Of a stretch of 64,000 nt of DNA, positions 1 through 64,000 are shown piece by piece (position 1 is the first letter of the stretch; each line of letters starts with the position of its first letter). A model generated the notes under the pieces. It ran no database searches. It was given only the letters and a program-made list of their open reading frames with translations, and was not told the origin of the DNA. Source of the stretch: Pyrinomonadaceae bacterium (GTDB lineage: Bacteria > Acidobacteriota > Blastocatellia > Pyrinomonadales > Pyrinomonadaceae); assembly GCA_021463165.1 (NCBI GenBank), contig JAJTWY010000010.1, positions 1-64,000 of the forward strand. The letters are read 5' to 3'. A program made the position numbers and the translations under genes.

Positions 1-134
1 TCCACCTCTCGGTGCCGGTCAAAATGCCCGTAAGCAATTTCGACTGTAGAGCGATATTACACCCGATTTTTTAAGAGTCAAGTAGAAAGTACTTTAAGTA
101 ATGGCCGGTTTTCGATGCCTCGGCGCCAGTTGTC

Positions 135-253
135 TGTGGAAAACTTTCCGTTCATCCTGTGGAAGAAATTGTGGAAATCACGGCAACGGCTTACAGCTCA
201 TAATTTTACATTCCGTCGCCGTGATCGCACGGTCCCAGAGAGGCTGTGGAAAA
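135..253. other. Cluster of four DnaA-box-like 9-mers
   Basis: The first 364 bases hold no convincing gene. Within them are four copies of TGTGGAA(A/G) on the plus strand, at 135-143, 158-166, 170-178 and 245-253. The first and last read TGTGGAAAA, the complement of TTTTCCACA, a known relaxed DnaA box. The bases before the cluster (about 55-105) are A+T-rich, as an unwinding element would be. This could be the edge of a replication origin or a DnaA-regulated promoter. No dnaA gene is visible because the window starts here, so the call is tentative. Confidence 0.35.
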
Positions 254-314
254 TCGTCTTGGAACACCTTCGAAAAAAAATTGCAGGTGACTGCCAACAA
301 GCCATAAACGACAA

Positions 315-340
315 AAGTACACGTCCGGAGACGTGTACTT
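315..340 (-). terminator. Intrinsic terminator of rplU-rpmA
   Basis: A perfect 11-base stem (AAGTACACGTC at 315-325 with its complement at 330-340) closes a four-base CGGA loop. Read on the minus strand it is followed by a short T-run. It lies 25 bases past the rpmA stop, where a Rho-independent terminator is expected. Confidence 0.85.
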
Positions 341-364
341 CTAAGCGGGATCCTGTTTTGGCTG

Positions 365-640
365 CTAGGCAGCGAGTTCCGGAGCGCCCTCAGCATAGAC
401 GCTGATGAACTTACCTTTCTGGCCCTTGTTCTCAAATTTAACAAAGCCTTCGATCAGCGAGAACAGGGTGTCGTCTTTACCGCGCCCGACATTGTTGCCC
501 GGTTTCCATTTGGTGCCGCGCTGACGTGCTATGATGTTGCCGCCGAGCACGTGCTCGCCGCCAAATTTCTTGAGTCCAAGCCGCTGTGCATTCGAATCGC
601 GGCCGTTCCTTGATGAACCTACACCTTTCTTATGTGCCAT
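365..640 (-). CDS. rpmA: 50S ribosomal protein L27
   Basis: This 91-residue protein is bacterial L27, which sits near the peptidyl-transferase centre of the large ribosomal subunit. It starts [20 protein letters not shown], the hallmark L27 N-terminus, and contains the conserved [12 protein letters not shown] segment. The ATG at 640 is chosen because the family begins exactly at MAHKK; the frame is open upstream but that part is not conserved. It follows rplU on the same strand with a 57-base gap, the usual rplU-rpmA operon order, and ends before a strong hairpin terminator. Confidence 0.97.
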
Positions 641-697
641 AAAATTGATTGATCTTTGGTTTCTAACTGAGACCAAAAAGCAAGGCCAAAGATAAAA

Positions 698-970
698 CTA
701 ATCGATCCTGATCTCTGTGAATCCTTGCCTGTGTCCCTGTTTGCGTTTGTACTGTTTGCGGCGCTTCTTCTTGAAAACGATCACCTTATCGCCTTTGCCG
801 TGACCGACGACGGTTGCTTTCAGCGTTCCGATCCCGGCCTTACCGTCGGCGAGGAGCGTGTCGATATCAACCGACGCACCGGCATCAGCCGCGATGGTGG
901 GCACGCGAAGCGTTTGGCCGCTCTCGACCGCAAACTGCTTACCGCCTGTTTTGATAATTGCGTAACTCAT
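698..970 (-). CDS. rplU: 50S ribosomal protein L21
   Basis: This 90-residue protein is L21, which binds 23S rRNA. It begins MSYAIIKTGGKQFAV and ends with the conserved KKKRRKQYKRKQGHRQGFTEI block. It is somewhat shorter than the usual ~103 residues because the tail is trimmed. The ATG at 970 matches the family start, and bases just upstream (minus-strand AAGGAGC) form a good ribosome-binding site. It is the first gene of the rplU-rpmA operon. Confidence 0.96.
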   Translation of the reverse strand: MSYAIIKTGGKQFAVESGQTLRVPTIAADAGASVDIDTLLADGKAGIGTLKATVVGHGKGDKVIVFKKKRRKQYKRKQGHRQGFTEIRID

Positions 971-1156
971 TTTCGTGTCAGCTCCTTGCGACAAGCGCAC
1001 AAATAGGCACAAGTCGAAAAACCTGAATTATACGTAATGCAGTTGCGAACGTCAATTCCTTAGGGCAACTTTTGATGGTGCGGTCTCGACGCTCTTGCGG
1101 GAATGATCTTTAGCTTCCACTGACGCTATCGCGACAACGGGCGGCAATCGCAATTT

Positions 1157-1705
1157 TCAAGCGGCGTCTTTATCCTTCACTATTCCTATGAACGGCAGGT
1201 TCCGGTATCTTCCGGCTGAGTCGAGGCCGTAGCCGACAACGAATTCATTCGGGATGACGAAACCCGTGTAATGGACCTTCAACTCCTTGTTTATTCTTGG
1301 TTCCGGTTTGTCGAGGAGTGTTGCGATCTTGATGGACGCAGCACCGCGTGAACCGAGCATTTTTTCGAGACTGGTGAGCGTTAGCCCGGTATCGACAATA
1401 TCCTCGACTATCAGGACGTGCTTATCGCGGATCGAATTCGTCAGATCTTTCAGGATAACGACATCGCCGGATGACGTTGTCCCATCCTTATAGCTTGAAA
1501 CAGCCATAAAGTCGATCCCTATTTTCAGATCGATGTGGCGCATCAGGTCCGCGAGGAAGATGACCGAGCCTTTGAGGATGCCAACCAAAACGAGGTCTTT
1601 CCCTGCATAATCGGCAGTCAGTTCACGGCCGAGCTCCGCGATCCGCTCGCGAATCTGCTCCGCGGTGTACATAACTTCAATGTTTGAATTGGTAAACTCC
1701 GTCAT
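1157..1705 (-). CDS. hpt: Hypoxanthine phosphoribosyltransferase
   Basis: This protein salvages hypoxanthine or guanine by joining it to PRPP, forming IMP or GMP in the cytoplasm. The type I PRTase PRPP-binding loop is present as VLIVEDIVDTGLTL, and GILKGSVIFLADLMRHI is the typical PPi-loop region. About 182 residues from the ATG at 1705 fits the family. A GTG at 1744 and an ATG at 1672 are alternatives, and none has a strong ribosome-binding site. The gene stands alone and is divergent from the rpiB gene that follows. Confidence 0.93.
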   Translation of the reverse strand: MTEFTNSNIEVMYTAEQIRERIAELGRELTADYAGKDLVLVGILKGSVIFLADLMRHIDLKIGIDFMAVSSYKDGTTSSGDVVILKDLTNSIRDKHVLIVEDIVDTGLTLTSLEKMLGSRGAASIKIATLLDKPEPRINKELKVHYTGFVIPNEFVVGYGLDSAGRYRNLPFIGIVKDKDAA

Positions 1706-1877
1706 TGCGATCTGCGTGGATTCGGCCGCCACAATTATCCTCACTGGTTTGAAAGAATCGGTATTTGGAAATACTATTTCAACTTAGGTTCTAGATTCAA
1801 GTTTTGACAACCTTTTGCGGTAATTTGGGCTAGAGATCAGGTTCGAACGCAAAGGGAAACGCAAAAGGCTGGTCTTT

Positions 1878-2663
1878 ATGGCTGAGGTTTCAACGGAAAC
1901 ACGTGACCGCGTTCGTGGGTTGGTTCGTCATGTACTTGCAACGGTGCCGACTCAGGGGGCGGAGCCGCCGGTGGTCGATAGCTCTCCCGAGCACGTCGTT
2001 GTTAATTCGATCCAGGCTAAATTAAGTCGTGAGTGGGATCGTGACGAATCGGCGAAATCGCTCATCACGGAGGACGACCTGCGCGGCCTCGACGAAGGTT
2101 CTCGCGTTCGTATTTCAGCAACCGCTAAATTTACCGCTCTCGCCGAGGATATTGTCAGGGATCGCAAGCTCGAACTGATACGAAAACAGCCGCGAGCTGC
2201 GGTTACGAAGGTCCGCTCGGTCGCCTTGGGCTGCGATCATGGAGGCTTTAGTGTGAAAGAGCATCTCAAAGGCTACCTGACTGGCATGGGCCTGAACGTT
2301 CGTGATTTTGGGACGAACAGCGAGGACGCTGTGGATTATCCCGATTTTGCACATGCTGTCGCCCGGTCGGTCAGCGGAAAGCAGGTCGACATAGGTATCA
2401 TCGTCGACGGAGCGGGAATCGGAAGTGCGATGACCGCTAACAAGATTCCTGGTGTTCGAGCCGCGGCTTGTTATTCGGTCGCCTTGGCAAAAAACTCGCG
2501 AGAGCACAACGGGGCAAACGTGCTGACCATCGGTTCCGGACAGAACAGCTTGAAAGAGATCGAAGCGATCGTGGATGCGTTTATCGCGACCGATATTTCA
2601 GAAGAACGCCACAAAAAACGCGTCGGGAAGATCGATTCGATCGATCGTTCTTACCGTTCTTAG
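1878..2663 (+). CDS. rpiB: RpiB/LacAB-family sugar-phosphate isomerase with N-terminal extension
   Basis: Residues ~112-255 form an RpiB domain. The substrate-binding GCDHGG (119-123) and the ring-opening histidine in REHNGANVL (His210) are present. The catalytic cysteine of E. coli-type RpiB is replaced: the loop reads VDGAGIG with Asp177 there. The first ~110 residues are an extension not found in ordinary RpiB. It contains a segment (ITEDDLRGL to LEL, 63-100) that resembles the domain attached to bacterial-microcompartment enzymes. It is followed 36 bases later by deoC, the same enzyme pair that defines the sugar-phosphate-utilising (SPU) microcompartment class. No shell protein is seen in the window. 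Isomerase activity is inferred from the family; the substrate is unknown. Confidence 0.85.
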   Translation: MAEVSTETRDRVRGLVRHVLATVPTQGAEPPVVDSSPEHVVVNSIQAKLSREWDRDESAKSLITEDDLRGLDEGSRVRISATAKFTALAEDIVRDRKLELIRKQPRAAVTKVRSVALGCDHGGFSVKEHLKGYLTGMGLNVRDFGTNSEDAVDYPDFAHAVARSVSGKQVDIGIIVDGAGIGSAMTANKIPGVRAAACYSVALAKNSREHNGANVLTIGSGQNSLKEIEAIVDAFIATDISEERHKKRVGKIDSIDRSYRS

Positions 2664-2699
2664 ACCGAAAGGCTTGTTTAGTATCCACAGAAATCACCG

Positions 2700-3551
2700 A
2701 TGAATAACGGCAACTACGAAAAACTTATCGACCAGATCACCGACCTTGTTCTCGCAAAACTCGGCGGCGACGATTGCCCGACGTTCTGCCATGCAGACGT
2801 TCAGCGCATTGTCGATGCGGGGGCCGAGCGGATCGGGATCGTGCTTGGCGAGTCAGCGACGGCCGGTGATTGGGCGAGCCTGATCGACCATACATTGCTC
2901 AAGCCTGAGGCCTCGGAATCCGATATCAAAAAGCTTTGCGACGAAGCAGCACGGTTTGGTTTTGCCTCGGTTTGCGTGAATCCCGGCTGGGTTAAGAAGG
3001 CCGCAGAATTTCTGAAGGGGAGCGGTGTTCCCGTCTGCACGGTGATCGGGTTCCCACTCGGGGCCACGCTGCCCGACGTAAAGGCGTATGAGGCTCGTCG
3101 AGCGATATTCAACGGCGCACGCGAAGTCGATATGGTGATCAACGTAGGTGCCCTCAAATCGGGTGACCTTTGCCTTGTCGAAGAAGACATTCGGGCCGTT
3201 GCCGATGCCGCGCACGAAAACAACGTCCTCTGCAAGGTGATCATCGAAACGGCCCTTCTGACGGACGACGAAAAAGTACGTGCATGTCTTGCGGCGAAGA
3301 ACGCTGGCGCAGATTTCGTTAAGACCTCGACCGGATTTGCAAAGGGCGGTGCAACTGCAAATGACGTTGCGCTGATGCGTCAGACTGTGGGCAGCGCCCT
3401 GGGCGTAAAGGCCTCAGGCGGTGTGAAGGGCATTGACGACGCCCGGGCGATGTTCGAGGCCGGCGCGACACGGATCGGAGCATCAGTCGGGGTGAAGATC
3501 GCTCAGGAAGCAAGCGGGATCAAATCAACGATCGTCGCCGGCAGCTACTAG
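2700..3551 (+). CDS. deoC: Deoxyribose-phosphate aldolase
   Basis: This class I aldolase cleaves 2-deoxyribose-5-phosphate to glyceraldehyde-3-phosphate and acetaldehyde. The Schiff-base lysine lies in DFVKTSTGF (Lys208), the second lysine in VKASGGV (Lys237), and the catalytic aspartate in EVDMVINVG (Asp144). The DeoC core starts near residue 57 ([16 protein letters not shown]). The first ~55 residues are an extension that begins with an amphipathic helix ([18 protein letters not shown]) like the encapsulation peptides of microcompartment enzymes. Its position just after the extended rpiB supports a shared sugar-phosphate role, perhaps from DNA breakdown. Targeting to a compartment is inference. 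Confidence 0.93.
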
Positions 3552-3586
3552 AATATATGCTCGTAAAGGCCAGAAGTCGCCTGAGG

Positions 3587-4339
3587 CTATCCTCGGCGGT
3601 CAAACGTCTTGCGGTAATCCCGTCCATCCATCATCACGGTTCTACACATTTCAAAAAGCCTCGAACGCAGGCGGGTTCCGATCCGGTCTTCGAGCACTTC
3701 CTCACGCTCATTACGTCGATCATCGAGGTAGTTCGTCGTAAAGATCGTCAGTTTCTTGTCGTTATAGCGGCTATTGATGATGTGTGCCATCGTATCGCGA
3801 ACCCAGTCAGTCGGTTTTGAGGCTCCAAGCTCGTCAAGAACCAGGATCTCTGCGGTGAGCACGGGGGCGAGTACGCCGAGTTCGGATGTGTGAGTGTTTG
3901 GGTTATAAGAATCCTGTATCTCTTTCAGCAGAGAACCGAATTCGTAGAAGAGGCAGTTGAAGCCGCGTTCGGTAAGCCCCTTGAGGATCGATACTGCCAA
4001 ATGGGTCTTTCCAACCCCGACGCTGCCCATCAGCAAAAGCCCGCGATCTACGGCCGGATACTCCATCGTGAGCGAGGTTGCGAATTTCAACGCTTCAACC
4101 TGGGAAGCGGTCTGGGGCTTATAATTCGAGAAGTGAAACCCGTCGTAACGGCGCGGGAGACGGACGCTCTGAAACTGTCCGTTGACGGCCTTGAGCGTCC
4201 GACATTCGCAGACCCGAGCGCCTTTGTCTTTGACAACCTCCATCCCGGTGCCGAAGCATTTCGGGCATTCTTCCGGCATCTGCATCGTCTCGGGCGGTGG
4301 TTTGGGGACGGCCCTTAAGTTTGATCTGTCCTTCGGCAT
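3587..4339 (-). CDS. DnaC/DnaI-type helicase loader ATPase
   Basis: A single AAA+ module with Walker [12 protein letters not shown] and Walker [10 protein letters not shown] is preceded by a small zinc-ribbon-like stretch (CPKCFGTG and later CEC). This arrangement is that of DnaC/DnaI proteins, which load the replicative helicase onto DNA. The C-terminal part contains the arginine-rich [17 protein letters not shown] sensor/arginine-finger region. IstB transposition ATPases are related, but no transposase is next to it, so a chromosomal loader is preferred. The ATG at 4339 is chosen; the frame is open to a GTG at about 4369. It converges with deoC, with 35 bases between stop codons. Confidence 0.82.
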
Positions 4340-4456
4340 CTTTTTAGTTGGTATGATTAATAATGCCACGGTTTTGCTGTTCGGCGGAATTGCCGAGGTG
4401 GTAAATGCTTAGCCGGGCGACGTTGTGGTATATTCACAGTTCGGCTTTCGGTGCTT

Positions 4457-4915
4457 ATGGGAATGATCCGCAGTTTGATGATCAGGCTTGGCCTTGCCGA
4501 TCTGAGTGCCGAAAGGGATTCGATCTCGGTGATGGTGCTTGACGATGATACCCGCCGACATCGTTGGTTTCGAAAAAGGTTTGCCGGCGACTTTGTCGAT
4601 ATCGCAGAAACTGTCGATGAAGCCAAGACGCTGCTGAGCGAGGAGGCTTATGATGCGATATTCCTCGACCACGACCTGCTGCCGCACCATTATGTTTCAA
4701 ACGACCACCAGGATTTTCACAACACCGGCTATGCCGTTGCGGAATTCCTTTTTGACAATCCCGAACTGCAGCGTGCCGCGACGATAATCGTACATACAAG
4801 AAACGCCGACGCCGCGATCCCGATGGTGCAGAAGATCCGCGATTCGGGCCGCAGCGTCGAGTACTGCGCGTTTCCGTACCTTGATCTGAAGATCAGGAAC
4901 TATTGGAAGCGGTGA
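4457..4915 (+). CDS. Solitary receiver-like protein (cyclic-phosphate-processing receiver type)
   Basis: A 152-residue protein with a CheY-like fold signature: an acidic start (VMVLDDDTRRHRWF), a phosphoacceptor-like segment IFLDHDLL, and a strand-turn TIIVHTRN. The HRWF and DHDLLPHH elements match the cyclic-phosphate-processing receiver (cPPR) group better than true response regulators. That group has been predicted to act on cyclic phosphates of nucleotides rather than accept a phosphoryl group from a kinase. There is no output domain and no histidine kinase nearby. Function is therefore not established. A GTG six bases upstream is an alternative start. Confidence 0.65.
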   Translation: MGMIRSLMIRLGLADLSAERDSISVMVLDDDTRRHRWFRKRFAGDFVDIAETVDEAKTLLSEEAYDAIFLDHDLLPHHYVSNDHQDFHNTGYAVAEFLFDNPELQRAATIIVHTRNADAAIPMVQKIRDSGRSVEYCAFPYLDLKIRNYWKR

Positions 4916-4978
4916 GGCAGAAAGCAAGAAGGAGGACTCCCAAGCCGGCCCCATCCGCGGTTTCGTCAGCGTGAATTG

Positions 4979-5578
4979 CTAATTACGAAGGCCGCGTATA
5001 AGAAGGTCCGCGACCGCCCTTACCTCGGCTTGGACCGCTTTCAGATCGCCGAGTTCAAAGGCACTCAGGCTGTAAGGCAGCAACGCATTGGTCGCCGTGA
5101 CCAGGACCCTCGCAAGGGCGAGCGGATCTCCCGGGCCGAACTCACTATCACGCTGGCCCTGCGCAATAACACCCGCAAGGATCACGGCCTCTTCCTCGAA
5201 GTATTTCTTTCGGCGTTCGAGTAGTTTCGGGCGGAGTTGAGAGAGGAGGTCATTGATGCCCTGAGAGTAATGATGAACGCTTTCGCAGCGAAAGATCACT
5301 CTAAGGACCAGCATCTCGGCTATGCGCTGCGCCGAAGACCCAGACCTTCCGGTGATCGTGATCAATCTGGTCTTCAGACGGTCAATGATCCTGTCGATCT
5401 GCGAGAGGGCGATCTCCTCTTTGCTCGAAAAATGTAGGTAAATGCTACCTTTCCCGATCCCTACTTCATCTGCGAGATCCTGAATGGACATCTTCTTGTA
5501 TCCATATTTCGCAAGCAGTTTGTCGCTTGCATCGAGGATGGCATCGCGGGTGCTTTTTGGTTGAGTAGCGTTGTTCAT
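4979..5578 (-). CDS. TetR/AcrR-family transcriptional regulator
   Basis: The N-terminal ~50 residues form the TetR helix-turn-helix (AILDASDKLLAKYGYKKMSIQDLADEVGIGKGSIYLHFSSKEE, residues ~14-56). The C-terminal ~140 residues are the helical ligand-binding half. The ATG at 5578 (MNNATQPKST) is preferred over one at 5611, because a perfect palindrome covers 5588-5610, where translation would otherwise begin. That palindrome is the likely operator for autorepression. The downstream and upstream genes do not reveal the ligand. Confidence 0.9.
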   Translation of the reverse strand: MNNATQPKSTRDAILDASDKLLAKYGYKKMSIQDLADEVGIGKGSIYLHFSSKEEIALSQIDRIIDRLKTRLITITGRSGSSAQRIAEMLVLRVIFRCESVHHYSQGINDLLSQLRPKLLERRKKYFEEEAVILAGVIAQGQRDSEFGPGDPLALARVLVTATNALLPYSLSAFELGDLKAVQAEVRAVADLLIRGLRN

Positions 5579-5587
5579 AGTGACTGA

Positions 5588-5610
5588 TGACCAAAAGCGT
5601 CTTTTGGTCA
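5588..5610. promoter_or_regulatory. Palindromic operator at the tetR start
   Basis: Two perfect ten-base arms, TGACCAAAAG and CTTTTGGTCA, are separated by CGT. The centre lies 21 bases upstream of the TetR ATG at 5578. Size, symmetry and place fit a TetR dimer operator that controls its own gene. Confidence 0.8.
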
Positions 5611-5651
5611 TTATAGCGCGGGGGGAGAACGGCGTAAAGTCGCAATGCGTC

Positions 5652-6485
5652 CTAGAGGCCCGCGAGATCCCACTTTTTAACCGTGTTGTTGATCAGAGCG
5701 GCTATCTTGTCCGTGACCTTTTTGAAGTAGAGATCGGCTTTGGCTTGGTCAAATTTCGGGAAACCCTGGCCTTTTTGATATAGACCGATCGAAGAAGGGA
5801 ACGGAACGGCGGAATAGGTGCCTGCGGGCGGATATGGCGTGGTCATTTCGGGGCCGGTGTATTTTTCAGGATGGACGAGTGTTTTATCGATCGCCTGTAT
5901 GAAGGCGGTCTCGTTCCACCCGGCATGGCCGCCGTCTTCGCCGAAAACCTCCTTTGTTTCATCCGAGGCGAACGACCACCAGTTGACCACAAGTGTTCTG
6001 ACGCGCCTCTCGGTCGCCACTTCGGCGGCAACCGATTGCAAAACGGCCGTTTGGCCGCCGCCGTGGCCGTTAAGGATGATGATGTTTCGGAAGCCATTTT
6101 TCACCAGGCCCTCGAGGATCTGCTTTATGAATGGCCGATACGCGGCTTCGCTTATCTGGAACGCACCAGGGTATGCCTCCATCGAGCCGGTGATGCCGTA
6201 GGGAAGTGTTGGGGCGATCATTGCGTTTGTTCGGCGGGCAATGGTCTTCGCGATCGCGGTCGGTGCGGTGTTGTCGGCGCCATTGTTTGCAACGCCGTGC
6301 GGTTCCAGCGTACCGGTCGGAAGCAGCACGGTATTCACTTTCGAAGGAACCGAGGCTTTGAAATCCATCCAGTTGATGCGGTCCATCTCGCGGGTCGGGA
6401 CCGAATCGTTCTCCTGAGCGAGCGCGATGTTGACAAAAAGCAGGGTTCCAAGCAATCCGAGTCCTAAGGTGTTTTTCAGCTTCAT
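5652..6485 (-). CDS. Secreted creatininase-family hydrolase
   Basis: A 277-residue protein starting with a signal peptide (MKLKNTLGLGLLGTLLFVNIALAQ). The remainder is the creatininase/creatinine amidohydrolase fold (PF02633). Metal-ligand candidates are Glu and His in TLEPHG, Asp in NGADN, His in LNGHGGG and Glu in AGWNETA. Members hydrolyse amide bonds in creatinine, riboflavin breakdown products or mycofactocin precursors. This one is exported, which is typical of acidobacterial paralogues of unknown substrate. It lies upstream of tetR on the same strand, 73 bases away, with the operator between them, so it is probably transcribed separately. Confidence 0.85.
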   Translation of the reverse strand: MKLKNTLGLGLLGTLLFVNIALAQENDSVPTREMDRINWMDFKASVPSKVNTVLLPTGTLEPHGVANNGADNTAPTAIAKTIARRTNAMIAPTLPYGITGSMEAYPGAFQISEAAYRPFIKQILEGLVKNGFRNIIILNGHGGGQTAVLQSVAAEVATERRVRTLVVNWWSFASDETKEVFGEDGGHAGWNETAFIQAIDKTLVHPEKYTGPEMTTPYPPAGTYSAVPFPSSIGLYQKGQGFPKFDQAKADLYFKKVTDKIAALINNTVKKWDLAGL

Positions 6486-6523
6486 AGTTTTTTTGTGTCA
6501 GATCGACCGGAGACAAAGCCGCA

Positions 6524-7687
6524 TCAAAAATACGTTCGCCCCCGAAGTTTTACGGGCATCAGGTCGGCTTCCGGATCGTTGCCTTCATCTTTGCCGTAGC
6601 CAAGATCTTTCATCAGTTTCGTCGGTGCGTTGCGGATCTTCATCGGAACGGGCAGGTTGCCAAGTTTCCTGGCATCTTCCATAGCCTGGCCGATGGCATT
6701 TGTCGTTGATCGATCTTTTGCGGCGTTGGCAAGATAGGCGACGCCATGAGCCAAGTTTAGCGTACATTCAGGATAGCCAATGGTCTCGACTGCCCGGAAT
6801 ACCGCGTTTGCGACGACGAGCGCGGTTGGCTGGGCGAGACCAATGTCTTCAGAGGCAAAGATGACCATTCGCCGGGCGATGAATTTCGGATCTTCGCCTG
6901 CCTCGATCATGCGGGCGAGGTAATACATGGCCGCATCGGGTTTGCTGGCCCGCATCGATTTAATAAAAGCCGAAATGACGTTGTAATGCTCCTCGCCTTT
7001 TTTGTCGTAACGTAGGAACTTCGACTGAAGCGTTTCCTTCAAGGTTTCGAGCGAGATCGTATCATAAAGCCGCGACGTGTTCTCGATCATCGTTATCGCT
7101 TGCCGCGCATCGCCATTCGCCAGTCCGATCAGCCACTCCTTCGCCACAGGGTCGAGGTCATAACCCGTGCGGTCGATAATCGCAGCCATATCTTCTTCAC
7201 TCAGTTCATTTAGGACGAAAACCCTCAGACGTGACAATAAGGCGGGGATCACCTCAAAACTGGGATTCTCCGTAGTGGCACCGATCAAAACGAGCTGTCC
7301 GTTCTCCACGAATGGCAGGAGAAAATCCTGCTGGGCCTTGTTGAACCGGTGAATTTCGTCTAGAAAAAGGACTCTCGGCCGTTGTTTGGGAGGCATCATC
7401 CGGGCTTCCGCGGTTGGCCGGCTGCCTGCGCTTCCAGAGACTATCTTGCGTATGTCATCCTTTCCTGCTGAAACGGCGGAAAGCTCATGAAATTCGGCAT
7501 TGATCGCCTTGGCATAGATCCGTGCGAGAGTCGTTTTTCCCGTCCCGGGAGTTCCCCACAATATGAACGAGAAGATGTGCCCGTGCTCGATCGCGAGTCG
7601 CAACGGCTTGCCTTCACCAACAAGATGAAGCTGACCGATATAATCGTCTAATATTAAAGGCCTTATCCGATTTGCAAGCGGTTCCAT
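6524..7687 (-). CDS. rarA: Replication-associated recombination protein A (RarA/MgsA)
   Basis: A 387-residue AAA+ ATPase of the clamp-loader clade, acting at stalled replication forks. Walker A is WGTPGTGKTTLA, Walker B is VLFLDEIHRF, and sensor 1 is IGATTENPSF. The C-terminal half carries the MgsA tetramerisation region (RRMVIFASEDIGLA through NAPTKLMKDLGYG). The protein lacks the usual short N-terminal tail and begins at MEPLANRIRP, which is a common family start. It ends RGRTYF, close to the family's conserved C-terminus. Confidence 0.95.
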   Translation of the reverse strand: MEPLANRIRPLILDDYIGQLHLVGEGKPLRLAIEHGHIFSFILWGTPGTGKTTLARIYAKAINAEFHELSAVSAGKDDIRKIVSGSAGSRPTAEARMMPPKQRPRVLFLDEIHRFNKAQQDFLLPFVENGQLVLIGATTENPSFEVIPALLSRLRVFVLNELSEEDMAAIIDRTGYDLDPVAKEWLIGLANGDARQAITMIENTSRLYDTISLETLKETLQSKFLRYDKKGEEHYNVISAFIKSMRASKPDAAMYYLARMIEAGEDPKFIARRMVIFASEDIGLAQPTALVVANAVFRAVETIGYPECTLNLAHGVAYLANAAKDRSTTNAIGQAMEDARKLGNLPVPMKIRNAPTKLMKDLGYGKDEGNDPEADLMPVKLRGRTYF

Positions 7688-7714
7688 GTGACGTGTGCTC
7701 CAACATTATAACGC

Positions 7715-7741
7715 AAAAAGGGCGGACCATCTGTTCCGCCC
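7715..7741 (-). terminator. Intrinsic terminator after the outer-membrane barrel gene
   Basis: The arms GGGCGGA (7720-7726) and TCCGCCC (7735-7741) pair around an eight-base loop. On the minus strand a run of five T residues follows. It terminates the 7766-8566 gene before rarA. Confidence 0.8.
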
Positions 7742-7765
7742 CGCTCGAACAACTCTTTGACGACC

Positions 7766-8566
7766 CTAGTAGGTCTTCACCCTGAATGCATATCCAAGTG
7801 AGACAACCAGATTTCCGGTGCGGCTGGTCCCATCGGTCGCCGTGTTCTTTTGAAGAGTGGTCAATCCGTAGGCGGCACGCCCGTCGATGAACCAATAGTT
7901 CTTCCCGACCGGGAAACGCACGCCGCCACCGCCTGTAACACCAAAACTAAAACGGTGAAGTTTGTCCGTTACATCGGTGTCCGCATCGAACGGGATGGTC
8001 GGAAATGGTGTACCCGCAGGCGGAAGCAGTAGTGGCTGTCGTCCGTCACGATCAAGGTATATCGTACTCGACCCGCGGGTTTCCTGCGTCGCTTTCATCA
8101 GAAATCCCGCATTAGGGCCGCCGTTGACGTAGAATTCCGGACCACCGTCACGTTTCCATGTGTATTTGAAGAGGACAGGAACCTCAAGATAGTGCAGCTT
8201 CGCGGTGTTCTTAAAGTTTGCGTAGAAATATGATCCCGCAGGCAGCGTCGGTAACCCAGGGATCGTGGCTGTGACCGGTTGGATGCCTTCGCGCCTGCCT
8301 CCCTGCGGCGCGTAGTTGACCTCAGTCTGGATCGAGAAACGCTTCGACACCTCGGCTTCGACAAATCCGCCGATCTGGTAGGCCATTCGCGATCTGTAAT
8401 CGCGCGTGATCTCTTCGTCACCTCCGCCGACAAGCTTGGGTACGCTGAAACCGCCGCGGAAGCCGATGTTCACCTGTCTCTCGCCGGTCTGGGCAAAAGC
8501 ACCGATCACCGAAGCGACGATCAGAAATGAGATCGACGTAATGGAATGTATCTTGATTCTTTTCAT
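7766..8566 (-). CDS. PorT-like outer-membrane beta-barrel protein
   Basis: A 266-residue protein with a signal peptide (ends GAFAQ) and alternating amphipathic strands throughout. It fits the outer-membrane beta-barrel family PF13568 (NIGFRGGFSVP near the start, GFVEAEVSKRFSIQTEVNYAPQGG, a final strand NLVVSLGYAFRVKTY). Such small barrels are common in Bacteroidota and Acidobacteriota and their function is mostly unknown. It is monocistronic, with its own terminator. Confidence 0.8.
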   Translation of the reverse strand: MKRIKIHSITSISFLIVASVIGAFAQTGERQVNIGFRGGFSVPKLVGGGDEEITRDYRSRMAYQIGGFVEAEVSKRFSIQTEVNYAPQGGRREGIQPVTATIPGLPTLPAGSYFYANFKNTAKLHYLEVPVLFKYTWKRDGGPEFYVNGGPNAGFLMKATQETRGSSTIYLDRDGRQPLLLPPAGTPFPTIPFDADTDVTDKLHRFSFGVTGGGGVRFPVGKNYWFIDGRAAYGLTTLQKNTATDGTSRTGNLVVSLGYAFRVKTY

Positions 8567-8661
8567 AGGTTTGCGGAAAGATCTCTTCCACGCACTTTAC
8601 CACAGCGATCAGCAAATGACACCTCAGATGACGTGCCGAGGTTCGGTTCCGCAAGGATGAA

Positions 8662-10665
8662 TTACCGCTTCCTATTCTCGATCTTAAGCCGTACGGAGAG
8701 GTCGAGTGCCTCAACCTTCCGTCTGGTTGAAATATTAAGCCGTACGCCGCGCTCCTCGCGTTCACCTTTATCGACAGAACCGGGAGGTCCGGGGGCGGTG
8801 AGGATATTAACCTCCGGCTTGGCCTCAAGTTCTGCCGGTTTCAGCAATTCAACGCTCAACTGTGTTTGGCCGGGTTCGAATATAAACCGGCGGCCGTTGG
8901 TACTTGTGATCTTGTTATCGGCGTGCAGGAACGACGTTACTGTCGTGGGCCGATCGGTCTCGATGCTGTCATTGACGAGGAAGGTTCCGGGAGCCGAGAA
9001 CCTGAACGTCCGTTTGAATTTTTTAACGGCGACTTCCGGTTCATAAGCCGGTGCAATGTCAGCCACGATCTCAGCCGATCTATCATTCATCGCAACCTTC
9101 TCGATCCTGATCTGGTTCATTCGGTCATAGGAAACCCCGGCAAAGACGTCGTGGCCGCTGCCTTCCTTGTGCTGGCCTTTCAGGTCGAAGATGAGCGTAT
9201 TGTGATGTTCGGTCATCGGCACGCCCGCGTAGCCAGAATCCCCAGTAAGGTATTTGCCGCCGGCCCATATTATGAAACTTCCGCTATCCGGGTGAGCATG
9301 GCCGCTCGACAGACGCCAATCGGGAAAGGCCTTTACTTTAGCAGTCGCTGAATGACCTTCGGGTGGGCCGGCTTTGAATGACCAGGCGGTAGCATCGTCC
9401 TTCCACGATGATCGCCAGAAGACAACCCCGTGGTCCTCAAAATAATGGGATGTCGGCTGCTTATCTATCGGAACCGGCTTGATGCGTGGGTCGTACCAGA
9501 TAAATGTCCAGACCTCTTCGGCGTTTACCTGCCCTTTTGACTTTAGCCAATCCGCCACACCTTGTGCTTCACGATTGCCGTATCGTGAGGCTAAGTTATA
9601 GAGAATGTTATAGTTGGTGCGGAAGTGTCCATCGATACGTTCGCGTGCGTAATCGTCACCTTTGCGAGCCCGCGTCACCGGCCCGGCATAGATGTCGCCG
9701 TAATCGAAATTGAATTCGCCGCCCGGCATTGTGATGTGTGAGACGTATTTGTGAGCGTTTTTGAAACCCGGAGTAGTTGCGTAAAGGTCCTCGCCCGTCG
9801 CGTGATGATGAGCGTCCATATAGTGGACGAGCCACGGTGTCGAGAATATCCAGTATTCCATGCTCTCGTAGAAATAGCCGTCTTGCGTATAGGTTTCCAG
9901 CACACGGTCGAAGATCGCCCTCGAATCGGCCGCCCAGTCTTTAGCCTCGGGCACTTCGTCCATCAGGGCGTAGGCCGCGACAGCCAAACCGGATATTGGG
10001 ATGAACGTATGGTTTTGGCTATAAGCATAGGTTTTGCCACTTTTAGGTTTGAAAAACTCATGTAATAGATGAGCTTGTTTGACGAGCTTCGAGCGGATCC
10101 TATCGCGCTCGTCCCGCGTTAGATCGTGGTAAAGAAGGTCGTAGCCCCAGCCCATTCCGTAGAGCAGGTGGCCGGCGGCGAGGTCGACATTTGGCTTGTT
10201 ATAGGCGTAACCCCAAATGTCGTAGCTGATTGCCGCGTCGATGTATTTTTTCGCAGCGTCAAGGTATTTCTTGTCGCCGGTGATCTTATAGACAAATGCC
10301 GCTTCGGCGATGCCTAAGCCAACCTCGTTCTGTACACGACGTTCCTGGGCCGGAGCCGCCGGTGGTTCGACCGTCAGTGCACGGACACGCGATAAAGCGA
10401 CCTGCCATAGGCCCTTCTCACTCTTTGATTTTTCCTTGAGCACGTCGATCTCAGCCTGCGTCAAATATACGCGTGGATGCACGCCCACGAGCTCTTTCTT
10501 CAGTGATGACGGCTTTGTTGCGGCTAGCTTGATCAGCGGATGCTCGCCTTTTAGCTTTGAGCTCGAGGCCTTTTCTGCATTTAGCTCCTGCTGGTCCTGC
10601 GCGATCACCGGAGAAACGGACATAAACGCCGCAAGCAATAATAGTAGTGTTTTCTTCATGGTCAC
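8662..10665 (-). CDS. Secreted heparinase II/III-family polysaccharide lyase
   Basis: A 667-residue protein with a signal peptide ending SPVIAQ. Residues ~60-370 form an alpha-helical toroid of the DUF4962/lyase type. The C-terminal half has the heparinase II/III motif around LSSGHAHPDSGSFIIWAGG and a beta-sandwich tail. The family cleaves uronate-containing polysaccharides by beta-elimination, leaving 4,5-unsaturated uronates. It is the last gene of the large uronate operon, five bases after the upstream esterase gene. The exact substrate (glucuronan-, heparin-, alginate- or ulvan-like) cannot be read from the sequence. Confidence 0.85.
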   Translation of the reverse strand: MTMKKTLLLLLAAFMSVSPVIAQDQQELNAEKASSSKLKGEHPLIKLAATKPSSLKKELVGVHPRVYLTQAEIDVLKEKSKSEKGLWQVALSRVRALTVEPPAAPAQERRVQNEVGLGIAEAAFVYKITGDKKYLDAAKKYIDAAISYDIWGYAYNKPNVDLAAGHLLYGMGWGYDLLYHDLTRDERDRIRSKLVKQAHLLHEFFKPKSGKTYAYSQNHTFIPISGLAVAAYALMDEVPEAKDWAADSRAIFDRVLETYTQDGYFYESMEYWIFSTPWLVHYMDAHHHATGEDLYATTPGFKNAHKYVSHITMPGGEFNFDYGDIYAGPVTRARKGDDYARERIDGHFRTNYNILYNLASRYGNREAQGVADWLKSKGQVNAEEVWTFIWYDPRIKPVPIDKQPTSHYFEDHGVVFWRSSWKDDATAWSFKAGPPEGHSATAKVKAFPDWRLSSGHAHPDSGSFIIWAGGKYLTGDSGYAGVPMTEHHNTLIFDLKGQHKEGSGHDVFAGVSYDRMNQIRIEKVAMNDRSAEIVADIAPAYEPEVAVKKFKRTFRFSAPGTFLVNDSIETDRPTTVTSFLHADNKITSTNGRRFIFEPGQTQLSVELLKPAELEAKPEVNILTAPGPPGSVDKGEREERGVRLNISTRRKVEALDLSVRLKIENRKR

Positions 10666-10670
10666 TGTCT

Positions 10671-11582
10671 TTACTTCTTAAGATATTTGACGATAAATGC
10701 TGTAGCATCATCGTTTACGGACCTTCCGTCCTCTTGATGGCGCAGTTTGCATTCGAGCCCCACCTGATCCATTTCTTCCTTCAGCACCTTGCCGAAGTAC
10801 GGGTGATGGATCGCGTCGCTTATCGTCGTTTCCGCTGTTTGAGCTTTGTTCGCAACGCTATAAAATGCCCAGACCGGAGGGTCATCCTTGGTGAGATGTG
10901 ACAGGGGCGAGGCCTCACGGGTCAGCTCCTTGCCCTTCTCAGCGAACATTTCCTCTTTTTTCAACCCGAAAAATCGTCCGCTATAAAAGCTGTGCTTCAA
11001 TGTTGCCTCGCCGACACGCGGCCCTACGATTTCGGGAACGAGCGTGGTTTGGGCGGCCCATACCGCCATTACCCTTAATCTGGTCGATTCGCGAAGGACC
11101 GGATCTGCCGACCGCGGATCGGCCAGATCGTCGTGAAATCCGAGCCATAGCGAGGTCAGGCCGCCGGCAGAACTGCCCATTGCTCCGATCCTTGCCTTGT
11201 CAATGTTCCATTCAGCCGCCTTTGATCGAGCGAACTGGATCGCCCTTGCGCAGTCCTTGTACGCTTGGGGGTAAAGGTATGTGGGCATTAGGCTGTAGTT
11301 TATTGCCATTACCGCAACTCCTTTATCCAGAAGCATTTGCAGTAGTTTTGGTGAGAGTGAACCTTTATCGCCGCTGTTGAATCCGCCGCCGTGGATATAG
11401 ACCATCAAAGGGGTCGATCTTTTCGAGGCGGGATGCCACAGGTCAAACACGTTCCGCTCAAGCGGGCCGTACCTGCCATTTTCGATGGCCGGTTTCGGCT
11501 TTGCGGGGAATGACGACGCCTCTTGCGCGAGGGCCAATGCTGGCAGCACCAGCAGCAATATCAATATCAGGGTCTTTCTCAT
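10671..11582 (-). CDS. Secreted alpha/beta-hydrolase esterase (BD-FAE-like)
   Basis: Signal peptide MRKTLILILLLVLPALALAQ, then an alpha/beta-hydrolase with the oxyanion motif MVYIHGGGF, the nucleophile elbow MGSSAGGL and a C-terminal histidine region. It resembles bifunctional carbohydrate/feruloyl esterases that remove acyl groups from plant-type polysaccharides. The ATG at 11582 overlaps the stop of the preceding gene by four bases, a sign of translational coupling. Longer upstream starts lie inside that gene. Confidence 0.82.
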   Translation of the reverse strand: MRKTLILILLLVLPALALAQEASSFPAKPKPAIENGRYGPLERNVFDLWHPASKRSTPLMVYIHGGGFNSGDKGSLSPKLLQMLLDKGVAVMAINYSLMPTYLYPQAYKDCARAIQFARSKAAEWNIDKARIGAMGSSAGGLTSLWLGFHDDLADPRSADPVLRESTRLRVMAVWAAQTTLVPEIVGPRVGEATLKHSFYSGRFFGLKKEEMFAEKGKELTREASPLSHLTKDDPPVWAFYSVANKAQTAETTISDAIHHPYFGKVLKEEMDQVGLECKLRHQEDGRSVNDDATAFIVKYLKK

Positions 11583-12913
11583 ATCTGCTGTCCTCCCGCG
11601 CCCTTTAATGAATCCTCGATCCACTTATTCAATTTCGCCGCCTGCTCAGGTGAATTCGCGTGGCCCATCTCGAGACTCAAGAAAAGCGATTTGGGCGACG
11701 AGATCACGTTGTAGGCAGAATAGATCGATGTCGGCGGGCAAGTTTCATCGTTGAAGCCCCACGAGAAGATCCCCGGGACCTTCAGCCGACGGGCAAAGTT
11801 CACGGCATCATAATATGCGGCCGTTTCGAGCTTCTCTTTTGTTCGGTTCTTCGGGTCACGAAACTGGTGAGGCCAACCGCCGGCTCGCTCCGCGGTGTAT
11901 CCCGTCATGTCCGACATCGCGGGATACGATACTGCCAGCGCCTTGACCCGCGGGTCGAGAGCCGCCGTAACAATGGCCAGAACACCTCCCTGACTGCCGC
12001 CAATTACGCCAAGACCCTTTCCGTCGTACTGCGGAAGGGAAACGAGAAAATCATTTGCCCGGACAACGGAAAGAAAGACGCGTCGGTAGTAGTAGGATTC
12101 CCGGTCGTCCATGTTGTAGAGCATGTAGCGATTCAGCGCTCCGTCGCGAAGATTGTCGTAGAACCACTGCGGCTGCGTAACGGGGATCCCGTGGATCCCG
12201 ATCTCAAGCGTGATAATACCGGCCTCGGCCGTTGGAATATTGCCGCCATACTGTCGAACACCCGCACCGGGAACGCGAAGCAATGCCGGATATTTTCGGT
12301 CTGCAGGGCCTTTCGGCACAGCCAGGATGCCGTAAATCCGACTAGTAGGACTTGCACCCGTGCCGACCGTCTGAAAACTAACGTGATAGACATCAGCCTT
12401 TGAGGTCGATGAGGCCGGAAGGTGTTCCATTCGCGGTTCAACCGGGATCTTTGCAAGTCGATCGAGTCCGTCTTTCCAGAAGGCATCGAAATCGGCAGGT
12501 TCATTTACCGTAGCCTTAATTAAGTCAGGCCGAAACGCTGCAGTGGCGATACCGCGATAGGCTCGCCCATCTTTCTCCGCTATTGCCGAACAGCGCAGGA
12601 AGCCGGGGGCTTTCATCGTACCGGTCTCTATTGTCAGTGGAGTCGCGGTCGTTATAACTGTCTTCCGAAGCACGGCCGGCATCATCTCGGGCCCGCAGGC
12701 GATCTTCAGAGGTATCCCGGCGACCTGTGAATTATTAAGCGTTACGGCAAACGTCGCCTTCGGTATCTCGTTCAGTTCGTAAGACCAGTTGGCCCGGTCG
12801 AGAGAAATCCTCACTTGATACGTCCCGATCGATTCCTGTCCATACGAAACCGCAGCGCAGACGGCCGCCATCAGCAGAAAAAAGGAAACTCGTTTGAGTC
12901 TTTGATTCTTCAC
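11579..12913 (-). CDS. Secreted acetyl-xylan-esterase-like hydrolase
   Basis: A 444-residue protein with a signal peptide (ends VSYGQ), an N-terminal beta-sandwich of ~120 residues, and a C-terminal AXE1-type alpha/beta-hydrolase. Catalytic candidates are Ser in GVIGGSQGGVL, Asp in WGFNDETCPP and His in LEMGHANSP. AXE1 enzymes deacetylate xylan or cephalosporin C. In this operon it probably removes acetyl groups that block lyase access. It overlaps the next esterase gene by four bases. Confidence 0.85.
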   Translation of the reverse strand: MKNQRLKRVSFFLLMAAVCAAVSYGQESIGTYQVRISLDRANWSYELNEIPKATFAVTLNNSQVAGIPLKIACGPEMMPAVLRKTVITTATPLTIETGTMKAPGFLRCSAIAEKDGRAYRGIATAAFRPDLIKATVNEPADFDAFWKDGLDRLAKIPVEPRMEHLPASSTSKADVYHVSFQTVGTGASPTSRIYGILAVPKGPADRKYPALLRVPGAGVRQYGGNIPTAEAGIITLEIGIHGIPVTQPQWFYDNLRDGALNRYMLYNMDDRESYYYRRVFLSVVRANDFLVSLPQYDGKGLGVIGGSQGGVLAIVTAALDPRVKALAVSYPAMSDMTGYTAERAGGWPHQFRDPKNRTKEKLETAAYYDAVNFARRLKVPGIFSWGFNDETCPPTSIYSAYNVISSPKSLFLSLEMGHANSPEQAAKLNKWIEDSLKGAGGQQI

Positions 12914-12931
12914 TGTCCTATCCTCGCTTAG

Positions 12932-13699
12932 TTAATCCATGAGCAGGCCGCCATTTATCTCGATCGTCTCGCCGCACAGATAACTGGCGGCATCCGACGC
13001 AAGGAAGGCGATCACGCTCGCAACCTCGGCAGACCGGCCTTCGCGGCCCATCGGTATCGCTTTGCGAAGGTTTTCCATCACCTCGCTGGTAGTAAATGTC
13101 TCGTGATACGGCGTATCGATCACACCGGGCGAAACGGCATTGATATGGATCCCTTGCTGGGCAAACTCTTTTGCAAGGCCCTTGGTCATCGTCAGTACGG
13201 CAGCTTTTGCCGACGAATAGTGGATAGAGCCCAGGGCCCCGCCGTTGCGGCCAGCGATGGACGTCACGTTGATGATGCACCCGCCGCCTTTTGCGAGCAT
13301 CCCCGGAATCACCGCCTGTGCGGCGAAGAATGCGCTTCGGGCGTTGAGGTTCATCACCTCATCCCAGCGTTCCTCAGTGAGTTCGAGCGTCTTGAGACGT
13401 TCGACCAGCGATCCGGCGTTGTTGATGAGAATATCCACGGTGCCAAGGCTTTCTTCAACGTCCCGCACCATCTTCACGATCTCGGCGTTGTCGCGAACAT
13501 CGACCTCAAGTGCGATCGCGCGTGAATTGCCGCCGGTGATACGACCGGCCGCTTCTTCAGCTCCGGTCTTGTTTTTGTGATATGTCAGGGCGACGGAGGC
13601 ACCGAGCTGGCCAAAAAGTTCGGCGGTCGCACGGCCGATGCCGCTTGAGGCACCGGTCACGAGGACGACCTTGCCGGAAAAATCGAAATAGTTATTCAT
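12932..13699 (-). CDS. kduD: SDR oxidoreductase, probable 2-deoxy-D-gluconate 3-dehydrogenase (KduD-like)
   Basis: A 255-residue classical short-chain dehydrogenase. It has the cofactor motif VTGASSGIG (residues 14-22), NNAG (93-96), and catalytic Ser147, Tyr161 and Lys165 (YSSAK). In the context of kduI it would reduce 2,5-diketo-3-deoxygluconate to 2-keto-3-deoxygluconate. The sequence alone could also fit other SDRs such as FabG paralogues, so the assignment rests on neighbours. The open frame runs on upstream to 14305, but the ATG at 13699 is the natural start, because everything before it is antisense to the transporter gene. Confidence 0.82.
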   Translation of the reverse strand: MNNYFDFSGKVVLVTGASSGIGRATAELFGQLGASVALTYHKNKTGAEEAAGRITGGNSRAIALEVDVRDNAEIVKMVRDVEESLGTVDILINNAGSLVERLKTLELTEERWDEVMNLNARSAFFAAQAVIPGMLAKGGGCIINVTSIAGRNGGALGSIHYSSAKAAVLTMTKGLAKEFAQQGIHINAVSPGVIDTPYHETFTTSEVMENLRKAIPMGREGRSAEVASVIAFLASDAASYLCGETIEINGGLLMD

Positions 13700-13722
13700 A
13701 TTGATAGTGATAGTCTCCAGAG

Positions 13723-15060
13723 TTATGTCTTTTGAAGTTGAACTTTCTCGATCTTTCCAGCCAAGAGATATAGGGCCAGTGTGCCAACCGGGGCGAGTAT
13801 TCCGGCGGTGACCAAGATCGGTGTGTAAGAAAAATTGTCGACGACCCAGCCGGTCGTGAAGATAAAGATCATTGATCCGATGCCGGCGCCCATACCGCCC
13901 AAGCCGGCGACAGACCCAACCGCTGTCGATGGGTAGAAGTCGCTCGGGAGAGTCTGGACGTTGTTGATCCATACCTGAAATCCGAAAAGCACGACGGCTA
14001 TCAACCCGAGGGCCAACATCGCATCGGAGGAAAATGCGGCAAATATTCCCGCCGGCATGAGAGCGGCGGCAAAGATGATCACGGTTTTTCGAGCCCGGTC
14101 GACCGACCAGCCGCGCCCAATGAGAAACCCTGACATCCATCCGCCAAAGAGACTTCCCGCGTCGGCGGCAACATAGGGAACCCACGCAAAAAGTCCGATC
14201 TGTTTGAGGTCGAATCCGTGAACTTTGCTTAAATAGAGCGGCAGCCATGTGATGTAGAGCCACCAAACGGGATCGACCAGGAAGCGAGCTACTACTATCG
14301 ACCACGTCTGCCGGTATCGTAGAAGCTCGAACCAGCCGATGTTTGGATCTGGGGCTTCGGGTGCAGGGCCGTCCGGTGCTGCATCACGGTCCGCAGGCGT
14401 TTCCGCGCGTTCCTGAATGACTGCAAGTTCCTCTCTTGTAAGCCATTTATGCGTTTCCGGTTTGTCGTAAACCATTAGCCATAGAGCCAGCCATGCGAAC
14501 CCGAGCACGCCCGTGAAAATAAAAACCTGATGCCAGTCGCCATAGAATGCGTACAGGCCGTAGATCACCGGCGGAGCGACGATCGAGCCAATGGCCGCGC
14601 CGCTGTTAAAGATCGCCATTCCGAGCGCTCTTTGCCGGGCAGGGAACCATTCGGCTACCGTTTTTGCCGCTCCCGGCCAGTTTCCGGCCTCGCCAAGCCC
14701 CAATATAAAGCGGCACAGCGAGAGAGACCGTAATCCTGTGGCAAATGCTGTCGCGATACCAGCGAGCGACCATACGATGATCGAGATCGAGAAACCTTTC
14801 TTGATGCCGATCTTGTCGTAAAGCTTGCCGGAAAGTGCCTGACTAAACGTGTAGGCGAAAAGGAACCACGTCGCGATGCTGCCGAACTCGGTATTGGTAA
14901 GCTGCAGCTTTTCGACAATTACAGGGCCGAGGACAGAGATCGTCAGGCGGTCGATGTAATTGATCAAGGTCGCGAGAAAAATGAGCGCGATTATGACCCA
15001 GCGAACGCCATTGAACTTGAAACCGGATGTCACTGCGGGAGTCCCGTTCGTGTTTTCCAT
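13723..15060 (-). CDS. MFS hexuronate-type transporter (ExuT/ACS family)
   Basis: A 445-residue 12-TM major facilitator. The first helix ends with INYIDRLTISVL and the 2-3 loop reads GKLYDKIGIKKGF, both typical of anion:cation symporters such as ExuT and GarP. The central loop (residues ~220-250) is charged and proline-rich. In this operon it most likely imports unsaturated or linearised uronates across the inner membrane. The substrate is inferred from kduI, kduD and the lyases. Confidence 0.87.
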   Translation of the reverse strand: MENTNGTPAVTSGFKFNGVRWVIIALIFLATLINYIDRLTISVLGPVIVEKLQLTNTEFGSIATWFLFAYTFSQALSGKLYDKIGIKKGFSISIIVWSLAGIATAFATGLRSLSLCRFILGLGEAGNWPGAAKTVAEWFPARQRALGMAIFNSGAAIGSIVAPPVIYGLYAFYGDWHQVFIFTGVLGFAWLALWLMVYDKPETHKWLTREELAVIQERAETPADRDAAPDGPAPEAPDPNIGWFELLRYRQTWSIVVARFLVDPVWWLYITWLPLYLSKVHGFDLKQIGLFAWVPYVAADAGSLFGGWMSGFLIGRGWSVDRARKTVIIFAAALMPAGIFAAFSSDAMLALGLIAVVLFGFQVWINNVQTLPSDFYPSTAVGSVAGLGGMGAGIGSMIFIFTTGWVVDNFSYTPILVTAGILAPVGTLALYLLAGKIEKVQLQKT

Positions 15061-15071
15061 AATGTTTACTA

Positions 15072-17648
15072 TCAGCGAACTCTGCGAACCTTGATCCCGC
15101 TGAGGATGGGTTCGCCAATTCTGGCCGTGAGATCGACGCGAATGCCGCCCGATGTCGATAAAGATCCTTTCCTGAGGAACATCCGAGCACGGCCGACCTC
15201 CTTAAAAAGATCGAGCTCGGTGAGGATCGCTTTACCATTCAACGCCACATCGAACACACGTTTTCCCGCTTCGCTATTCCGCATTTCGGCAAAGAGCAGT
15301 TCGACCTCATAATTGCCCGCGGGGACATCGATCTTGTACCCTTCGAGGCCCTCCTGCATCGTCTGAAAAAGCGGGTCATCGAGCGTGCCCAGCACGTTCC
15401 GGTCGGGTGGGGACGAGTAGATGAACTTCGACTTGTCGCCGACCACTCCCCACGATCCCGGTGCATAGATCTGGTCGGCAAGCCAGACGCGGCCGGTCGC
15501 ATCCGTGAAATCGGCGTTCGAGCCGACATTGATCGCGACCTCGGGCGACGTGACGTCAAGTTCCCTGAACTCGATCACCGCCGTGTCCGTGACGGTGCGG
15601 CCACCGCTTCGTCCGGTCACGGATAGCCTGTTGCGGCCATTTCGAAACCTCACGGTCCATGTGGCCTTTCGATCTGCGACCGCTCTCTTTCCAAGCGAGA
15701 CCCCATTGAGCCGAAGTTCGGCTTCTGGGAAGTTGGAATAAACGTCGATCGGGAACTGAGTTTTTGCCTTACCCGCAAAGATCGCACGGTCGTTTACCGA
15801 AATGCGGACGACCGGCTTGTCGGAAAGATTCGCTTTGTAAAAAAAATGTACGTCTTTGGGCTTGCGGTCGAATGTCCACATACCTTTTTGATTTCGGTGT
15901 GGAATAGTCTCGCCGCGCTGTTCGGCCCCGAAATCGAACTCGTTCCATATCGCGCTTCCTGCGATATATGGGCGTTCGTTGATCTGTTTGAGGTGCGATT
16001 CGTGAAACATCCGCTGCCATTCAGTCGTCGAATCGAAGCGTCGCGGTGCGGAAGAATGCAGGCGTTGATCACCGTTCGCGCCGTATTCGCTGATAATGTG
16101 GACTCGATCCGGATAACGGCGATGTTGGTCGTCCATGAACTTGCCGAAATCGTCGAAGTCGCCTTCATACCAGCCTTTGTATAGATTCCATCCAACGACC
16201 TGAGCAACCTCGCCGAGGCCGTATTTGTTGTAGACCTCGTTCCCGTGAAACGCGATCGCGGTGTACCGCGACGGGTCTTCTTCCCGTATGATCGCGTCAA
16301 GTTCCTTTGCGAGTTTCACTGTCGCCTGCATCGTCGATTCGGAAAGCGGGGCTGGCGGCAGAAATATCTCGTTCATATACCCCCACAGAATGATCGACGG
16401 GTGATTGCGATGCTGACGAACCATTTCGCGGGCCATTAACTTTGAATTCTCGGCGAACGCAGGAGAATCGTTGATGTAATTGACAAGCGGCGTTTCCTCC
16501 CAGATCAGCAGCCCAAGGCGGTCGGCAGCTTCGAGAACGGCCGGATCCTGCGGGTAATGAGCCAGCCTCAGGAAGTTGTAACCCGTTTGTTTTATCAGTT
16601 CCAGATCGCGTGTATGCTGGCGATCCGGCAGTGCATTCCCGATGCCCTTAAGATCCTGATGGCGATTCGTGCCGCGTAGTTTCAGGTGCCTTCCGTTCAG
16701 ATAGAAGCCCGTATCGGGGTCGAACCGATACCAGCGAAAGCCGAGTGGCTGGGAACTGAGATCGACCGTCCTGCCATTCTGGCTGATGACAGTCTCGACG
16801 GTGTAAAGATAGGGGTCGTCGGGCGACCAAAGGCGTGGTGATACGATCGGCGAAGTTGTGAGGTCAAATTGAGCTTCCGCCCCCTTTTCTATCTCGAGAT
16901 CGGTCGAAGCTATCGTGATCGTACGCCCCACCGCGTTTCGAACGCGGCTTGAGACCGATATCTTCTGCGGTTTTCCACCTTTGTTGACGATGGTGCCACG
17001 GACCCTGACGCTGGCGGACGACGCGCTGACGTTGGGCGTCGTTATCTGAACGCCCGGCGAAGCGTGATCATCGACTTTGAAGTGCGTTTCGCGAGTTGCG
17101 ATCAGCCAAACGTCCCGGTAAATGCCGCCGTACATATTGAAATCGCCCGAAAGCGGCGGGATGTCCTTGTTCCAACTGTTATCGACGCGAATCGCGACAA
17201 AGTTTGGCTTTGTCAGCGTGATATGCGGGGTTATGTCAAAAACGAAAGCTGAGTAACCGCCGATGTGACGGCCGACATGATGTGTGTTTACATAAACATC
17301 CGCAACCTGATTTGCACCTTCGAATTTCAGATAGATCCGCCTGTGCGCGAGATCGTCGCCAAGATCGAGATCGCGACGATACCAGCTCGCACCACGGCGA
17401 TAGCCGGGCGTATCGTCGTCAACGTCAGCGGCGTTCCATGTATGGGGGATGTTGACCCTTTGCCAGTGGTCGTCACGGACATCGGCGGATTCGGAGCCCG
17501 GTCGATCCTCGGGGAGGAATTTCCAGTTTGCATTCAAGGACCTTTCGACGCGAATGCCAGCCGGTCGTGGGGCGGTTTGCGCGAAAGCAACTCCCACCAG
17601 AAGAACGGCAAGCAACACTGACGTCGATGATCGAGCAACGCACTTCAT
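15072..17648 (-). CDS. GH2-family beta-glycosidase with C-terminal malectin-like domain
   Basis: An 858-residue secreted protein (signal peptide ends VAFAQ). Domain order: GH2 sugar-binding jelly roll (~30-200), immunoglobulin-like domain, GH2 TIM barrel, a further beta-domain, then a malectin-like carbohydrate-binding domain (~700-858). The likely acid/base glutamate is in ILWGYMNEIFLP and the nucleophile glutamate in HIISEYGANG. GH2 members with these motifs are beta-galactosidases, beta-glucuronidases or beta-mannosidases; specificity is not clear. Its operon suggests a role on side chains or uronate-containing oligosaccharides. Confidence 0.9.
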   Translation of the reverse strand: MKCVARSSTSVLLAVLLVGVAFAQTAPRPAGIRVERSLNANWKFLPEDRPGSESADVRDDHWQRVNIPHTWNAADVDDDTPGYRRGASWYRRDLDLGDDLAHRRIYLKFEGANQVADVYVNTHHVGRHIGGYSAFVFDITPHITLTKPNFVAIRVDNSWNKDIPPLSGDFNMYGGIYRDVWLIATRETHFKVDDHASPGVQITTPNVSASSASVRVRGTIVNKGGKPQKISVSSRVRNAVGRTITIASTDLEIEKGAEAQFDLTTSPIVSPRLWSPDDPYLYTVETVISQNGRTVDLSSQPLGFRWYRFDPDTGFYLNGRHLKLRGTNRHQDLKGIGNALPDRQHTRDLELIKQTGYNFLRLAHYPQDPAVLEAADRLGLLIWEETPLVNYINDSPAFAENSKLMAREMVRQHRNHPSIILWGYMNEIFLPPAPLSESTMQATVKLAKELDAIIREEDPSRYTAIAFHGNEVYNKYGLGEVAQVVGWNLYKGWYEGDFDDFGKFMDDQHRRYPDRVHIISEYGANGDQRLHSSAPRRFDSTTEWQRMFHESHLKQINERPYIAGSAIWNEFDFGAEQRGETIPHRNQKGMWTFDRKPKDVHFFYKANLSDKPVVRISVNDRAIFAGKAKTQFPIDVYSNFPEAELRLNGVSLGKRAVADRKATWTVRFRNGRNRLSVTGRSGGRTVTDTAVIEFRELDVTSPEVAINVGSNADFTDATGRVWLADQIYAPGSWGVVGDKSKFIYSSPPDRNVLGTLDDPLFQTMQEGLEGYKIDVPAGNYEVELLFAEMRNSEAGKRVFDVALNGKAILTELDLFKEVGRARMFLRKGSLSTSGGIRVDLTARIGEPILSGIKVRRVR

Positions 17649-17660
17649 TTTTCCTGGCGG

Positions 17661-18755
17661 TCAGAGTTTCAGCTTTACGACTTCAGAACCGGCGAGCAAA
17701 AATGCACCGGCCCCATAGACCTCCCAGCTATCCGCCGTGAAATTCCGCCTCGGGTCGGCACCGATGGGCTGGGTCCAGCCGACCATTCCATTTGCGTGAA
17801 CTAGCGAATTCAGGGCGGTCCAGCCTTTTTTTACTGCCGGTAGATAGGATCCTTTGTCGAGCAGTTTGTTATTGATTCCCCAGGTCATCGAGTAGATGTA
17901 AAAACCCGAACCGCTCGATTCACCACCCGGATAGGCTCCGGGATCGAGCAGGCTCGCACGCCATAAACCGTCGGCCTGCTGCAGTTTTACGATCCGCGAC
18001 ATAAGATCTTTGTATTGGCGTATATAGAACGGCCGTTTCGGATGATCTGCCGGGATCTCCTTAAGCAGACGCACCAAGCCCCCGACAACCCAGCCGTTGC
18101 CTCGGCTCCAAAAGATCTTCTGCCCGTTCGCCTCACGTTTTCCTTCGCCCTTTTCATTGATCAGATAGGTCGCGTCGCGGGCATAGAGCTTTTCCTTTTT
18201 GTCGAAAAGCCGGTCGTAAGTTTCCTTATAGAACCGATCATTCAGGTAGAGATAGGACTTGTCGCCCGTTATTTTCGTGAGCTTAGCCAGAGTCGGCGGA
18301 GCCATAAAGAGGGCATCGCACCACCACCACGTTATGCCGTGTTTTGCGACCTCATTTCCGGTCTCTCTTTTTAGTCGCTCGACGACCTCGATGGTCGGTT
18401 GAAGCATTCTTTTGTCTTTAGTGATCCGATAAATGTCCAGGTACGTTTGGTTGATAGCGATATCGTCGGCATGGTCGAAGCGTCGGCCCGGCTTCCATTC
18501 GTTCTTTTCGCCCATGGCGAGCAAGGCGTTCCAGATCTCTTTGGACCCTGTAGTCTCATATGCGGCAAAAACTCCGGCGTAAAAGGCTCCATTGGTCCAG
18601 TCGTAGAGCGGATGTTTAGGATTCTCGAGCTGCCAGCGAGCGACCGCGAGCATCTTTGATTCGATGTTCTTCCGTTGAAAGATATCGTAAGGTTGAGCTG
18701 CAAGCGGCGCGGCAAGCAGGACGACGATCAAAATGGAAAGAAATGAATATCTCAT
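17661..18755 (-). CDS. GH105 unsaturated glucuronyl/galacturonyl hydrolase
   Basis: A 364-residue secreted (alpha/alpha)6-barrel of family GH105/GH88. Conserved features are the tryptophan-rich active-site strand WWWCDALFMAPP with the likely catalytic aspartate, RFDHADDIAINQTY, and FWSRGNGWVVGGL. GH105 enzymes hydrolyse the terminal 4,5-unsaturated uronate left by lyases, which links the lyases here to KduI/KduD. The ATG at 18755 precedes a clean signal peptide (MRYSFLSILIVVLLAAPLAAQ). The open frame upstream to 18848 is not conserved. Confidence 0.92.
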   Translation of the reverse strand: MRYSFLSILIVVLLAAPLAAQPYDIFQRKNIESKMLAVARWQLENPKHPLYDWTNGAFYAGVFAAYETTGSKEIWNALLAMGEKNEWKPGRRFDHADDIAINQTYLDIYRITKDKRMLQPTIEVVERLKRETGNEVAKHGITWWWCDALFMAPPTLAKLTKITGDKSYLYLNDRFYKETYDRLFDKKEKLYARDATYLINEKGEGKREANGQKIFWSRGNGWVVGGLVRLLKEIPADHPKRPFYIRQYKDLMSRIVKLQQADGLWRASLLDPGAYPGGESSGSGFYIYSMTWGINNKLLDKGSYLPAVKKGWTALNSLVHANGMVGWTQPIGADPRRNFTADSWEVYGAGAFLLAGSEVVKLKL

Positions 18756-18832
18756 GGGTTGTTGTCGTAAATTCAACGGCAATGCCGTGACTTCTCCGGA
18801 AGGAATTCGATCCATCACAGCGGCCGCTCGTA

Positions 18833-19681
18833 TTAACGCAGCTGGCAAATGTCCAAAACATTCATATCAGTGTAATCAAGGTTCTCGCCGCCCATCGCCC
18901 AGAGGAACGCGTAGTTCGAGGTTCCGACGCCCATGTGGATCGACCACGGCGGCGAGATCACCGCCTCGGAATCACCGATGACGATGTGCCGCATGTTGTC
19001 CGGCTGACCCATAAAATGCATGATCCGCTGTCCATTGGCGAGGTCAAAATAGAAGTATATTTCCGATCGCCGGTCATGCAGATGGGGCGGGCATGTGTTC
19101 CAAACGCTGCCGGGCTTTAGCACGGTTAGCCCCAACAATAGTTGAGACGATCTACAAACAGCCGGAACGACATACTGATAAACGGTGCGCTCGTTTGCCG
19201 TCTCTTTCGACCCCAATTCGAGCGGAACGGCCTTTTCGATAGAAATGTGTTTTACTTCAAACCTAGCATGTGCCGGCGTGGAAACGATATAGTATCGCGC
19301 CGGTGCTGAAGCCGCGTCCGACCTAAAGGTGACATTTTCAGTTCCCATCGGAACATATACGCCGTCTTTTGGCCCGATCTCAAAATTTTCGCCGTCAACA
19401 CTGATCGAGCCGGCGTTATCGCTCACGTTAATGGCGGCAAGTTCGCGGCGTTCAAGAAAAGGCTTGCCTATTGCCGAGGCAGGTTCCGCTTGAACAGGAA
19501 GCGAGATCGGCGATGCGGTAGGAACAACGCCGCCGATGACCATTCGTTCGAAATGTGTATAGCTGAGCCGGAGCTCACCGTCGGCAAAAAGATCGTCCGC
19601 CAGATAAAGGTCCCGGAGGTCGTCGTTTTTGGCGAAATCGACCGAGTCGGGGTGAGTTGCGTAGTAAGTTTTCTGAAACAT
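18833..19681 (-). CDS. kduI: 5-dehydro-4-deoxy-D-glucuronate isomerase
   Basis: A 282-residue cupin that converts 4-deoxy-L-threo-5-hexosulose uronate (DKI) to 2,5-diketo-3-deoxygluconate. Metal ligands are visible as His-x-His and Glu in [15 protein letters not shown] and a further His in [15 protein letters not shown]. The length matches E. coli KduI (278). The ATG at 19681 ([12 protein letters not shown]) is the family start; an in-frame extension to 19948 lies over the neighbouring lyase gene and is rejected. It sits seven bases after the lyase gene. Confidence 0.95.
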
Positions 19682-19688
19682 AAATAGG

Positions 19689-20873
19689 TCAATAGGTGAG
19701 AAGCGAGAACGCTCCTTTTCCATGGATCGACGCGAGCTTGTCGGCCAGGCGAGAATGATCCGGGTTGCCGAACTTCCGGGCGGCGATACGCAAGATCGCG
19801 ATCGAATTGCTGAACTTTCTCTCTTTGATCTGCTTATACGGCCATACCTTTTCGTCGCGGAGATAGGGAAGCTCCCACAAAAAAGCCTTTCGGATACCGC
19901 GTCCGTCGATCTCGAAATTCCAAAGATCAACACCGAGATGCTCGGCAAGGCGAGCGATCGTGAAAAAGCCCAAGAGATTCATATTCGTGTAATCCCAACT
20001 CAGCGTTCGCGCAAGTTCATGCGGCTGATGGCCGTCGGGTTCGATCTGGGATCTGATCCGCGCTCTGCTGGTTTCGATCTGCTTTCTCGCCAGATCCTTC
20101 TGGCCAGTATAGATGGCATACGACAGGATCTGAACATCGTAATACGTACCATGGTTGTTCGGCGCGTCCGCTTCATCGATACCCAGCGGACTCGTCGTCA
20201 TCCACTTCAAGAATTCGGCAAACCATCGTTTGAGCCGATCCTGATCGGCCTTTGTCCAGGAACCGCTCCGTTCGAGCAGCGTGGCCGCATCGATCACGCG
20301 ATACAGATCACGGGTTTCGATCAGTCCGATACCGCGCCCGGAACTGATCCCGGGGATGCCCTGACCGAAGTTCAGATTCGGGTTTTGCCGGGTTTTGGGG
20401 TCAAGAAACCAAGTCCTTATCAACGCCGAGGAGTGCTTGGCATACTTTTCGTCGCCGATAAAAAAATATGCAAGAGCCAGCGTCTCACTGTCCCCGACCA
20501 TGTCATCCATCGCTGCGGCATCGCTCAACGTCTTGATCTCAGGATTCTGTTCGCCGTCGCGGCGAATATATGGCAAGCCTTTCGGTTTTGAAGGGTCGGG
20601 CCACCAGTACGGCCCCTGGCTCATATAGTCGTGCTTGTCTCCGCTCGGCGGAACCTGCGTTTTGTCGATCACCGAATAGAGTCTTCCGGCCGCGACGAGT
20701 TGGTCGGCTTTTTTTCGAAGATCCTTAACCGAAGGTTCAAGGCGGGCCTCATGATCCCGGACCGCATTTCTGTTGCGTTCAAGTGCCTCGGTGCTCAACA
20801 CGAGCAGCTGCGCGTTCGCGACCGCCGCAAGGCCAAGTGAAAACGCCAAAATGTATATGGCTCGATAGTTCAC
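19689..20873 (-). CDS. Secreted alginate-lyase-superfamily enzyme (PL5/PL38-like)
   Basis: A 394-residue secreted (alpha/alpha)-barrel (signal ends AVANAQ) of Pfam PF05426. Characteristic elements are [20 protein letters not shown] near residue 90, and [10 protein letters not shown], which contains the Asn-His pair used in catalysis. The YWWPDP block is shared with PL38-type enzymes acting on glucuronate polymers, as well as with alginate lyases. It would release unsaturated uronates for KdgF, KduI and KduD. The exact polymer is unknown. Confidence 0.85.
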
Positions 20874-20879
20874 GATCTA

Positions 20880-21233
20880 CTAACGCAAAAAATCCTCGCG
20901 TATCGGCGAAAAGATGTCGATCAGGACGACCTCTTCATCCATCATTGTTGCTCCATGGCGGTTATTCGGCGGGAAGTGCAGTACATCGCCGGGACCAACG
21001 ATCTTCTCAATACCGTCTATAAAGAAACGGACACGGCCTTTGACAACAAGTGTCATCTGCTCGTGCGGGTGCGTGTGTTCCGGCGTGACCAGAAACGGTT
21101 CGAACGTGAACCGACAGATCATGACGTTTTTGCCAACGACCATTTGTCGCTTGATCCCGGGCGAAGGCTCACTGACAGGGATCCGGGTCCAATCAGTCAC
21201 GAGTGCCGATAGTTGAACATCATTTGCGATCAT
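20880..21233 (-). CDS. kdgF: Cupin, KdgF-like uronate linearisation protein
   Basis: A 117-residue single-domain cupin. Metal-binding motif 1 is EHTHPHEQMTLVVKG and motif 2 is GPGDVLHFPPNNRHG, as in KdgF. KdgF catalyses opening of 4,5-unsaturated uronate to the linear ketonized form, the substrate of KduI. Its position between two lyase-type genes and one gene before kduI supports the call, although short cupins are easily over-assigned. Confidence 0.8.
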   Translation of the reverse strand: MIANDVQLSALVTDWTRIPVSEPSPGIKRQMVVGKNVMICRFTFEPFLVTPEHTHPHEQMTLVVKGRVRFFIDGIEKIVGPGDVLHFPPNNRHGATMMDEEVVLIDIFSPIREDFLR

Positions 21234-21263
21234 AGAAATTAGTCTGTTTATCCTGTCGTTCGA

Positions 21264-23174
21264 TCACCTCGGCTCGACCGATATTTCCCAACTGAACTTG
21301 TTTCCGGCCCGGAGCAGAAGGCCATTTTGTTCGTCCACCAAATGGATCGGGATGGCCCCCAGAACACCTTTTCCAAGTCTACCGTCACCCGGCGTGAAAA
21401 TCCGAATATTGTTCCGATTACTAGACCTAAAGGTGACTATGGTCACGCCGTCCGGACCGCTGAGCTCAAATGTGCGGATCCCCGCACTCTCATTGATCTG
21501 CGTCACCGAGGTCGCGGTCGAAGGGAATGAAAAATGCCATTTCGTGATCTCAATATCGCGGTCGGCCGTGATCGTCTCGCGACGGATCAGGCAACCGCTC
21601 TCGATACGCCACTCGACATCGCTCCTTAGCCCGTTGGAAAATCGTTCACCGGACTTGCTGCCAAGTTGGGCCCATTTTGCGGTCGAAACCCGCAGCGAAC
21701 GTCCATCGGGCCCCGGCGATATCGTATCTGCTCCGTCCGAAGCGGCGTAGGTCTTTCCGTTACCGAGGGTCAGGAAAGGCACGAATGCCGGATAAACCTC
21801 CTCGACCGGTGCTGAAAAGCCGGCAAGGCCGAATGGCGACGGCAGGTAATCGGCGATCGCGGGCTTTGTGCCCACAGTGATCGGCAACGCGAATCTGAGT
21901 TTTCCTTCACGAAAGAGCCAAACACCTTCCTGCCTATCACTTCCTTTCGCAAAAAACTCGAAACGCGCGACGTTCGGAAGATCCGGTTTTGAGGGGAAGC
22001 TGTCGACGCTTTCCTTTTCAAGCGCTCGAACAAACTCATTACCGGCCAGTATCATCTTTCCAAATGCCGTGCCGGTTTGCTGCCATTCGCGGCTGGGATT
22101 GATGTACGAGTAGTTGCCTCGGCCGTAGGAAAATACGGCAAACATATGTGTCGAGTCGTTGTAGTCCTTTCGTATCCAACGCCAAGCTTGCTCGAATAAT
22201 GCGGCAAGTTCCGGAAGAGGGGCCGGCCGAAATTCAGGATATTTCGCGAGGTATGCGACTATCTCCAAGGTATCCAGGTAACTGACCAAGCCCTGACTTC
22301 GGCCCCAGTTATAGCCGTATCCTTCAGGCGAGACCAGATCCCACCAGAGCTTCATTTGACGTTTTATCGAAGGCTTAAGCCTCTCCTTGATATCCTCGCG
22401 GCCCGCAATGTCGGCAGCATCCCAGCAAAAACGGACATATTCGTTCGAATAGCGGTCATAACGGCCGGTCGGGGGATTGTCGTCGGCGTAGATCGCGCCG
22501 TCGAGAAACTGTTTGGCGGCGCGCTCAACAACCGAATCGACAAGTTTTCGATCCTTCAGAACACCCATCTGGAAACTCATTGCGGCAACACGGGCTGCAA
22601 CGCCGAGATAGTTATCGGGCAGGTTGATGACCTGTAGCTTTTCGACATCATAGAATCGTGCGGGATCGAGCAAAGCGCGCCATTCCTTCTTCTCGCTCTC
22701 GTTCATGCTCGACCAGACGGCATTTTTCGAGAGGTCGGTGCCGTAATGTCTCAATGCCAGGGTCGAATAGAGCTGCGAGAATGCCTTGCCCCCATTCCGA
22801 GCCTCGATCAAACCGATCTCGGCGATGGCCCTTGCCGTATCTTTGCCTGCGATCGTGTGGCTGCCGCCGATGTCTGCCTGTGCTGCGAGAGCACGCGCAA
22901 AACTTCCCCAAGAAAACTCACCGACCGTTAGAGCCGAAAAGACCCGTTCCGGCGGGGGCTGCAGGGTTCGGATATTCCCAAAATGAGCGGCGATCTCCTT
23001 TGTCAGAAACTCCCGCATTTCCGCTTTCAGAATCGCCGCAGAGATCGATCCATTGTCCGTGCGTGTTTGAGCTACGACTTGGTCAGCCCGAGAAAAAGCG
23101 CATACAGCGACGATGAGAAAGATGATCTGAACCCGGCGAAACGCCTTAGCTTCGGACATGGTCAGGTTTTGCAA
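21264..23174 (-). CDS. Secreted helical-toroid protein, probable polysaccharide-degrading enzyme, unassigned
   Basis: A 636-residue protein with an N-terminal signal/anchor (QIIFLIVAVCAFSRADQVVAQ). Residues ~50-380 are helical and rich in aromatic turns (LPDNYLGVAARVAAMSF, DRYSNEYVRFCWDAA, GYGYNWGRSQG). The remainder is a beta-sandwich ending WEISVEP. This two-part build is that of toroid-fold lyases of the heparinase II/III kind, but I do not see the family's signature motifs, so no family is assigned. Its place directly after the TonB receptor suggests it is a main endo-acting or debranching enzyme of the operon. An ATG at 23159 is an alternative start. Confidence 0.65.
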   Translation of the reverse strand: MQNLTMSEAKAFRRVQIIFLIVAVCAFSRADQVVAQTRTDNGSISAAILKAEMREFLTKEIAAHFGNIRTLQPPPERVFSALTVGEFSWGSFARALAAQADIGGSHTIAGKDTARAIAEIGLIEARNGGKAFSQLYSTLALRHYGTDLSKNAVWSSMNESEKKEWRALLDPARFYDVEKLQVINLPDNYLGVAARVAAMSFQMGVLKDRKLVDSVVERAAKQFLDGAIYADDNPPTGRYDRYSNEYVRFCWDAADIAGREDIKERLKPSIKRQMKLWWDLVSPEGYGYNWGRSQGLVSYLDTLEIVAYLAKYPEFRPAPLPELAALFEQAWRWIRKDYNDSTHMFAVFSYGRGNYSYINPSREWQQTGTAFGKMILAGNEFVRALEKESVDSFPSKPDLPNVARFEFFAKGSDRQEGVWLFREGKLRFALPITVGTKPAIADYLPSPFGLAGFSAPVEEVYPAFVPFLTLGNGKTYAASDGADTISPGPDGRSLRVSTAKWAQLGSKSGERFSNGLRSDVEWRIESGCLIRRETITADRDIEITKWHFSFPSTATSVTQINESAGIRTFELSGPDGVTIVTFRSSNRNNIRIFTPGDGRLGKGVLGAIPIHLVDEQNGLLLRAGNKFSWEISVEPR

Positions 23175-23241
23175 TGAAATATAAGTGGAGTTCGACCAAG
23201 CCTAGATGGGGCCGGGTCGAACCCGTTTCGAAAACTCTGTC

Positions 23242-26200
23242 TTAAAACGTCAGACGTACACCCAACTGGATGATCCGCATCGCCTTGGCGCTGCTTATGC
23301 TTCCAAAGGTCGAACTTGTCGACGGCGTCGCCGGAACTGAGGCATTGGGGGTGTCGTAGTTCACATTATTCAGGATGTTGGTTCCTTCCGCGCGAAAACG
23401 AAGCTTGATGCGCTCGCCTAGCCTGAAGTCCCGCGAGAGTGCCAGATCAATAACACTAAAGCCCGGCCCGTGAAGCAGGTTTCGCGGCGAAGTTCCATCA
23501 ACCGGTGCCCCTGTAACGGCTAAATTCCTGGCAAAAGCGGCAGTGTTAAACCAACGAGCCGCAGTCCGATTTGCCAGATATGGGTCGCCGACCAATCGCG
23601 CCCGATCCGTACCCGTAACGCCGTCAAGATTGGCATCAACACCACCATTAGTTATCGTAAAGGGCCTTCCGGTGCGGATCTTAACGATCGGGGAAATGCT
23701 CCAACCGTTGAGAATGCCTTTCGCAACACGATTGCTCCCATTGTAGAAATCAGGTTGAAAATTGAAGCTCATACTGAAGACGTGACGCTGGTCGGTATCG
23801 GCCTTACCCTTCTCGGCGAGCAAGTCGTAGTAATTCTGCGCCAATCCCTGGGTCGTATTGTTATGGAGTTGGACGGAACTCAGCGTTTCGCTAAGCGTGT
23901 AAAACCCATTGAAACTAAAGAGTTTGTTAAACCGCATCGCACCGGTGAGCTGCAATCCGGTGTAATCCGCGGTCTGATCCGAATCCAAGACGGTGACCGC
24001 ACCGAATGCCCCATTGGGGCGCCTTGCCTGAACATTATTGGTTGCCGGAATGGGGGTCGTAGTGTTTAATGGGGCGTTCACATCGCGCCCGAATGGCAAT
24101 CTACGCGACATCGCCCTTATCAATGCCGCTCCCACGGTTAATTGATTTGTGATCTGACGCTGAATTGAGACGTTCATCTGCACGGTGCGCGGAAATTCGA
24201 AATCCGGAGCAACGGCAAAAAAACCACCGCCGTTGGTAAATTGCCCGGTGTATGGGAAAGGAATGCCGCCAACGTAATTGGCGTAAGGATTCACCAGTGT
24301 CTGTCCAGATCCATTTCGGTTGCGATTGGTAAAGTTCAATCTTGTGGATGCCGGCTGGAAGTTTGTCATCGTATTCCATTCGTTACCCGAGATGCTGCCG
24401 TAGAATACCCCGATCGCGGCGCGGACCGACGTCTTGCCGTCGCCTAATGGATCGAAGGCAAATCCGAGGCGAGGCGAAAGGTTGCCGTACCTTACAGGGA
24501 TCGCGCCGCGTTCAACGCCCGGATCACCAACAAACAAGGCCCCCAAGGGAGCCATCGGATTCACCGTTGACCGTTGTCCCGGCACGTAGTTCGTCCACCG
24601 ATCCAACGGGTCGGTCGGCGGCGTTTGAACGTCCCATCGGATGCCCATATTCAGGTTCAACCTTCGAGTGACGCGGTAATCATCCTGCAGAAATACCGCA
24701 GAATACCATGTATTCGTGTAGCCTGTGACCGGAGCATCTTGGGTCGACGCACTTGGAATACCAAGTAGAAAATCTGCGAAAGCATTTCCAGTAGCGGTGC
24801 CATTGAAGGCGAATACCCCGTAATTGTTGAGTAGGGTTTCCTGAATGTCCTTGTTTAACGTCAACTCCCCGCCGATCTTGAGCGAGTGGTTTCCTTTGGT
24901 CCAGCTGAATACATCACGGACGGAATAAAGGTTTGTACCCGCCGTCGGCCCGCCGATAGCATTTGACAAGGTGAAGAAGCCGCTGATCGTGATCTGCGGA
25001 AGTGAACCGACTCCTTGCGTGCGAAATGACGAGCCAAGATCTTCGAGAGTTGTGCCCGGGGTGTTCAACCGCCCGCCGAAACTGCGGGTATAGGTTACCC
25101 AAAACTGGTTGATCTTTTCAGGTGAGATGATCCATACGTCGCTCAAATTCACATTGGATTGGCGCCATTTGAAAACTTGCGTAGCCCACGGAAGGTTACC
25201 GCTGCCGGGAAAGAAGGTTTGATCGCCCCAGTTTGTAAAATAAGTGAAACTTAGGCGATGCGGTACATTCAGCTGGTGATCGATCTTGACCAAAATTTCG
25301 TCTGTATTGACTGGCAGCGGCACGTTCGCTTGATAGCCGGGCGAACCGTTGGCGTTGGTGAAATTAGATTGGGGGATGTAGTCGTTGAGGATCCGTACCG
25401 CGACCGGGTCAAACCGACTCGCGGGAATGATGCCGCCTGCGAAAAACGTTCCGTTTGCGAGGGAAGTTCCCGTGGTGGGATCCTTCGGTCGGGATGAGGC
25501 CGACAGTGCGCTGAAATCGCCGGCGCGGAAAGCGGCTGATGGCAGAGTCGACCCTGACAGGAACGTGCTCGTGTTTTGACGAAGCCCCGAGTAGGTTCCA
25601 AAGAAGAACGTTCGGTCCGAGATGATCGGGCCACCAAATGAGCCGCCGAACTGATTGCGTTTATAGGGAGCCTTCTCAAGCACCGAATTCCATTCATTAG
25701 CGTTGAGCGCGTCGTTTCGCAGATACTCGTAAACCGAACCATTGAACTTGTTCGTGCCGGACTTAGTGATGATGTTTATGATCCCACTGGCGAATCGGCC
25801 ATACTCGGCGCCGTAGGCATTGGTAGTGACCTTGAATTCCCGAACGGCCTCGGGATTTGGGGCAACGTTCCCGGTATTACGGAGGTTTGTCATATTGGTG
25901 CCGCCGTCGAGAAAATAGTTCACCGATCCGGTACCGCCGTCCGTTCCACCGTTGATCAGCGTTCGCTGCTCGGGGAAGCCCAAGGTGCTTTGGAGATTTC
26001 CTTGTGCGGTATTCGAAATACCGGCGTTGTTTGACTGCACACCCGGAGTTAGATCCAGCAAGGCAAAAACATTGCGTTCAACCAGCGGCAGATTTTCTAT
26101 CTCCTGTGTTTGGATCGTCCTGCCGAGTTCGGCGCTGCTGGTGTTTACCTCGGGCGGGGTCGTGGAAATGGTCACCTCTTCATTGACGCCGCCTACCTCT

Positions 26201-26574
26201 AGGGCAATGTCCGAACGGACCGTTTCGTTGACCGTCAATACGATGCCGCCTTGTCTGGCCTTCTTAAATCCCGCGCTGGCGGTTACTTCGATCGCATAAT
26301 TACCGACCGGCAGAAGTTCGATCCGATAGAAGCCATCCTCGCCCGAAACCACTGTCCTGGCCAACCCGGTGTCGAGGTTCCTGGCGGTAACGCTGGCTGC
26401 CGGTACCGGCGATCCACTTGGGTCGGTAATCGTGCCGACGATCGTAGCTGTCGTGACCTGTGCTCCGGCCGCCGCGGTAAATAAAAGAAGGACCGAAAAG
26501 ATGCAGATCGCCAACGAGAGATGGTGGCATATTGTCGGTACGATGCTAGCAAAGTGTGAACCTGTGCGTTTCAT
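23242..26574 (-). CDS. TonB-dependent outer-membrane receptor with carboxypeptidase-regulatory-like domain
   Basis: About 1,110 residues. After a signal peptide ending AAAGAQ comes a CarboxypepD_reg-like domain (TIVGTITDPSGSPVPAASVTARN). A plug domain follows, then a very large beta-barrel ending in LGVRLTF with a terminal phenylalanine. This Oar/SusC-related type is the standard TonB receptor of acidobacteria, usually for oligosaccharides. The start at 26574 (MKRTGSH) is chosen because minus-strand AAGGAG lies just upstream; the open frame continues to 26643. It follows the ROK regulator by 72 bases and leads the polysaccharide operon. Confidence 0.93.
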   Translation of the reverse strand: MKRTGSHFASIVPTICHHLSLAICIFSVLLLFTAAAGAQVTTATIVGTITDPSGSPVPAASVTARNLDTGLARTVVSGEDGFYRIELLPVGNYAIEVTASAGFKKARQGGIVLTVNETVRSDIALEVGGVNEEVTISTTPPEVNTSSAELGRTIQTQEIENLPLVERNVFALLDLTPGVQSNNAGISNTAQGNLQSTLGFPEQRTLINGGTDGGTGSVNYFLDGGTNMTNLRNTGNVAPNPEAVREFKVTTNAYGAEYGRFASGIINIITKSGTNKFNGSVYEYLRNDALNANEWNSVLEKAPYKRNQFGGSFGGPIISDRTFFFGTYSGLRQNTSTFLSGSTLPSAAFRAGDFSALSASSRPKDPTTGTSLANGTFFAGGIIPASRFDPVAVRILNDYIPQSNFTNANGSPGYQANVPLPVNTDEILVKIDHQLNVPHRLSFTYFTNWGDQTFFPGSGNLPWATQVFKWRQSNVNLSDVWIISPEKINQFWVTYTRSFGGRLNTPGTTLEDLGSSFRTQGVGSLPQITISGFFTLSNAIGGPTAGTNLYSVRDVFSWTKGNHSLKIGGELTLNKDIQETLLNNYGVFAFNGTATGNAFADFLLGIPSASTQDAPVTGYTNTWYSAVFLQDDYRVTRRLNLNMGIRWDVQTPPTDPLDRWTNYVPGQRSTVNPMAPLGALFVGDPGVERGAIPVRYGNLSPRLGFAFDPLGDGKTSVRAAIGVFYGSISGNEWNTMTNFQPASTRLNFTNRNRNGSGQTLVNPYANYVGGIPFPYTGQFTNGGGFFAVAPDFEFPRTVQMNVSIQRQITNQLTVGAALIRAMSRRLPFGRDVNAPLNTTTPIPATNNVQARRPNGAFGAVTVLDSDQTADYTGLQLTGAMRFNKLFSFNGFYTLSETLSSVQLHNNTTQGLAQNYYDLLAEKGKADTDQRHVFSMSFNFQPDFYNGSNRVAKGILNGWSISPIVKIRTGRPFTITNGGVDANLDGVTGTDRARLVGDPYLANRTAARWFNTAAFARNLAVTGAPVDGTSPRNLLHGPGFSVIDLALSRDFRLGERIKLRFRAEGTNILNNVNYDTPNASVPATPSTSSTFGSISSAKAMRIIQLGVRLTF

Positions 26575-26646
26575 TTTTATTTCTCCTTGCTTTTTAGAAA
26601 CTCGGCCGCCAGGGCTAGTCGGCGGCAACCTCCGATTTGTCAAAAA

Positions 26647-27873
26647 CTAAGCGACCTTTGGGGCGGCAAATGCCGGCGCAGTTATCAGTGCTGCTGCACC
26701 CTTGAGACGCGGGAATTCGATCGCCGGAACGATGCGTATCGATGCTTCGCCCAATTCGGAGCTCAGCGTACGCTCCTTGATCGCATCTTTCACCGTGGAC
26801 TCGAGCAGGTCCCAGGCTTCTGTGATCTCGCCGCCAATGTAAATCCGCGACGGGTCGATCACGTTGATGATCGACGCGAGGCCGAGCCCCAGATAACGGG
26901 CGGTCGATTGAAGTGCGGCCAGGGCCTTGCCGTCATTTGCACGGGCCTTCGCGATGAGGCTTTCGATGGTGCACTCCGACCGTTCGACCGGAACTGGCCG
27001 TCGATCAGCAACGCTTGAGCCGAAGTATCGCGAGATGGTCGCAATATTTGAGATATAGGCCTCCCAGCATCCATTTGCCCCACAGGCGCACGGCGGGCCA
27101 TCAATACTTAGGGGGACATGACCAAACTCGCCGGCGGTGTTGTGTCTCCCGCGGACGAGTTCGCCGTTGACCACGATACCGACCCCAACGCCATCCGAGA
27201 CACTAACGAAGACGATATCGTTCAACGCCGTGCCGTCACCGCGAACTGACCAAATTTGCGAGAGAGCACACGCCTTTCCCGAGTTTTCGAGGTGGATCTC
27301 GATGTCGCCAAACTCCTGCTTCATCAGGTCGAGCAGTTCGACGTTGCGCCAGCGGAGCGTCGGCGAATGGATGACTGTGCCGTTCCTAAGATCGAGCATT
27401 CCCGGGACCACAACGCCGATCCCTCCGCAAGATGTGCTATCGAGCGTTCCGCCCAGTGCTTTTCGAACCTGCCATGCAAGCGAGCGGACAAATTCGGATG
27501 GGTCAGGCTTCATAGGGAATGAGATGACGTCGCCGACCTGTCTGCCGGTCGAATCGGTCAACATAAGGAACGCTTTTGTCTTGCGCACGTCGATAGCCAC
27601 CGCAAGGCTCTCACGCGAGTTCAGAAACAACGATGTCGGCTTTCTGCCGCGTCCATTCGATTCGTTTTGTTCCTCTTCACGGACAAGCCCCTCCTCAAGC
27701 AGTTCGTTGACAAGCAGGGTCACATTCGCACGATTCGTCTCCATCAATCTGGAGAGATCTGCCCTCGAGACCGGTTGATGTGTACGGATCAGTGTCAATG
27801 CGATCTGTCGGTTGATCTCACGCGAGGTTCCCCGCCGCGCCAGCTTAAAATCTCTCGGGTTGATCTTCCTCAT
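26647..27873 (-). CDS. ROK-family transcriptional repressor
   Basis: A 408-residue protein with an N-terminal winged helix (residues ~15-75) and a sugar-kinase-like ROK domain. The ROK zinc motif CACGANGCWEAY and GEFGHVPL are present. ROK repressors (NagC, XylR, Mlc) release DNA on binding a sugar or its phosphate. It is the first gene of the minus-strand uronate operon and has a perfect inverted repeat two bases upstream of its start, so it probably represses itself and, by read-through, the whole operon. The ligand is presumably a degradation intermediate. Confidence 0.92.
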   Translation of the reverse strand: MRKINPRDFKLARRGTSREINRQIALTLIRTHQPVSRADLSRLMETNRANVTLLVNELLEEGLVREEEQNESNGRGRKPTSLFLNSRESLAVAIDVRKTKAFLMLTDSTGRQVGDVISFPMKPDPSEFVRSLAWQVRKALGGTLDSTSCGGIGVVVPGMLDLRNGTVIHSPTLRWRNVELLDLMKQEFGDIEIHLENSGKACALSQIWSVRGDGTALNDIVFVSVSDGVGVGIVVNGELVRGRHNTAGEFGHVPLSIDGPPCACGANGCWEAYISNIATISRYFGSSVADRRPVPVERSECTIESLIAKARANDGKALAALQSTARYLGLGLASIINVIDPSRIYIGGEITEAWDLLESTVKDAIKERTLSSELGEASIRIVPAIEFPRLKGAAALITAPAFAAPKVA

Positions 27874-27874
27874 A

Positions 27875-27893
27875 TTGTTAAAAGACTTAACAA
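27875..27893. promoter_or_regulatory. Inverted repeat at the ROK gene start, probable operator
   Basis: The arms TTGTTAA (27875-27881) and TTAACAA (27887-27893) are perfect and separated by five bases. Related ROK repressors such as Bacillus XylR bind similar TTGTT/AACAA palindromes. It abuts the start codon at 27873, where binding would block initiation. Confidence 0.7.
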
Positions 27894-28212
27894 AATAGAT
27901 CCGGAAAATAATAGGTGTGACCTAGCTGGATCATACCAGCCGGTGCCGGACAGCCCTCTATTGATTAGGGGGCGGCACACATGATCAAGTGAAAACTAAT
28001 TTGATGCTCGTCAATTTGTTAGAACATTTGACATATTACACGAATTTGAAGGCTCGTCAAGCCTCTTTTCTAACTTTTTACTGAGCCAAGGAAATAACCG
28101 GACAGCGCGGGTCGGCGAAGCCAGGCGGTAAGTATTGCGGATCAGGCCATTTAAGCGAGATCGGGCCGATCTGGCTTTCTGAATGGCCTTTTGCATAGAA
28201 ATTCCCGGATTC
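27894..28212. other. Intergenic region with a nested stem-loop, no gene seen
   Basis: This divergent region separates the uronate operon from the nitrate operon. No supported gene is seen. At 28145-28188 the arms GGCCATT and AATGGCC enclose a second palindrome, AGATCGG-G-CCGATCT (28058-based numbering does not apply; it lies at 28158-28172), and a short T-run follows. It looks like a Rho-independent terminator pointing towards the nitrate operon and may insulate its promoter. Confidence 0.5.
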
Positions 28213-28255
28213 TATGATCCAGGTCATATTTTGGGGTGGCTGGACGCCATATGAT
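28213..28255 (+). promoter_or_regulatory. Crp/Fnr-type operator and promoter of the nitrate operon
   Basis: TATGATCCAGGTCATA at 28213-28228 is a dyad with five-base arms TATGA/TCATA. A -10-like TATGAT lies at 28250-28255, giving a start near 28262. The operator centre (28220.5) is then about 41.5 bases upstream, the class II position for activation by Crp/Fnr proteins. There is no good -35 box, as expected for an activator-dependent promoter. The same motif recurs at three more sites in the neighbourhood. Confidence 0.75.
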
Positions 28256-28291
28256 TCGCTCGGAAACGCAATTTATGTGACGGCGAATGTT

Positions 28292-30238
28292 ATGTCACCG
28301 CTCAATGTTCACGTACCAGGCGTGAACTACCACAAGAATCTGATCTCATGCCAGGCCGCTTGTCCGGTTCATACAGATGCTCGCGGCTACGTTCGAGCGA
28401 TCGCGGAAGGTCGGTTCAGCGAGGCGTATTTGATCGCACGCGGGCCAAACCCGTTCGCTTCGATCTGCGGCCGGATCTGCGGTGCCCCCTGTGAGATCGC
28501 GTGCCGCCGCGGGAAGATCCCAAAGGTAAATGACGACGGAATGTTTGTCGGGCAGGATCGACCGATCGCGATCCGTGCGCTTAAGCGGTTTGTCTGCGAT
28601 CAGTACGGGCCCGAGGCGAGACCGGTAGACGAAGTACTCGACTCGGTCAAGGATTTCGTGCCGCCGATCGCTGCGGATTCCGAGGAGATGGCGGCTCTTT
28701 TGAGAGCGTGCATAAGCAAGGATCTGATCCCGGCTGACGGACAACGTGTTGCGATCATTGGTGCCGGCCCTGCCGGGCTATCGGCTGCACACGATCTCGC
28801 TATCCTGGGTTTCAAGCCGGTGGTTTTTGAGATAGAACCCGTCGCGGCGGGAATGCTCGCCGTCGGCGTGCCGGCGTATCGTCTACCCCGAGAGCTCATC
28901 GCGAGCGAGGTCGCGGTTATAGAAGCACTTGGGGTAGAGATACGCTGCGGTGTCGAGATCGGCCGCGATATCACGTTCGCCGAGCTGCGAAAGGATCATG
29001 CGGCGGTGATCATCGCTGTGGGAGCGAAATCCTCGCGGGAGCTCGGCCTCAAGGGTGAGGACGGGCCCGGCGTGATCGGCGGTGTCGATCTTCTTCGGGC
29101 TGTCTCGCTCGGGGAACAAGTAGAGGTCGGTGACCAGGTCGTCGTTATCGGGGGTGGGAATGTTGCGTATGACGTGGCGCGTTCGGTCGTCAGGCAGATC
29201 GCCTTTGACACGGCCCGGACCGCAGCGAGGCTGGCCGGCACAACCCACGTTCACCTTGTCTCGCTCGAAGGGGCCGAGGAGATGCCCGCCGACACGATCG
29301 AGATCGTAGAGGGCGACGAGGAAGGCATCGAGAGGAGCAATGGCTGGGGCCCGACCGAGATACTTCGGGACGACGCAGGGCGCGTTACCGGCGTCGCATT
29401 CCGGCGCTGCCTGAGCGTCTATAACGATGATCGAAAGTTTGCGCCCGTTTATGACGACGACGACACCCGGATCGTTCCGTGCGATACGGTTCTGCTAGCG
29501 GTCGGCCAGGCACCGAAACTCTCATTCCTCGATGATGGTGGAAAGGATGTAGAACGAATGCGCGGGGATTGGCTCAAGGTCGATCCGGTTACGCTGCAGA
29601 CCACCGCCGAAGGGGTTTTTGTTACCGGCGATCTCGCCCACGGAACGCGTCTGCTGATCGATGCCGTCGCCTCAGGCAAGGCAGCGGCGCGTTCCGTTTA
29701 TCAATTCCTGACCGGCCGAAAGCTGGAAAGCGAGGCAATTGAGGTTCACAAGGTACTTGAACGCTATCGGAGAGAACTCGGTTACGAATCGATCCGACGC
29801 GTTGACGTTCCGACGATCGAGCCATCCGAACGCTTAGAGCATCCCGAGAATGTCGTCGAGATCGGCTACTCGGAAGAACAGGCCATGCGCGAGGCATCGC
29901 GGTGCCTCGATTGCGGTGTGACGCCCGTCTTCGACGGGATGCGTTGCGTGTTGTGCGGCGGCTGTGCCGACGTTTGCCCGACGGAATGCCTCAAGCTGAT
30001 CTCACTCGACGCGGTCGAGTTCGACGTAGATATGAGGAGTGCATTTGACCGTGCACTTGACAACGACGCGGATCTTGCCGAGAACTCCGCGATCCTCAAG
30101 GACGAGGATCGATGTATCCGCTGCGCCCTATGCGCGATGCGATGCCCGGTCGATGCGATCTCAATGGAACGTGTGACCTTTCAGACAAATTGGAGCTGTT
30201 ATGACGACCCATCCCGGAGAGAAAAAGTCACGATTTGA
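28292..30238 (+). CDS. GltD-like FAD/NAD(P) oxidoreductase with C-terminal double [4Fe-4S] ferredoxin domain
   Basis: About 648 residues. It has an N-terminal cysteine-rich Fe-S domain (CQAACPVHT and CGRICGAPCEIACRRG) and an FAD-binding Rossmann fold (IIGAGPAGLSAAHDL). Then come an NAD(P)H fold (VVIGGGNVAYDVA) and two C-terminal ferredoxin clusters (CVLCGGCADVCP and CIRCALCAMRCP). This is the GltD/glutamate-synthase-beta plan used to feed electrons from NAD(P)H. As the first gene before Rieske and cytochrome b it could connect NAD(P)H with that complex, as described for some Rieske/b complexes of anammox bacteria. The open frame reaches 28214, but that lies inside the operator, so the ATG at 28292 is preferred; its ribosome-binding site is weak. 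The 3' end overlaps the Rieske gene by 38 bases. Confidence 0.85.
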   Translation: MSPLNVHVPGVNYHKNLISCQAACPVHTDARGYVRAIAEGRFSEAYLIARGPNPFASICGRICGAPCEIACRRGKIPKVNDDGMFVGQDRPIAIRALKRFVCDQYGPEARPVDEVLDSVKDFVPPIAADSEEMAALLRACISKDLIPADGQRVAIIGAGPAGLSAAHDLAILGFKPVVFEIEPVAAGMLAVGVPAYRLPRELIASEVAVIEALGVEIRCGVEIGRDITFAELRKDHAAVIIAVGAKSSRELGLKGEDGPGVIGGVDLLRAVSLGEQVEVGDQVVVIGGGNVAYDVARSVVRQIAFDTARTAARLAGTTHVHLVSLEGAEEMPADTIEIVEGDEEGIERSNGWGPTEILRDDAGRVTGVAFRRCLSVYNDDRKFAPVYDDDDTRIVPCDTVLLAVGQAPKLSFLDDGGKDVERMRGDWLKVDPVTLQTTAEGVFVTGDLAHGTRLLIDAVASGKAAARSVYQFLTGRKLESEAIEVHKVLERYRRELGYESIRRVDVPTIEPSERLEHPENVVEIGYSEEQAMREASRCLDCGVTPVFDGMRCVLCGGCADVCPTECLKLISLDAVEFDVDMRSAFDRALDNDADLAENSAILKDEDRCIRCALCAMRCPVDAISMERVTFQTNWSCYDDPSRREKVTI

Positions 30239-30680
30239 CCCCGACCCGATACCGCGGCGAGATTTTCTCGGCCTGGCGGCACTCGGCTCGATGGCCGCGG
30301 CCTTTGTTTTTGCAGTATTCGGAATGCTGAAGCTGCCGAAGGCGGCGGTTTCGGCGACGCTGTCCAAAAAGTTCAATGTCTCGCTTCCTGACACGCTGCT
30401 TGACGGTGAGGCTTTCATTCCACCGGGCCGGAACGTCGCGGTTTTTCGTGATGCCGAAGGCGTATATGCCATATCGACCGTGTGCACGCATCTAGGTTGT
30501 ATCGTCAAAGCGAGCGGAGCCGGATTTGACTGCCCATGCCACGGCTCAGGCTTCGAGAAGGACGGCACGGTTCGCAAAGGCCCCGCGCCAAAGCCGCTGC
30601 CTTGGCTGAAGGTCTCAAGAAATGGGTCCCTGCTCAACATTGATGAAGGAACGACCGTCAAGTCGGGGACAAGGGTGTAG
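30201..30680 (+). CDS. Rieske [2Fe-2S] protein of a cytochrome bc-type complex
   Basis: A 159-residue protein. A twin-arginine-like N-terminus (IPRRDFLGLAALG) leads into one transmembrane helix (~25-42), and the rest is a Rieske domain. The cluster motifs are CTHLGC (95-100) and CPCHGSGF (111-118), supplying Cys95, His97, Cys111 (or Cys113) and His114. It transfers electrons from quinol to a cytochrome c at the periplasmic face. The start lies 38 bases inside the preceding gene and its stop is two bases before cytochrome b. Confidence 0.93.
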   Translation: MTTHPGEKKSRFDPDPIPRRDFLGLAALGSMAAAFVFAVFGMLKLPKAAVSATLSKKFNVSLPDTLLDGEAFIPPGRNVAVFRDAEGVYAISTVCTHLGCIVKASGAGFDCPCHGSGFEKDGTVRKGPAPKPLPWLKVSRNGSLLNIDEGTTVKSGTRV

Positions 30681-30682
30681 CT

Positions 30683-32233
30683 ATGCAGGCCGACGGGAAC
30701 TACTCCGCACTTAACGAATTCTGGCATAACCTTAAAGCCATACCGCGTGAGGTCTATCGGTCAATGTTCCGCGGCGGGGCGCCAAAGACCGATCGGACCC
30801 GTTCTTCATTCGTCTTTGGCAACGTATTTTTGCACCTGCATTCTGTCCGGACCCACCTATGGTCGCTCCGATGGTCGACCACGGCCGGACTCGGGATCAT
30901 AACGACCGCGGCATTCTTCATCACGCTCGTGACCGGGGTGCTGCTGATGTTCTATTACAAGCCCTATACGGACGTCGCGTACCAGTCGATCAAGGACATC
31001 CACTTCATCGTTCCGACGGGCCGCTATATGCGCAACATCCATCGTTGGGCGGCCAACGTAATGGTCGTCGCGGTGATACTCCACATGGCGCGGGCTTTCT
31101 ATACGGCCGCCTATCGGCATCCACGCGAATTCAACTGGTTTATCGGCTGGGGCCTGCTGGTGACAACGCTTGCGTTGTCTTTCACCGGGTATCTGCTGCC
31201 GTGGGACCAGCTTGCCTATTGGGCTATCACGATCGGGGCCAACATCGCGCAGAGCCCTCGGGAGATCACGGATGCGATGGGCATCACCGAATTCATGGAT
31301 ATTGGCGGCCTGCAGCGCGAGATCCTGCTCGGCTCTGAGGTGGTCGGTGCAGAGGCACTGATACGTTTCTACTTGCTGCATGTGATGATCCTTCCGCTAG
31401 TCCTGGCAGGGCTGATGGCGGTTCATTTCTGGCGGATCCGAAAGGATGGTGGCCTCGCGAAACCGAAAGATGCGGACGAACGCGTTGCCGACGAAGCGAA
31501 AGAGTTCTATCCGGTGTTTACCGACCAGCCGGCGAAGACCTACCAGCTTGCTGCGATCGTAAAGGGCAAAACCCCGGCAGTAAACTCAGGACCTGAGCAC
31601 ACGGTCCCATCGATGCCGCACCTTTTTTACGCTGAGTTGGGCGTGCTGATGTTGACGACGCTGATCTGCGTCGGACTGGCATTCATATCGGATGCGCCGC
31701 TCAAGGAACTTGCGAATCCGCTGGTTCCAGAAAATCCGGCAAAGGCACCGTGGTATTTTCTCGGCCTACAGGAGATCGTTTCGTTCTCTGCCTTTATGGG
31801 CGGTATCGGCATCCCCATGCTGTGCATTATCGGCCTCGGGCTCATTCCATTCCTGGATCGCGAAAAGGAAGGCACGGGCGAGTGGTTTGGCGGGCCGGGC
31901 GGTTGGCGGCTTGTCAAGTGGTCGATCGCCGTTGGCTTTGTGTCGTCGATCCTCGTCGAAGCCTTTGCGATACGCTTCGGCTGGCTTCGTGAATGGTTTC
32001 CTGACATACCGCAGTTGGTGATCACTTTCGTAAATCCGGGGACCGTTATAACGGCGATCTATGCTGCGTTCTCGATCTGGGCCGTGAAGCGTTTTAACTC
32101 AACTCGAGCGGGAGCACTCGCACTTTTCACTTGTTTTCTTGCGGGCTTTATCGTGCTGACGGTGGTCGGCACATATTTCCGCGGGCCGAATTGGGACTTC
32201 TATTGGTCGCCGTCGTCGTGGCCGGGACATTGA
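30683..32233 (+). CDS. Cytochrome b (fused b6/subunit IV type) of Rieske/b complex
   Basis: A 516-residue membrane protein with at least eight predicted helices. The first haem pair is in HRWAANVMVVAVILH (13 residues between) and the second in HVMILPLVLAGLMAVH (14 between), the b6f-like spacing rather than 13/13 of bc1. The Qo-site motif usually PEWY reads APWY here (KAPWYFLGLQE). N- and C-terminal parts are joined in one chain. It should oxidise quinol and pass electrons to the Rieske and multihaem partners encoded on both sides. Confidence 0.93.
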   Translation: MQADGNYSALNEFWHNLKAIPREVYRSMFRGGAPKTDRTRSSFVFGNVFLHLHSVRTHLWSLRWSTTAGLGIITTAAFFITLVTGVLLMFYYKPYTDVAYQSIKDIHFIVPTGRYMRNIHRWAANVMVVAVILHMARAFYTAAYRHPREFNWFIGWGLLVTTLALSFTGYLLPWDQLAYWAITIGANIAQSPREITDAMGITEFMDIGGLQREILLGSEVVGAEALIRFYLLHVMILPLVLAGLMAVHFWRIRKDGGLAKPKDADERVADEAKEFYPVFTDQPAKTYQLAAIVKGKTPAVNSGPEHTVPSMPHLFYAELGVLMLTTLICVGLAFISDAPLKELANPLVPENPAKAPWYFLGLQEIVSFSAFMGGIGIPMLCIIGLGLIPFLDREKEGTGEWFGGPGGWRLVKWSIAVGFVSSILVEAFAIRFGWLREWFPDIPQLVITFVNPGTVITAIYAAFSIWAVKRFNSTRAGALALFTCFLAGFIVLTVVGTYFRGPNWDFYWSPSSWPGH

Positions 32234-32237
32234 TGCG

Positions 32238-33896
32238 ATGAATAAGAACAAATATCTATTGATGATCTCAAGCCTGGGGGTGTTTGTGCTGCTCGTCGCG
32301 GCCGCGTTTTCTGAGAACTTCCTGAAGGACTGGCACCGGATACAGGCGACCGCGACCACGGCCGACGGGCCGCTGGATGTGCGGCTGCGGCAGATCGTGA
32401 ATCCTAACCTGAATGTGACCGACCGCTGTGTCACATGCCACACCGGAATGGCCGCGGGAGAACAGATCACCTCGTCGCTTAAGGTGGGCGCGGCCCATAA
32501 GCCGGTCGTCCATTCGACTCAGGAGATGGGCTGCACAACCTGTCACGGAGGGCAGGGACAGGCGACCGAGATGGACGATGCGCATGGCAATGTGCACTTT
32601 TGGACCGAGCCGATGCTGCCTGCGAAGTACGCGTACGCGAGCTGCGGCACCTGTCACACACCGCTGAATGTCCCCAACATGCCGACGTTCGAGAACGCTC
32701 GAAAGACCTTTGAGCGGCTTGACTGCTATGCCTGTCACCGCCTCGATGGCCGCGGCGGGACAGTGCGGCCGGGCGGGGATATTACCGGAATGGAAGGTCC
32801 CGACCTGTCACACGCAGGCATCAAGGGCTACAACACGGAGTGGTATCCGGCACACATCACAAAGATGCAGCAGGCCCAGGACGGAGCTTGGAAAAACTTG
32901 TTCCGCGAGGTTAGCGACGAGGACCGGGCGGCACTCAAGATATTCCTCGATACCCAAATGGGTGCCCCGAAACTCATCGAGGCAAAGGCTCAGTTCAACA
33001 CGGTAGGCTGTGTCGGTTGCCACACGGTCGGCAGCTTTGGTGGCGACGCGGGCGTCAATCTGTCGATCTCTGGGCTGAAGGATCCTAACCAGCTCAACTT
33101 CAGCCGCGTGCCCGGCGAACGCAGTGTTGAGAACTGGATCAAACAGCATTTTCGTTCACCTGCCTCCACCGTTGCCGGTTCACAAATGCCGGTCATGGGC
33201 TTGAGTGAGGAGAAGATCGATCTGTTGACTCTGTACACACTTTCGCTTCGTCGCCGCACTCTGCCTGACATTTTCCTGCCGAAGGATCGTGTCAGGGCGA
33301 TGCGTTTTGGCTACCGTGAATTTGCCAGTGATGGGGCAACGATCTACTCGGCTGTATGCTCAGCGTGCCACGCCGAAAATGGCATGGGTACCCGCTATCC
33401 GGGGCTTGTTCCAAATCCGTCGATCGCCAACGCAGATTTCCTGTCGCTTGCCTCGGATGATTACCTTTTGGCGACGATCAAAGCCGGGCGGCCCGGGCGG
33501 CCGATGCTCGCATGGGGGGAACGCGAGAACGGCTTGAAGGACGAGGAGATCAAAGGTCTCATCGCTTATATCCGACAGCTCGGTGGCGGTGTCCAGGCTG
33601 TTCCCGACACAAAGCCACCGATATGGGCGACGGGTGACATCGGAACCGGCGATCGGCTGTTCACCGCAAACTGCTCAGGCTGCCACGGCAAAGGCGCAGT
33701 TGGCGGTGAAGGGCCTGCCCTTGCCAATCCTGCATTTCTGAAGGCAGCAACCGACACGTTTCTAGTGGGCACGATCACTAATGGCCGACGAGGTACGGTG
33801 ATGCAGGGTTTTGCCAATGGTTCGCCCACGCGGCCTGTGCTGACGCAGGCGGAGATCGAGTCGATCGTAGTTTACCTGCGGTCATTAAAAAAATAG
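32238..33896 (+). CDS. Heptahaem c-type cytochrome of the Rieske/b complex
   Basis: A 552-residue exported protein with an N-terminal transmembrane/signal segment (LLMISSLGVFVLLVAAAF). Seven CXXCH haem sites are visible: CVTCH, CTTCH, CGTCH, CYACH, CVGCH, CSACH and CSGCH. The last two lie in typical mono-haem cytochrome c domains (~355-550), the earlier five in a multihaem part. It probably accepts electrons from the Rieske protein and passes them to or from the molybdoenzyme encoded next. It starts four bases after cytochrome b. Confidence 0.9.
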   Translation: MNKNKYLLMISSLGVFVLLVAAAFSENFLKDWHRIQATATTADGPLDVRLRQIVNPNLNVTDRCVTCHTGMAAGEQITSSLKVGAAHKPVVHSTQEMGCTTCHGGQGQATEMDDAHGNVHFWTEPMLPAKYAYASCGTCHTPLNVPNMPTFENARKTFERLDCYACHRLDGRGGTVRPGGDITGMEGPDLSHAGIKGYNTEWYPAHITKMQQAQDGAWKNLFREVSDEDRAALKIFLDTQMGAPKLIEAKAQFNTVGCVGCHTVGSFGGDAGVNLSISGLKDPNQLNFSRVPGERSVENWIKQHFRSPASTVAGSQMPVMGLSEEKIDLLTLYTLSLRRRTLPDIFLPKDRVRAMRFGYREFASDGATIYSAVCSACHAENGMGTRYPGLVPNPSIANADFLSLASDDYLLATIKAGRPGRPMLAWGERENGLKDEEIKGLIAYIRQLGGGVQAVPDTKPPIWATGDIGTGDRLFTANCSGCHGKGAVGGEGPALANPAFLKAATDTFLVGTITNGRRGTVMQGFANGSPTRPVLTQAEIESIVVYLRSLKK

Positions 33897-33903
33897 TTAG
33901 AAC

Positions 33904-33919
33904 GCCCGCCCTGGCGGGC
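33904..33919 (+). other. G+C-rich hairpin between cytochrome c and molybdoenzyme genes
   Basis: GCCCGCC (33904-33910) pairs with GGCGGGC (33913-33919). There is no T-run after it, so it is more likely an mRNA processing or stabilising element within the operon than a full terminator. It may partly uncouple expression of the Rieske/b half from the molybdoenzyme half. Confidence 0.5.
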
Positions 33920-33956
33920 CTTCGCTGGGATTTAACAAATCGAAAGGAATCTGGTT

Positions 33957-36900
33957 ATGAAAAACGAACTATCGAGACGCGAGTTCATGGCAAGGATGAC
34001 GGCAGCTGGTTTTGGCGCTTTTGCTGCGTCAGCGACCAAAGCATGGGGCCTCGATGCAATCACAAATCCGTTGGCCGTTTATCCGAATCGAGATTGGGAA
34101 AACGCTTACCGTGACTTGTGGAAGTACGATTCCAGGTACACATTCACCTGCGCTCCGAACGACACGCATAACTGTTTGCTGAATGCTCATGTCCGGCAGG
34201 GAGTGATCACACGAATCGGCCCGACGATGAAGTACGGTGAGGCGGTCGATCTGCTTGGAAATGGTACGTCGCATCGTTGGGATCCGCGTGTTTGCCAGAA
34301 GGGACTGGCACTGACACGGCGGTTCTACGGCGACCGGCGCGTAAACGGCACGATGGTTCGAGCCGGATTCAAACGATGGTATGAAGACGGTTTTCCACGC
34401 GGCAAGGACGGCAGGCCGGATGAAAGCTACATGAACCGCGGCCGCGACGAATGGGTTCGTATGTCGCATGAAGAGGGGGCGACGATCGTCGCGGCGGCCT
34501 TAAAAAATATTGCTGAGACCTATACCGGCGAAGAAGGGAAGAAAAAGCTAAAAGAGCAGCATTATGACGAGGCTGTTATCGAGGCCACCCAGGGTGTTGG
34601 GACTCAGGTAATGAAGTTTCGCGGCGGTATGCCGCTCCTCGGTATCACCCGCGTGTTCGGGATGTACCGCATGGCCAACTCGATGGCGCTTCTCGACAGC
34701 AAGATCCGCGGTGTGGGACCCGACCAGGCAATGGGCGCGAAGGGGTTTGATAACTACTCGTGGCACACCGACCTGCCACCCGGTCATACCATGGTTACGG
34801 GCCAGCAGACCGTTGAATTTGACCTCAATTCCGTCGAGCAGGCGAAAACGCTCGTCGTTTGGGGAATGAACTGGATAACGACCAAGATGCCCGATGCTCA
34901 CTGGCTGACGGAGGCACGGATGAAAGGTACAAAGATCGTCGTTATCGCCTGCGAGTACTCGGCGACCGCGACCAAGGGAGACGAGGTCGTTGTCGTCCGT
35001 CCGGGAACGACGCCGGCCGTGGCTCTCGGCTTCGCCAATGTCATAATGCGCGAAAAGTTGTACGACGAAGACTATGTCCGGCGATGGACCGATATGCCGA
35101 TCCTCGTCAGGATGGATACGCTCAAGTATTTGAAGGCGTCAGAGGTCTTTGGCGGAGGCCCGGCCGAGTTGAAACAGACATTTATCGTCAAGGAAGGCGA
35201 GAAAGAGCCGCCACCGATACAACAGGACATCAAGAACGTCGTGCCTGAGAAGCTTCGGAACGAATGGGGCGATTATGTCATCTGGGATACGAAAACCGGA
35301 GCTCCGGTCGTACTTACAAGGGACGATGTCGGCGATAACTCGAAGGCCGGTAACGCCCAACTCGAAGGCGTTGTTGAGGTTACCCTTGCCGACGGCAGTA
35401 AGGTTCGATGCCGTCCGGTCTTTGATCTGGTCAAAGAGTATGCTGCCCATTTCGATCCCAAGACCGTCGAAGAACTTACTTGGGCACCTGCGGCAGCGAT
35501 AGAGAAGCTGGCTCGGCATTTTGCCAAGGAACCCGGCACGACACTGTTTGCCCTCGGCATGGGGCCGAACCAGTTCTTTAACAGCGACAATAAGGACCGC
35601 GATGTATTCCTTCTCGCGTCGCTGACAGGCAATGTTGGCAAGATCGGCGGCAATGTTGGCTCCTATGCCGGCAATTACCGTACGGCGCTTTTCAACGGCT
35701 CGCCACAGTGGATCGCCGAGGATCCGTTCGACATCGAACTCGATCCTGCAAAACCTGCGCGGCCGAAACAATACTGGAGGGCCGAGTCGGCTCATTATTA
35801 TAACCACGAGGATCATCCGCTTCGCGTTGGCAACCGGCTGCTGACAGGCAAAACGCACATGCCCTGTCCAACCAAGTCACTCTGGTTCGCCAACGCCAAT
35901 TCGATCCTCGGCAACGTGAAATGGCACTACAATATGGTCGTCAACGCGCTGCCGAGGATCGAAATGATCGCCGTCAACGAATGGTGGTGGTCAACTTCAT
36001 GCGAATGGGCCGACGTCGTTTTTGGAGTCGACTCGTGGGCCGAGCTCAAGCATCCTGATATGACGGCTTCGGTGACGAACCCGTTCTTGCTGGTGTTTCC
36101 CAAGACGCCCATTGAGCGGATTTTTAACACGATGGGGGACATCGAAGTGTTCGCCACCGTCGCATCGAAGCTTGCCGAACTTACGGGCGATCAACGATTC
36201 AACGACTATTGGAAATACGTCCGGGAACACAGGACCGACGTCTATCTACAGCGGATCCTCGACAATTCTACGAACACCAAGGGGTACAACTTCAACGAAC
36301 TCCATGAAAAGGCACTCAACGGCGTGCCGGCATTGATCAATAGCCGCACGACGCCCAAGAATGTTGGCTACGACCAACTTGAGGACAATACGCCATGGTA
36401 CACCAAGAGCGGCCGGCTCGAATTCTATCGCGAGGAGGATGAGTTCATCGAGGCTGGTGAGAACCTTCCGGTTCACCGCGAACCCGTCGATTCGACGTTC
36501 TACGAGCCAAACATCATCATTTCCGCCCCTCACGAGGCCCTGCGGCCTGCTCAGCCCGAGGATTACGGCGTTAAGCGTGACGACCTCTCGTGTGAGACTC
36601 GATGCGGCCGCAATGTTGTTTACACATGGGCCGAGGCAAAGACGAAACCGCATCCGCTCATCAAGAACGATTACAAGTTCATCTTTCACACGCCGAAGTA
36701 CCGACACGGTGTTCACACGATGCCGATCGACACGGACATGAACGCCGTTCTATTTGGCCCGTTTGGGGACATCTATCGGCACGACAAACGAATGCCGTTC
36801 GTAAATGAAGGCTATGTCGATATCAATCCGGCGGACGCTCAGGAGCTTGGTATTAATGATGGCGACTATGTTTGGATCGACGGTGACCCGGAGGATCGAC

Positions 36901-37394
36901 CGTTCCGCGGTTGGCAGAATGACAAGAAGAACTACGAGTTTACCCGGCTGATGTGCCGTGCCCGATACTATCCGGGCACACCCCGCGGCGTGACGCGAAT
37001 GTGGTTCAACATGTACGGGACCACCCCGGGTTCTTTCCAGGGACAAAAGGAGAGAAAGGACGGCTTGGCGAAGAATCCACGGACCAATTATCAGGCGATG
37101 TTCCGCTCCGGCTCGCACCAGTCGGCGACCCGCGGCTGGCTTAAGCCGACCTGGATGACCGATTCACTTGTCCGCAAAGGGATGTATGGCCAAGGGATGG
37201 GCAAAGGTTTCGCCCCCGACATCCATTGTCCGACCGGCGCACCACGCGAGGCGTTCGTCAAGATCACCAAGGCTGAGCCCGGCGGTATCGGCGACGAGCC
37301 GCTATGGCGTCCGGTTAAGCTCGGCATAAGGCCGCGGAACGAGAGCGATGCGATGAAGAGGTACCTCGCCGGTGAGTTCATAAAGAAGAAATAA
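33957..37394 (+). CDS. Type II DMSO-reductase-family molybdoenzyme alpha subunit (NxrA/NarG-like)
   Basis: An 1,145-residue catalytic subunit binding Mo-bis-MGD. A twin-arginine signal (SRREFMARM, residues 6-14) shows it is exported folded to the periplasm. The FS0 iron-sulphur region reads CAPNDTHNC with C65, D69 and C73, then C113; the Asp sits where a cysteine is usual. The Mo-ligand aspartate is Asp272 in [10 protein letters not shown], which aligns with NarG WYCDLPPAS. The motif set is that of the Nitrospira/anammox NxrA and EbdA/PcrA clade rather than cytoplasmic NarG. Reaction direction (nitrate reduction or nitrite oxidation) or another oxyanion substrate cannot be read from sequence; nitrate reduction is favoured by the NO-stress context. 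It has a ribosome-binding site GAAAGGAA. Confidence 0.9.
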
Positions 37395-37865
37395 ATGGAC
37401 GTACTGAAACTACATCTATTGCTGAATTATTATCCCGCGATCGGTTTTGTGATCGGCACGGTAGTTCTGGCGGCAGGCTTTCTGTTCAGGAACACCGTCC
37501 GCAAGCGCCTTGCTCTTAAGATCCTCGCCGTGATGGCCCTGTTCACGATCGGCGTTGTTTTCACCGGAGAGTTTGCAGGCCAGGCTGTGGAGCCAACTCT
37601 CAATGGCTCGCGGGCCGAGGCACTTTTGTCACACAAGATCGCGGCCACTGCGGCGTTTGCGGCGGTACTGATCACAGGCATTGCCTCGGTCGTCGGTATC
37701 GTCCGGGGGAAGCGTGATGCTTACCGTCCGCGGACGACGTATGTTGTGGTCCTGATATTCAGCCTTCTCGCATCGATACTTTTGATTAACACGATATTCA
37801 AGGGCCGACAGGTTAAATGGGCATTCGGCCAAACACACACGGAGAATAAACTATGGCACGCGTAA
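37395..37865 (+). CDS. Small four-helix membrane protein in the molybdoenzyme operon
   Basis: A 156-residue protein with four predicted transmembrane helices, beginning [16 protein letters not shown]. This start is typical of DUF2231-like proteins next to respiratory operons. It directly follows the alpha subunit stop and overlaps the beta-subunit gene by 13 bases, so it is translated with them. No haem or metal motif beyond a few histidines is evident. It could anchor the complex; function unknown. Confidence 0.75.
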
Positions 37866-38995
37866 ACAACTGGCAGCTCGGCCGCGAGATGTCCTACTGG
37901 TATCCCGAGAGCCGCCCTGAAAAACAATTCGCAGCGGTCTTTGACACGAACAAATGCATTGCGTGCCAGACCTGCACGCTGGCGTGTAAGACAACCTGGA
38001 CCAGCGGCAAGGGCCAGGAATATATGCTTTGGAACAATGTCGAGACCAAGCCATACGGCTTTTATCCACTCGCGTGGGACCTTAACCTGCTTGAGATGCT
38101 CGATGGACAGCAATGGAGCGAGCGTGACGGCAAGACGGTTTACGAGGGCAGTACGATATTCGAATCAGCCCCGGCCGGCGAGCGGGTTCTCGGCTGGCGT
38201 CCAAGCGATGAGGACTATGCATATCCGAACGTCGGGGAGGACGATTGTTCCGGCGGCGTGGATGGCGGAGCTAGCCTCGAAGGTACACACGACATGGCTT
38301 GGTTTTATTATCTGGCCAGGATATGCAACCACTGCACTTACCCAGCCTGTCTCGCATCGTGCCCTCGAGGCTCGATCTACAAGCGCCCGGAGGATGGCAT
38401 TGTGCTGGTGGATCAGGGCCGATGCCGTGGCTATCAGGAGTGCGTGCGCGGCTGTCCGTACAAAAAGGTATTCTTTAACCCTATCACATCGACATCAGAG
38501 AAGTGCATAGCGTGTTTTCCGAAGATAGAGCAGGGCCTTGCTCCGCAGTGTTTCGAGAACTGCATAGGCAAGATCCGAATGGCTGGCTTCCTCAATACAC
38601 CCGACAAAGCCCAGGCTGATAACCCTCTCGATTATCTCGTCCACATCAAGAAGGTTGCACTACCATTGTTCCCGCAGTTCGGGCTTGAGCCAAATGTTTA
38701 CTACATTCCGCCGATCCACGTACCAACGACGTTCACGCGGCAGATGTTCGGCCCGGGAGTCGACAAGGCGGTCGAGGTCTATCGCAATGCGCCGAACGAC
38801 CCTGACCTGACCAGCTTGCTAGGCCTGTTTGGTTCAACCGCACAGATCACACGGCGATGGAAACGGGTCGGCGACAAGGCGATCGGGATGGACGAGCATG
38901 GCAAGGAATTGGTCAGCGTTCCGTTTCGCGAGCCAGTGCATATCCGCCCGGCTTACGACAAGCTCTATCAGATCACGCGCACAAACTGCCCGTAG
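37853..38995 (+). CDS. Iron-sulphur beta subunit of the molybdoenzyme (NxrB/NarH-like)
   Basis: A 380-residue electron-transfer subunit. Four cluster motifs are present: [44 protein letters not shown] and [16 protein letters not shown] with a later CFENC. In the third motif a tyrosine stands where a fourth cysteine would be, so this cluster is probably [3Fe-4S], as in NarH where tryptophan is found. It should carry electrons between the Mo site and the haem-bearing gamma subunit. There is no signal peptide; it is expected to hitch-hike through TAT with the alpha subunit. Confidence 0.93.
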
Positions 38996-39008
38996 GGAGG
39001 CTGTAATC

Positions 39009-39851
39009 ATGCGACTGTTAATATTCTTAATTCTACTAACACTGCTTGTTAGCGCGTGCGGCCACGTGCAAACGCCCACTGCCGAATTGAATGTTGCACA
39101 GGTCAAGGAGGTCACGACCGACCCCGATGCTGCCGTGTGGCGTGACGTGCCGCTGCATATCTCAAAGATGATTCCACAGGATCTTGTTGACCCGAGGGTC
39201 ATGGAACCTTCGACGTCAGAAGTGCAGGTCAAGGCGATCACCGATGGAACGCAGATCGCATTCCGATTGGAGTGGATCGACCCGACACAGAACGATGTGC
39301 CCGGGCCGAAGCACTTCCTCGATGGATGTGCTGTTCAGATCCCCGCACGGATCGATCCCAATGTTCCGGCTCCGCAGATGGGCGAAGCCGGCAAGACAGT
39401 CGAGATCGCGTTCTGGCGCGCCGACTGGCAGGCGATAGTTGATGGAAGGGCGACCGACGACATTCGGACCATTTATCCGAACGCCACCGTCGATCACTAT
39501 CCGTCGCAGGCAAGATCACTAGAGGGAAATCCGCAAGCCCTGGCTGAGGCCGCGGCGAGATATTCTCCCGCACGGGCTGTCGGAAATCGTCGAGGGGGGC
39601 CGCGCGAACAACCTGTCGAAGATATGCTGGCCGAAGGGCCGGGAACCTTGTCGCCGGCGGCCGATACGACATCCAAGGGAAAGGGCATAAAGACAAAGAC
39701 CGGTTGGTCAGTGGTGATAGCGCGTCAGGTCCCCGCCGGCTTTTCGCCAGGGACACCGACGCAGTCGGCTTTTGCGGTATGGGAGGCGGCTCACGGCGAG
39801 GTCGGGGCGCGTAAGATGCGCACCGGCTGGGTGCCAATGATCTTGAAGTGA
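39009..39851 (+). CDS. Lipoprotein gamma subunit (EbdC/NxrC-like haem-b domain)
   Basis: A 280-residue protein with a lipobox (LLTLLVSAC) at the start. The remainder fits the ethylbenzene-dehydrogenase-related haem b domain that serves as gamma subunit of periplasmic type II molybdoenzymes. The ATG at 39009 precedes a strong signal and is preceded by minus-13 GGGAGG; the open frame extends to 38829 but that overlaps the beta subunit. The stop overlaps the next start by one base. Haem ligands cannot be assigned with certainty. Confidence 0.82.
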   Translation: MRLLIFLILLTLLVSACGHVQTPTAELNVAQVKEVTTDPDAAVWRDVPLHISKMIPQDLVDPRVMEPSTSEVQVKAITDGTQIAFRLEWIDPTQNDVPGPKHFLDGCAVQIPARIDPNVPAPQMGEAGKTVEIAFWRADWQAIVDGRATDDIRTIYPNATVDHYPSQARSLEGNPQALAEAAARYSPARAVGNRRGGPREQPVEDMLAEGPGTLSPAADTTSKGKGIKTKTGWSVVIARQVPAGFSPGTPTQSAFAVWEAAHGEVGARKMRTGWVPMILK

Positions 39852-40342
39852 TGACGATCTCACTTACCAGCCTGATGTCGGTTCATCGCGAGCTCGATGC
39901 GTTGTTTCTCTATCATCAACGGGCTCTGCTGCATCTCGATTCGGCACTTGCCTTGACGGCACTGCAGCGGTACGAGGACGAGCTGTTGCGGCATATGAAA
40001 GACGAGGAGGATCTTCTGCTGCCTATCTACTCGCAGCGAAGTGAGTATCCGGCGGTCGGGGCCCCGAAGCTCTTCATCGATGAGCACGAGAAAATGCGTG
40101 CACACATCGAGGTACTAAAGGATGCGACCGCAGATTTGGCGGATGCCGACGACATCGAAAGATCGGTGTTGCGTATCCTTGGGCATGAAGCATTCTACCT
40201 TCGCCTGTCCAGCCATCACGATAACCGAGAGGGAACTTATCTTTACCCGCTGCTCGATGCCGTGCTTTCGGCGGATGAGAGGCTCGATCTGCTTGATCGT
40301 GTCTGGCAGGGATCGGAACTTCGCCAAACTGCCAACATTTGA
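39851..40342 (+). CDS. Hemerythrin HHE-domain protein
   Basis: A 163-residue four-helix protein with the hemerythrin pattern: His in MSVHRELDAL, HMKDEEDLLLP, IDEHEKMRAH and SSHHDNREGTYLYP. It would hold a di-iron centre and bind O2 or NO. The protein is shorter than RIC and lacks its N-terminal cysteines. Its position in the nitrate operon suggests a role in NO or O2 buffering, or maturation of the molybdoenzyme. Confidence 0.85.
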   Translation: MTISLTSLMSVHRELDALFLYHQRALLHLDSALALTALQRYEDELLRHMKDEEDLLLPIYSQRSEYPAVGAPKLFIDEHEKMRAHIEVLKDATADLADADDIERSVLRILGHEAFYLRLSSHHDNREGTYLYPLLDAVLSADERLDLLDRVWQGSELRQTANI

Positions 40343-40354
40343 GAGGATAATCAT

Positions 40355-40987
40355 ATGAAAGACGCTGATAAACTGCTGAACGAGGCCGCCGAATGGCGGC
40401 TCCTAAGCCTGCTTTTTGACTGCCCCAAAGGCGATTGGTTTCAGCAGGTTTCGCTGCTTGGGGAACAGGTGAGTGACAAGCGCCTCTCAAAGGCTGCACG
40501 AGCCGCCCAGACCGAGGCGACCGAAGGATTTTTTCATTCCGTTTTCGGTCCCGGCGGTCCGGCACCGGGTCGTGAAGTCAGCTACAGGGGCTGGGTCGAG
40601 CCAGGCCAGATGCTGTCGGAACTATCAGCGTATTATGATGCGTTCGGATTCAAGACATCGACCAATGAGGTGCCGGATCACGTCGCGGTCGAGTCCGGTT
40701 TTATTGGCTATTTGCGCTTGAAAGAACTCTACGCTCGTGAGTGCGGCGATGATGAGAACGCCGAGATCGCCGCTGATGCGGCAAGCTCGTTCATCGAAGA
40801 TCACCTGTCGAAATATGCCGAAAAGCTTAACTCGCTCCTCAGTCAATCCGGGGTCGAATATCTCGAGGCGGCTGGCGAGGCTCTGTTTGAGCGCGTCGGG
40901 CCCGACAAAGACAAACTGACTGAAAAGTTTCTGCCGGTTCTGAACGATGACGAAGAGACAATGTTCGAGTGCGGCGTCGCCGCCTGA
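40355..40987 (+). CDS. TorD/NarJ-like molybdoenzyme chaperone
   Basis: A 210-residue helical protein. It resembles TorD-family chaperones, which bind the TAT signal of a Mo enzyme and hold it until the cofactor is inserted. Typical are the N-terminal RLLSLLFDCP, the central YDAFGF, and PDHVAVESGFIGYL. It is the last gene of the operon and converges on the decarboxylase gene with adjacent stop codons (40987/40988). It is likely specific for the alpha subunit encoded here. Confidence 0.85.
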   Translation: MKDADKLLNEAAEWRLLSLLFDCPKGDWFQQVSLLGEQVSDKRLSKAARAAQTEATEGFFHSVFGPGGPAPGREVSYRGWVEPGQMLSELSAYYDAFGFKTSTNEVPDHVAVESGFIGYLRLKELYARECGDDENAEIAADAASSFIEDHLSKYAEKLNSLLSQSGVEYLEAAGEALFERVGPDKDKLTEKFLPVLNDDEETMFECGVAA

Positions 40988-42364
40988 TCATTTCATTGTT
41001 GCGAGAATGTCAGCTATGTCCTTTTCGGTGGTGTCCGGATTGATGAAGCAGAATCGCGCGACAGTTTCGGGCTCACCGCCACCCCATCGCCACTTTGTCG
41101 GCGCGACCAGAGCAAATCCCGCTTTGTAATTGCGAAACGACCAGTCGCGGTAATCTTTTGCTGCCCAGCCGATGCGTCTGAAGAGAACGCAGGAAAGTCC
41201 GGGCTCACGTACTAATTCAAGGCCCGGTGTTTCTGAGATCATTTGGCTCGCGATCCTTGCAAGCTCAATTCCGCGCTCAATGGCCTGTTCGTATCGCCTG
41301 GTTCCATGCCGGGCGAGCGAGAACCACAATGGCAGGCCTCGAACGCGTCGCGTGAGCTGGATCTGATAGTCCGAAGGGTTGAAGCCCCGAACAGCTTCGT
41401 CATAGAAGAACTCGAGATAGGCCGCCTCTTGTGCGTGTGCGGCGCGGGCAAGCTCCGGTTCGCGGTAAACGACCGCGCCGCAATCGTAGGGAGAGAAAAG
41501 CCACTTATGCGGGTCGATGGTAATGCTATCGGCGCTTTCGATACCCTCAAAGAGGTGCCGTACAGATGGAGCGGCCAAGGCTCCGCCACCGTAGGCCGCG
41601 TCAACGTGAAACCAGATCTTCTGACTGCGGCAGAACCGGCCGATCCCCGCCAGGTCGTCGATGATCCCTGCGTTGGTCGTTCCGGCTGTCGCGACAACGG
41701 CAAAAACTCGCGAACGGTCTTCAGGAGTAAGGCTCTCGACGGCTTCGGTAACCTTCGAACCTGTCAGTTTCCCATCCGTATCGATCACAACGACATCAAC
41801 ATCAATGACCTTGGCCATCGCCTTGACAGATGAATGAGCACCGTCGGACGTGAGGATGATCCCACGCGTTCTCGCTCTGGCAGCATCCCGGCGTCGCCAA
41901 TCTTCACGGGCTGTGACCATTGCCGAAAGGTTTGCCTCGGTTCCGCCGCTCGTAAAAACCCCGAACGCTCCCGGTGGCAAGCCCGTCAATGAGACTATCC
42001 ACCGCATCGCTTCGTTTTCGGCAAATATGCACCCCGCACCCTCGAGCCAAAATGCCCCATGCACGCTTGACGCCGACGTTACGAGATCAAACAAGACGGC
42101 CGAACGCGTCGGCGACGCCGGTACGAACGCCAGGTGTCGCGGATGATCGATAGCGGCGCTGGTCTTGACCAAAACGTCTCGAAAGAGTTTGAACGCCCTT
42201 TCGCCACCGATGCCGTCCGCCGTTATCGTTTCGCCGGCCAGCCGACGCAGCTCTTTCTCGGTGATCGGTGACCCTAACGGCGGATTCCGGTCGGTGATCC
42301 GGTGGATAGCATATTTCATGACGTCAAGCGTCATTTCAACCAGGCTGAGTTCGACTTCGTGCAT
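40988..42364 (-). CDS. PLP-dependent group II decarboxylase (aromatic amino acid/glutamate type)
   Basis: A 458-residue decarboxylase. The PLP lysine lies in TIDPHKWLFSPYDCG; upstream, FHVDAAYGG binds the cofactor and TSGGTEANLSAM is typical of the family. Substrates in this family are L-amino acids such as tyrosine, tryptophan, DOPA or glutamate; which one is not readable. It is the third gene of a minus-strand run behind the RIC and YwiC-like genes (22-base gap), so it probably shares their NO-responsive promoter, which is unusual. Confidence 0.88.
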   Translation of the reverse strand: MHEVELSLVEMTLDVMKYAIHRITDRNPPLGSPITEKELRRLAGETITADGIGGERAFKLFRDVLVKTSAAIDHPRHLAFVPASPTRSAVLFDLVTSASSVHGAFWLEGAGCIFAENEAMRWIVSLTGLPPGAFGVFTSGGTEANLSAMVTAREDWRRRDAARARTRGIILTSDGAHSSVKAMAKVIDVDVVVIDTDGKLTGSKVTEAVESLTPEDRSRVFAVVATAGTTNAGIIDDLAGIGRFCRSQKIWFHVDAAYGGGALAAPSVRHLFEGIESADSITIDPHKWLFSPYDCGAVVYREPELARAAHAQEAAYLEFFYDEAVRGFNPSDYQIQLTRRVRGLPLWFSLARHGTRRYEQAIERGIELARIASQMISETPGLELVREPGLSCVLFRRIGWAAKDYRDWSFRNYKAGFALVAPTKWRWGGGEPETVARFCFINPDTTEKDIADILATMK

Positions 42365-42386
42365 CTTTGTGATATTAGCTCGATCG

Positions 42387-43211
42387 CTACCATCCGGTGT
42401 AGTGGCCGATGATCAGCGAGGCAACCAAGATCGCTCCGTAGATCACCTCCCAGATCCCGATCTTCATCGCCTTTATCCGGCGCCTGTATCGCGATAGCCC
42501 GACGCAGCATCGCGTAAACAGCAATAGGAAAACCGCGACACTGAGCCAGGTCAACCGACCCGATGCAGCGAGGAGGATGATCGCGGCCAATGCTGCCGAA
42601 TGCGTCAATACTGGTGAGATAACCGAATGCGGCTTGCCTTTCTCAAGGTCGAGACGGCTGCGGACGTAAAGGATCGAGGGTATGAAGCGGGCTGTAAAGA
42701 ATAGCCAGACTGCCGCGGCCGTGTCCGGAGTCCCACCACCCGCGGTAATGATAGCTGCTGCCGATGACGGCATGATCAGGGCGCCGGCGATCTCGGCCGC
42801 GAATTGTCGCCCACGCCGCGTTGTCTCAATGTAGATCTGGAATATGGCTACCGGGGTTGCTGCGAGGAAAGGAATTAGTATCTTCGCACCGCCGGCGACG
42901 ACCGCCCCGACTGCCCCGATGATCGCGATCAGACAAAAGCAAAGCAACAGCTTAAAGGCAGCCGCAATGATCGGACGACGCCCGCCTTGTCGCTGCAATA
43001 CCAGGACCTGAAACGGTCGCCGAGCAAGGAACGCACCGATGACCAACAGCGATACCCAAACGCCCGCTAGCGAGAACGAGATCGCCAAGGCCGCAACTAT
43101 TGGCTCAAACAGAAAGCCCCACGAACCGTGTTCGGTAGGCAGGGCTATCTGCCTTAGGTTTACCTTTGGAGGTGACGCAGCTCGCGACAATGCCGGGGTC
43201 ATATCCAGCAT
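42387..43211 (-). CDS. YwiC-like integral membrane protein
   Basis: A 274-residue protein with around eight to nine predicted helices. The N-terminal LPTEHGSWGFLFEPIVAAL and ARRPFQVLVLQRQGGRR match the YwiC-like family (PF14256). In Bacillus subtilis ywiC lies with the fnr/narK anaerobic genes; its biochemical role is not known. Here it sits six bases after the RIC gene stop, which again places it in an anaerobic or NO-related operon. Confidence 0.82.
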   Translation of the reverse strand: MLDMTPALSRAASPPKVNLRQIALPTEHGSWGFLFEPIVAALAISFSLAGVWVSLLVIGAFLARRPFQVLVLQRQGGRRPIIAAAFKLLLCFCLIAIIGAVGAVVAGGAKILIPFLAATPVAIFQIYIETTRRGRQFAAEIAGALIMPSSAAAIITAGGGTPDTAAAVWLFFTARFIPSILYVRSRLDLEKGKPHSVISPVLTHSAALAAIILLAASGRLTWLSVAVFLLLFTRCCVGLSRYRRRIKAMKIGIWEVIYGAILVASLIIGHYTGW

Positions 43212-43217
43212 CGTAAG

Positions 43218-43949
43218 CTACTCCACGAGCAATGGGAACGTCTTTTGCTCAAGTTCAACAGCTCGCGGGAACAAGATATTGTTCTCGAGGTGAATATGCT
43301 GGTGCAGGTCGGCTTCAAGGTGCGCGAGCCTATGGTAGAGAGCTGTAAAGCTCGGACAGGCACCTTCGGGAAGCGTGTAATCGTTGGTTATCGCACGCAT
43401 CTCCTTTAGAATATCGCCAACGGCCTCGTGCTCAATACGCATCATCCTGACCGGATTCTGGACGGTGCCAAAAGGTGGAATGGCTGCCGACATGTGCTGA
43501 GATTCCAGCTTTTTAACGTATGGGAATAACACCATCTCTTCTTTCATCATGTGCGGACCGAGATCATCCACCAACAGCGCGAAAAGCTCTTTGAGTCTCA
43601 GAAGATAGTCGTAATGATCGCCGTGCCGTGTCGCGACCTTGGCCATCAGCGGCGTAAGTTGGCCCATCTCATCACGGGTAAAGACGTGATGGGCATCTAC
43701 GATGTGATCGATCAGTTCCCCCAGCGATGCGTCGGCGACCCAGTCGTGCTCGCGGTCACCGAGGGTTTCAATAACACCGTCGAGCTTTTCCATCACGACC
43801 TCGGGTTCTGCACCCACATTGCGGCATGCCTCATCAAAAAGCGTGTTGCCGTGACAGCAATAGTCGATCTTAAACTCCTCAAACACTCGAGTCGTGATCG
43901 GCATCTCAAGGGCTATCTCACGAACCGTTTTTGTCTGCAAATTCTGCAT
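43218..43949 (-). CDS. Iron-sulphur-cluster repair di-iron protein (RIC; YtfE/ScdA)
   Basis: A 243-residue protein with the RIC build: an N-terminal ScdA domain with FKIDYCCHGNTLFDEAC (Cys30, Cys31) and a hemerythrin-like C-terminal part carrying histidines in IVDAHHVFTR, HMMKEEMVLFP, IEHEAVGD and HQHIHLENNILFPR. RIC proteins restore Fe-S clusters damaged by nitric oxide or peroxide. It begins at 43949 with minus-strand GGAGGT as ribosome-binding site. A Crp/Fnr-type operator is centred about 67 bases upstream of the ATG. Confidence 0.93.
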   Translation of the reverse strand: MQNLQTKTVREIALEMPITTRVFEEFKIDYCCHGNTLFDEACRNVGAEPEVVMEKLDGVIETLGDREHDWVADASLGELIDHIVDAHHVFTRDEMGQLTPLMAKVATRHGDHYDYLLRLKELFALLVDDLGPHMMKEEMVLFPYVKKLESQHMSAAIPPFGTVQNPVRMMRIEHEAVGDILKEMRAITNDYTLPEGACPSFTALYHRLAHLEADLHQHIHLENNILFPRAVELEQKTFPLLVE

Positions 43950-43980
43950 AAATACCTCCGTTTATTTCTGCTCATTCGCA

Positions 43981-44024
43981 AGTATCTCGTTTTTAAGTTC
44001 GTGGTGTATATGATCCAGGTCATG
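43981..44024 (-). promoter_or_regulatory. Crp/Fnr-type operator and -10 box of the RIC operon
   Basis: TATGATCCAGGTCATG lies at 44009-44024. On the minus strand a -10-like GATACT is at 43981-43986, predicting a start near 43974, about 42 bases from the operator centre. This is the same geometry as the nitrate operon promoter. Confidence 0.72.
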
Positions 44025-44046
44025 TTTGCGAAATTTCGCGCCGGGA

Positions 44047-44424
44047 TCAGCAATCGCCGCTGGGATGCGGGTAGTTGTCGGACTGGTCTTCTTCGCGAGG
44101 GGAGTTTATGCACACAAAATCTTTCTCGATCAGGAACGCAAGCTCTGTCGTCGTATCGATCCTGTGCTTTCCTTCGATCCCGACCTCATCGCCGTTCACC
44201 CAATTATCAAGAATGTCGCCGGGGACGCGAACAACGATCGTTCCGTCCGAGAAAGAACCGGAGAATCCCGGCTCATCAGTCCGCTCGATCGAGTAGCCAA
44301 AACTCTGCTGGCCTTCACCGAACGAGACGGTCTCGTCGAGCCTCCCGGCCAGGCCGATCTCTTTGACCTCCGATCGTCCCAATCTAAATCTAAGAAGGTT
44401 ACCTCGTATTCTAAGTTTCATCAT
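44047..44424 (-). CDS. Small conserved protein (DUF7009-like) in the NO-responsive region
   Basis: A 125-residue protein beginning MMKLRIRGNLLRFRLGRSEVKE. This start is characteristic of a small uncharacterised family (my best match is DUF7009). The middle contains VRVPGDILDNW. It is followed by a histidine/aspartate-rich C-terminus (REEDQSDNYPHPSGDC) that could bind metal. The gene has its own Crp/Fnr-type operator 64 bases upstream, so it is likely co-regulated with the RIC operon that follows on the same strand. Function unknown. Confidence 0.7.
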   Translation of the reverse strand: MMKLRIRGNLLRFRLGRSEVKEIGLAGRLDETVSFGEGQQSFGYSIERTDEPGFSGSFSDGTIVVRVPGDILDNWVNGDEVGIEGKHRIDTTTELAFLIEKDFVCINSPREEDQSDNYPHPSGDC

Positions 44425-44454
44425 GGTCGGCTAGCAGCAACTCTTTTGGCTACC

Positions 44455-44496
44455 AAGCTAGCACTTTCGAATGGCGAATCTATGATCCAGGTCACA
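44455..44496 (-). promoter_or_regulatory. Crp/Fnr-type operator and -10 box of the DUF7009-like gene
   Basis: TATGATCCAGGTCACA lies at 44481-44496, one mismatch from the perfect dyad. A -10-like TAGCTT on the minus strand is at 44455-44460, giving a start near 44448 and an operator centre at about -41. Confidence 0.7.
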
Positions 44497-44525
44497 TTCT
44501 TGTGGGCGGATGAGTGAAAATCGGA

Positions 44526-45179
44526 TCATCGAACCAGAGTTTCCAGTTGCTTTGTGTCTTCCACGAAGATCTTGCCCCTGACGATCTTTAGATAGCCGCG
44601 ATCAGCCAGCTTCCTGATCGAGCGGATCGTCGTTTCCAGGGTCAGGCCTGCCATTTCGGCGATGTCCTGTCTTCGATGAGTGATCTTCGTAACATGGCCG
44701 TTGCCGGAGCCGGTCAACTGAAGCAGAACGGACGCAACACGATGTTCCGCGCTCGGCGTCGCAAGGATCTGGACGGTATCTGTTCTGGCACGGAGCAGGC
44801 CGCACATCCGCTTCATTATCGCACCGGAAAATGCCGTCGACGTTTCCATCAACTTCAGGAATTTGTCACGCGGGATCATCAGGATCCGGCTTTCTACCAT
44901 GGCGATCGCCGTGGCAGGAAAGCGCTTTCCGTCCAGCGCCGGCGGTATCGCGAAGATCTCGCCGGTCGCGAACATGCCGAGAATGACCTCCTTTCCCACC
45001 TCCGGAAAGCGCACCATCTTGATCCGCCCCGAAACAACGATCGGAAGGAACGTCGCGTCGTCGCCCTCGGCAAACACCTGCTGATTCGGGCCAAACGTCC
45101 TAACTATCCCATTTTCATGGATCTCCCGATTCAATTCCGGATCGAATTCGAGCAATGGTATTCCATTCGCGATCAGCAT
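44526..45179 (-). CDS. Crp/Fnr-family transcription regulator (DNR-like)
   Basis: A ~217-residue regulator with an N-terminal cyclic-nucleotide-binding-like domain (FGPNQQVFAEGDDATFLPIVVSGRIKMVR) and a C-terminal winged helix (THRRQDIAEMAGLTLETTIRSIRKLADRGYLKI). The recognition helix keeps the Glu and Arg used to read GA in Crp and Fnr half-sites. There is no N-terminal cysteine set, so it is not an Fe-S Fnr; DNR-type NO sensing through haem is plausible but unproved. It probably binds the TATGAT-type dyads listed here. The ATG at 45179 is chosen; a longer frame to 45230 runs through one of these dyads. Confidence 0.88.
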   Translation of the reverse strand: MLIANGIPLLEFDPELNREIHENGIVRTFGPNQQVFAEGDDATFLPIVVSGRIKMVRFPEVGKEVILGMFATGEIFAIPPALDGKRFPATAIAMVESRILMIPRDKFLKLMETSTAFSGAIMKRMCGLLRARTDTVQILATPSAEHRVASVLLQLTGSGNGHVTKITHRRQDIAEMAGLTLETTIRSIRKLADRGYLKIVRGKIFVEDTKQLETLVR

Positions 45180-45215
45180 ATCGAATTGCCTAATACAATG
45201 AAATCTACGCGTCCG

Positions 45216-45231
45216 TATGATACAAGTCATA
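45216..45231. promoter_or_regulatory. Crp/Fnr-type operator between the regulator and porin genes
   Basis: TATGATACAAGTCATA has perfect TATGA/TCATA arms. The centre is 44 bases before the regulator ATG and 72 before the porin ATG. On the plus strand a class II start would fall near 45265, 31 bases before the porin. On the other side it overlaps the regulator promoter and may mediate autoregulation. Confidence 0.65.
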
Positions 45232-45295
45232 AAAATTATTACAGATTTCTGGAAAACTGACTAACGTCGGATCATCACCGACTTGCGAGGCTGCA

Positions 45296-46708
45296 ATGAA
45301 AAGAACAATGTTTACGTTGGGGGGCGTTTTGTTGGCGGTCGTAATAGGCTTTGGGCAGGAGCCCGAGAGAGCGAAAGCTGAGGCCCTACAGAAGCGGATC
45401 AGCGAACTTGAGTCACAGGTCAAGCTTTTTATGCAGGAGTTGGTTGCACTGAAGGCATCGGTTGCTGACAGTAAGCCCGCTGAGCCGATCTCGAAGCCAA
45501 CGGACGCAAAACCGGACGCGGCGAAAGAGCCGGCCCGTCCGAAATCGGATCTAGGGATCGACGTCGGGAGCGCTCGGATCGTACCATACGGCACGCTGTT
45601 CTTCAACGCCTTTGGAAATAGCGGTGGGACAAACAATGCCGATGTTCCGTTGTGGGCGGCAACGAACGGTAACTCGAACTTGAGTGCGACCGCCAGACAA
45701 ACGAGGCTCGGCCTGCGGCTTGAGGGTGCGAGGGTCGGAAATACCAAGGTCGGTGCGGTTCTCGAGGCTGACTTCTATGGTGGAACTCCCGCCGTCGGGA
45801 TCGGTGAGAATTTCGGGGTCGTGCGTCTGCGACTTGCAAACGTCCGGCTCGAACGTGAGAGAACGTCGATCACGCTCGGTCAGGATTGGATGGTGTTTGC
45901 ACCACAGAATCCGACCTCTCTTGCCGCCGCTGCGATACCACAGATGGCATCGGCAGGGAATAACTGGGCGCGTCTGCCGCAAGTAAAGGTGCAGCAGAAA
46001 TTTGCATCAGGCATCACATGGCAGGCTGCCATACTTGCGCCTCAAACGGGCGATTCGGCGGCAACCGCATCATTTCTCCTGCAGCCGAATAGCGGTGCCA
46101 GCTCGCGGGTGCCGTTTCTCCAAAGCCGGATCTCCTATGACGCAGGCAATTGGTTCGGCAGCGGCAGGGCAGGGACCCTTGCGGTATCGGGCCATTATGG
46201 CCGATCACGGATATCGTCGAGTGCCACCACGAGTGATATCGATTCTGCCGGGCTCGCGCTCGATTGGAGTGTGCCACTCTCCGCACGTGTCGTCCTCGTC
46301 GGCGAGGCGTTTACCGGCAAAAACCTCGGTGGTTTTCAAGCCGGCATCTTTCAGAGTTACAACGCCGATTTCGCGCGGCCTGCGGGCAGTACTCTAGTGG
46401 CCGGCGGCGTTCGACCGATAGGAACACGCGGCGGATGGACGCAGTTGGGATTCACGCCGGATGTAGCCGGCGACCGACTCGGATTGTACGCGTCGGTCGG
46501 GCTTGACGATCCTAGGGACGCCGATCTGGTCAGCCTGACAAGCCGCGACTGGCGGACAAGAAACCTCGCTTACGCCTTCAATGCGATCTACAAATTCACA
46601 CCGCAATTCTCCGTTGGAGGCGAATTTCGACGGTTTCACACGACTTATGTCCTCACCGGCATCCGTCGTGCTAGTCACGTCAACTTCGCGGCGTCACTTT
46701 CGTTCTGA
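45296..46708 (+). CDS. Outer-membrane porin (DcaP-like)
   Basis: A 470-residue protein with a signal peptide (ends GFGQE), a short coiled coil (KAEALQKRISELESQVKLFMQELVALKA, ~27-55), and a proline/lysine-rich linker. The rest (~75 to the end) is a beta-barrel with regular amphipathic strands and a terminal phenylalanine (VNFAASLSF). This plan matches DcaP-type trimeric porins for small anionic solutes. With a Crp/Fnr-type site upstream it could admit nitrate or other substrates under the same control. A hairpin terminator follows the stop. Confidence 0.82.
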   Translation: MKRTMFTLGGVLLAVVIGFGQEPERAKAEALQKRISELESQVKLFMQELVALKASVADSKPAEPISKPTDAKPDAAKEPARPKSDLGIDVGSARIVPYGTLFFNAFGNSGGTNNADVPLWAATNGNSNLSATARQTRLGLRLEGARVGNTKVGAVLEADFYGGTPAVGIGENFGVVRLRLANVRLERERTSITLGQDWMVFAPQNPTSLAAAAIPQMASAGNNWARLPQVKVQQKFASGITWQAAILAPQTGDSAATASFLLQPNSGASSRVPFLQSRISYDAGNWFGSGRAGTLAVSGHYGRSRISSSATTSDIDSAGLALDWSVPLSARVVLVGEAFTGKNLGGFQAGIFQSYNADFARPAGSTLVAGGVRPIGTRGGWTQLGFTPDVAGDRLGLYASVGLDDPRDADLVSLTSRDWRTRNLAYAFNAIYKFTPQFSVGGEFRRFHTTYVLTGIRRASHVNFAASLSF

Positions 46709-46740
46709 TAGGCAATATCTACCGGCTTCGACCCACTGAA

Positions 46741-46772
46741 AAAGGACCAACGAGATCACTCGAAGGTCCTTT
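46741..46772 (+). terminator. Intrinsic terminator after the porin gene
   Basis: AAAGGACC and GGTCCTTT pair with an inner stem CGAG/CTCG, separated by matching AA bulges and closed by ATCA. It lies 33 bases past the porin stop. Confidence 0.8.
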
Positions 46773-46781
46773 GTTAGTAAC

Positions 46782-46830
46782 TGGTGGCCAGGGACGGGAT
46801 CGAACCGCCGACACGCGGATTTTCAGTCCG
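46782..46830 (-). tRNA. Partial tRNA-Phe (GAA), 3' fragment: attachment-site scar
   Basis: On the minus strand this 49-base segment reads from the anticodon arm to the CCA end of a tRNA-Phe: loop CTGAAAA, the T-arm with TTCGATC, and the acceptor end CTGGCCACCA. No D-arm or 5' half follows; sequence beyond 46830 is unrelated. Such 3' fragments form when an element integrates into the end of a tRNA gene. It therefore marks the left end of the mobile element. The intact tRNA-Phe should lie at the element's other end, on the minus strand. Confidence 0.85.
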
Positions 46831-46989
46831 TTATCTCTGGACTAGTGGTTGTGGGTGATGACTGGGTTAATCCAATGAAAACAACAAGATAAACAGTGCA
46901 TTCGATGATTCTCCTACTCGTTGTTGCTCTTTTCTAGTCACATTTTGGTCACGAATTGGTCACGGGACTCCCCTAACGCCAGCATTGAA

Positions 46990-47014
46990 AATAGCCGCCC
47001 TGAAAGCGGCTATT
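46990..47014. terminator. Bidirectional terminator hairpin
   Basis: AATAGCCGC (46990-46998) and GCGGCTATT (47006-47014) form a perfect nine-base stem with a seven-base loop. T-runs lie on both sides. It ends the small gene at 47019 on the minus strand. Confidence 0.8.
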
Positions 47015-47018
47015 ATTT

Positions 47019-47267
47019 TTAGGCACCGGCGTAGGTTGCCCAAGTAGATTCGAGCATACGGATGTAAAAATAATCGAAGTCCATATCCTCCTGACACGTC
47101 GGGCAGGAGCCTATGTGTAAGTCAGCCCTCTCCTTTTCCTGCTCGGTTAGAGCCGAGCGGGACGCGAAAACGAGTTCTCCGTCTTCGGGATTGATACAAG
47201 GTGAGTCAGCGTAATCGTCAACCTCGCCCATACCCGGCAGCCAATTACCACTGTCAACGTGATTCAT
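47019..47267 (-). CDS. Small zinc-finger-like protein
   Basis: An 82-residue acidic protein. The pattern HIGSCPTCQ (HxxxCxxC) resembles the anti-sigma zinc finger (zf-HC2). The rest is rich in Asp and Glu. It overlaps the preceding CHC2 protein gene by four bases and lies before a terminator, so it is co-translated. Function unknown; a regulator of the replication or transfer genes is possible. Confidence 0.6.
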   Translation of the reverse strand: MNHVDSGNWLPGMGEVDDYADSPCINPEDGELVFASRSALTEQEKERADLHIGSCPTCQEDMDFDYFYIRMLESTWATYAGA

Positions 47268-47905
47268 ACGCGACCCCCTGAATCGGCTCTTACCAACTCC
47301 TCGATCTGACCGAGGACGGCGATGTAGGCCGACTTCTCAAATGACGACATTGAGTTGTTCGCCGCTCGTAGTTCGATCCATTCGGCGAGCGGATCATAGA
47401 TGCCGTATCGGTCATCCCTATCCCCTACTCGGCTGGTTTCGGTTTCTTCTCGTTGCAGATCACTCGACTGTTCGTCTCGGATTTCGCCTCTTGGCTCGTC
47501 CCGCCGTTCGTCTTGCTTGTCCGACTGCGGTGGAGCCGGTTCGTCCCGTTGCTGGTTGTCCCGGCGTGGACCAGATTTCATTTCGATCCCGTACCAAGCA
47601 GCAAGCTTCAAACCGGCCTCCCGGAGTGAGCAACTTTCCATGACCGAGACAAGCTCGATTACATCGCCGCCCTTCTTGCCGCGGCGACCTTTGGCACAGG
47701 CTGTCGAGTGACATATCCAAACTTGCTTTACGACGTTTACCGAAAATGACTTGGAATCGTCGTCTCCCGCCGGATGCGACAGGAGCGGGCATCTTGCTCG
47801 CCGGTGTGATCCATTTACACGGCTCAGCGAAACTCCGAATCTGCCCGCCACTTCCTCCAAAGAAATTCCGGCCTTGACCGACTTAAAATCAACATAGTCC
47901 CCCAT
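47264..47905 (-). CDS. CHC2 zinc-finger protein (DnaG-primase-type finger without catalytic domain)
   Basis: A 213-residue protein. Residues ~10-100 form a DnaG-type CHC2 zinc finger with CPLLSH and WICHSTACAKGRRGKKGGDVIELV. No TOPRIM domain follows; instead there is a hydrophilic, repeat-rich linker (many RDEP/RDDR units) and a short helical tail. In plasmids and integrative elements similar free CHC2 proteins accompany replication. It overlaps the next gene by four bases and is divergent from the iterons and rep gene. Confidence 0.75.
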   Translation of the reverse strand: MGDYVDFKSVKAGISLEEVAGRFGVSLSRVNGSHRRARCPLLSHPAGDDDSKSFSVNVVKQVWICHSTACAKGRRGKKGGDVIELVSVMESCSLREAGLKLAAWYGIEMKSGPRRDNQQRDEPAPPQSDKQDERRDEPRGEIRDEQSSDLQREETETSRVGDRDDRYGIYDPLAEWIELRAANNSMSSFEKSAYIAVLGQIEELVRADSGGRV

Positions 47906-48052
47906 TCGTTCTTACCTCCATGTTTTGTTGTTTCGAACTCTGGGCGGAGCCTATCAGCCGGGCGGACGTTGGCAAGAGATCGCCGAGATGAAGCCGCGAT
48001 AAGCCAGCCATGAAATCTTAATAAAGCGGAAATGAAATCTTTGTGAAAAACG

Positions 48053-48244
48053 GTGCACTTGCGGTGAGGAGCCGCTTGGTGAACTCGCGGTAAGCTTGGT
48101 GCGCTTGTGGTAAAAGGCTTGGTGCTCATGAAGTGAACTTGGTGCTTTTGCGGTGAAAACTAGGTGCACTTGCGGTGAGCGGTTGGTGCTCTTGAAGTGA
48201 AATCTTGGTGCACTCGAAGTGAGAATTTGGTGCTCTTGCGGTAA
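48053..48244 (+). repeat. Iteron array, nine direct repeats (replication origin)
   Basis: Nine copies of a 16-base unit, consensus GGTGCNCTTGCGGTGA, lie at 48053, 48079, 48099, 48122, 48142, 48164, 48185, 48207 and 48229. Eight have the same first bases GGTGC; copy two reads GGTGA. Spacing is 20-23 bases (26 once), two turns of DNA helix, as in plasmid origins that bind a Rep protein. They sit 242 bases before the rep gene. A further direct repeat, TCTCTAAC at 48317 and 48338, is 21 bases apart and may belong to the rep promoter or a Rep operator. Confidence 0.9.
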
Positions 48245-48485
48245 CGAGATTTCAGAAAAAGCTAGGAGCCGCAAGGCCAAAAATCCGAAATGACCAGCCC
48301 TAAGTATTTTTAAGTTTCTCTAACGGTTCTCAAAGTATCTCTAACACACGGTAGGGGTGTGATCGAGAGAACACGACCCGACGAGACGACCGACCGAATC
48401 GGACGAACGCCGACCGGACGATCATGGAGTTGACGGCGGCTCCGCGCTATCATCAGGCGGTCCCACGCCAACCATCCCACCCGAC

Positions 48486-50135
48486 ATGGAAGAAACGGCG
48501 AACGCCGAACTCTCACACTCGACCGCCACCGTCGCCGAAACGCCGCCGACGGAAAAAGCCCCGGCTCCGATCCGGCGGGTTCGGACCGAACTCAATCTTG
48601 AACAGTGGTCGATTTGGCTTCCGGCTAAGTCGAACCGCGATCCGGCCCCGCGTGTTTTGACTCGCGAGATCAAGGGCGAGGATGGAAGCAAGACCGTGGC
48701 CGAGGTCGAGATCACGGCTTCACGGAAAGGCACTTTGACGACGGAGGATCAACGAACGTACTACGCCCTTGTCGAGCATCACCAGAGAAACGACAACAAC
48801 CGAGACGGCGTTGTTTATTTCTCGCTTCGCGGGATCGCGAAGTCCCTAACTAAGCGTTGGGGATCGGGAGCGATCGACACGATCACAGACTCACTGACCC
48901 GGCTTCGAGCAAACACGATCGTTTGGAGGAATTCCTACCACGACGGAGCGACCGGTAAGGCCGCCGAAGAGCTTGGTTTCTTCAACATCATCACCGATCT
49001 AAAAATCGTCACCGCCAAACGAGACGGCCACGTAACGCGGGCCGAGGGCTATTTCAAACTCAATGATGCGATCATCGCGAATCTTGAGCAGAGCCACACC
49101 AAGCCCGTGCTTCTCGATGTCGTGCTTAAATTTCGAAGCGAGATCGCCCAAATTCTTTACACGCAGTTAGATCGCATTCTGTCGAAGGACATTGTTTCCT
49201 ACGAACGCAAGACCAAGGAACTCTTTGCCGACATGGGACTTGAGGGTCGGAAGTACATCCATCCGGGCGGACGGAAACAACAGCTTCTACCAGCTATCGC
49301 CGAACTTGAAGGTGCCCCATTGTCGAACGGATTCGTGATCCAGTCCGTCAGCCTCGAACGCACCGCCGACCAGAAGGACTACAAGATCGTCGTTCGCCGT
49401 GGCCGCACACGGGTACGAAACGGCACCGGAGAGCCGATTTCCAGTGAGAGTCAGGTCAAACCCGAGCCCTCAAAGGAACGGGCCGGAGAAGGGCGTACAG
49501 AGCCGAATCCAAACCAACCCCCCAAAACCCCACCGGAAAGCCCAGCAGACGGAGACAGCCACGGGGTGCCAAACGGGAAGGTGGCCGCAAGACCGGAAGC
49601 CAACGCCGGGGCCGATCTTCTTGTGTATTTCTACAAGACCTTTTTCGGCACCGAGGCCCCGACCGTCCAGACCAGCCGGAAACACCGCGACCTGGCCGAC
49701 TGGATGGTTGCCAGCCACGGCGAGGACATGAGCCGGTACATTGTGGACTTTGCGAAAGCCGAGGCTGAGAAAACTCGGTTCCGCGTTGCCACGTTCGGAG
49801 CCATAGCTAATTACGTTGACCGGGCGGTTGCGCACCACACGCTTGAACAGGCCGAACTCAAGAAGGCACAGGAAGCCAGCCGCGAAGCGGCACGGCAGGC
49901 GAGGGCGGATCAGATCAGGGAAGAGCGGGAGCAACTTGGCTACCGCCTGTTCCGGGAGCTACCGGATGAGGATCGAAAGGCACTGATCGGCGAGGCACGG
50001 GCGACACTGATCACATCCGAGAAATGGCGAACCGCCGATTTCTCGGCAGACATCAACAAGCTCATTTTCGAGAAAGAGGCGGAGGGACTCGTTCGGCATG
50101 CTCTACTTGCCGGATACACCGACAACACGAACTGA
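48486..50135 (+). CDS. Plasmid replication initiator (Rep, RPA/TrfA-like)
   Basis: A 549-residue protein. Residues ~25-310 resemble plasmid initiators of the winged-helix type: YFSLRGIAKSLTKRWGSGAIDTITDSLTRLRANTIVW, VLKFRSEIAQILYTQLDRIL, then a helix-turn-helix-like LLPAIAELEG. A proline-rich linker (315-365) leads to a helical C-terminal domain with a coiled coil (460-500). It follows the nine iterons and should bind them to open the origin. The first ATG at 48486 is the best start; no ribosome-binding site is obvious. Family naming is by resemblance. Confidence 0.82.
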   Translation: MEETANAELSHSTATVAETPPTEKAPAPIRRVRTELNLEQWSIWLPAKSNRDPAPRVLTREIKGEDGSKTVAEVEITASRKGTLTTEDQRTYYALVEHHQRNDNNRDGVVYFSLRGIAKSLTKRWGSGAIDTITDSLTRLRANTIVWRNSYHDGATGKAAEELGFFNIITDLKIVTAKRDGHVTRAEGYFKLNDAIIANLEQSHTKPVLLDVVLKFRSEIAQILYTQLDRILSKDIVSYERKTKELFADMGLEGRKYIHPGGRKQQLLPAIAELEGAPLSNGFVIQSVSLERTADQKDYKIVVRRGRTRVRNGTGEPISSESQVKPEPSKERAGEGRTEPNPNQPPKTPPESPADGDSHGVPNGKVAARPEANAGADLLVYFYKTFFGTEAPTVQTSRKHRDLADWMVASHGEDMSRYIVDFAKAEAEKTRFRVATFGAIANYVDRAVAHHTLEQAELKKAQEASREAARQARADQIREEREQLGYRLFRELPDEDRKALIGEARATLITSEKWRTADFSADINKLIFEKEAEGLVRHALLAGYTDNTN

Positions 50136-50245
50136 CCCCTTTTTTATTTACGCGCTACTATTGCAGCGACCGTTGCCGCCGTTGCAACCGCTCAACTAGC
50201 CCTTGCTGTCTGAACCGACCGCAAGAAACAAGCACTTTACGCCTC

Positions 50246-50450
50246 TCCACCGTTGCCTTGCTTACCGCAGGCTACCCTACGCTCTCACTTCCAACGGCCC
50301 AACTTTCGTTGAGGCAGTCGGAATGTGACTCCGCTCTGCTTCGATTCGCCTCGCAGTCCGCGGTTGCTCACGACCGTAGGGTAGCCTGCGCTCCGCTTGG
50401 GCGAAGCTGACCGCCTTCGCCCACTCGCTAACCGCTCAGGCAACGGTGGA
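50246..50450. other. Large inverted-repeat structure between rep and relaxation genes
   Basis: Between the two genes (50136-50506) no protein is supported. TCCACCGTTGCCT (50246-50258) is matched by its complement at 50438-50450, and GCAGGCTACCCTACG (50267-50281) by its complement at 50375-50389. An eight-base hairpin, GGGCGAAG/CTTCGCCC, lies at 50399-50422. Such a cruciform next to a replication-relaxation gene is a candidate transfer origin (oriT) or single-strand origin. Confidence 0.6.
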
Positions 50451-50506
50451 GGACTACGTCACCACGCCAACGACGCAACATAACTCGACACCCAACCCCG
50501 ATTCCT

Positions 50507-51262
50507 ATGACGCCCACAACGATCCGCGATACCGACCTCGAATTGCTCTCGCACATCCACGAGCTACGTTACTGCACCATCGACCATCTGATGATGCTAA
50601 CCGGACGCCAAAGGCAGGCGATAAACCTTCGCCTCCAAAAGCTGATCGCAGAGAAATACGTTCACCGAATCAGGTTCGACAATCCGAATCATAAGCACAT
50701 TTATTCGCTTGGAAGTCAAGGGTTTCGACACCTTGCCTTTAGCGGCGTGATCGGACTCGATGATATTCCGGCCAGACTTCGCACCGCAGAGCTAAAGCCG
50801 CTGTTCCTGGCTCACACTCTGCTCGTAACGGACATCCATACGCGTCTGATTCTTGCCTCGCGAGAGGGGAGTTACCGACTTGTCGATTGGCGAGAGGGAA
50901 AAGAGCTTTACGAATCGGTAACGTTCTACGAAAACGGAAGGAAGAATAGACTGCCGGTTTGCCCGGATGCGTTTTTTCAGATCGAGAAAAACGGGAACCG
51001 ATTTGCCTACGCCCTCGAAGCCGATAGGGGAACGACGACACGCCGAACCTTTGATGACAAGATTAGTGCCTACTGGCGGTTTCTCGAACAAAATCGGCAA
51101 GCTAGGGCTTACGGTGTGAAATGGTTTCGAGTCCTTACCGTCACGCTTTCCGATCCACGAGCAAAACATCTGTCAGAATTCTCGGTCGGATCAATTCTAA
51201 AGAAATACGCGAAGTCATTTTATTTTGCGTCATTCAAAGATTTCGAAAAACTCATGATATAG
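50507..51262 (+). CDS. Replication-relaxation family protein
   Basis: A 251-residue protein. The N-terminal winged-helix part (DTDLELLSHIHELRYCTIDHLMMLTGRQRQAINLRLQKL) and the following LFLAHTLLVTDIHTRL and DAFFQI...YALEADRGT are characteristic of the Replic_Relax family (PF13814), found on mobile elements with transfer genes. It is thought to act as accessory to relaxation or replication. It has no partner relaxase in view. It lies just after the large inverted-repeat structure. Confidence 0.8.
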   Translation: MTPTTIRDTDLELLSHIHELRYCTIDHLMMLTGRQRQAINLRLQKLIAEKYVHRIRFDNPNHKHIYSLGSQGFRHLAFSGVIGLDDIPARLRTAELKPLFLAHTLLVTDIHTRLILASREGSYRLVDWREGKELYESVTFYENGRKNRLPVCPDAFFQIEKNGNRFAYALEADRGTTTRRTFDDKISAYWRFLEQNRQARAYGVKWFRVLTVTLSDPRAKHLSEFSVGSILKKYAKSFYFASFKDFEKLMI

Positions 51263-51772
51263 CTGGGTTTTCAGCCTTTCAATGCGCAAAACAGTTATTA
51301 GTGGACGCAAGGAATTGAGGCAAAAGGGCAGTGCTTACGGCTCCCCGATTCTAGAAAAGACGAAATAAAAACAAGATCCCTAATTGCGAGCAAAACGGTA
51401 CTTTCCTGCCAAAACTCGGTCTTTATTGTCGGTTGCGTCATAAAACCCCAGGCTGTTTACTCCGATCGGCGGTAGACGGGATTTGTTATCTTCCCGGACT
51501 ACCGCCAAAAACAACCGCCCCGCCGCCGCTCCGTGTAACCCACGGTCAACGGGATCGGGGAAGTAGGCAAGACCCCACACAATCCCCTTCAAGCTGGATC
51601 GGTGTTTGCCGATGCCGGTAGAGACGGCAAGGCAAATGCCCGCCCGCGGAAACTCTCTACGTTTCCGTGCGGGCCGGGCGGTTGCCGAAAATGTCGGTTC
51701 TGGCGATCATCACGCGATTTGCCTTACACTAAGAAAAATCGATCCGCCAAGAATTCATATCGTGCCAAGCCG
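51263..51772. other. Intergenic region with two inverted repeats, no gene seen
   Basis: No supported gene. GGCGGTAG (51468-51475) and CTACCGCC (51499-51506) form an inverted repeat with partly matching inner bases (CGGGA/TCCCG). CCCGCGGAAAC (51643-51653) and GTTTCCGTGCGGG (51661-51673) form a strong imperfect hairpin. Codon-like open stretches on the minus strand (51380-51592) have no recognisable match and may be a remnant. Confidence 0.55.
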
Positions 51773-52624
51773 ATGAGCAAGAAACTAACAACAAATTCCC
51801 CTACCGTTTTTGAGCAGATCAAGCAGACGGATGACGCGGGCAATGAGTTCTGGAGCGCAAGAGACCTCGCCAAGATTCTGGAATACTCCGAGTATCGCCA
51901 CTTTGTACCGGTCATCGAACGGGCAAAAGAAGCAGCCGTAGGCAGCGGACAGCAGATCGCCGACCATTTCGAGGACATCCTCGATATGGTCAGGATCGGA
52001 TCGGGTGCCGAGCGTCCGGTCGAGAGCGTCAGGCTTTCACGCTACGCTTGCTATCTGATCGTTCAAAACGCCGATCCTTCGAAAGAGATAGTCGCTATAG
52101 GTCAAACGTATTTCGCGGTACAGACGCGGCTTCGTGAGATCGAGCAGATGGACGAATACAACCGGCTTTCGACCGAGGACGAGAAGCGTCTGTTTCTTCG
52201 CAATGAGATGGCGAAGCACAATACGAAACTCGCTGAGGCGGCGAAAGACGCAGGAGTGATCAGAAGCGTTGATTACGCGATCTTTCAGAATCACGGCTAC
52301 ATGGGACTTTACGGCGGGCTTGATGCTCGCGGTATTCACAAAAAGAAAGGCCTCAAAAAGAGCCAACACATACTAGATCACATGGGCAGCACCGAGCTTG
52401 CCGCGAACCTCTTTCGAGCAACCCAAACCGAAGAGAAGCTCCGTCGCGAGAAGATTCAGGGCAAGACCAAGGCGAACGAGACGCACTACCAAGTCGGCAA
52501 AAAGGTCCGACAGACCATCGAAGAACTCGGCGGCACCATGCCCGAAAATCTCCCAACCGCCGACAGCATCAAGAAGATCGGAGCCGCTAAGAAATCCAAG
52601 GCAATCAAGCGAAAGGACTCTTGA
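51773..52624 (+). CDS. dinD: DNA-damage-inducible protein D (DinD)
   Basis: A 283-residue protein matching DinD, induced by SOS in E. coli, where it can inhibit RecA filament formation. It has a BRO/P63C-like N-terminus (EFWSARDLAKILEYSEYRHFVPVIERAK) and the DinD-specific GYMGLYGGLDARGIHKKKGL and ELAANLFRATQTEEKL. The start at 51773 (MSKKLTTN) is typical; an upstream in-frame extension to 51602 is not conserved. DinD genes are common cargo on mobile elements. Confidence 0.9.
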   Translation: MSKKLTTNSPTVFEQIKQTDDAGNEFWSARDLAKILEYSEYRHFVPVIERAKEAAVGSGQQIADHFEDILDMVRIGSGAERPVESVRLSRYACYLIVQNADPSKEIVAIGQTYFAVQTRLREIEQMDEYNRLSTEDEKRLFLRNEMAKHNTKLAEAAKDAGVIRSVDYAIFQNHGYMGLYGGLDARGIHKKKGLKKSQHILDHMGSTELAANLFRATQTEEKLRREKIQGKTKANETHYQVGKKVRQTIEELGGTMPENLPTADSIKKIGAAKKSKAIKRKDS

Positions 52625-52672
52625 TCCCCGAAACACGCTACAATCAATGCTTTTGCACAGGAAGGGAGGGTC

Positions 52673-52700
52673 TTGACATTTTGTCGTAATCAGCTTTAAT
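52673..52700 (+). promoter_or_regulatory. Strong sigma-70-type promoter before the 52733 gene
   Basis: A perfect -35 TTGACA (52673-52678) and -10 TTTAAT (52695-52700) are separated by 16 bases. The start would be near 52707, 26 bases before the ATG. Confidence 0.75.
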
Positions 52701-52732
52701 TCAGTCGTGCGATACCTACTTTTCGCTATCAA

Positions 52733-53002
52733 ATGCCAACCTACCCAAACGACCCGATAACGATCAGCACCCAAGAATGGGATGAGATCATTAATGTTCC
52801 CGAAGTTCGAGATTCCTGGGGACTCGACAAAGACACCGCCGAGGAATTTCGAAGCATGGTCTACGGCGTTAAATTCAACTTTGCCAGCGGAAGCCCGGGC
52901 TACATCGGCGAACTCTTTATTCTCCAAGGCGACGTCCTGACGGGTGACATGCCCATGATTCTTGGACGCTACAGCGGCGTGCTTCAACCGATCTACGACT
53001 AG
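52733..53002 (+). CDS. Small acidic protein of unknown function
   Basis: An 89-residue acidic protein (many Asp, Glu, aromatic residues; a central GELFILQGDVLTGDMPMILG). I do not recognise the family. It has a textbook promoter upstream but no clear ribosome-binding site. The following DUF2958 gene has a similar promoter of its own, so the two small genes may be a functional pair. Confidence 0.6.
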   Translation: MPTYPNDPITISTQEWDEIINVPEVRDSWGLDKDTAEEFRSMVYGVKFNFASGSPGYIGELFILQGDVLTGDMPMILGRYSGVLQPIYD

Positions 53003-53033
53003 TTTGACCGACTTAAGCGTCAGCAAATAACCC

Positions 53034-53061
53034 TTGACAGTATCTGTCCCCCGCCTATCCT
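53034..53061 (+). promoter_or_regulatory. Promoter before the DUF2958 gene
   Basis: TTGACA (53034-53039) and TATCCT (53056-53061) are separated by 16 bases, the same spacing as the promoter before the 52733 gene. The start codon at 53111 has AAAGGAG as ribosome-binding site. Confidence 0.7.
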
Positions 53062-53110
53062 TTCGCCGGTTTCACACCATTAAAAACACAACACGAAAGG
53101 AGCGAATGAT

Positions 53111-53431
53111 ATGGAATTACTCACGCCCGAACTGCGGGCCGAATTGCCGGAGCTGTATTCTCAGGATGGAAACGACAACCCGACCGTTTACGCCAAGTTC
53201 TTCTTTCCAACCGGGAACTGGACTTGGTTCGTAACTGAGGGTGAGCCGGACGGTGATGATTTTCGATTCTTCGGTTATGTGATCGGACACGAGAACGAAT
53301 GGGGATACTTCTCTCTAAACGAGCTACAGGGTATTAACGTCCACGGCGTCACCGTCGAACGCGATCTGAACTTTGAACGAGAATCATTCAAAGAGGTTAT
53401 AGCTCGATTCCGCAGAGAGCGAGGAGAGTAG
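53111..53431 (+). CDS. DUF2958 protein
   Basis: A 106-residue protein of the DUF2958 family (PF11171): LTPELRAELPELYSQ, VYAKFFFPTGNWTWFVTEGEP and FFGYVIGHENEWGYFSLNEL. The family is small, acidic, without known function, and found mostly on plasmids and integrative elements. It has a good ribosome-binding site and its own promoter. Confidence 0.88.
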   Translation: MELLTPELRAELPELYSQDGNDNPTVYAKFFFPTGNWTWFVTEGEPDGDDFRFFGYVIGHENEWGYFSLNELQGINVHGVTVERDLNFERESFKEVIARFRRERGE

Positions 53432-53612
53432 GCGTCACGCCTACTTTTTCTTTCCGAGGAACTACATCAAATAAAATCTTGAGGCTGAATCTCCAACCGA
53501 TAAAATCCCGTCGTGATTCCTAGATGAAGCTAGAAGCATACATCTGAGGTAGTCGATAGCTCCGTCAAAATAATCGCAAGATCGCAAGTCTGACTCCCGC
53601 TTCCTTCCCCGA

Positions 53613-54353
53613 TTAATCTCCGAGACCCTTAAATTGAGCTACTACCTTTCTGGTACCAACCTGATTCTCGGCACACGACATTGCGGCAGGTATTATTAAC
53701 CCGCTTCCGAATCCTTCAATCTCGGCACTCTCGACTTTCACACCGCTCTCCTCAACGGAAATGCACATTCTCAGAGATTTATGGTTCATCTCATCGCGGT
53801 GTAAGAAATTCGCAACAGTTCTCTGCTTGGCCCCGTCATCGAACATCACTTCTGCATCAATCGAAGTCAACCACGCCTGCTTGGAAACAGGGATCGATCG
53901 AGTCTCCTGGGGCTGTAAGCCGATAAATAAGACAAGATCGGCTGAGCTTACACGGACATACTTCGCCAGCCGTCGACTAAGATTTGTTACAACTAACAGG
54001 TCGGTTTCTGGATTTGCGGCGCTCATGGGGTGTCGTTTCAGTATCAGTGAGTTACCTTGTTGCCAATCAATCTCAGAAAAATTCTCTTGGAAACCAAGTC
54101 GTGTGCCAGGGTAGTAAACCAGCGAAGTTTTTCCAATAAAAGGAACTCGGTCTGTAAAGACTTGGAAACTTACCTCGGTGTCAGCCAGCGGATACATTCC
54201 TAGTGCACCCGAGGATAACTCAACTTTGAATCGATTATCCGGCGACCAGCTGGAAATAAATGTCTCCTCTCGCGTAACAGCCCAATACAAAACTCCTAAT
54301 GCGAGAGCGATCGCACTCAAGAAAGTAATTGCCACTTTACTCGTTTTACTCAT
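53613..54353 (-). CDS. Membrane-anchored protein after the RHS gene, candidate immunity protein
   Basis: A 246-residue protein with one N-terminal transmembrane helix (VAITFLSAIALALGVLYWAV) and a soluble remainder of mainly beta character (SSWSPDNRFKVELSSG, FIGKTSLVYYPGTRLGF). I do not recognise the family. It lies 44 bases downstream of the RHS gene stop on the same strand, the standard place for the immunity gene of a polymorphic toxin. That role is inferred from position only. Confidence 0.55.
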   Translation of the reverse strand: MSKTSKVAITFLSAIALALGVLYWAVTREETFISSWSPDNRFKVELSSGALGMYPLADTEVSFQVFTDRVPFIGKTSLVYYPGTRLGFQENFSEIDWQQGNSLILKRHPMSAANPETDLLVVTNLSRRLAKYVRVSSADLVLFIGLQPQETRSIPVSKQAWLTSIDAEVMFDDGAKQRTVANFLHRDEMNHKSLRMCISVEESGVKVESAEIEGFGSGLIIPAAMSCAENQVGTRKVVAQFKGLGD

Positions 54354-54397
54354 CCACTATCTTCCTCCTTTGGTTCGGATTCTTTAAGGCTTCTGCG

Positions 54398-57300
54398 TCA
54401 CTCGTCACACAATATCTTCCTTAGGCTGGCAATTAAATCCGTCTTCCCTGAAAGATTCGCCTTAATTGACTGCCCCACTGCTCGGCCTGCAGCATTACCA
54501 TTCACCGCGGTTTGGCGTTCCTGAGTTCTCGCTCCGTTGTCCCAAAACCAGTCCGCTAGACTTTGGCGAATATCGTCGGCGTGAGATACCGCACCTACAC
54601 CATCGAGTAGCGCGCTTGCGGCCGAAGCGTAGACGTGACGAATTACATCGCTTCTCTGATTATTAGATATCAGGTTAGATTGAAATCCGGTAACGTCCCA
54701 CTTTCCCCCCGCTTTCAAAAGACTAATAGCATTACCCGCAAAAAGTCCGCCGAGTCCGACTGCTGCTGCAAAGTCATTGCGGTATTTATCGACGTCCGCT
54801 TTCAGTGAGTCCACGAATTTGAAACAATCGTTTTGGGAACTCTCATTTCCTCCTCCACCAACGTCAATCGGCGGTCCGAAGATTCCTCCACCTCCGCCAA
54901 AGCCGTCGTCGTAGGCGTAACATCGTTCCACTAGCACCCAATCGCCGCCTCCCTCGACGTGCGGCCTCCATTCAAAGTTGAGTGAGCAACGTACGGCCAT
55001 CAGTAATCCACTCGGATCGACAAAATCCGTTGGCATATTTTGCGTATAGGCATACATGTTATTCGATTGTGGATTGCCGATGCTAGCTGCACTCATGCCA
55101 ATTGGATCGACCTGAGTGAATCGGCCTTGCCCGCTGGAGTATGTACGATTATTGGCGTAGTCGAGGCCGGTGCCTGCGCTCCGGTCGTAGCTGGTGAAGA
55201 GAAGATTATTCGTGGAGGGTGCGCCCGATCCCTCGCCGGGGAAGTCAGTTCCAAATGGGAAGGTCGCCTGCCGCGTCAACGAAGACGTGAATGAGTTCGA
55301 GACAATTTTGGTTCCCAGCCGATCAGGGTGATGATAAAGATCGACGCTGCCGCCATTCTCGTTCGAAGAAACCAGCCGTTCTCCGGCGTAGTAGTAGACC
55401 TTCGAATAAGTGGGCGTCGAGGAAGCGGTCGCCTCGGTATACTCAACCAGAACCTTGCTTCCGCCCCAAGCGTAGTACGTCCGCTGGGTAGAGGTTTCTG
55501 TTTTCAATCTCTGCCGCGATGCTCCGTAGGTGTAGGTTTCGATTGCGACATCCGCATCGGTTAGAACTTGCTTAAGGCGTCCGGCTGAATCGTATTTATA
55601 CTTCTGCCACGTCCCGCTAGCATTCTGTCCGCGAGTCAGGTTGCCCGCGTAATCGTAATCCCAGCCACTAACCCTGTTGCTCGCCGCTGTGTATGATAGT
55701 GAGGAAATCCCGTCCGACGGAACCGCAACATTGTCCCAATCGACTCCCGCAGGCGTCGTCCCCGTCCGGTTCCCGTAGCGGTCGTAGTCGTAGGTCTGGG
55801 ACCAATCCGCCGTAACGCTCGTCGCTCCAGCCGCTAAACCGCCTTTCGCGACCCGCAATCGTGCTAACGCGTCGAATTCGTACTTTTTCGTGTGATCGGG
55901 ATTCACATTATCGACAATCTCAGTCACCTGACCCGTCTTCCCGCCGCTCGAACCATAACTGTTCCCGCGAGAGTAAGAGTAGGTCAAATCCATGTATGTC
56001 GTCGAAGTATTCACTTTTTTGAGAGTCTGCCCCGTCAACAGCCCAGTCTGGGCATCGTAGGTGTAGTTTTCGGTCTTACCATTAGTGGCACTCGGCGCCG
56101 TCTTTAGCTCGGTCACTTGGCTCGATACGTTATACGTAACGTTTCCAAGCCGCGTTGTGCCATCGACATTCAGTTGAATAAGCCGCGATGCCTGATCATA
56201 TGATGGCACAACCGCCCGCTTAGGATCGCCGCTGATTCCGTAAAGCTTAGGATAATCTATTTGCGTCAACCTGTGAGCGGTATCGTACGAGTAGTCCGTG
56301 TCGATAGGATACGAAGTCCGTCCGTCAAATGTGATCTTGTACTCCGAAACCCTACCTTCGCCGTCGAAAGCGTTCTCCTCGACGGCGACGCCGCTCGTGG
56401 TTACTTTTTTAACCCGAGTCTTGTCCTGGCCCGTGGTCGTCACATACTCGAAAGTAACCGTCGGCGCAAGGTCTATTCCTGAAACTCCCGACGCGAGAGA
56501 ACCCGTGATGCTCTGCAAGCGGTTCAGCGGATCGGGTGAACTAGAAACCGTATAGTCGAAGGTCGTGATCGCACCGCGAGCATCGATTCTTTGTGTCAAA
56601 TTAGATCGTGAGTCGTAAGTGAACGAATCGCTCCAAGCGGCGCCGGAACCGCCACTTCCGACGTATGTGCCGGAATCGTTGAGAGTCGCGGTCTGTTCCG
56701 CAAGCTTTTGCCTGATCAAACGGCCGATTGAATCATATTTGAATGAGCGTGTCTGACTTCCCTGAGTAACGGTAGTCAAACGGTCGAGACGGTCATAAGT
56801 ATAGGTAGTATTTATGTTGCCGCTTGCGTGAACATCGCCACTCGTGTCAGCCGGATTTGGCTCGACCGATTCAACAAGTCGGCCAAAGGCGTCGTATCGA
56901 ACCCACCGCTCTCGACCCCACGCATCAGTTGTTATAACCGTTTGACCAACGTTCGAAGAGGCGGAACTCGGTGCCGATCCGTTGTAGGTCATGGAGGTAA
57001 CGCTGCTGTCCGGGGCCGTCTGTGTAGTCGGTCTGCCAAGAATATCAAACGCGTTCGTGGTCCAATAGCTCGGACTCGAACCAGTATCGTAAGGCCGCGA
57101 GACCTTTTGCGTACGATTTATGTCATCGTACTGATAAGCAACTGCATTCCAATTGGTTGAGCCGGCTTGGTATCTGGATTCTTTGACCTGTCCGCGCCCA
57201 TTAAAGTAAACGGTTGAGTTGCTAACCGTCGTGTTGTTGCTCAGTTGGACGTGCTCGTTTTGATTAAGTGAAGAATCGTTGTATGTCGTCGTCTTCTTGC

Positions 57301-60103
57301 CGCCCGAGTTGAGCGTAACGAGCGTCGGCCTGTAAACCGCATCATAGGTAATCGTTGTGTTCAGTCCGTTGTAGTCAGTGATCGTAGTCGGCAGTTTTGT
57401 ATTCGAGTCGTACGAGAAGGACTGCGTTATGCGATCGGGTGAAGAGGTATTGGAGGAGCCTTTCGTAATGCTATCGGGAAGCAAATATTGCGTGGCCGTC
57501 GAGTACGAAGAGCCGATCTGCTGACAGCAGTTAGTTGTCGAGGTACGTTCGTTTCCTGCTATGTCATACGTAAAATCGTACGAAATCGCACCGTTGGCGG
57601 ATCCGCTCGTAACCGTATCGTAGGTCGTTATGTTCGTGAGATTCCCGCGATAAGCGGTTGCCGAGTTGTAGGCACTAACCTGATCCCAGGTGTCACAGGC
57701 ACAGCTAGTCGGGAAATAGTTCGGCGGCGGATAGACGGTCTGCCCCTCGAACGAACATCCTTCGCCATCGGGATTCCAAATCAAACACGATCCGTTTTGT
57801 GTTTCAGTCGTATCTGGGTCGTAATGAAAATCGTGTCGAACAATGCCACTTGCGGCCACTAGTGAACTGCCATCGTAAGTATAAGCCGTACGCGTTAGCC
57901 GCCCGTTCGAGCCGTCGTAGTCCTCAACAGATTTGACCAAGCTAAATACGTGGTTACTCGTATAATTCGAACCGTTTTCGTAGGTAAACCGCTTTTCCCG
58001 GTAAAGTGTCGGGCCGTAGTCGTACTCTTTTTGAGCCGTCACCTGGTTGTAAACCGAATTGCCATACGTAAACTCCGTTTTTTTCGTCTGACCCTTGTCG
58101 TCGGTGTGTTCGATCTGCGTTGGGCGAGGTGAATAATAGTCGCCCGCCCCGCCGGTCGCGAGAGTCGTAACGGTTTCATCCAAGATCACATTTGACGAAT
58201 TGGTGATTCGATTTTTCAACAGAAGGCCGCTGGTCAGGTTCGATATCTGAACGACTTTGGACGAATCCGGGCGCGTGACGGTGATCGTTTCTTCGTTTGT
58301 GGTCGTGTTCACCGTCTTACTGTAATACGTGGTAAGCGTGCTTGTGTCCATACCATCGAACGTCTCATCGTGTTGCGTGTACCCCGGTGAATCAGACTGA
58401 GTCGCTGTCGTTGTCGTTGGGAAATCGTAGATTTCCTCGCGACTCGTCGTATCGGTGTAGTCAACATACGTACCGTTCCACGTCATACCGCGTTTGGCCT
58501 TTATCCTGCGCAGTATTCCGTAGGGCGAATACGAATCACTATCGACGAACCGATAACCAGTTCCCGTGGTCGGATAGAATATGCAAATCAGCATGTACGG
58601 GGTCGGCTGCGCGGCGTTAACGGTCAGGGTGCCGAAGTTGTAACTCAGGGTTGTTGATGAATATTCGAGACGAAGAAACGTGCGCGTCGTCGAGTTATAG
58701 CCCGGCCCGGTGATGCTGGTTAATAAGCCCGACCCGTTGTAGTTGAAATCTATTGTCCGACCGAGCGTATCTGTAATGTAGTTTATAGCGGGGCCGCTGT
58801 TGCCTTCGTAAGAGACGTCGATGTAGTTGCCGTGGCGATCTAGAATCCTCGTCGGGAAAGTCTGGTCGTTGGAGGCCGACGGCGATCCAAACGTCATCCG
58901 TGTTCCGTTCGGCATTCTCGCTTCTCCAGTAAACCACGAGTAGCTGCCGTTCGTGTAGTAATTACAGGTGTAATCAATAAAAGAACCGTCTGTCGTATAG
59001 CCGCTGAAGGCGTGATTTATCACACCGCCCGAATTGTAGTAGCTGTTTCCTGTAGAATAAGCGTAATAGGAGCGACGTGTGCCGTCCGGGGCGACAAGCA
59101 TGCAGCCCCCGTATTGGCCCATGTAGAACATCTTTCCAAATCCGAGATTCCAGCCCGGCACGGGATATCCCCGATCTGCGTCATAAGTAACTTCGGTGCC
59201 TGATTTGCTCCAGAGTCGTGAGTTGTAATACATGTTCAGATTGATATCTAAATCGCCGCGGCCATCGAGATTGACGGCGGGCGTGGTCAGAGTGTAATTT
59301 CCGTTACCCGCTCCCTTATGCTCCCCCGACAAGGGCGGCCTTCCAACCCAATTGGCCGCATCGTCCGCTGTTGCCCAATTCGTGTCGTCCCAACCTATCG
59401 GATCGGCCGAGTCCGGTCGATGCGATTCAGGATGCTGGTTCTTATCTTTTTGGCTTCGGCGAGACGCTTTTCCGACGACAACTGCCTGTGGGTCTCGCGA
59501 CGACACCGTCCTCTGAACCAGAACTCCCGAAGCGATTAACTGGGCGATTTGTTTTTGCTCTTCGGGTGTTCGGTCACGTTCCGCCTTCCGAAGCAGTCTA
59601 ACTATCGCGTAGCTCTCGTTGCGGACTACCGTCAGAGTGGTTTCAGCATAGGCGCCATTTGCCGATACCCGAACGACGTAATTACCTGGGATAGTCGCAT
59701 CGTACTGGCCGTTCAGGATGTTTCGTGTCGCACCTAGGCTATTCGTGATCGTCCAACGGAACCCGACCCCGCCTACAGGCTGATCTCTATCGAAGGCCGT
59801 CGCCGTAAAGTTTATCGAGTCCCCCTGCAAGAGGGTTCGATCTCTCTGACCGATTTGAATACGGTCGAAGCGGACTACATCTTGGCGGCTCTTCGTTTTG
59901 GCCGCGGCCCGTTTTTTCGTAACGGCAGTAAAGAAGTCTGAGACGCCAGATTGCATCCACGTCGCTACTACGCTGAGGTTGCTGGCCACTAATACGGCGT
60001 CGCGGCAAACTTCGGTCGCGGCAAATGTACCGTTGGCGGAAATGCTGAGAATAACTAAAAACGAAAAAACACGGGTGCTAAAGCGCGGTCTACGAGAGAT
60101 CAT
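54398..60103 (-). CDS. RHS-repeat polymorphic toxin protein
   Basis: A 1,901-residue exported protein. A signal peptide (ends NGTFAA) is followed by an Ig-like domain (~80-160), then a long YD/RHS repeat region (~330-1700) that ends in the core motif YSSGQGRFTQVDPIG ... NMYAYTQNMPTDFVDPSG. The last ~200 residues are a variable tip with DVIRHVYASAAS, SHADDIRQ and NGNAAGRAVGQ. That His/Asp-rich arrangement resembles DUF6973-type effector domains; the activity is unknown. RHS proteins form a cage around a toxin tip. Many YD-repeat proteins of soil bacteria are also surface proteins, so a toxin role is likely but unproved. Confidence 0.88.
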   Translation of the reverse strand: MISRRPRFSTRVFSFLVILSISANGTFAATEVCRDAVLVASNLSVVATWMQSGVSDFFTAVTKKRAAAKTKSRQDVVRFDRIQIGQRDRTLLQGDSINFTATAFDRDQPVGGVGFRWTITNSLGATRNILNGQYDATIPGNYVVRVSANGAYAETTLTVVRNESYAIVRLLRKAERDRTPEEQKQIAQLIASGVLVQRTVSSRDPQAVVVGKASRRSQKDKNQHPESHRPDSADPIGWDDTNWATADDAANWVGRPPLSGEHKGAGNGNYTLTTPAVNLDGRGDLDINLNMYYNSRLWSKSGTEVTYDADRGYPVPGWNLGFGKMFYMGQYGGCMLVAPDGTRRSYYAYSTGNSYYNSGGVINHAFSGYTTDGSFIDYTCNYYTNGSYSWFTGEARMPNGTRMTFGSPSASNDQTFPTRILDRHGNYIDVSYEGNSGPAINYITDTLGRTIDFNYNGSGLLTSITGPGYNSTTRTFLRLEYSSTTLSYNFGTLTVNAAQPTPYMLICIFYPTTGTGYRFVDSDSYSPYGILRRIKAKRGMTWNGTYVDYTDTTSREEIYDFPTTTTATQSDSPGYTQHDETFDGMDTSTLTTYYSKTVNTTTNEETITVTRPDSSKVVQISNLTSGLLLKNRITNSSNVILDETVTTLATGGAGDYYSPRPTQIEHTDDKGQTKKTEFTYGNSVYNQVTAQKEYDYGPTLYREKRFTYENGSNYTSNHVFSLVKSVEDYDGSNGRLTRTAYTYDGSSLVAASGIVRHDFHYDPDTTETQNGSCLIWNPDGEGCSFEGQTVYPPPNYFPTSCACDTWDQVSAYNSATAYRGNLTNITTYDTVTSGSANGAISYDFTYDIAGNERTSTTNCCQQIGSSYSTATQYLLPDSITKGSSNTSSPDRITQSFSYDSNTKLPTTITDYNGLNTTITYDAVYRPTLVTLNSGGKKTTTYNDSSLNQNEHVQLSNNTTVSNSTVYFNGRGQVKESRYQAGSTNWNAVAYQYDDINRTQKVSRPYDTGSSPSYWTTNAFDILGRPTTQTAPDSSVTSMTYNGSAPSSASSNVGQTVITTDAWGRERWVRYDAFGRLVESVEPNPADTSGDVHASGNINTTYTYDRLDRLTTVTQGSQTRSFKYDSIGRLIRQKLAEQTATLNDSGTYVGSGGSGAAWSDSFTYDSRSNLTQRIDARGAITTFDYTVSSSPDPLNRLQSITGSLASGVSGIDLAPTVTFEYVTTTGQDKTRVKKVTTSGVAVEENAFDGEGRVSEYKITFDGRTSYPIDTDYSYDTAHRLTQIDYPKLYGISGDPKRAVVPSYDQASRLIQLNVDGTTRLGNVTYNVSSQVTELKTAPSATNGKTENYTYDAQTGLLTGQTLKKVNTSTTYMDLTYSYSRGNSYGSSGGKTGQVTEIVDNVNPDHTKKYEFDALARLRVAKGGLAAGATSVTADWSQTYDYDRYGNRTGTTPAGVDWDNVAVPSDGISSLSYTAASNRVSGWDYDYAGNLTRGQNASGTWQKYKYDSAGRLKQVLTDADVAIETYTYGASRQRLKTETSTQRTYYAWGGSKVLVEYTEATASSTPTYSKVYYYAGERLVSSNENGGSVDLYHHPDRLGTKIVSNSFTSSLTRQATFPFGTDFPGEGSGAPSTNNLLFTSYDRSAGTGLDYANNRTYSSGQGRFTQVDPIGMSAASIGNPQSNNMYAYTQNMPTDFVDPSGLLMAVRCSLNFEWRPHVEGGGDWVLVERCYAYDDGFGGGGGIFGPPIDVGGGGNESSQNDCFKFVDSLKADVDKYRNDFAAAVGLGGLFAGNAISLLKAGGKWDVTGFQSNLISNNQRSDVIRHVYASAASALLDGVGAVSHADDIRQSLADWFWDNGARTQERQTAVNGNAAGRAVGQSIKANLSGKTDLIASLRKILCDE

Positions 60104-60608
60104 TTGGGCCTCCTAAAGCAGTCCTTTTATTGCCGAAAGGACACGTTGAGGGTTGCGAAGCTTCAATTTCGAACCTAATAGGGGTCAGGTCAGAATTCAG
60201 AGATTAAAACGCTTCTCCGACGGCTAATCTAGCCGTTAATTGAAACGATGCACGGAGCAGACCTTCTAGAAAGATTTACTTCTTGTACTACGTTGATAAT
60301 TCTAAAATACGCCTGGCGCTGAGGTCGTGTCAAGCATTATTTTCGCTAGTTTGTAAAAATTTGTTCAGAAAAAGCAATGATACATTTCGTAAGTCATTGT
60401 TAAACAATTGAGTTAGAGGTCTTTAAGAAAAAAGAAAAAAATTGTACAAGAGTGGAAAATACAGCGTATTGGCGGTTTAAGCGCGACTATTTTACGCGAC
60501 CGTGATAGGCCCAGAACCAGTAGAGTCACTCAAACAAGCGTATGGCCTTTTATGACCATCACGACCTGTACTATATTAATCAAAATTTCTTAAACAGGAG
60601 GAGATCAT
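60104..60608. other. A+T-rich intergenic region with palindromes, no gene seen
   Basis: This divergent region is lower in G+C than its surroundings. ATTGTT-A-AACAAT (60396-60408) is a near-perfect palindrome, and CAATGA/TCATTG (60375-60399) forms a second inverted repeat overlapping it. A regulator for the RHS gene or the membrane-protein/NUDIX pair could bind there. A weak -10 TATATT lies at 60572-60577. Confidence 0.5.
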
Positions 60609-61439
60609 TTGTCAAAGCCCGTAAAATATGTGCTCACGTTTTTCGCGACCGCTGTGGCGTCTTTCAGTATTGTCTGGGGATTCATTGAAGCTGCATCCTA
60701 TTTCGGATTTACGCAGCTTCAAAATACTGGTTGGAAAGGAATGACAGTGATGGTCTCGACTTCATTGAATGTTGCTGGCTTGATTACATGGTGCACATTC
60801 CTGATATCAGAACGACCGGTCACACCGGCCCCTAGCCAGCTTGGAACAGTTTTGCGGAACGCCGGTATATCAGGATTTTTTTCAGATCGGGAGCATTATA
60901 AGCTTCGAGGGGATGGACTTCGATCAATAGCGAGTTACATTAATCTAGCGACTATCAACTTGACTCTAGTGAGTGTTAGCTTCGTTACCGGTCGTGATTA
61001 TGAGGGGACACTCAATTTACTGAGAAATAAGTTGGAGGAAAGAACCGATTTTGAGTTGACCATTTCTCTTCTTAATCCCGACAAACTTTTCCTTCTCGAC
61101 GCTTTGGCAGCAAATTTTGGTAAAAACAGGAATGACCTGAGGAGTGAAATCCGTAACGGAATCATTGAACTAACGGCTTTCCGCAATTCTCTTTCTCCCG
61201 GAGCCCGAAGCCGTTGTCATGTTCGACTTCATAATTCGATTCCTTTTGCGAGTGCAATCATTATGGATACGGGAAGTGAGTCCGCTAAGATTCAATTAGA
61301 GACAAAATCTTACAAAGCTCCCTACAATAAAAGTTTTGCTATCGAGGTGATGCCGACCGAGGACAGAAACGGGTTTTACTACACGTTGTTGAACAGCTAT
61401 AGGACGCTGTTATCGGATGGCCAACCTGTGATAGCATAG
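60609..61439 (+). CDS. Two-TM membrane protein with PLD-like/DUF5919-like cytoplasmic domain
   Basis: A 276-residue protein with a TTG start, supported by a strong AGGAGG ribosome-binding site at 60597-60602. Two helices (YVLTFFATAVASFSIVWGF and TVMVSTSLNVAGLITWCTFL) anchor it. The cytoplasmic part (~85-276) has DYEGTLNLLRNKLEERTDFELTISLLNP and the strand-rich RCHVRLHNSIPFASAIIMD. This pattern is seen in PLD-like or DUF5919-type domains; the catalytic HxK of true PLD is not visible. It pairs with a NUDIX gene five bases downstream. A nucleotide-signal or defence function is inferred from this layout. Confidence 0.65.
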   Translation: MSKPVKYVLTFFATAVASFSIVWGFIEAASYFGFTQLQNTGWKGMTVMVSTSLNVAGLITWCTFLISERPVTPAPSQLGTVLRNAGISGFFSDREHYKLRGDGLRSIASYINLATINLTLVSVSFVTGRDYEGTLNLLRNKLEERTDFELTISLLNPDKLFLLDALAANFGKNRNDLRSEIRNGIIELTAFRNSLSPGARSRCHVRLHNSIPFASAIIMDTGSESAKIQLETKSYKAPYNKSFAIEVMPTEDRNGFYYTLLNSYRTLLSDGQPVIA

Positions 61440-61444
61440 ACTCA

Positions 61445-61981
61445 ATGTCTAAGCAGAGTGCAGGCCTTTTGTTGTATCGAGTGCGGAATGGGTCGTTAGA
61501 GGTTTTCTTAGCTCATCCGGGAGGCCCGTTCTACGTAAGGCGAGATTTAGGCGTTTGGTCGATTCCGAAAGGCGAGTTCGAGGATGACGAATCGGCCTTT
61601 AACGCGGCGCAAAGAGAATTTGCGGAAGAGACGGGTTTTGAGGTTTCCGGCGAGTTTATCGAGTTAACACCTATTAAGCAAAAGAGTGGGAAGAAGGTTT
61701 TTGCTTGGGCTGTAGAGGCCGATATTGACGCTTCGCGAGTTTCGAGCAACACGTTCAGCCTTGAATTCCCACGAGGGTCAGGACGAATGCAGGAGTATCC
61801 AGAAATCGATCGCGCGGATTGGTTTGGGATTGCGATGGCAACGCAGAAGATTATCGTCTACCAGGTGGATCTCATCCATGAACTTTCGGCGAAATTAGGC
61901 TTTGTAGATTCTACAGAGGTAGCGCAAACCCAGCCCTCAAATGCGGCGGCAAGTGTTTCTCAACCGTCTTTGTTTTCGTAG
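61445..61981 (+). CDS. NUDIX hydrolase
   Basis: A 178-residue protein with a NUDIX box close to the consensus: GEFEDDESAFNAAQREFAEETGFEV (Gx5Ex7REx2EExG). It starts SAGLLLYRVRNGSLEVFLAHPGG, as in NUDIX enzymes acting on nucleotide diphosphate derivatives. The C-terminal ~30 residues are an extra low-complexity tail. It follows the two-TM gene by five bases and is clearly in the same transcript. The substrate is unknown; as a partner of a membrane effector it could remove a signal nucleotide. Confidence 0.9.
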   Translation: MSKQSAGLLLYRVRNGSLEVFLAHPGGPFYVRRDLGVWSIPKGEFEDDESAFNAAQREFAEETGFEVSGEFIELTPIKQKSGKKVFAWAVEADIDASRVSSNTFSLEFPRGSGRMQEYPEIDRADWFGIAMATQKIIVYQVDLIHELSAKLGFVDSTEVAQTQPSNAAASVSQPSLFS

Positions 61982-62210
61982 TGGCCTTCGAAAGATTTCA
62001 GCGACTTCATTAGAAAACCATCATCATTAACATCGCGTGGGAGACGCGCGGGGTATATCATCTGAGTTTGGCCTTCCGCCCGCGAAGAGAAATTGTCAAC
62101 TCGAAAATTGCCCGAGAACTCGGAATACGGAAGGTCTCTGTAATCCGAGACGTAACTTAGCGTTTTTTCACTTGAAATTATTCGCCGAAAGCGCGTACTA
62201 TGTGCCATCA

Positions 62211-62678
62211 ATGCACATAAAGCTTTCGGGAATAGCACTGCTAGGTGGAGCCGCTCTTGCCCTTTCATTCGTTGGCTTCACGGTTGTAAGTCTGCTTGGC
62301 TCTCAAACCGCGGCGAATGCAGATTCCGCCGCGTCGAAAACTCCGTCGATAACACTTCCGCAACATTTAGCTCAAGCGACGGACAAATATCATCCGGTCT
62401 ACACGGATCGACTGACAACCGAATGGTCGCGAACAACCCACACAAAGAGCGGCTTTGGCCCGTCGATTTACGTGCTAGAGGAAGGCCATTTCGCGGAAGT
62501 TCGGTGCAACGGCGATGATAGCTACAGATTCATGGTCGATCAAAACTCCTTCCTGTATCAAAACGGGAAGCGTGTCGGTGAAACGTCCCGCTGGCGACCG
62601 TGCGGTTATGTTAACGTTCGAGCCGCCAGTCCAAAGAGCGTCGGTGTCCCCTATCTAGTCGCCATGACGAGCCGGTAA
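62211..62678 (+). CDS. Secreted or membrane-anchored small protein, unknown
   Basis: A 155-residue protein. An N-terminal hydrophobic segment (LSGIALLGGAALALSFVGFTVVSLLG) is followed by a 110-residue exposed part with two cysteines (EVRCNGDDSYRF, RWRPCGYVNV). I do not recognise the family. The ATG at 62211 is chosen because it precedes the hydrophobic helix; the frame is open to 62037. It lies before the transfer ATPase and could be an entry or surface protein of the element. Confidence 0.6.
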   Translation: MHIKLSGIALLGGAALALSFVGFTVVSLLGSQTAANADSAASKTPSITLPQHLAQATDKYHPVYTDRLTTEWSRTTHTKSGFGPSIYVLEEGHFAEVRCNGDDSYRFMVDQNSFLYQNGKRVGETSRWRPCGYVNVRAASPKSVGVPYLVAMTSR

Positions 62679-62710
62679 ATCCCGAGTCAAATTCTGGTAT
62701 TGTTAGCTCG

Positions 62711-64000
62711 ATGTACCCCCTCCCGATAGGCTATAGAATCGGCCCAAAGGATAATCGGGCAGACGGGTATCTGATCCCCGAAGTTCGTTCGCGGCATACC
62801 GCTCTTTTCGGAAAAAGCGGTGTTGGGAAAACCACTCTGCTCCGAAACATGATCCTTTGGGATATTTGGAACGGATCGGGCGTGACAGTGATCGATCCAC
62901 ATGGGCAGCTTATAGATGAAATCCTCGAACATATCCCCCGCACCCGAACAAACGACATAGTCTATTTCAAGCCATCAGGCCGGGATCGGGTATCGAGCCT
63001 GAATATTCTTGAACGCGTTCCAACCGAATATCATCCGCTCGTCGTTTCCTCGATAGTCAGTACATTCAAGACCATTTGGGCGACCGCATGGGGGCCGCAG
63101 AGCGAATACCTTCTTACAAACTTCTGCTTCGCACTACTTGCTCAGAACAAACCGACATCGCTCCTCGACATCCTAAGGCTTATTACTGACGCCGAATACC
63201 GGGACGAGGTATTTGCCGCCGCGAACGATGGCGTTCTACATCTGTTTCACCGAACCTATTCTTACGATTGGGACGATGAACAAAGAGCAAGAGCATCGGC
63301 CCCGATCCTCAATAAGGTGTCCGCTTTCGCAACCAATCCCCTGCTGCGATCCGTAATCGGCCAGCATCGGAGCAGTTTCAATTTTCGCGAAGTGATGGAC
63401 GGTAAGAAGATTCTGCTTTGCGATCTAAGCAAAGGTGCACTGGGTTCCGATATTTCGTCTCTTCTCGGATCGCTGGTAACGACCAAACTCTATCTTGCCG
63501 CCCTCTCGCGACAGGACACCGCCGAATCCGCACGAATCCCGCATTACTTCTACATCGACGAGGTTCACAACTTTACGCATGGGATCGACCTTGCCTCAAT
63601 CCTCGCCGAGGCCCGAAAGTATCGGCTTTCCTTAACCGTCGCGACTCAAACGCTGGCACAGCTTCGCCGCCATAACGATGAAATCGTTCCGTCGATATTC
63701 GGTAACTGTGGAACGCTGATAAGCTTTCGGGTAAGCGGCGAGGATGCGGTGTTGCTCACAAGAGAATTCGCGTCGGATGTTATCGCGACGCAGCTTGAAA
63801 ATCTGCCTGATTACGAGCTTTACCTTCGAACTCTTTCACTTCCTAAAGGAAGCAGTGCACTGATCGCATCCCACGCCGAGCGGCATTCAGCGTACCCACC
63901 CTTTAACAATCATACCGACGCTCAGAGCCGAACGAGTGTGATCAAAGTATCGCACGAGCGATACACCCGACCGAGACGGGAAGTTGACGCGTGGCTTTCG
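62711..64000 (+). CDS. Conjugative coupling/secretion ATPase (VirD4/TraD-like), 3'-truncated by window
   Basis: The first 430 codons of an open frame without stop at the window edge. Walker A is ALFGKSGVGKTTLL (residues ~31-44) and Walker B is YFYIDEVHNF; between them lies the ARKYRLSLTVATQTLAQLRR region with the sensor glutamine typical of VirD4/TraD/HerA ATPases. These couple the relaxosome to a type IV secretion channel. It starts at ATG 62711, 32 bases after the preceding gene. Whether it is TrwB-like or HerA-like cannot be settled without its C-terminus. Confidence 0.85.
   Translation, partial: MYPLPIGYRIGPKDNRADGYLIPEVRSRHTALFGKSGVGKTTLLRNMILWDIWNGSGVTVIDPHGQLIDEILEHIPRTRTNDIVYFKPSGRDRVSSLNILERVPTEYHPLVVSSIVSTFKTIWATAWGPQSEYLLTNFCFALLAQNKPTSLLDILRLITDAEYRDEVFAAANDGVLHLFHRTYSYDWDDEQRARASAPILNKVSAFATNPLLRSVIGQHRSSFNFREVMDGKKILLCDLSKGALGSDISSLLGSLVTTKLYLAALSRQDTAESARIPHYFYIDEVHNFTHGIDLASILAEARKYRLSLTVATQTLAQLRRHNDEIVPSIFGNCGTLISFRVSGEDAVLLTREFASDVIATQLENLPDYELYLRTLSLPKGSSALIASHAERHSAYPPFNNHTDAQSRTSVIKVSHERYTRPRREVDAWLS

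Follow-up and report, generated by a model that had tools for sequence, protein, structure and literature searches.

A ten-gene acidobacterial operon that may let nitrate respiration trade electrons directly with the NADH pool

We identified a ten-gene operon (positions 28292 to 40987) in a soil-type acidobacterium of the Pyrinomonadaceae that may let nitrate respiration trade electrons directly with the NADH pool. The window analysed is a stretch of 64,000 nucleotides of contig JAJTWY010000010.1. An earlier note had placed a flavoprotein, a Rieske protein, a fused cytochrome b and a seven-haem cytochrome c in one operon here, and all four open reading frames were recovered, with gaps of -38, +2 and +4 nt. 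The finding is larger than first described, as homologues of NxrA, NxrB and NxrC, a hemerythrin and a chaperone follow the four genes. The neighbouring molybdoenzyme keeps the partner role that the note gave it, but its nitrite oxidoreductase (NXR) type and its membership of the same conserved module had been overlooked. Most likely, the complex is of a menaquinol:nitrate type, with a low-potential branch exchanging electrons with NAD(H), in one direction or the other.

28292..30238, + strand: Nfn/GltD-like FAD protein (Pfam, PDB; conserved start 28292, stop 30238)
30201..30680, + strand: Rieske 2Fe-2S protein (PF00355; RR-motif N-terminal anchor)
30683..32233, + strand: fused cytochrome b, 516 aa (b6 part with 4 TM, subunit-IV-like part with 5 TM)
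32238..33896, + strand: heptahaem cytochrome c, membrane-anchored (7 CxxCH)
33957..37394, + strand: NxrA/NarG-like Mo-bisMGD catalytic subunit (Tat signal; 7b04_B, full length)
37395..37865, + strand: small 4-TM DUF2231/DUF998-like membrane protein (weak Pfam match)
37853..38995, + strand: NxrB/NarH-like four-cluster Fe-S subunit (7b04_A, E 5e-115)
39009..39851, + strand: NxrC-like haem b subunit, EB_dh family (PF09459; 7b04_C; predicted lipoprotein, LVSAC)
39848..40342, + strand: hemerythrin HHE protein (PF01814)
40355..40987, + strand: NarJ/TorD-like chaperone of type II DMSO reductases (PF02613, TIGR03482)
42387..43211, - strand: YwiC-like membrane protein, conserved neighbour (PF14256; also in locus L065)
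43218..43949, - strand: RIC/ScdA-type Fe-S repair protein (NO stress), conserved neighbour (by sequence; also in L065)
44526..45230, - strand: Crp/Fnr-family regulator, conserved neighbour (also in L065)

The four-gene order is identical in 16 of 16 relatives (cytochrome b identity at least 76%), as far as the contigs reach. Members of the Acidobacteriota, Planctomycetota and Myxococcota carry an eight-gene core, which was found as a unit in 38 of the 41 NxrA-clade loci whose upstream sequence spans at least 6 kb. Chance is excluded by this recurrence of the gene order in relatives and across phyla, and the composition, previously called rare, is instead widespread. No published description of a Rieske/b-flavoprotein-NXR operon was found in the open-access collection searched. 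The small DUF2231/DUF998-like gene has a relative (about 30%) between the Rieske and cytochrome b genes of a sister complex. Domain matches to a homologue of the RIC/ScdA-type neighbour comprise ScdA_N and hemerythrin.

The Rieske/b complex and its flavoprotein

The Rieske protein carries the motifs CTHLGC and CPCHG (CPCHGSGF), and its best PDB matches, 9rk4 and 9rk3, are both Kuenenia Rieske proteins. One protein with the same SGF motif, Kustd1480, was measured at +335 mV (PMC12954380). The cytochrome b haem ligands (H120/H134 and H233/H248) have 13 and 14 residues between them. The earlier description of this protein as b6f-like holds for the spacing, which is common to cytochrome b6f, but not for the c_N haem. 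The corresponding cysteine, before the first TM helix, is present in 6 of 6 anammox rows and replaced by G, W, Y or F in all 68 others; neither this c_i/c_N haem cysteine nor cytochrome f was found in the acidobacterial module. The Qo motif is APWY (residues 355-358), which had been singled out as a departure from PEWY; we dropped it as a special feature because both Kuenenia complexes also read APWY (PAKAPWYFLGLQE). H51 is a candidate ligand for a bridging haem and is conserved in the alignment together with the haem ligands. It is also kept in complexes that have no flavoprotein gene in the flank, so we rejected it as a marker of flavoprotein-bearing complexes, and its conservation is no proof of a haem bridge. 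The cytochrome c has exactly seven CxxCH motifs and one N-terminal anchor, and seven haem motifs occur in 34 of 36 fused-type modules.

Pfam domains of the flavoprotein comprise N-terminal Fer4_20 cysteines and FAD- and NAD-type Rossmann folds. It contains a GAGPAG motif and two C-terminal CxxCxxCxxxCP (4Fe-4S) motifs, and the lack of a signal or TM segment predicts a cytoplasmic location. By sequence and by fold, its best PDB match is the bifurcating NfnABC (9bov), as likewise reported for Kuste4570 (PMC12954380). Sixteen of its cysteines are conserved in the alignment. All aligned acidobacterial, planctomycete and myxococcal Rieske/b flavoproteins have an LE-type motif; the LE and an insertion in place of the NADP-type YRR predict specificity for NAD(H). 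In the tree, the flavoprotein forms a clade with other Rieske/b-associated flavoproteins (98% SH-aLRT), and the genome's two soluble paralogues lie away from it. Soluble proteins were represented in this tree by a freestanding paralogue and by a PreT-like protein encoded next to PreA, with no true GltD among them. Together with the conserved adjacency, this placement upholds the earlier assignment of the flavoprotein to the Rieske/b unit; the clustering with soluble homologues away from Rieske that a soluble GltD (glutamate synthase small subunit) would show is not seen. We ruled out that the protein stands in for a missing NADH module of complex I, as NuoF is present in the genome.

Side-by-side comparison with the two Kuenenia Rieske/b-NAD(P) oxidoreductase complexes described in PMC12954380, Kustd1480-1485 (L206) and Kuste4569-4574 (L205), agrees with the Rieske matches and bears out the suggested kinship with anammox complexes. 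Both were recovered in our phylum sample, with a Rieske match at 100% identity. Common to both groups are the Rieske protein, a b6-like cytochrome b with 13/14 spacing, APWY and a five-TM subunit-IV part, a multihaem cytochrome c, an Nfn-like flavoprotein with the same Fe-S cysteines, and the bridging-haem His. Unlike the Kuenenia complexes, the acidobacterial ones have a fused cytochrome b, no counterpart of the c_N cysteine, and LE with an insertion of about 20 residues where the anammox flavoproteins have YRR. The acidobacterial operon has an NXR-like enzyme as partner, the Kuenenia complexes an HAO-like one or none, and anammox rows fall outside the acidobacterial-type clade in the trees. 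The acidobacterial module joins an unusual anammox-like complex, whose flavoprotein is predicted to bind NAD, to an outward-facing nitrate/nitrite enzyme.

The molybdoenzyme and its genome context

The best solved match of the NxrA homologue is Kuenenia NXR (7b04_B, E 4.8e-258, full length). The FS0 ligands C65/D69/C73/C113 (3Cys/1Asp), catalytic Asn N68 and Mo-Asp D272 lie in invariant columns, and all three are NXR features (PMC8387239). A Tat-exported A subunit with these residues, a B subunit and an EB_dh-type C subunit are shared with the NxrABC of Kuenenia and Nitrospira (7b04, PMC8387239). The acidobacterial enzyme differs in its dedicated Rieske/b complex and lies outside that clade, with 39% identity to Kuenenia NxrA. 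In the tree, in which Kuenenia was the outgroup and characterised Nitrospira and Nitrospina sequences were not included, it falls in a separate clade near Thioploca/Thiomargarita with many uncharacterised members.

Genome-wide traits were read by family searches. The same genome encodes nrfHA elsewhere, and within the genus nrfA occurs in 10 of 16 module genomes (not seen in the other 6), compared with 5 of the 25 genomes that lack the module (Fisher p 0.009, ignoring phylogeny). Canonical NarG was found in 8 of 25 genomes without the module versus one partial copy among the 16 with it (p 0.066, again ignoring phylogeny). Across the 41 genomes of the genus we found no RuBisCO, the only CO2-fixation route covered, and no NirK over the cut-off; qNor-like proteins of 750 aa were not associated with the module (p 0.54). 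RIC, hemerythrin, Crp/Fnr and YwiC genes are adjacent. Since nrfHA is present and associated, NO-stress genes adjoin and RuBisCO is absent, the genome context favours predicted nitrate reduction over nitrite oxidation.

Two known systems resemble the module. In the haloarchaeal narBC-narGH operon (PMC2483277), the genes for an outward-facing NarGH are likewise preceded by Rieske and cytochrome b genes; the likeness is one of gene arrangement, and the flavoprotein and multihaem c are not reported there. In the Caldithrix Nap locus (PMC5317091), Rieske/b genes also accompany a periplasmic nitrate reductase, but this is a Nap-type enzyme and no flavoprotein is reported, whereas the acidobacterial module has an NXR-type enzyme and the flavoprotein.

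Proposed mechanism and alternatives

The reading that we tentatively favour is that the operon encodes one respiratory assembly, reducing nitrate outside and passing a bifurcated low-potential electron to NAD+. We infer physical association of the subunits. Menaquinol would be oxidised at the outer (Qp) site of the Rieske/cytochrome b part, and the high-potential electron would leave Rieske and travel by way of the heptahaem cytochrome c, the NxrC haem b and the NxrB Fe-S chain to the NxrA Mo centre. There, nitrate would be reduced to nitrite in the periplasm, and NrfHA would convert nitrite to ammonium. The low-potential electron would cross the b haems and a proposed bridging haem at H51, in place of the c_N haem, and enter the cytoplasmic flavoprotein, whose Fe-S chain and FAD would hand it to NAD+ (electron bifurcation). 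Precedent comes from haloarchaeal nar operons, in which Rieske/b is coupled to the outside-facing NarGH in an antimycin-sensitive manner (PMC4683180, PMC2483277). That the module is a widespread electron-bifurcating nitrate reductase, with menaquinol oxidation driving both outside nitrate reduction and inside NAD+ reduction and the Q-cycle electron going to NADH instead of quinone, is possible but more doubtful. It is not obvious why the cell would require additional NADH, because complex I (NuoF) is present and RuBisCO was not found.

Reverse use of the flavoprotein path, with NADH input, would be thermodynamically allowed. The same assembly could reduce nitrate as an NADH/menaquinol:nitrate oxidoreductase, with the flavoprotein as an entry port from which NADH electrons would reach the b haems and quinone by way of Fe-S clusters. 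Every step would be downhill, the genus lacks detectable RuBisCO, and LE for YRR predicts that the catabolic nucleotide NAD(H) is used, in contrast to the anammox proteins, which are of NADP type. However, complex I already gives energy-conserving NADH entry and the opposite direction is proposed for the anammox relatives (PMC12954380), and we regard this alternative as unlikely.

Quite improbable is that the enzyme oxidises nitrite and feeds the heptahaem cytochrome, with reverse electron flow through Rieske/b towards quinone and NAD+. NXR is the best solved homologue and there is a candidate aa3-type oxidase, but the 39% identity to Kuenenia NxrA compares with about 60% among known NXRs, RuBisCO was not found, and nrfHA and NO-stress neighbours are present. 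NXR-type enzymes are bidirectional (PMC8387239) and the NXR of Nitrotoga belongs to a related clade of NXR and NAR enzymes (PMC6050957), yet the genes conserved around NXR of nitrite oxidisers (PMC3578206) are absent from the operon. Slightly less probable still is an ordinary Q-cycle complex feeding the nitrate reductase beside a soluble, merely co-transcribed flavoprotein: GltD-like enzymes are common and the freestanding paralogue L217 of the same genome has nearly identical cysteine motifs, but adjacency and clade are kept across phyla and in three Rieske/b complex types, and one of the Kuenenia complexes is reported to show co-migration (PMC12954380).

Through this module, many non-anammox bacteria have the architecture of the anammox complexes together with an evident high-potential partner, and isolates exist in some module-bearing genera (Paludibaculum, Aridibacter, Anaeromyxobacter). 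To our knowledge, genetic tools are lacking for anammox bacteria. The direct electron exchange between Rieske/cytochrome b and NAD(P) proposed for anammox bacteria (PMC12954380) becomes testable because the module is found in these other bacteria. If bifurcation is true, it would by analogy supply an exergonic partner reaction, so far without a proposal, for complexes like Kustd1480-1485. The reading of many 'NxrA' genes in soil and sediment metagenomes is also affected, as the company of a quinol-oxidising complex and, in the genus, of an ammonium-forming nitrite reductase suggests that those of this clade may serve nitrate reduction rather than nitrite oxidation.

The operon and its distribution

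We identified an operon that starts with the flavoprotein gene at 28292, as set by comparison with homologues, and runs to 40987 with no real gap after the four genes described in the earlier note. The coordinates and strand of these four genes hold in the window sequence, as do the seven haems claimed for the cytochrome c (seven CxxCH motifs), the b6f-like 13/14 haem spacing of cytochrome b (H120/H134 and H233/H248, with 13 and 14 residues between ligands) and its APWY Qo motif (residues 355-358).

Gene order of the operon
28292-33896: flavoprotein, Rieske protein, fused cytochrome b, heptahaem cytochrome c
Then, in order, to 40987:
NxrA-like protein
Small membrane protein
NxrB-like protein
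NxrC-like protein (EB_dh, predicted lipoprotein)
Hemerythrin
NarJ/TorD-type chaperone

A search with this cytochrome b detected only itself in the genome, so the complex appears to be the genome's only Rieske/b complex. The genome also encodes a COX1-family oxidase, the complex I subunit NuoF and an assimilatory-type NasC-like molybdoenzyme clustered with Rieske and Fe-S proteins (L216, G000:C5). Mobile element-like genes (primase-like, replication-relaxation-like and a DUF87-like ATPase, assigned by eye) occupy 47267-64000.

The order flavoprotein-Rieske-cytochrome b-cytochrome c is kept, as far as contigs reach, in all 16 relatives from the genus and class (cytochrome b identity at least 76%), and NxrA, with NxrB and NxrC, comes next wherever the contig is long enough. 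An NxrA alignment was used to scan 84,980 species, and the ten window proteins were compared with the best 80 loci by tblastn. Among these 80, the eight-gene core is found in Acidobacteriota, Planctomycetota, Myxococcota and two MAGs labelled Acidimicrobiia. Within the supported NxrA clade, all four upstream genes are present in 38 of the 41 loci with at least 6 kb of upstream sequence (exceptions L095, L107 and L111); NxrA relatives beyond it (about 57-61% identity, including Thioploca and Thiomargarita) are without the unit. Of the 36 modules with a fused cytochrome b, 34 encode a seven-haem cytochrome c. Five divergent modules (L101, L104, L106, L114, L115) have a cytochrome b outside the two sister complexes in the tree and an NxrA basal in the module clade, suggesting a link to nitrite oxidoreductase (NXR) that may date back to the common ancestor of these complexes. 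An Rrf2-family regulator lies immediately upstream of the flavoprotein gene at L102:3872-4381 and eight other module loci, all outside this genus; the window has no such upstream gene and instead a Crp/Fnr gene downstream.

Comparison with related complexes

One sister complex (L045-L054 and L064, e.g. L045:4892-10352) combines flavoprotein, Rieske and cytochrome b with a pentahaem cytochrome in relatives without the NXR module; its c_N position is occupied by W, and F replaces H53. Between its Rieske and cytochrome b there is often a DUF2231-like gene. The small membrane gene that separates nxrA from nxrB in the window is related to it and may therefore encode a complex subunit. A third type (L041, L042, L044, L062) consists of Rieske, cytochrome b and heptahaem cytochrome c, followed at a distance of about 3 kb by the flavoprotein gene; a COX1-family gene is nearby in L062 and L063. 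A planctomycete Rieske/b-flavoprotein complex (L211:10405-15733) is sister to the fused module type and is followed by sensor kinase-like and response regulator-like genes in place of NxrABC.

The earlier note would have been refuted by a flavoprotein that groups with soluble GltD and is not conserved beside Rieske in related genomes. Its adjacency is conserved, and in a 65-row tree the Rieske/b-associated flavoproteins of Acidobacteriota, Planctomycetota and Myxococcota form one group (SH-aLRT 98) relative to the soluble references L217 (a freestanding paralogue) and L218 (PreT-like, beside PreA), a set without true glutamate-synthase GltD. Both anammox types branch outside this group; the exact root is uncertain because L217 and L218 are on long branches. 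The closest solved proteins by fold and sequence are the bifurcating transhydrogenases NfnABC/StnABC, and 16 cysteines are conserved across all Rieske/b-associated flavoproteins, with a single position in the Kustd1483 type as the exception. In the nucleotide-binding region, VYRR, the NADP-type signature of the family, is shared by the anammox and the soluble PreT-type homologues. In its place, every aligned flavoprotein of the module and its two sister complexes has LE after a 20-40 residue insertion, with the Glu placed after strand 2 of the second Rossmann fold in the predicted structure. Glu at such a position generally points to NAD(H), which we predict as the cofactor of the module flavoprotein.

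The AlphaFold2 model of cytochrome b (mean pLDDT 77) divides into a b6 part of four transmembrane helices and a C-terminal part of five; the subunit-IV part of the Kuenenia complexes was likewise modelled with five helices instead of three (PMC12954380). Both Kuenenia complexes (Kustd1480-1485 and Kuste4569-4574) were read from sequence, in a genome recognised because its Rieske sequence is 100% identical to that of 9rk4. In a 74-row tree, the anammox cytochromes b fall outside the clade of the module and its two sisters, and the c_N-haem cysteine is present in 6/6 anammox rows and 0/68 others.

Kuenenia NXR (7b04) is the best solved homologue of each of A, B and C. NxrA aligns with it over its full length (E 4.8e-258); its FS0 ligands (C65, D69, C73 and C113), N68 (substrate Asn) and D272 (Mo ligand) are all invariant with Kuenenia (roles from PMC8387239). 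NxrA falls outside the 60%-identity range among known periplasmic NXRs. The module works on one side like the anammox Rieske/b-NAD(P) complexes, with which it has most features in common, and on the other like the haloarchaeal Rieske/b-NarGH operon. Given that it lacks both the c_N cysteine and the NADP motif of the anammox complexes, and given the divergence of NxrA, we regard it as a variant joining two known kinds in a new combination. NXR-type genes in such MAGs have been described (PMC10732223, PMC6050957); we found no description of their coupling to this Rieske/b-flavoprotein complex in the literature searched, with subscription papers and preprints outside its scope.

Electron flow and direction

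The best-supported route is quinol-driven. Menaquinol, whose use by the organism we assume, would be oxidised at Qp; the high-potential electron would pass through Rieske, heptahaem cytochrome c and NxrCBA to nitrate, and its low-potential counterpart would reach the flavoprotein by way of the b haems. The CPCHGSGF motif of the Rieske protein is identical to that of Kustd1480, measured at +335 mV (PMC12954380), and fits a high-potential electron path that ends at nitrate; other modules show variants such as SRF and SKF. H51 corresponds to His43 of Kuste4571, for which a role in binding a bridging b haem has been proposed. It is compatible with a path to the flavoprotein but is not specific evidence for one, since it is invariant in all rows, even in complexes without a flanking flavoprotein gene. 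With E0' of about -70 to -80 mV for menaquinone, -320 mV for NAD and +430 mV for nitrate/nitrite (PMC12954380, PMC4683180), the gain for one electron is about 0.50 V against a cost of about 0.25 V for its partner, which permits bifurcation to NAD+. The main rival to this quinol-driven route, input of electrons from NADH to nitrate, is equally permitted energetically.

The sequence itself does not separate nitrate reduction from nitrite oxidation. Canonical cytoplasmic NarGH, found beside a c-type cytochrome and an Rrf2-like regulator at L213 (G018:C6), apparently stands in for the module in genus members without it. Canonical NarG tends to occur where the module is missing, with 8/25 genomes without the module against a single partial one among the 16 with it (p 0.066, phylogeny ignored); in one verified case both NarG and NarH were over the cut-off. 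Across the genus, nrfA is present in 10/16 module genomes versus 5/25 without (p 0.009, phylogeny ignored), and NrfA and NrfH are encoded in this genome. Genes for RIC, hemerythrin, Crp/Fnr and YwiC-like proteins lie next to the module, and RuBisCO was detected in none of the 41 genomes. Together, this genome context favours the reduction of nitrate.
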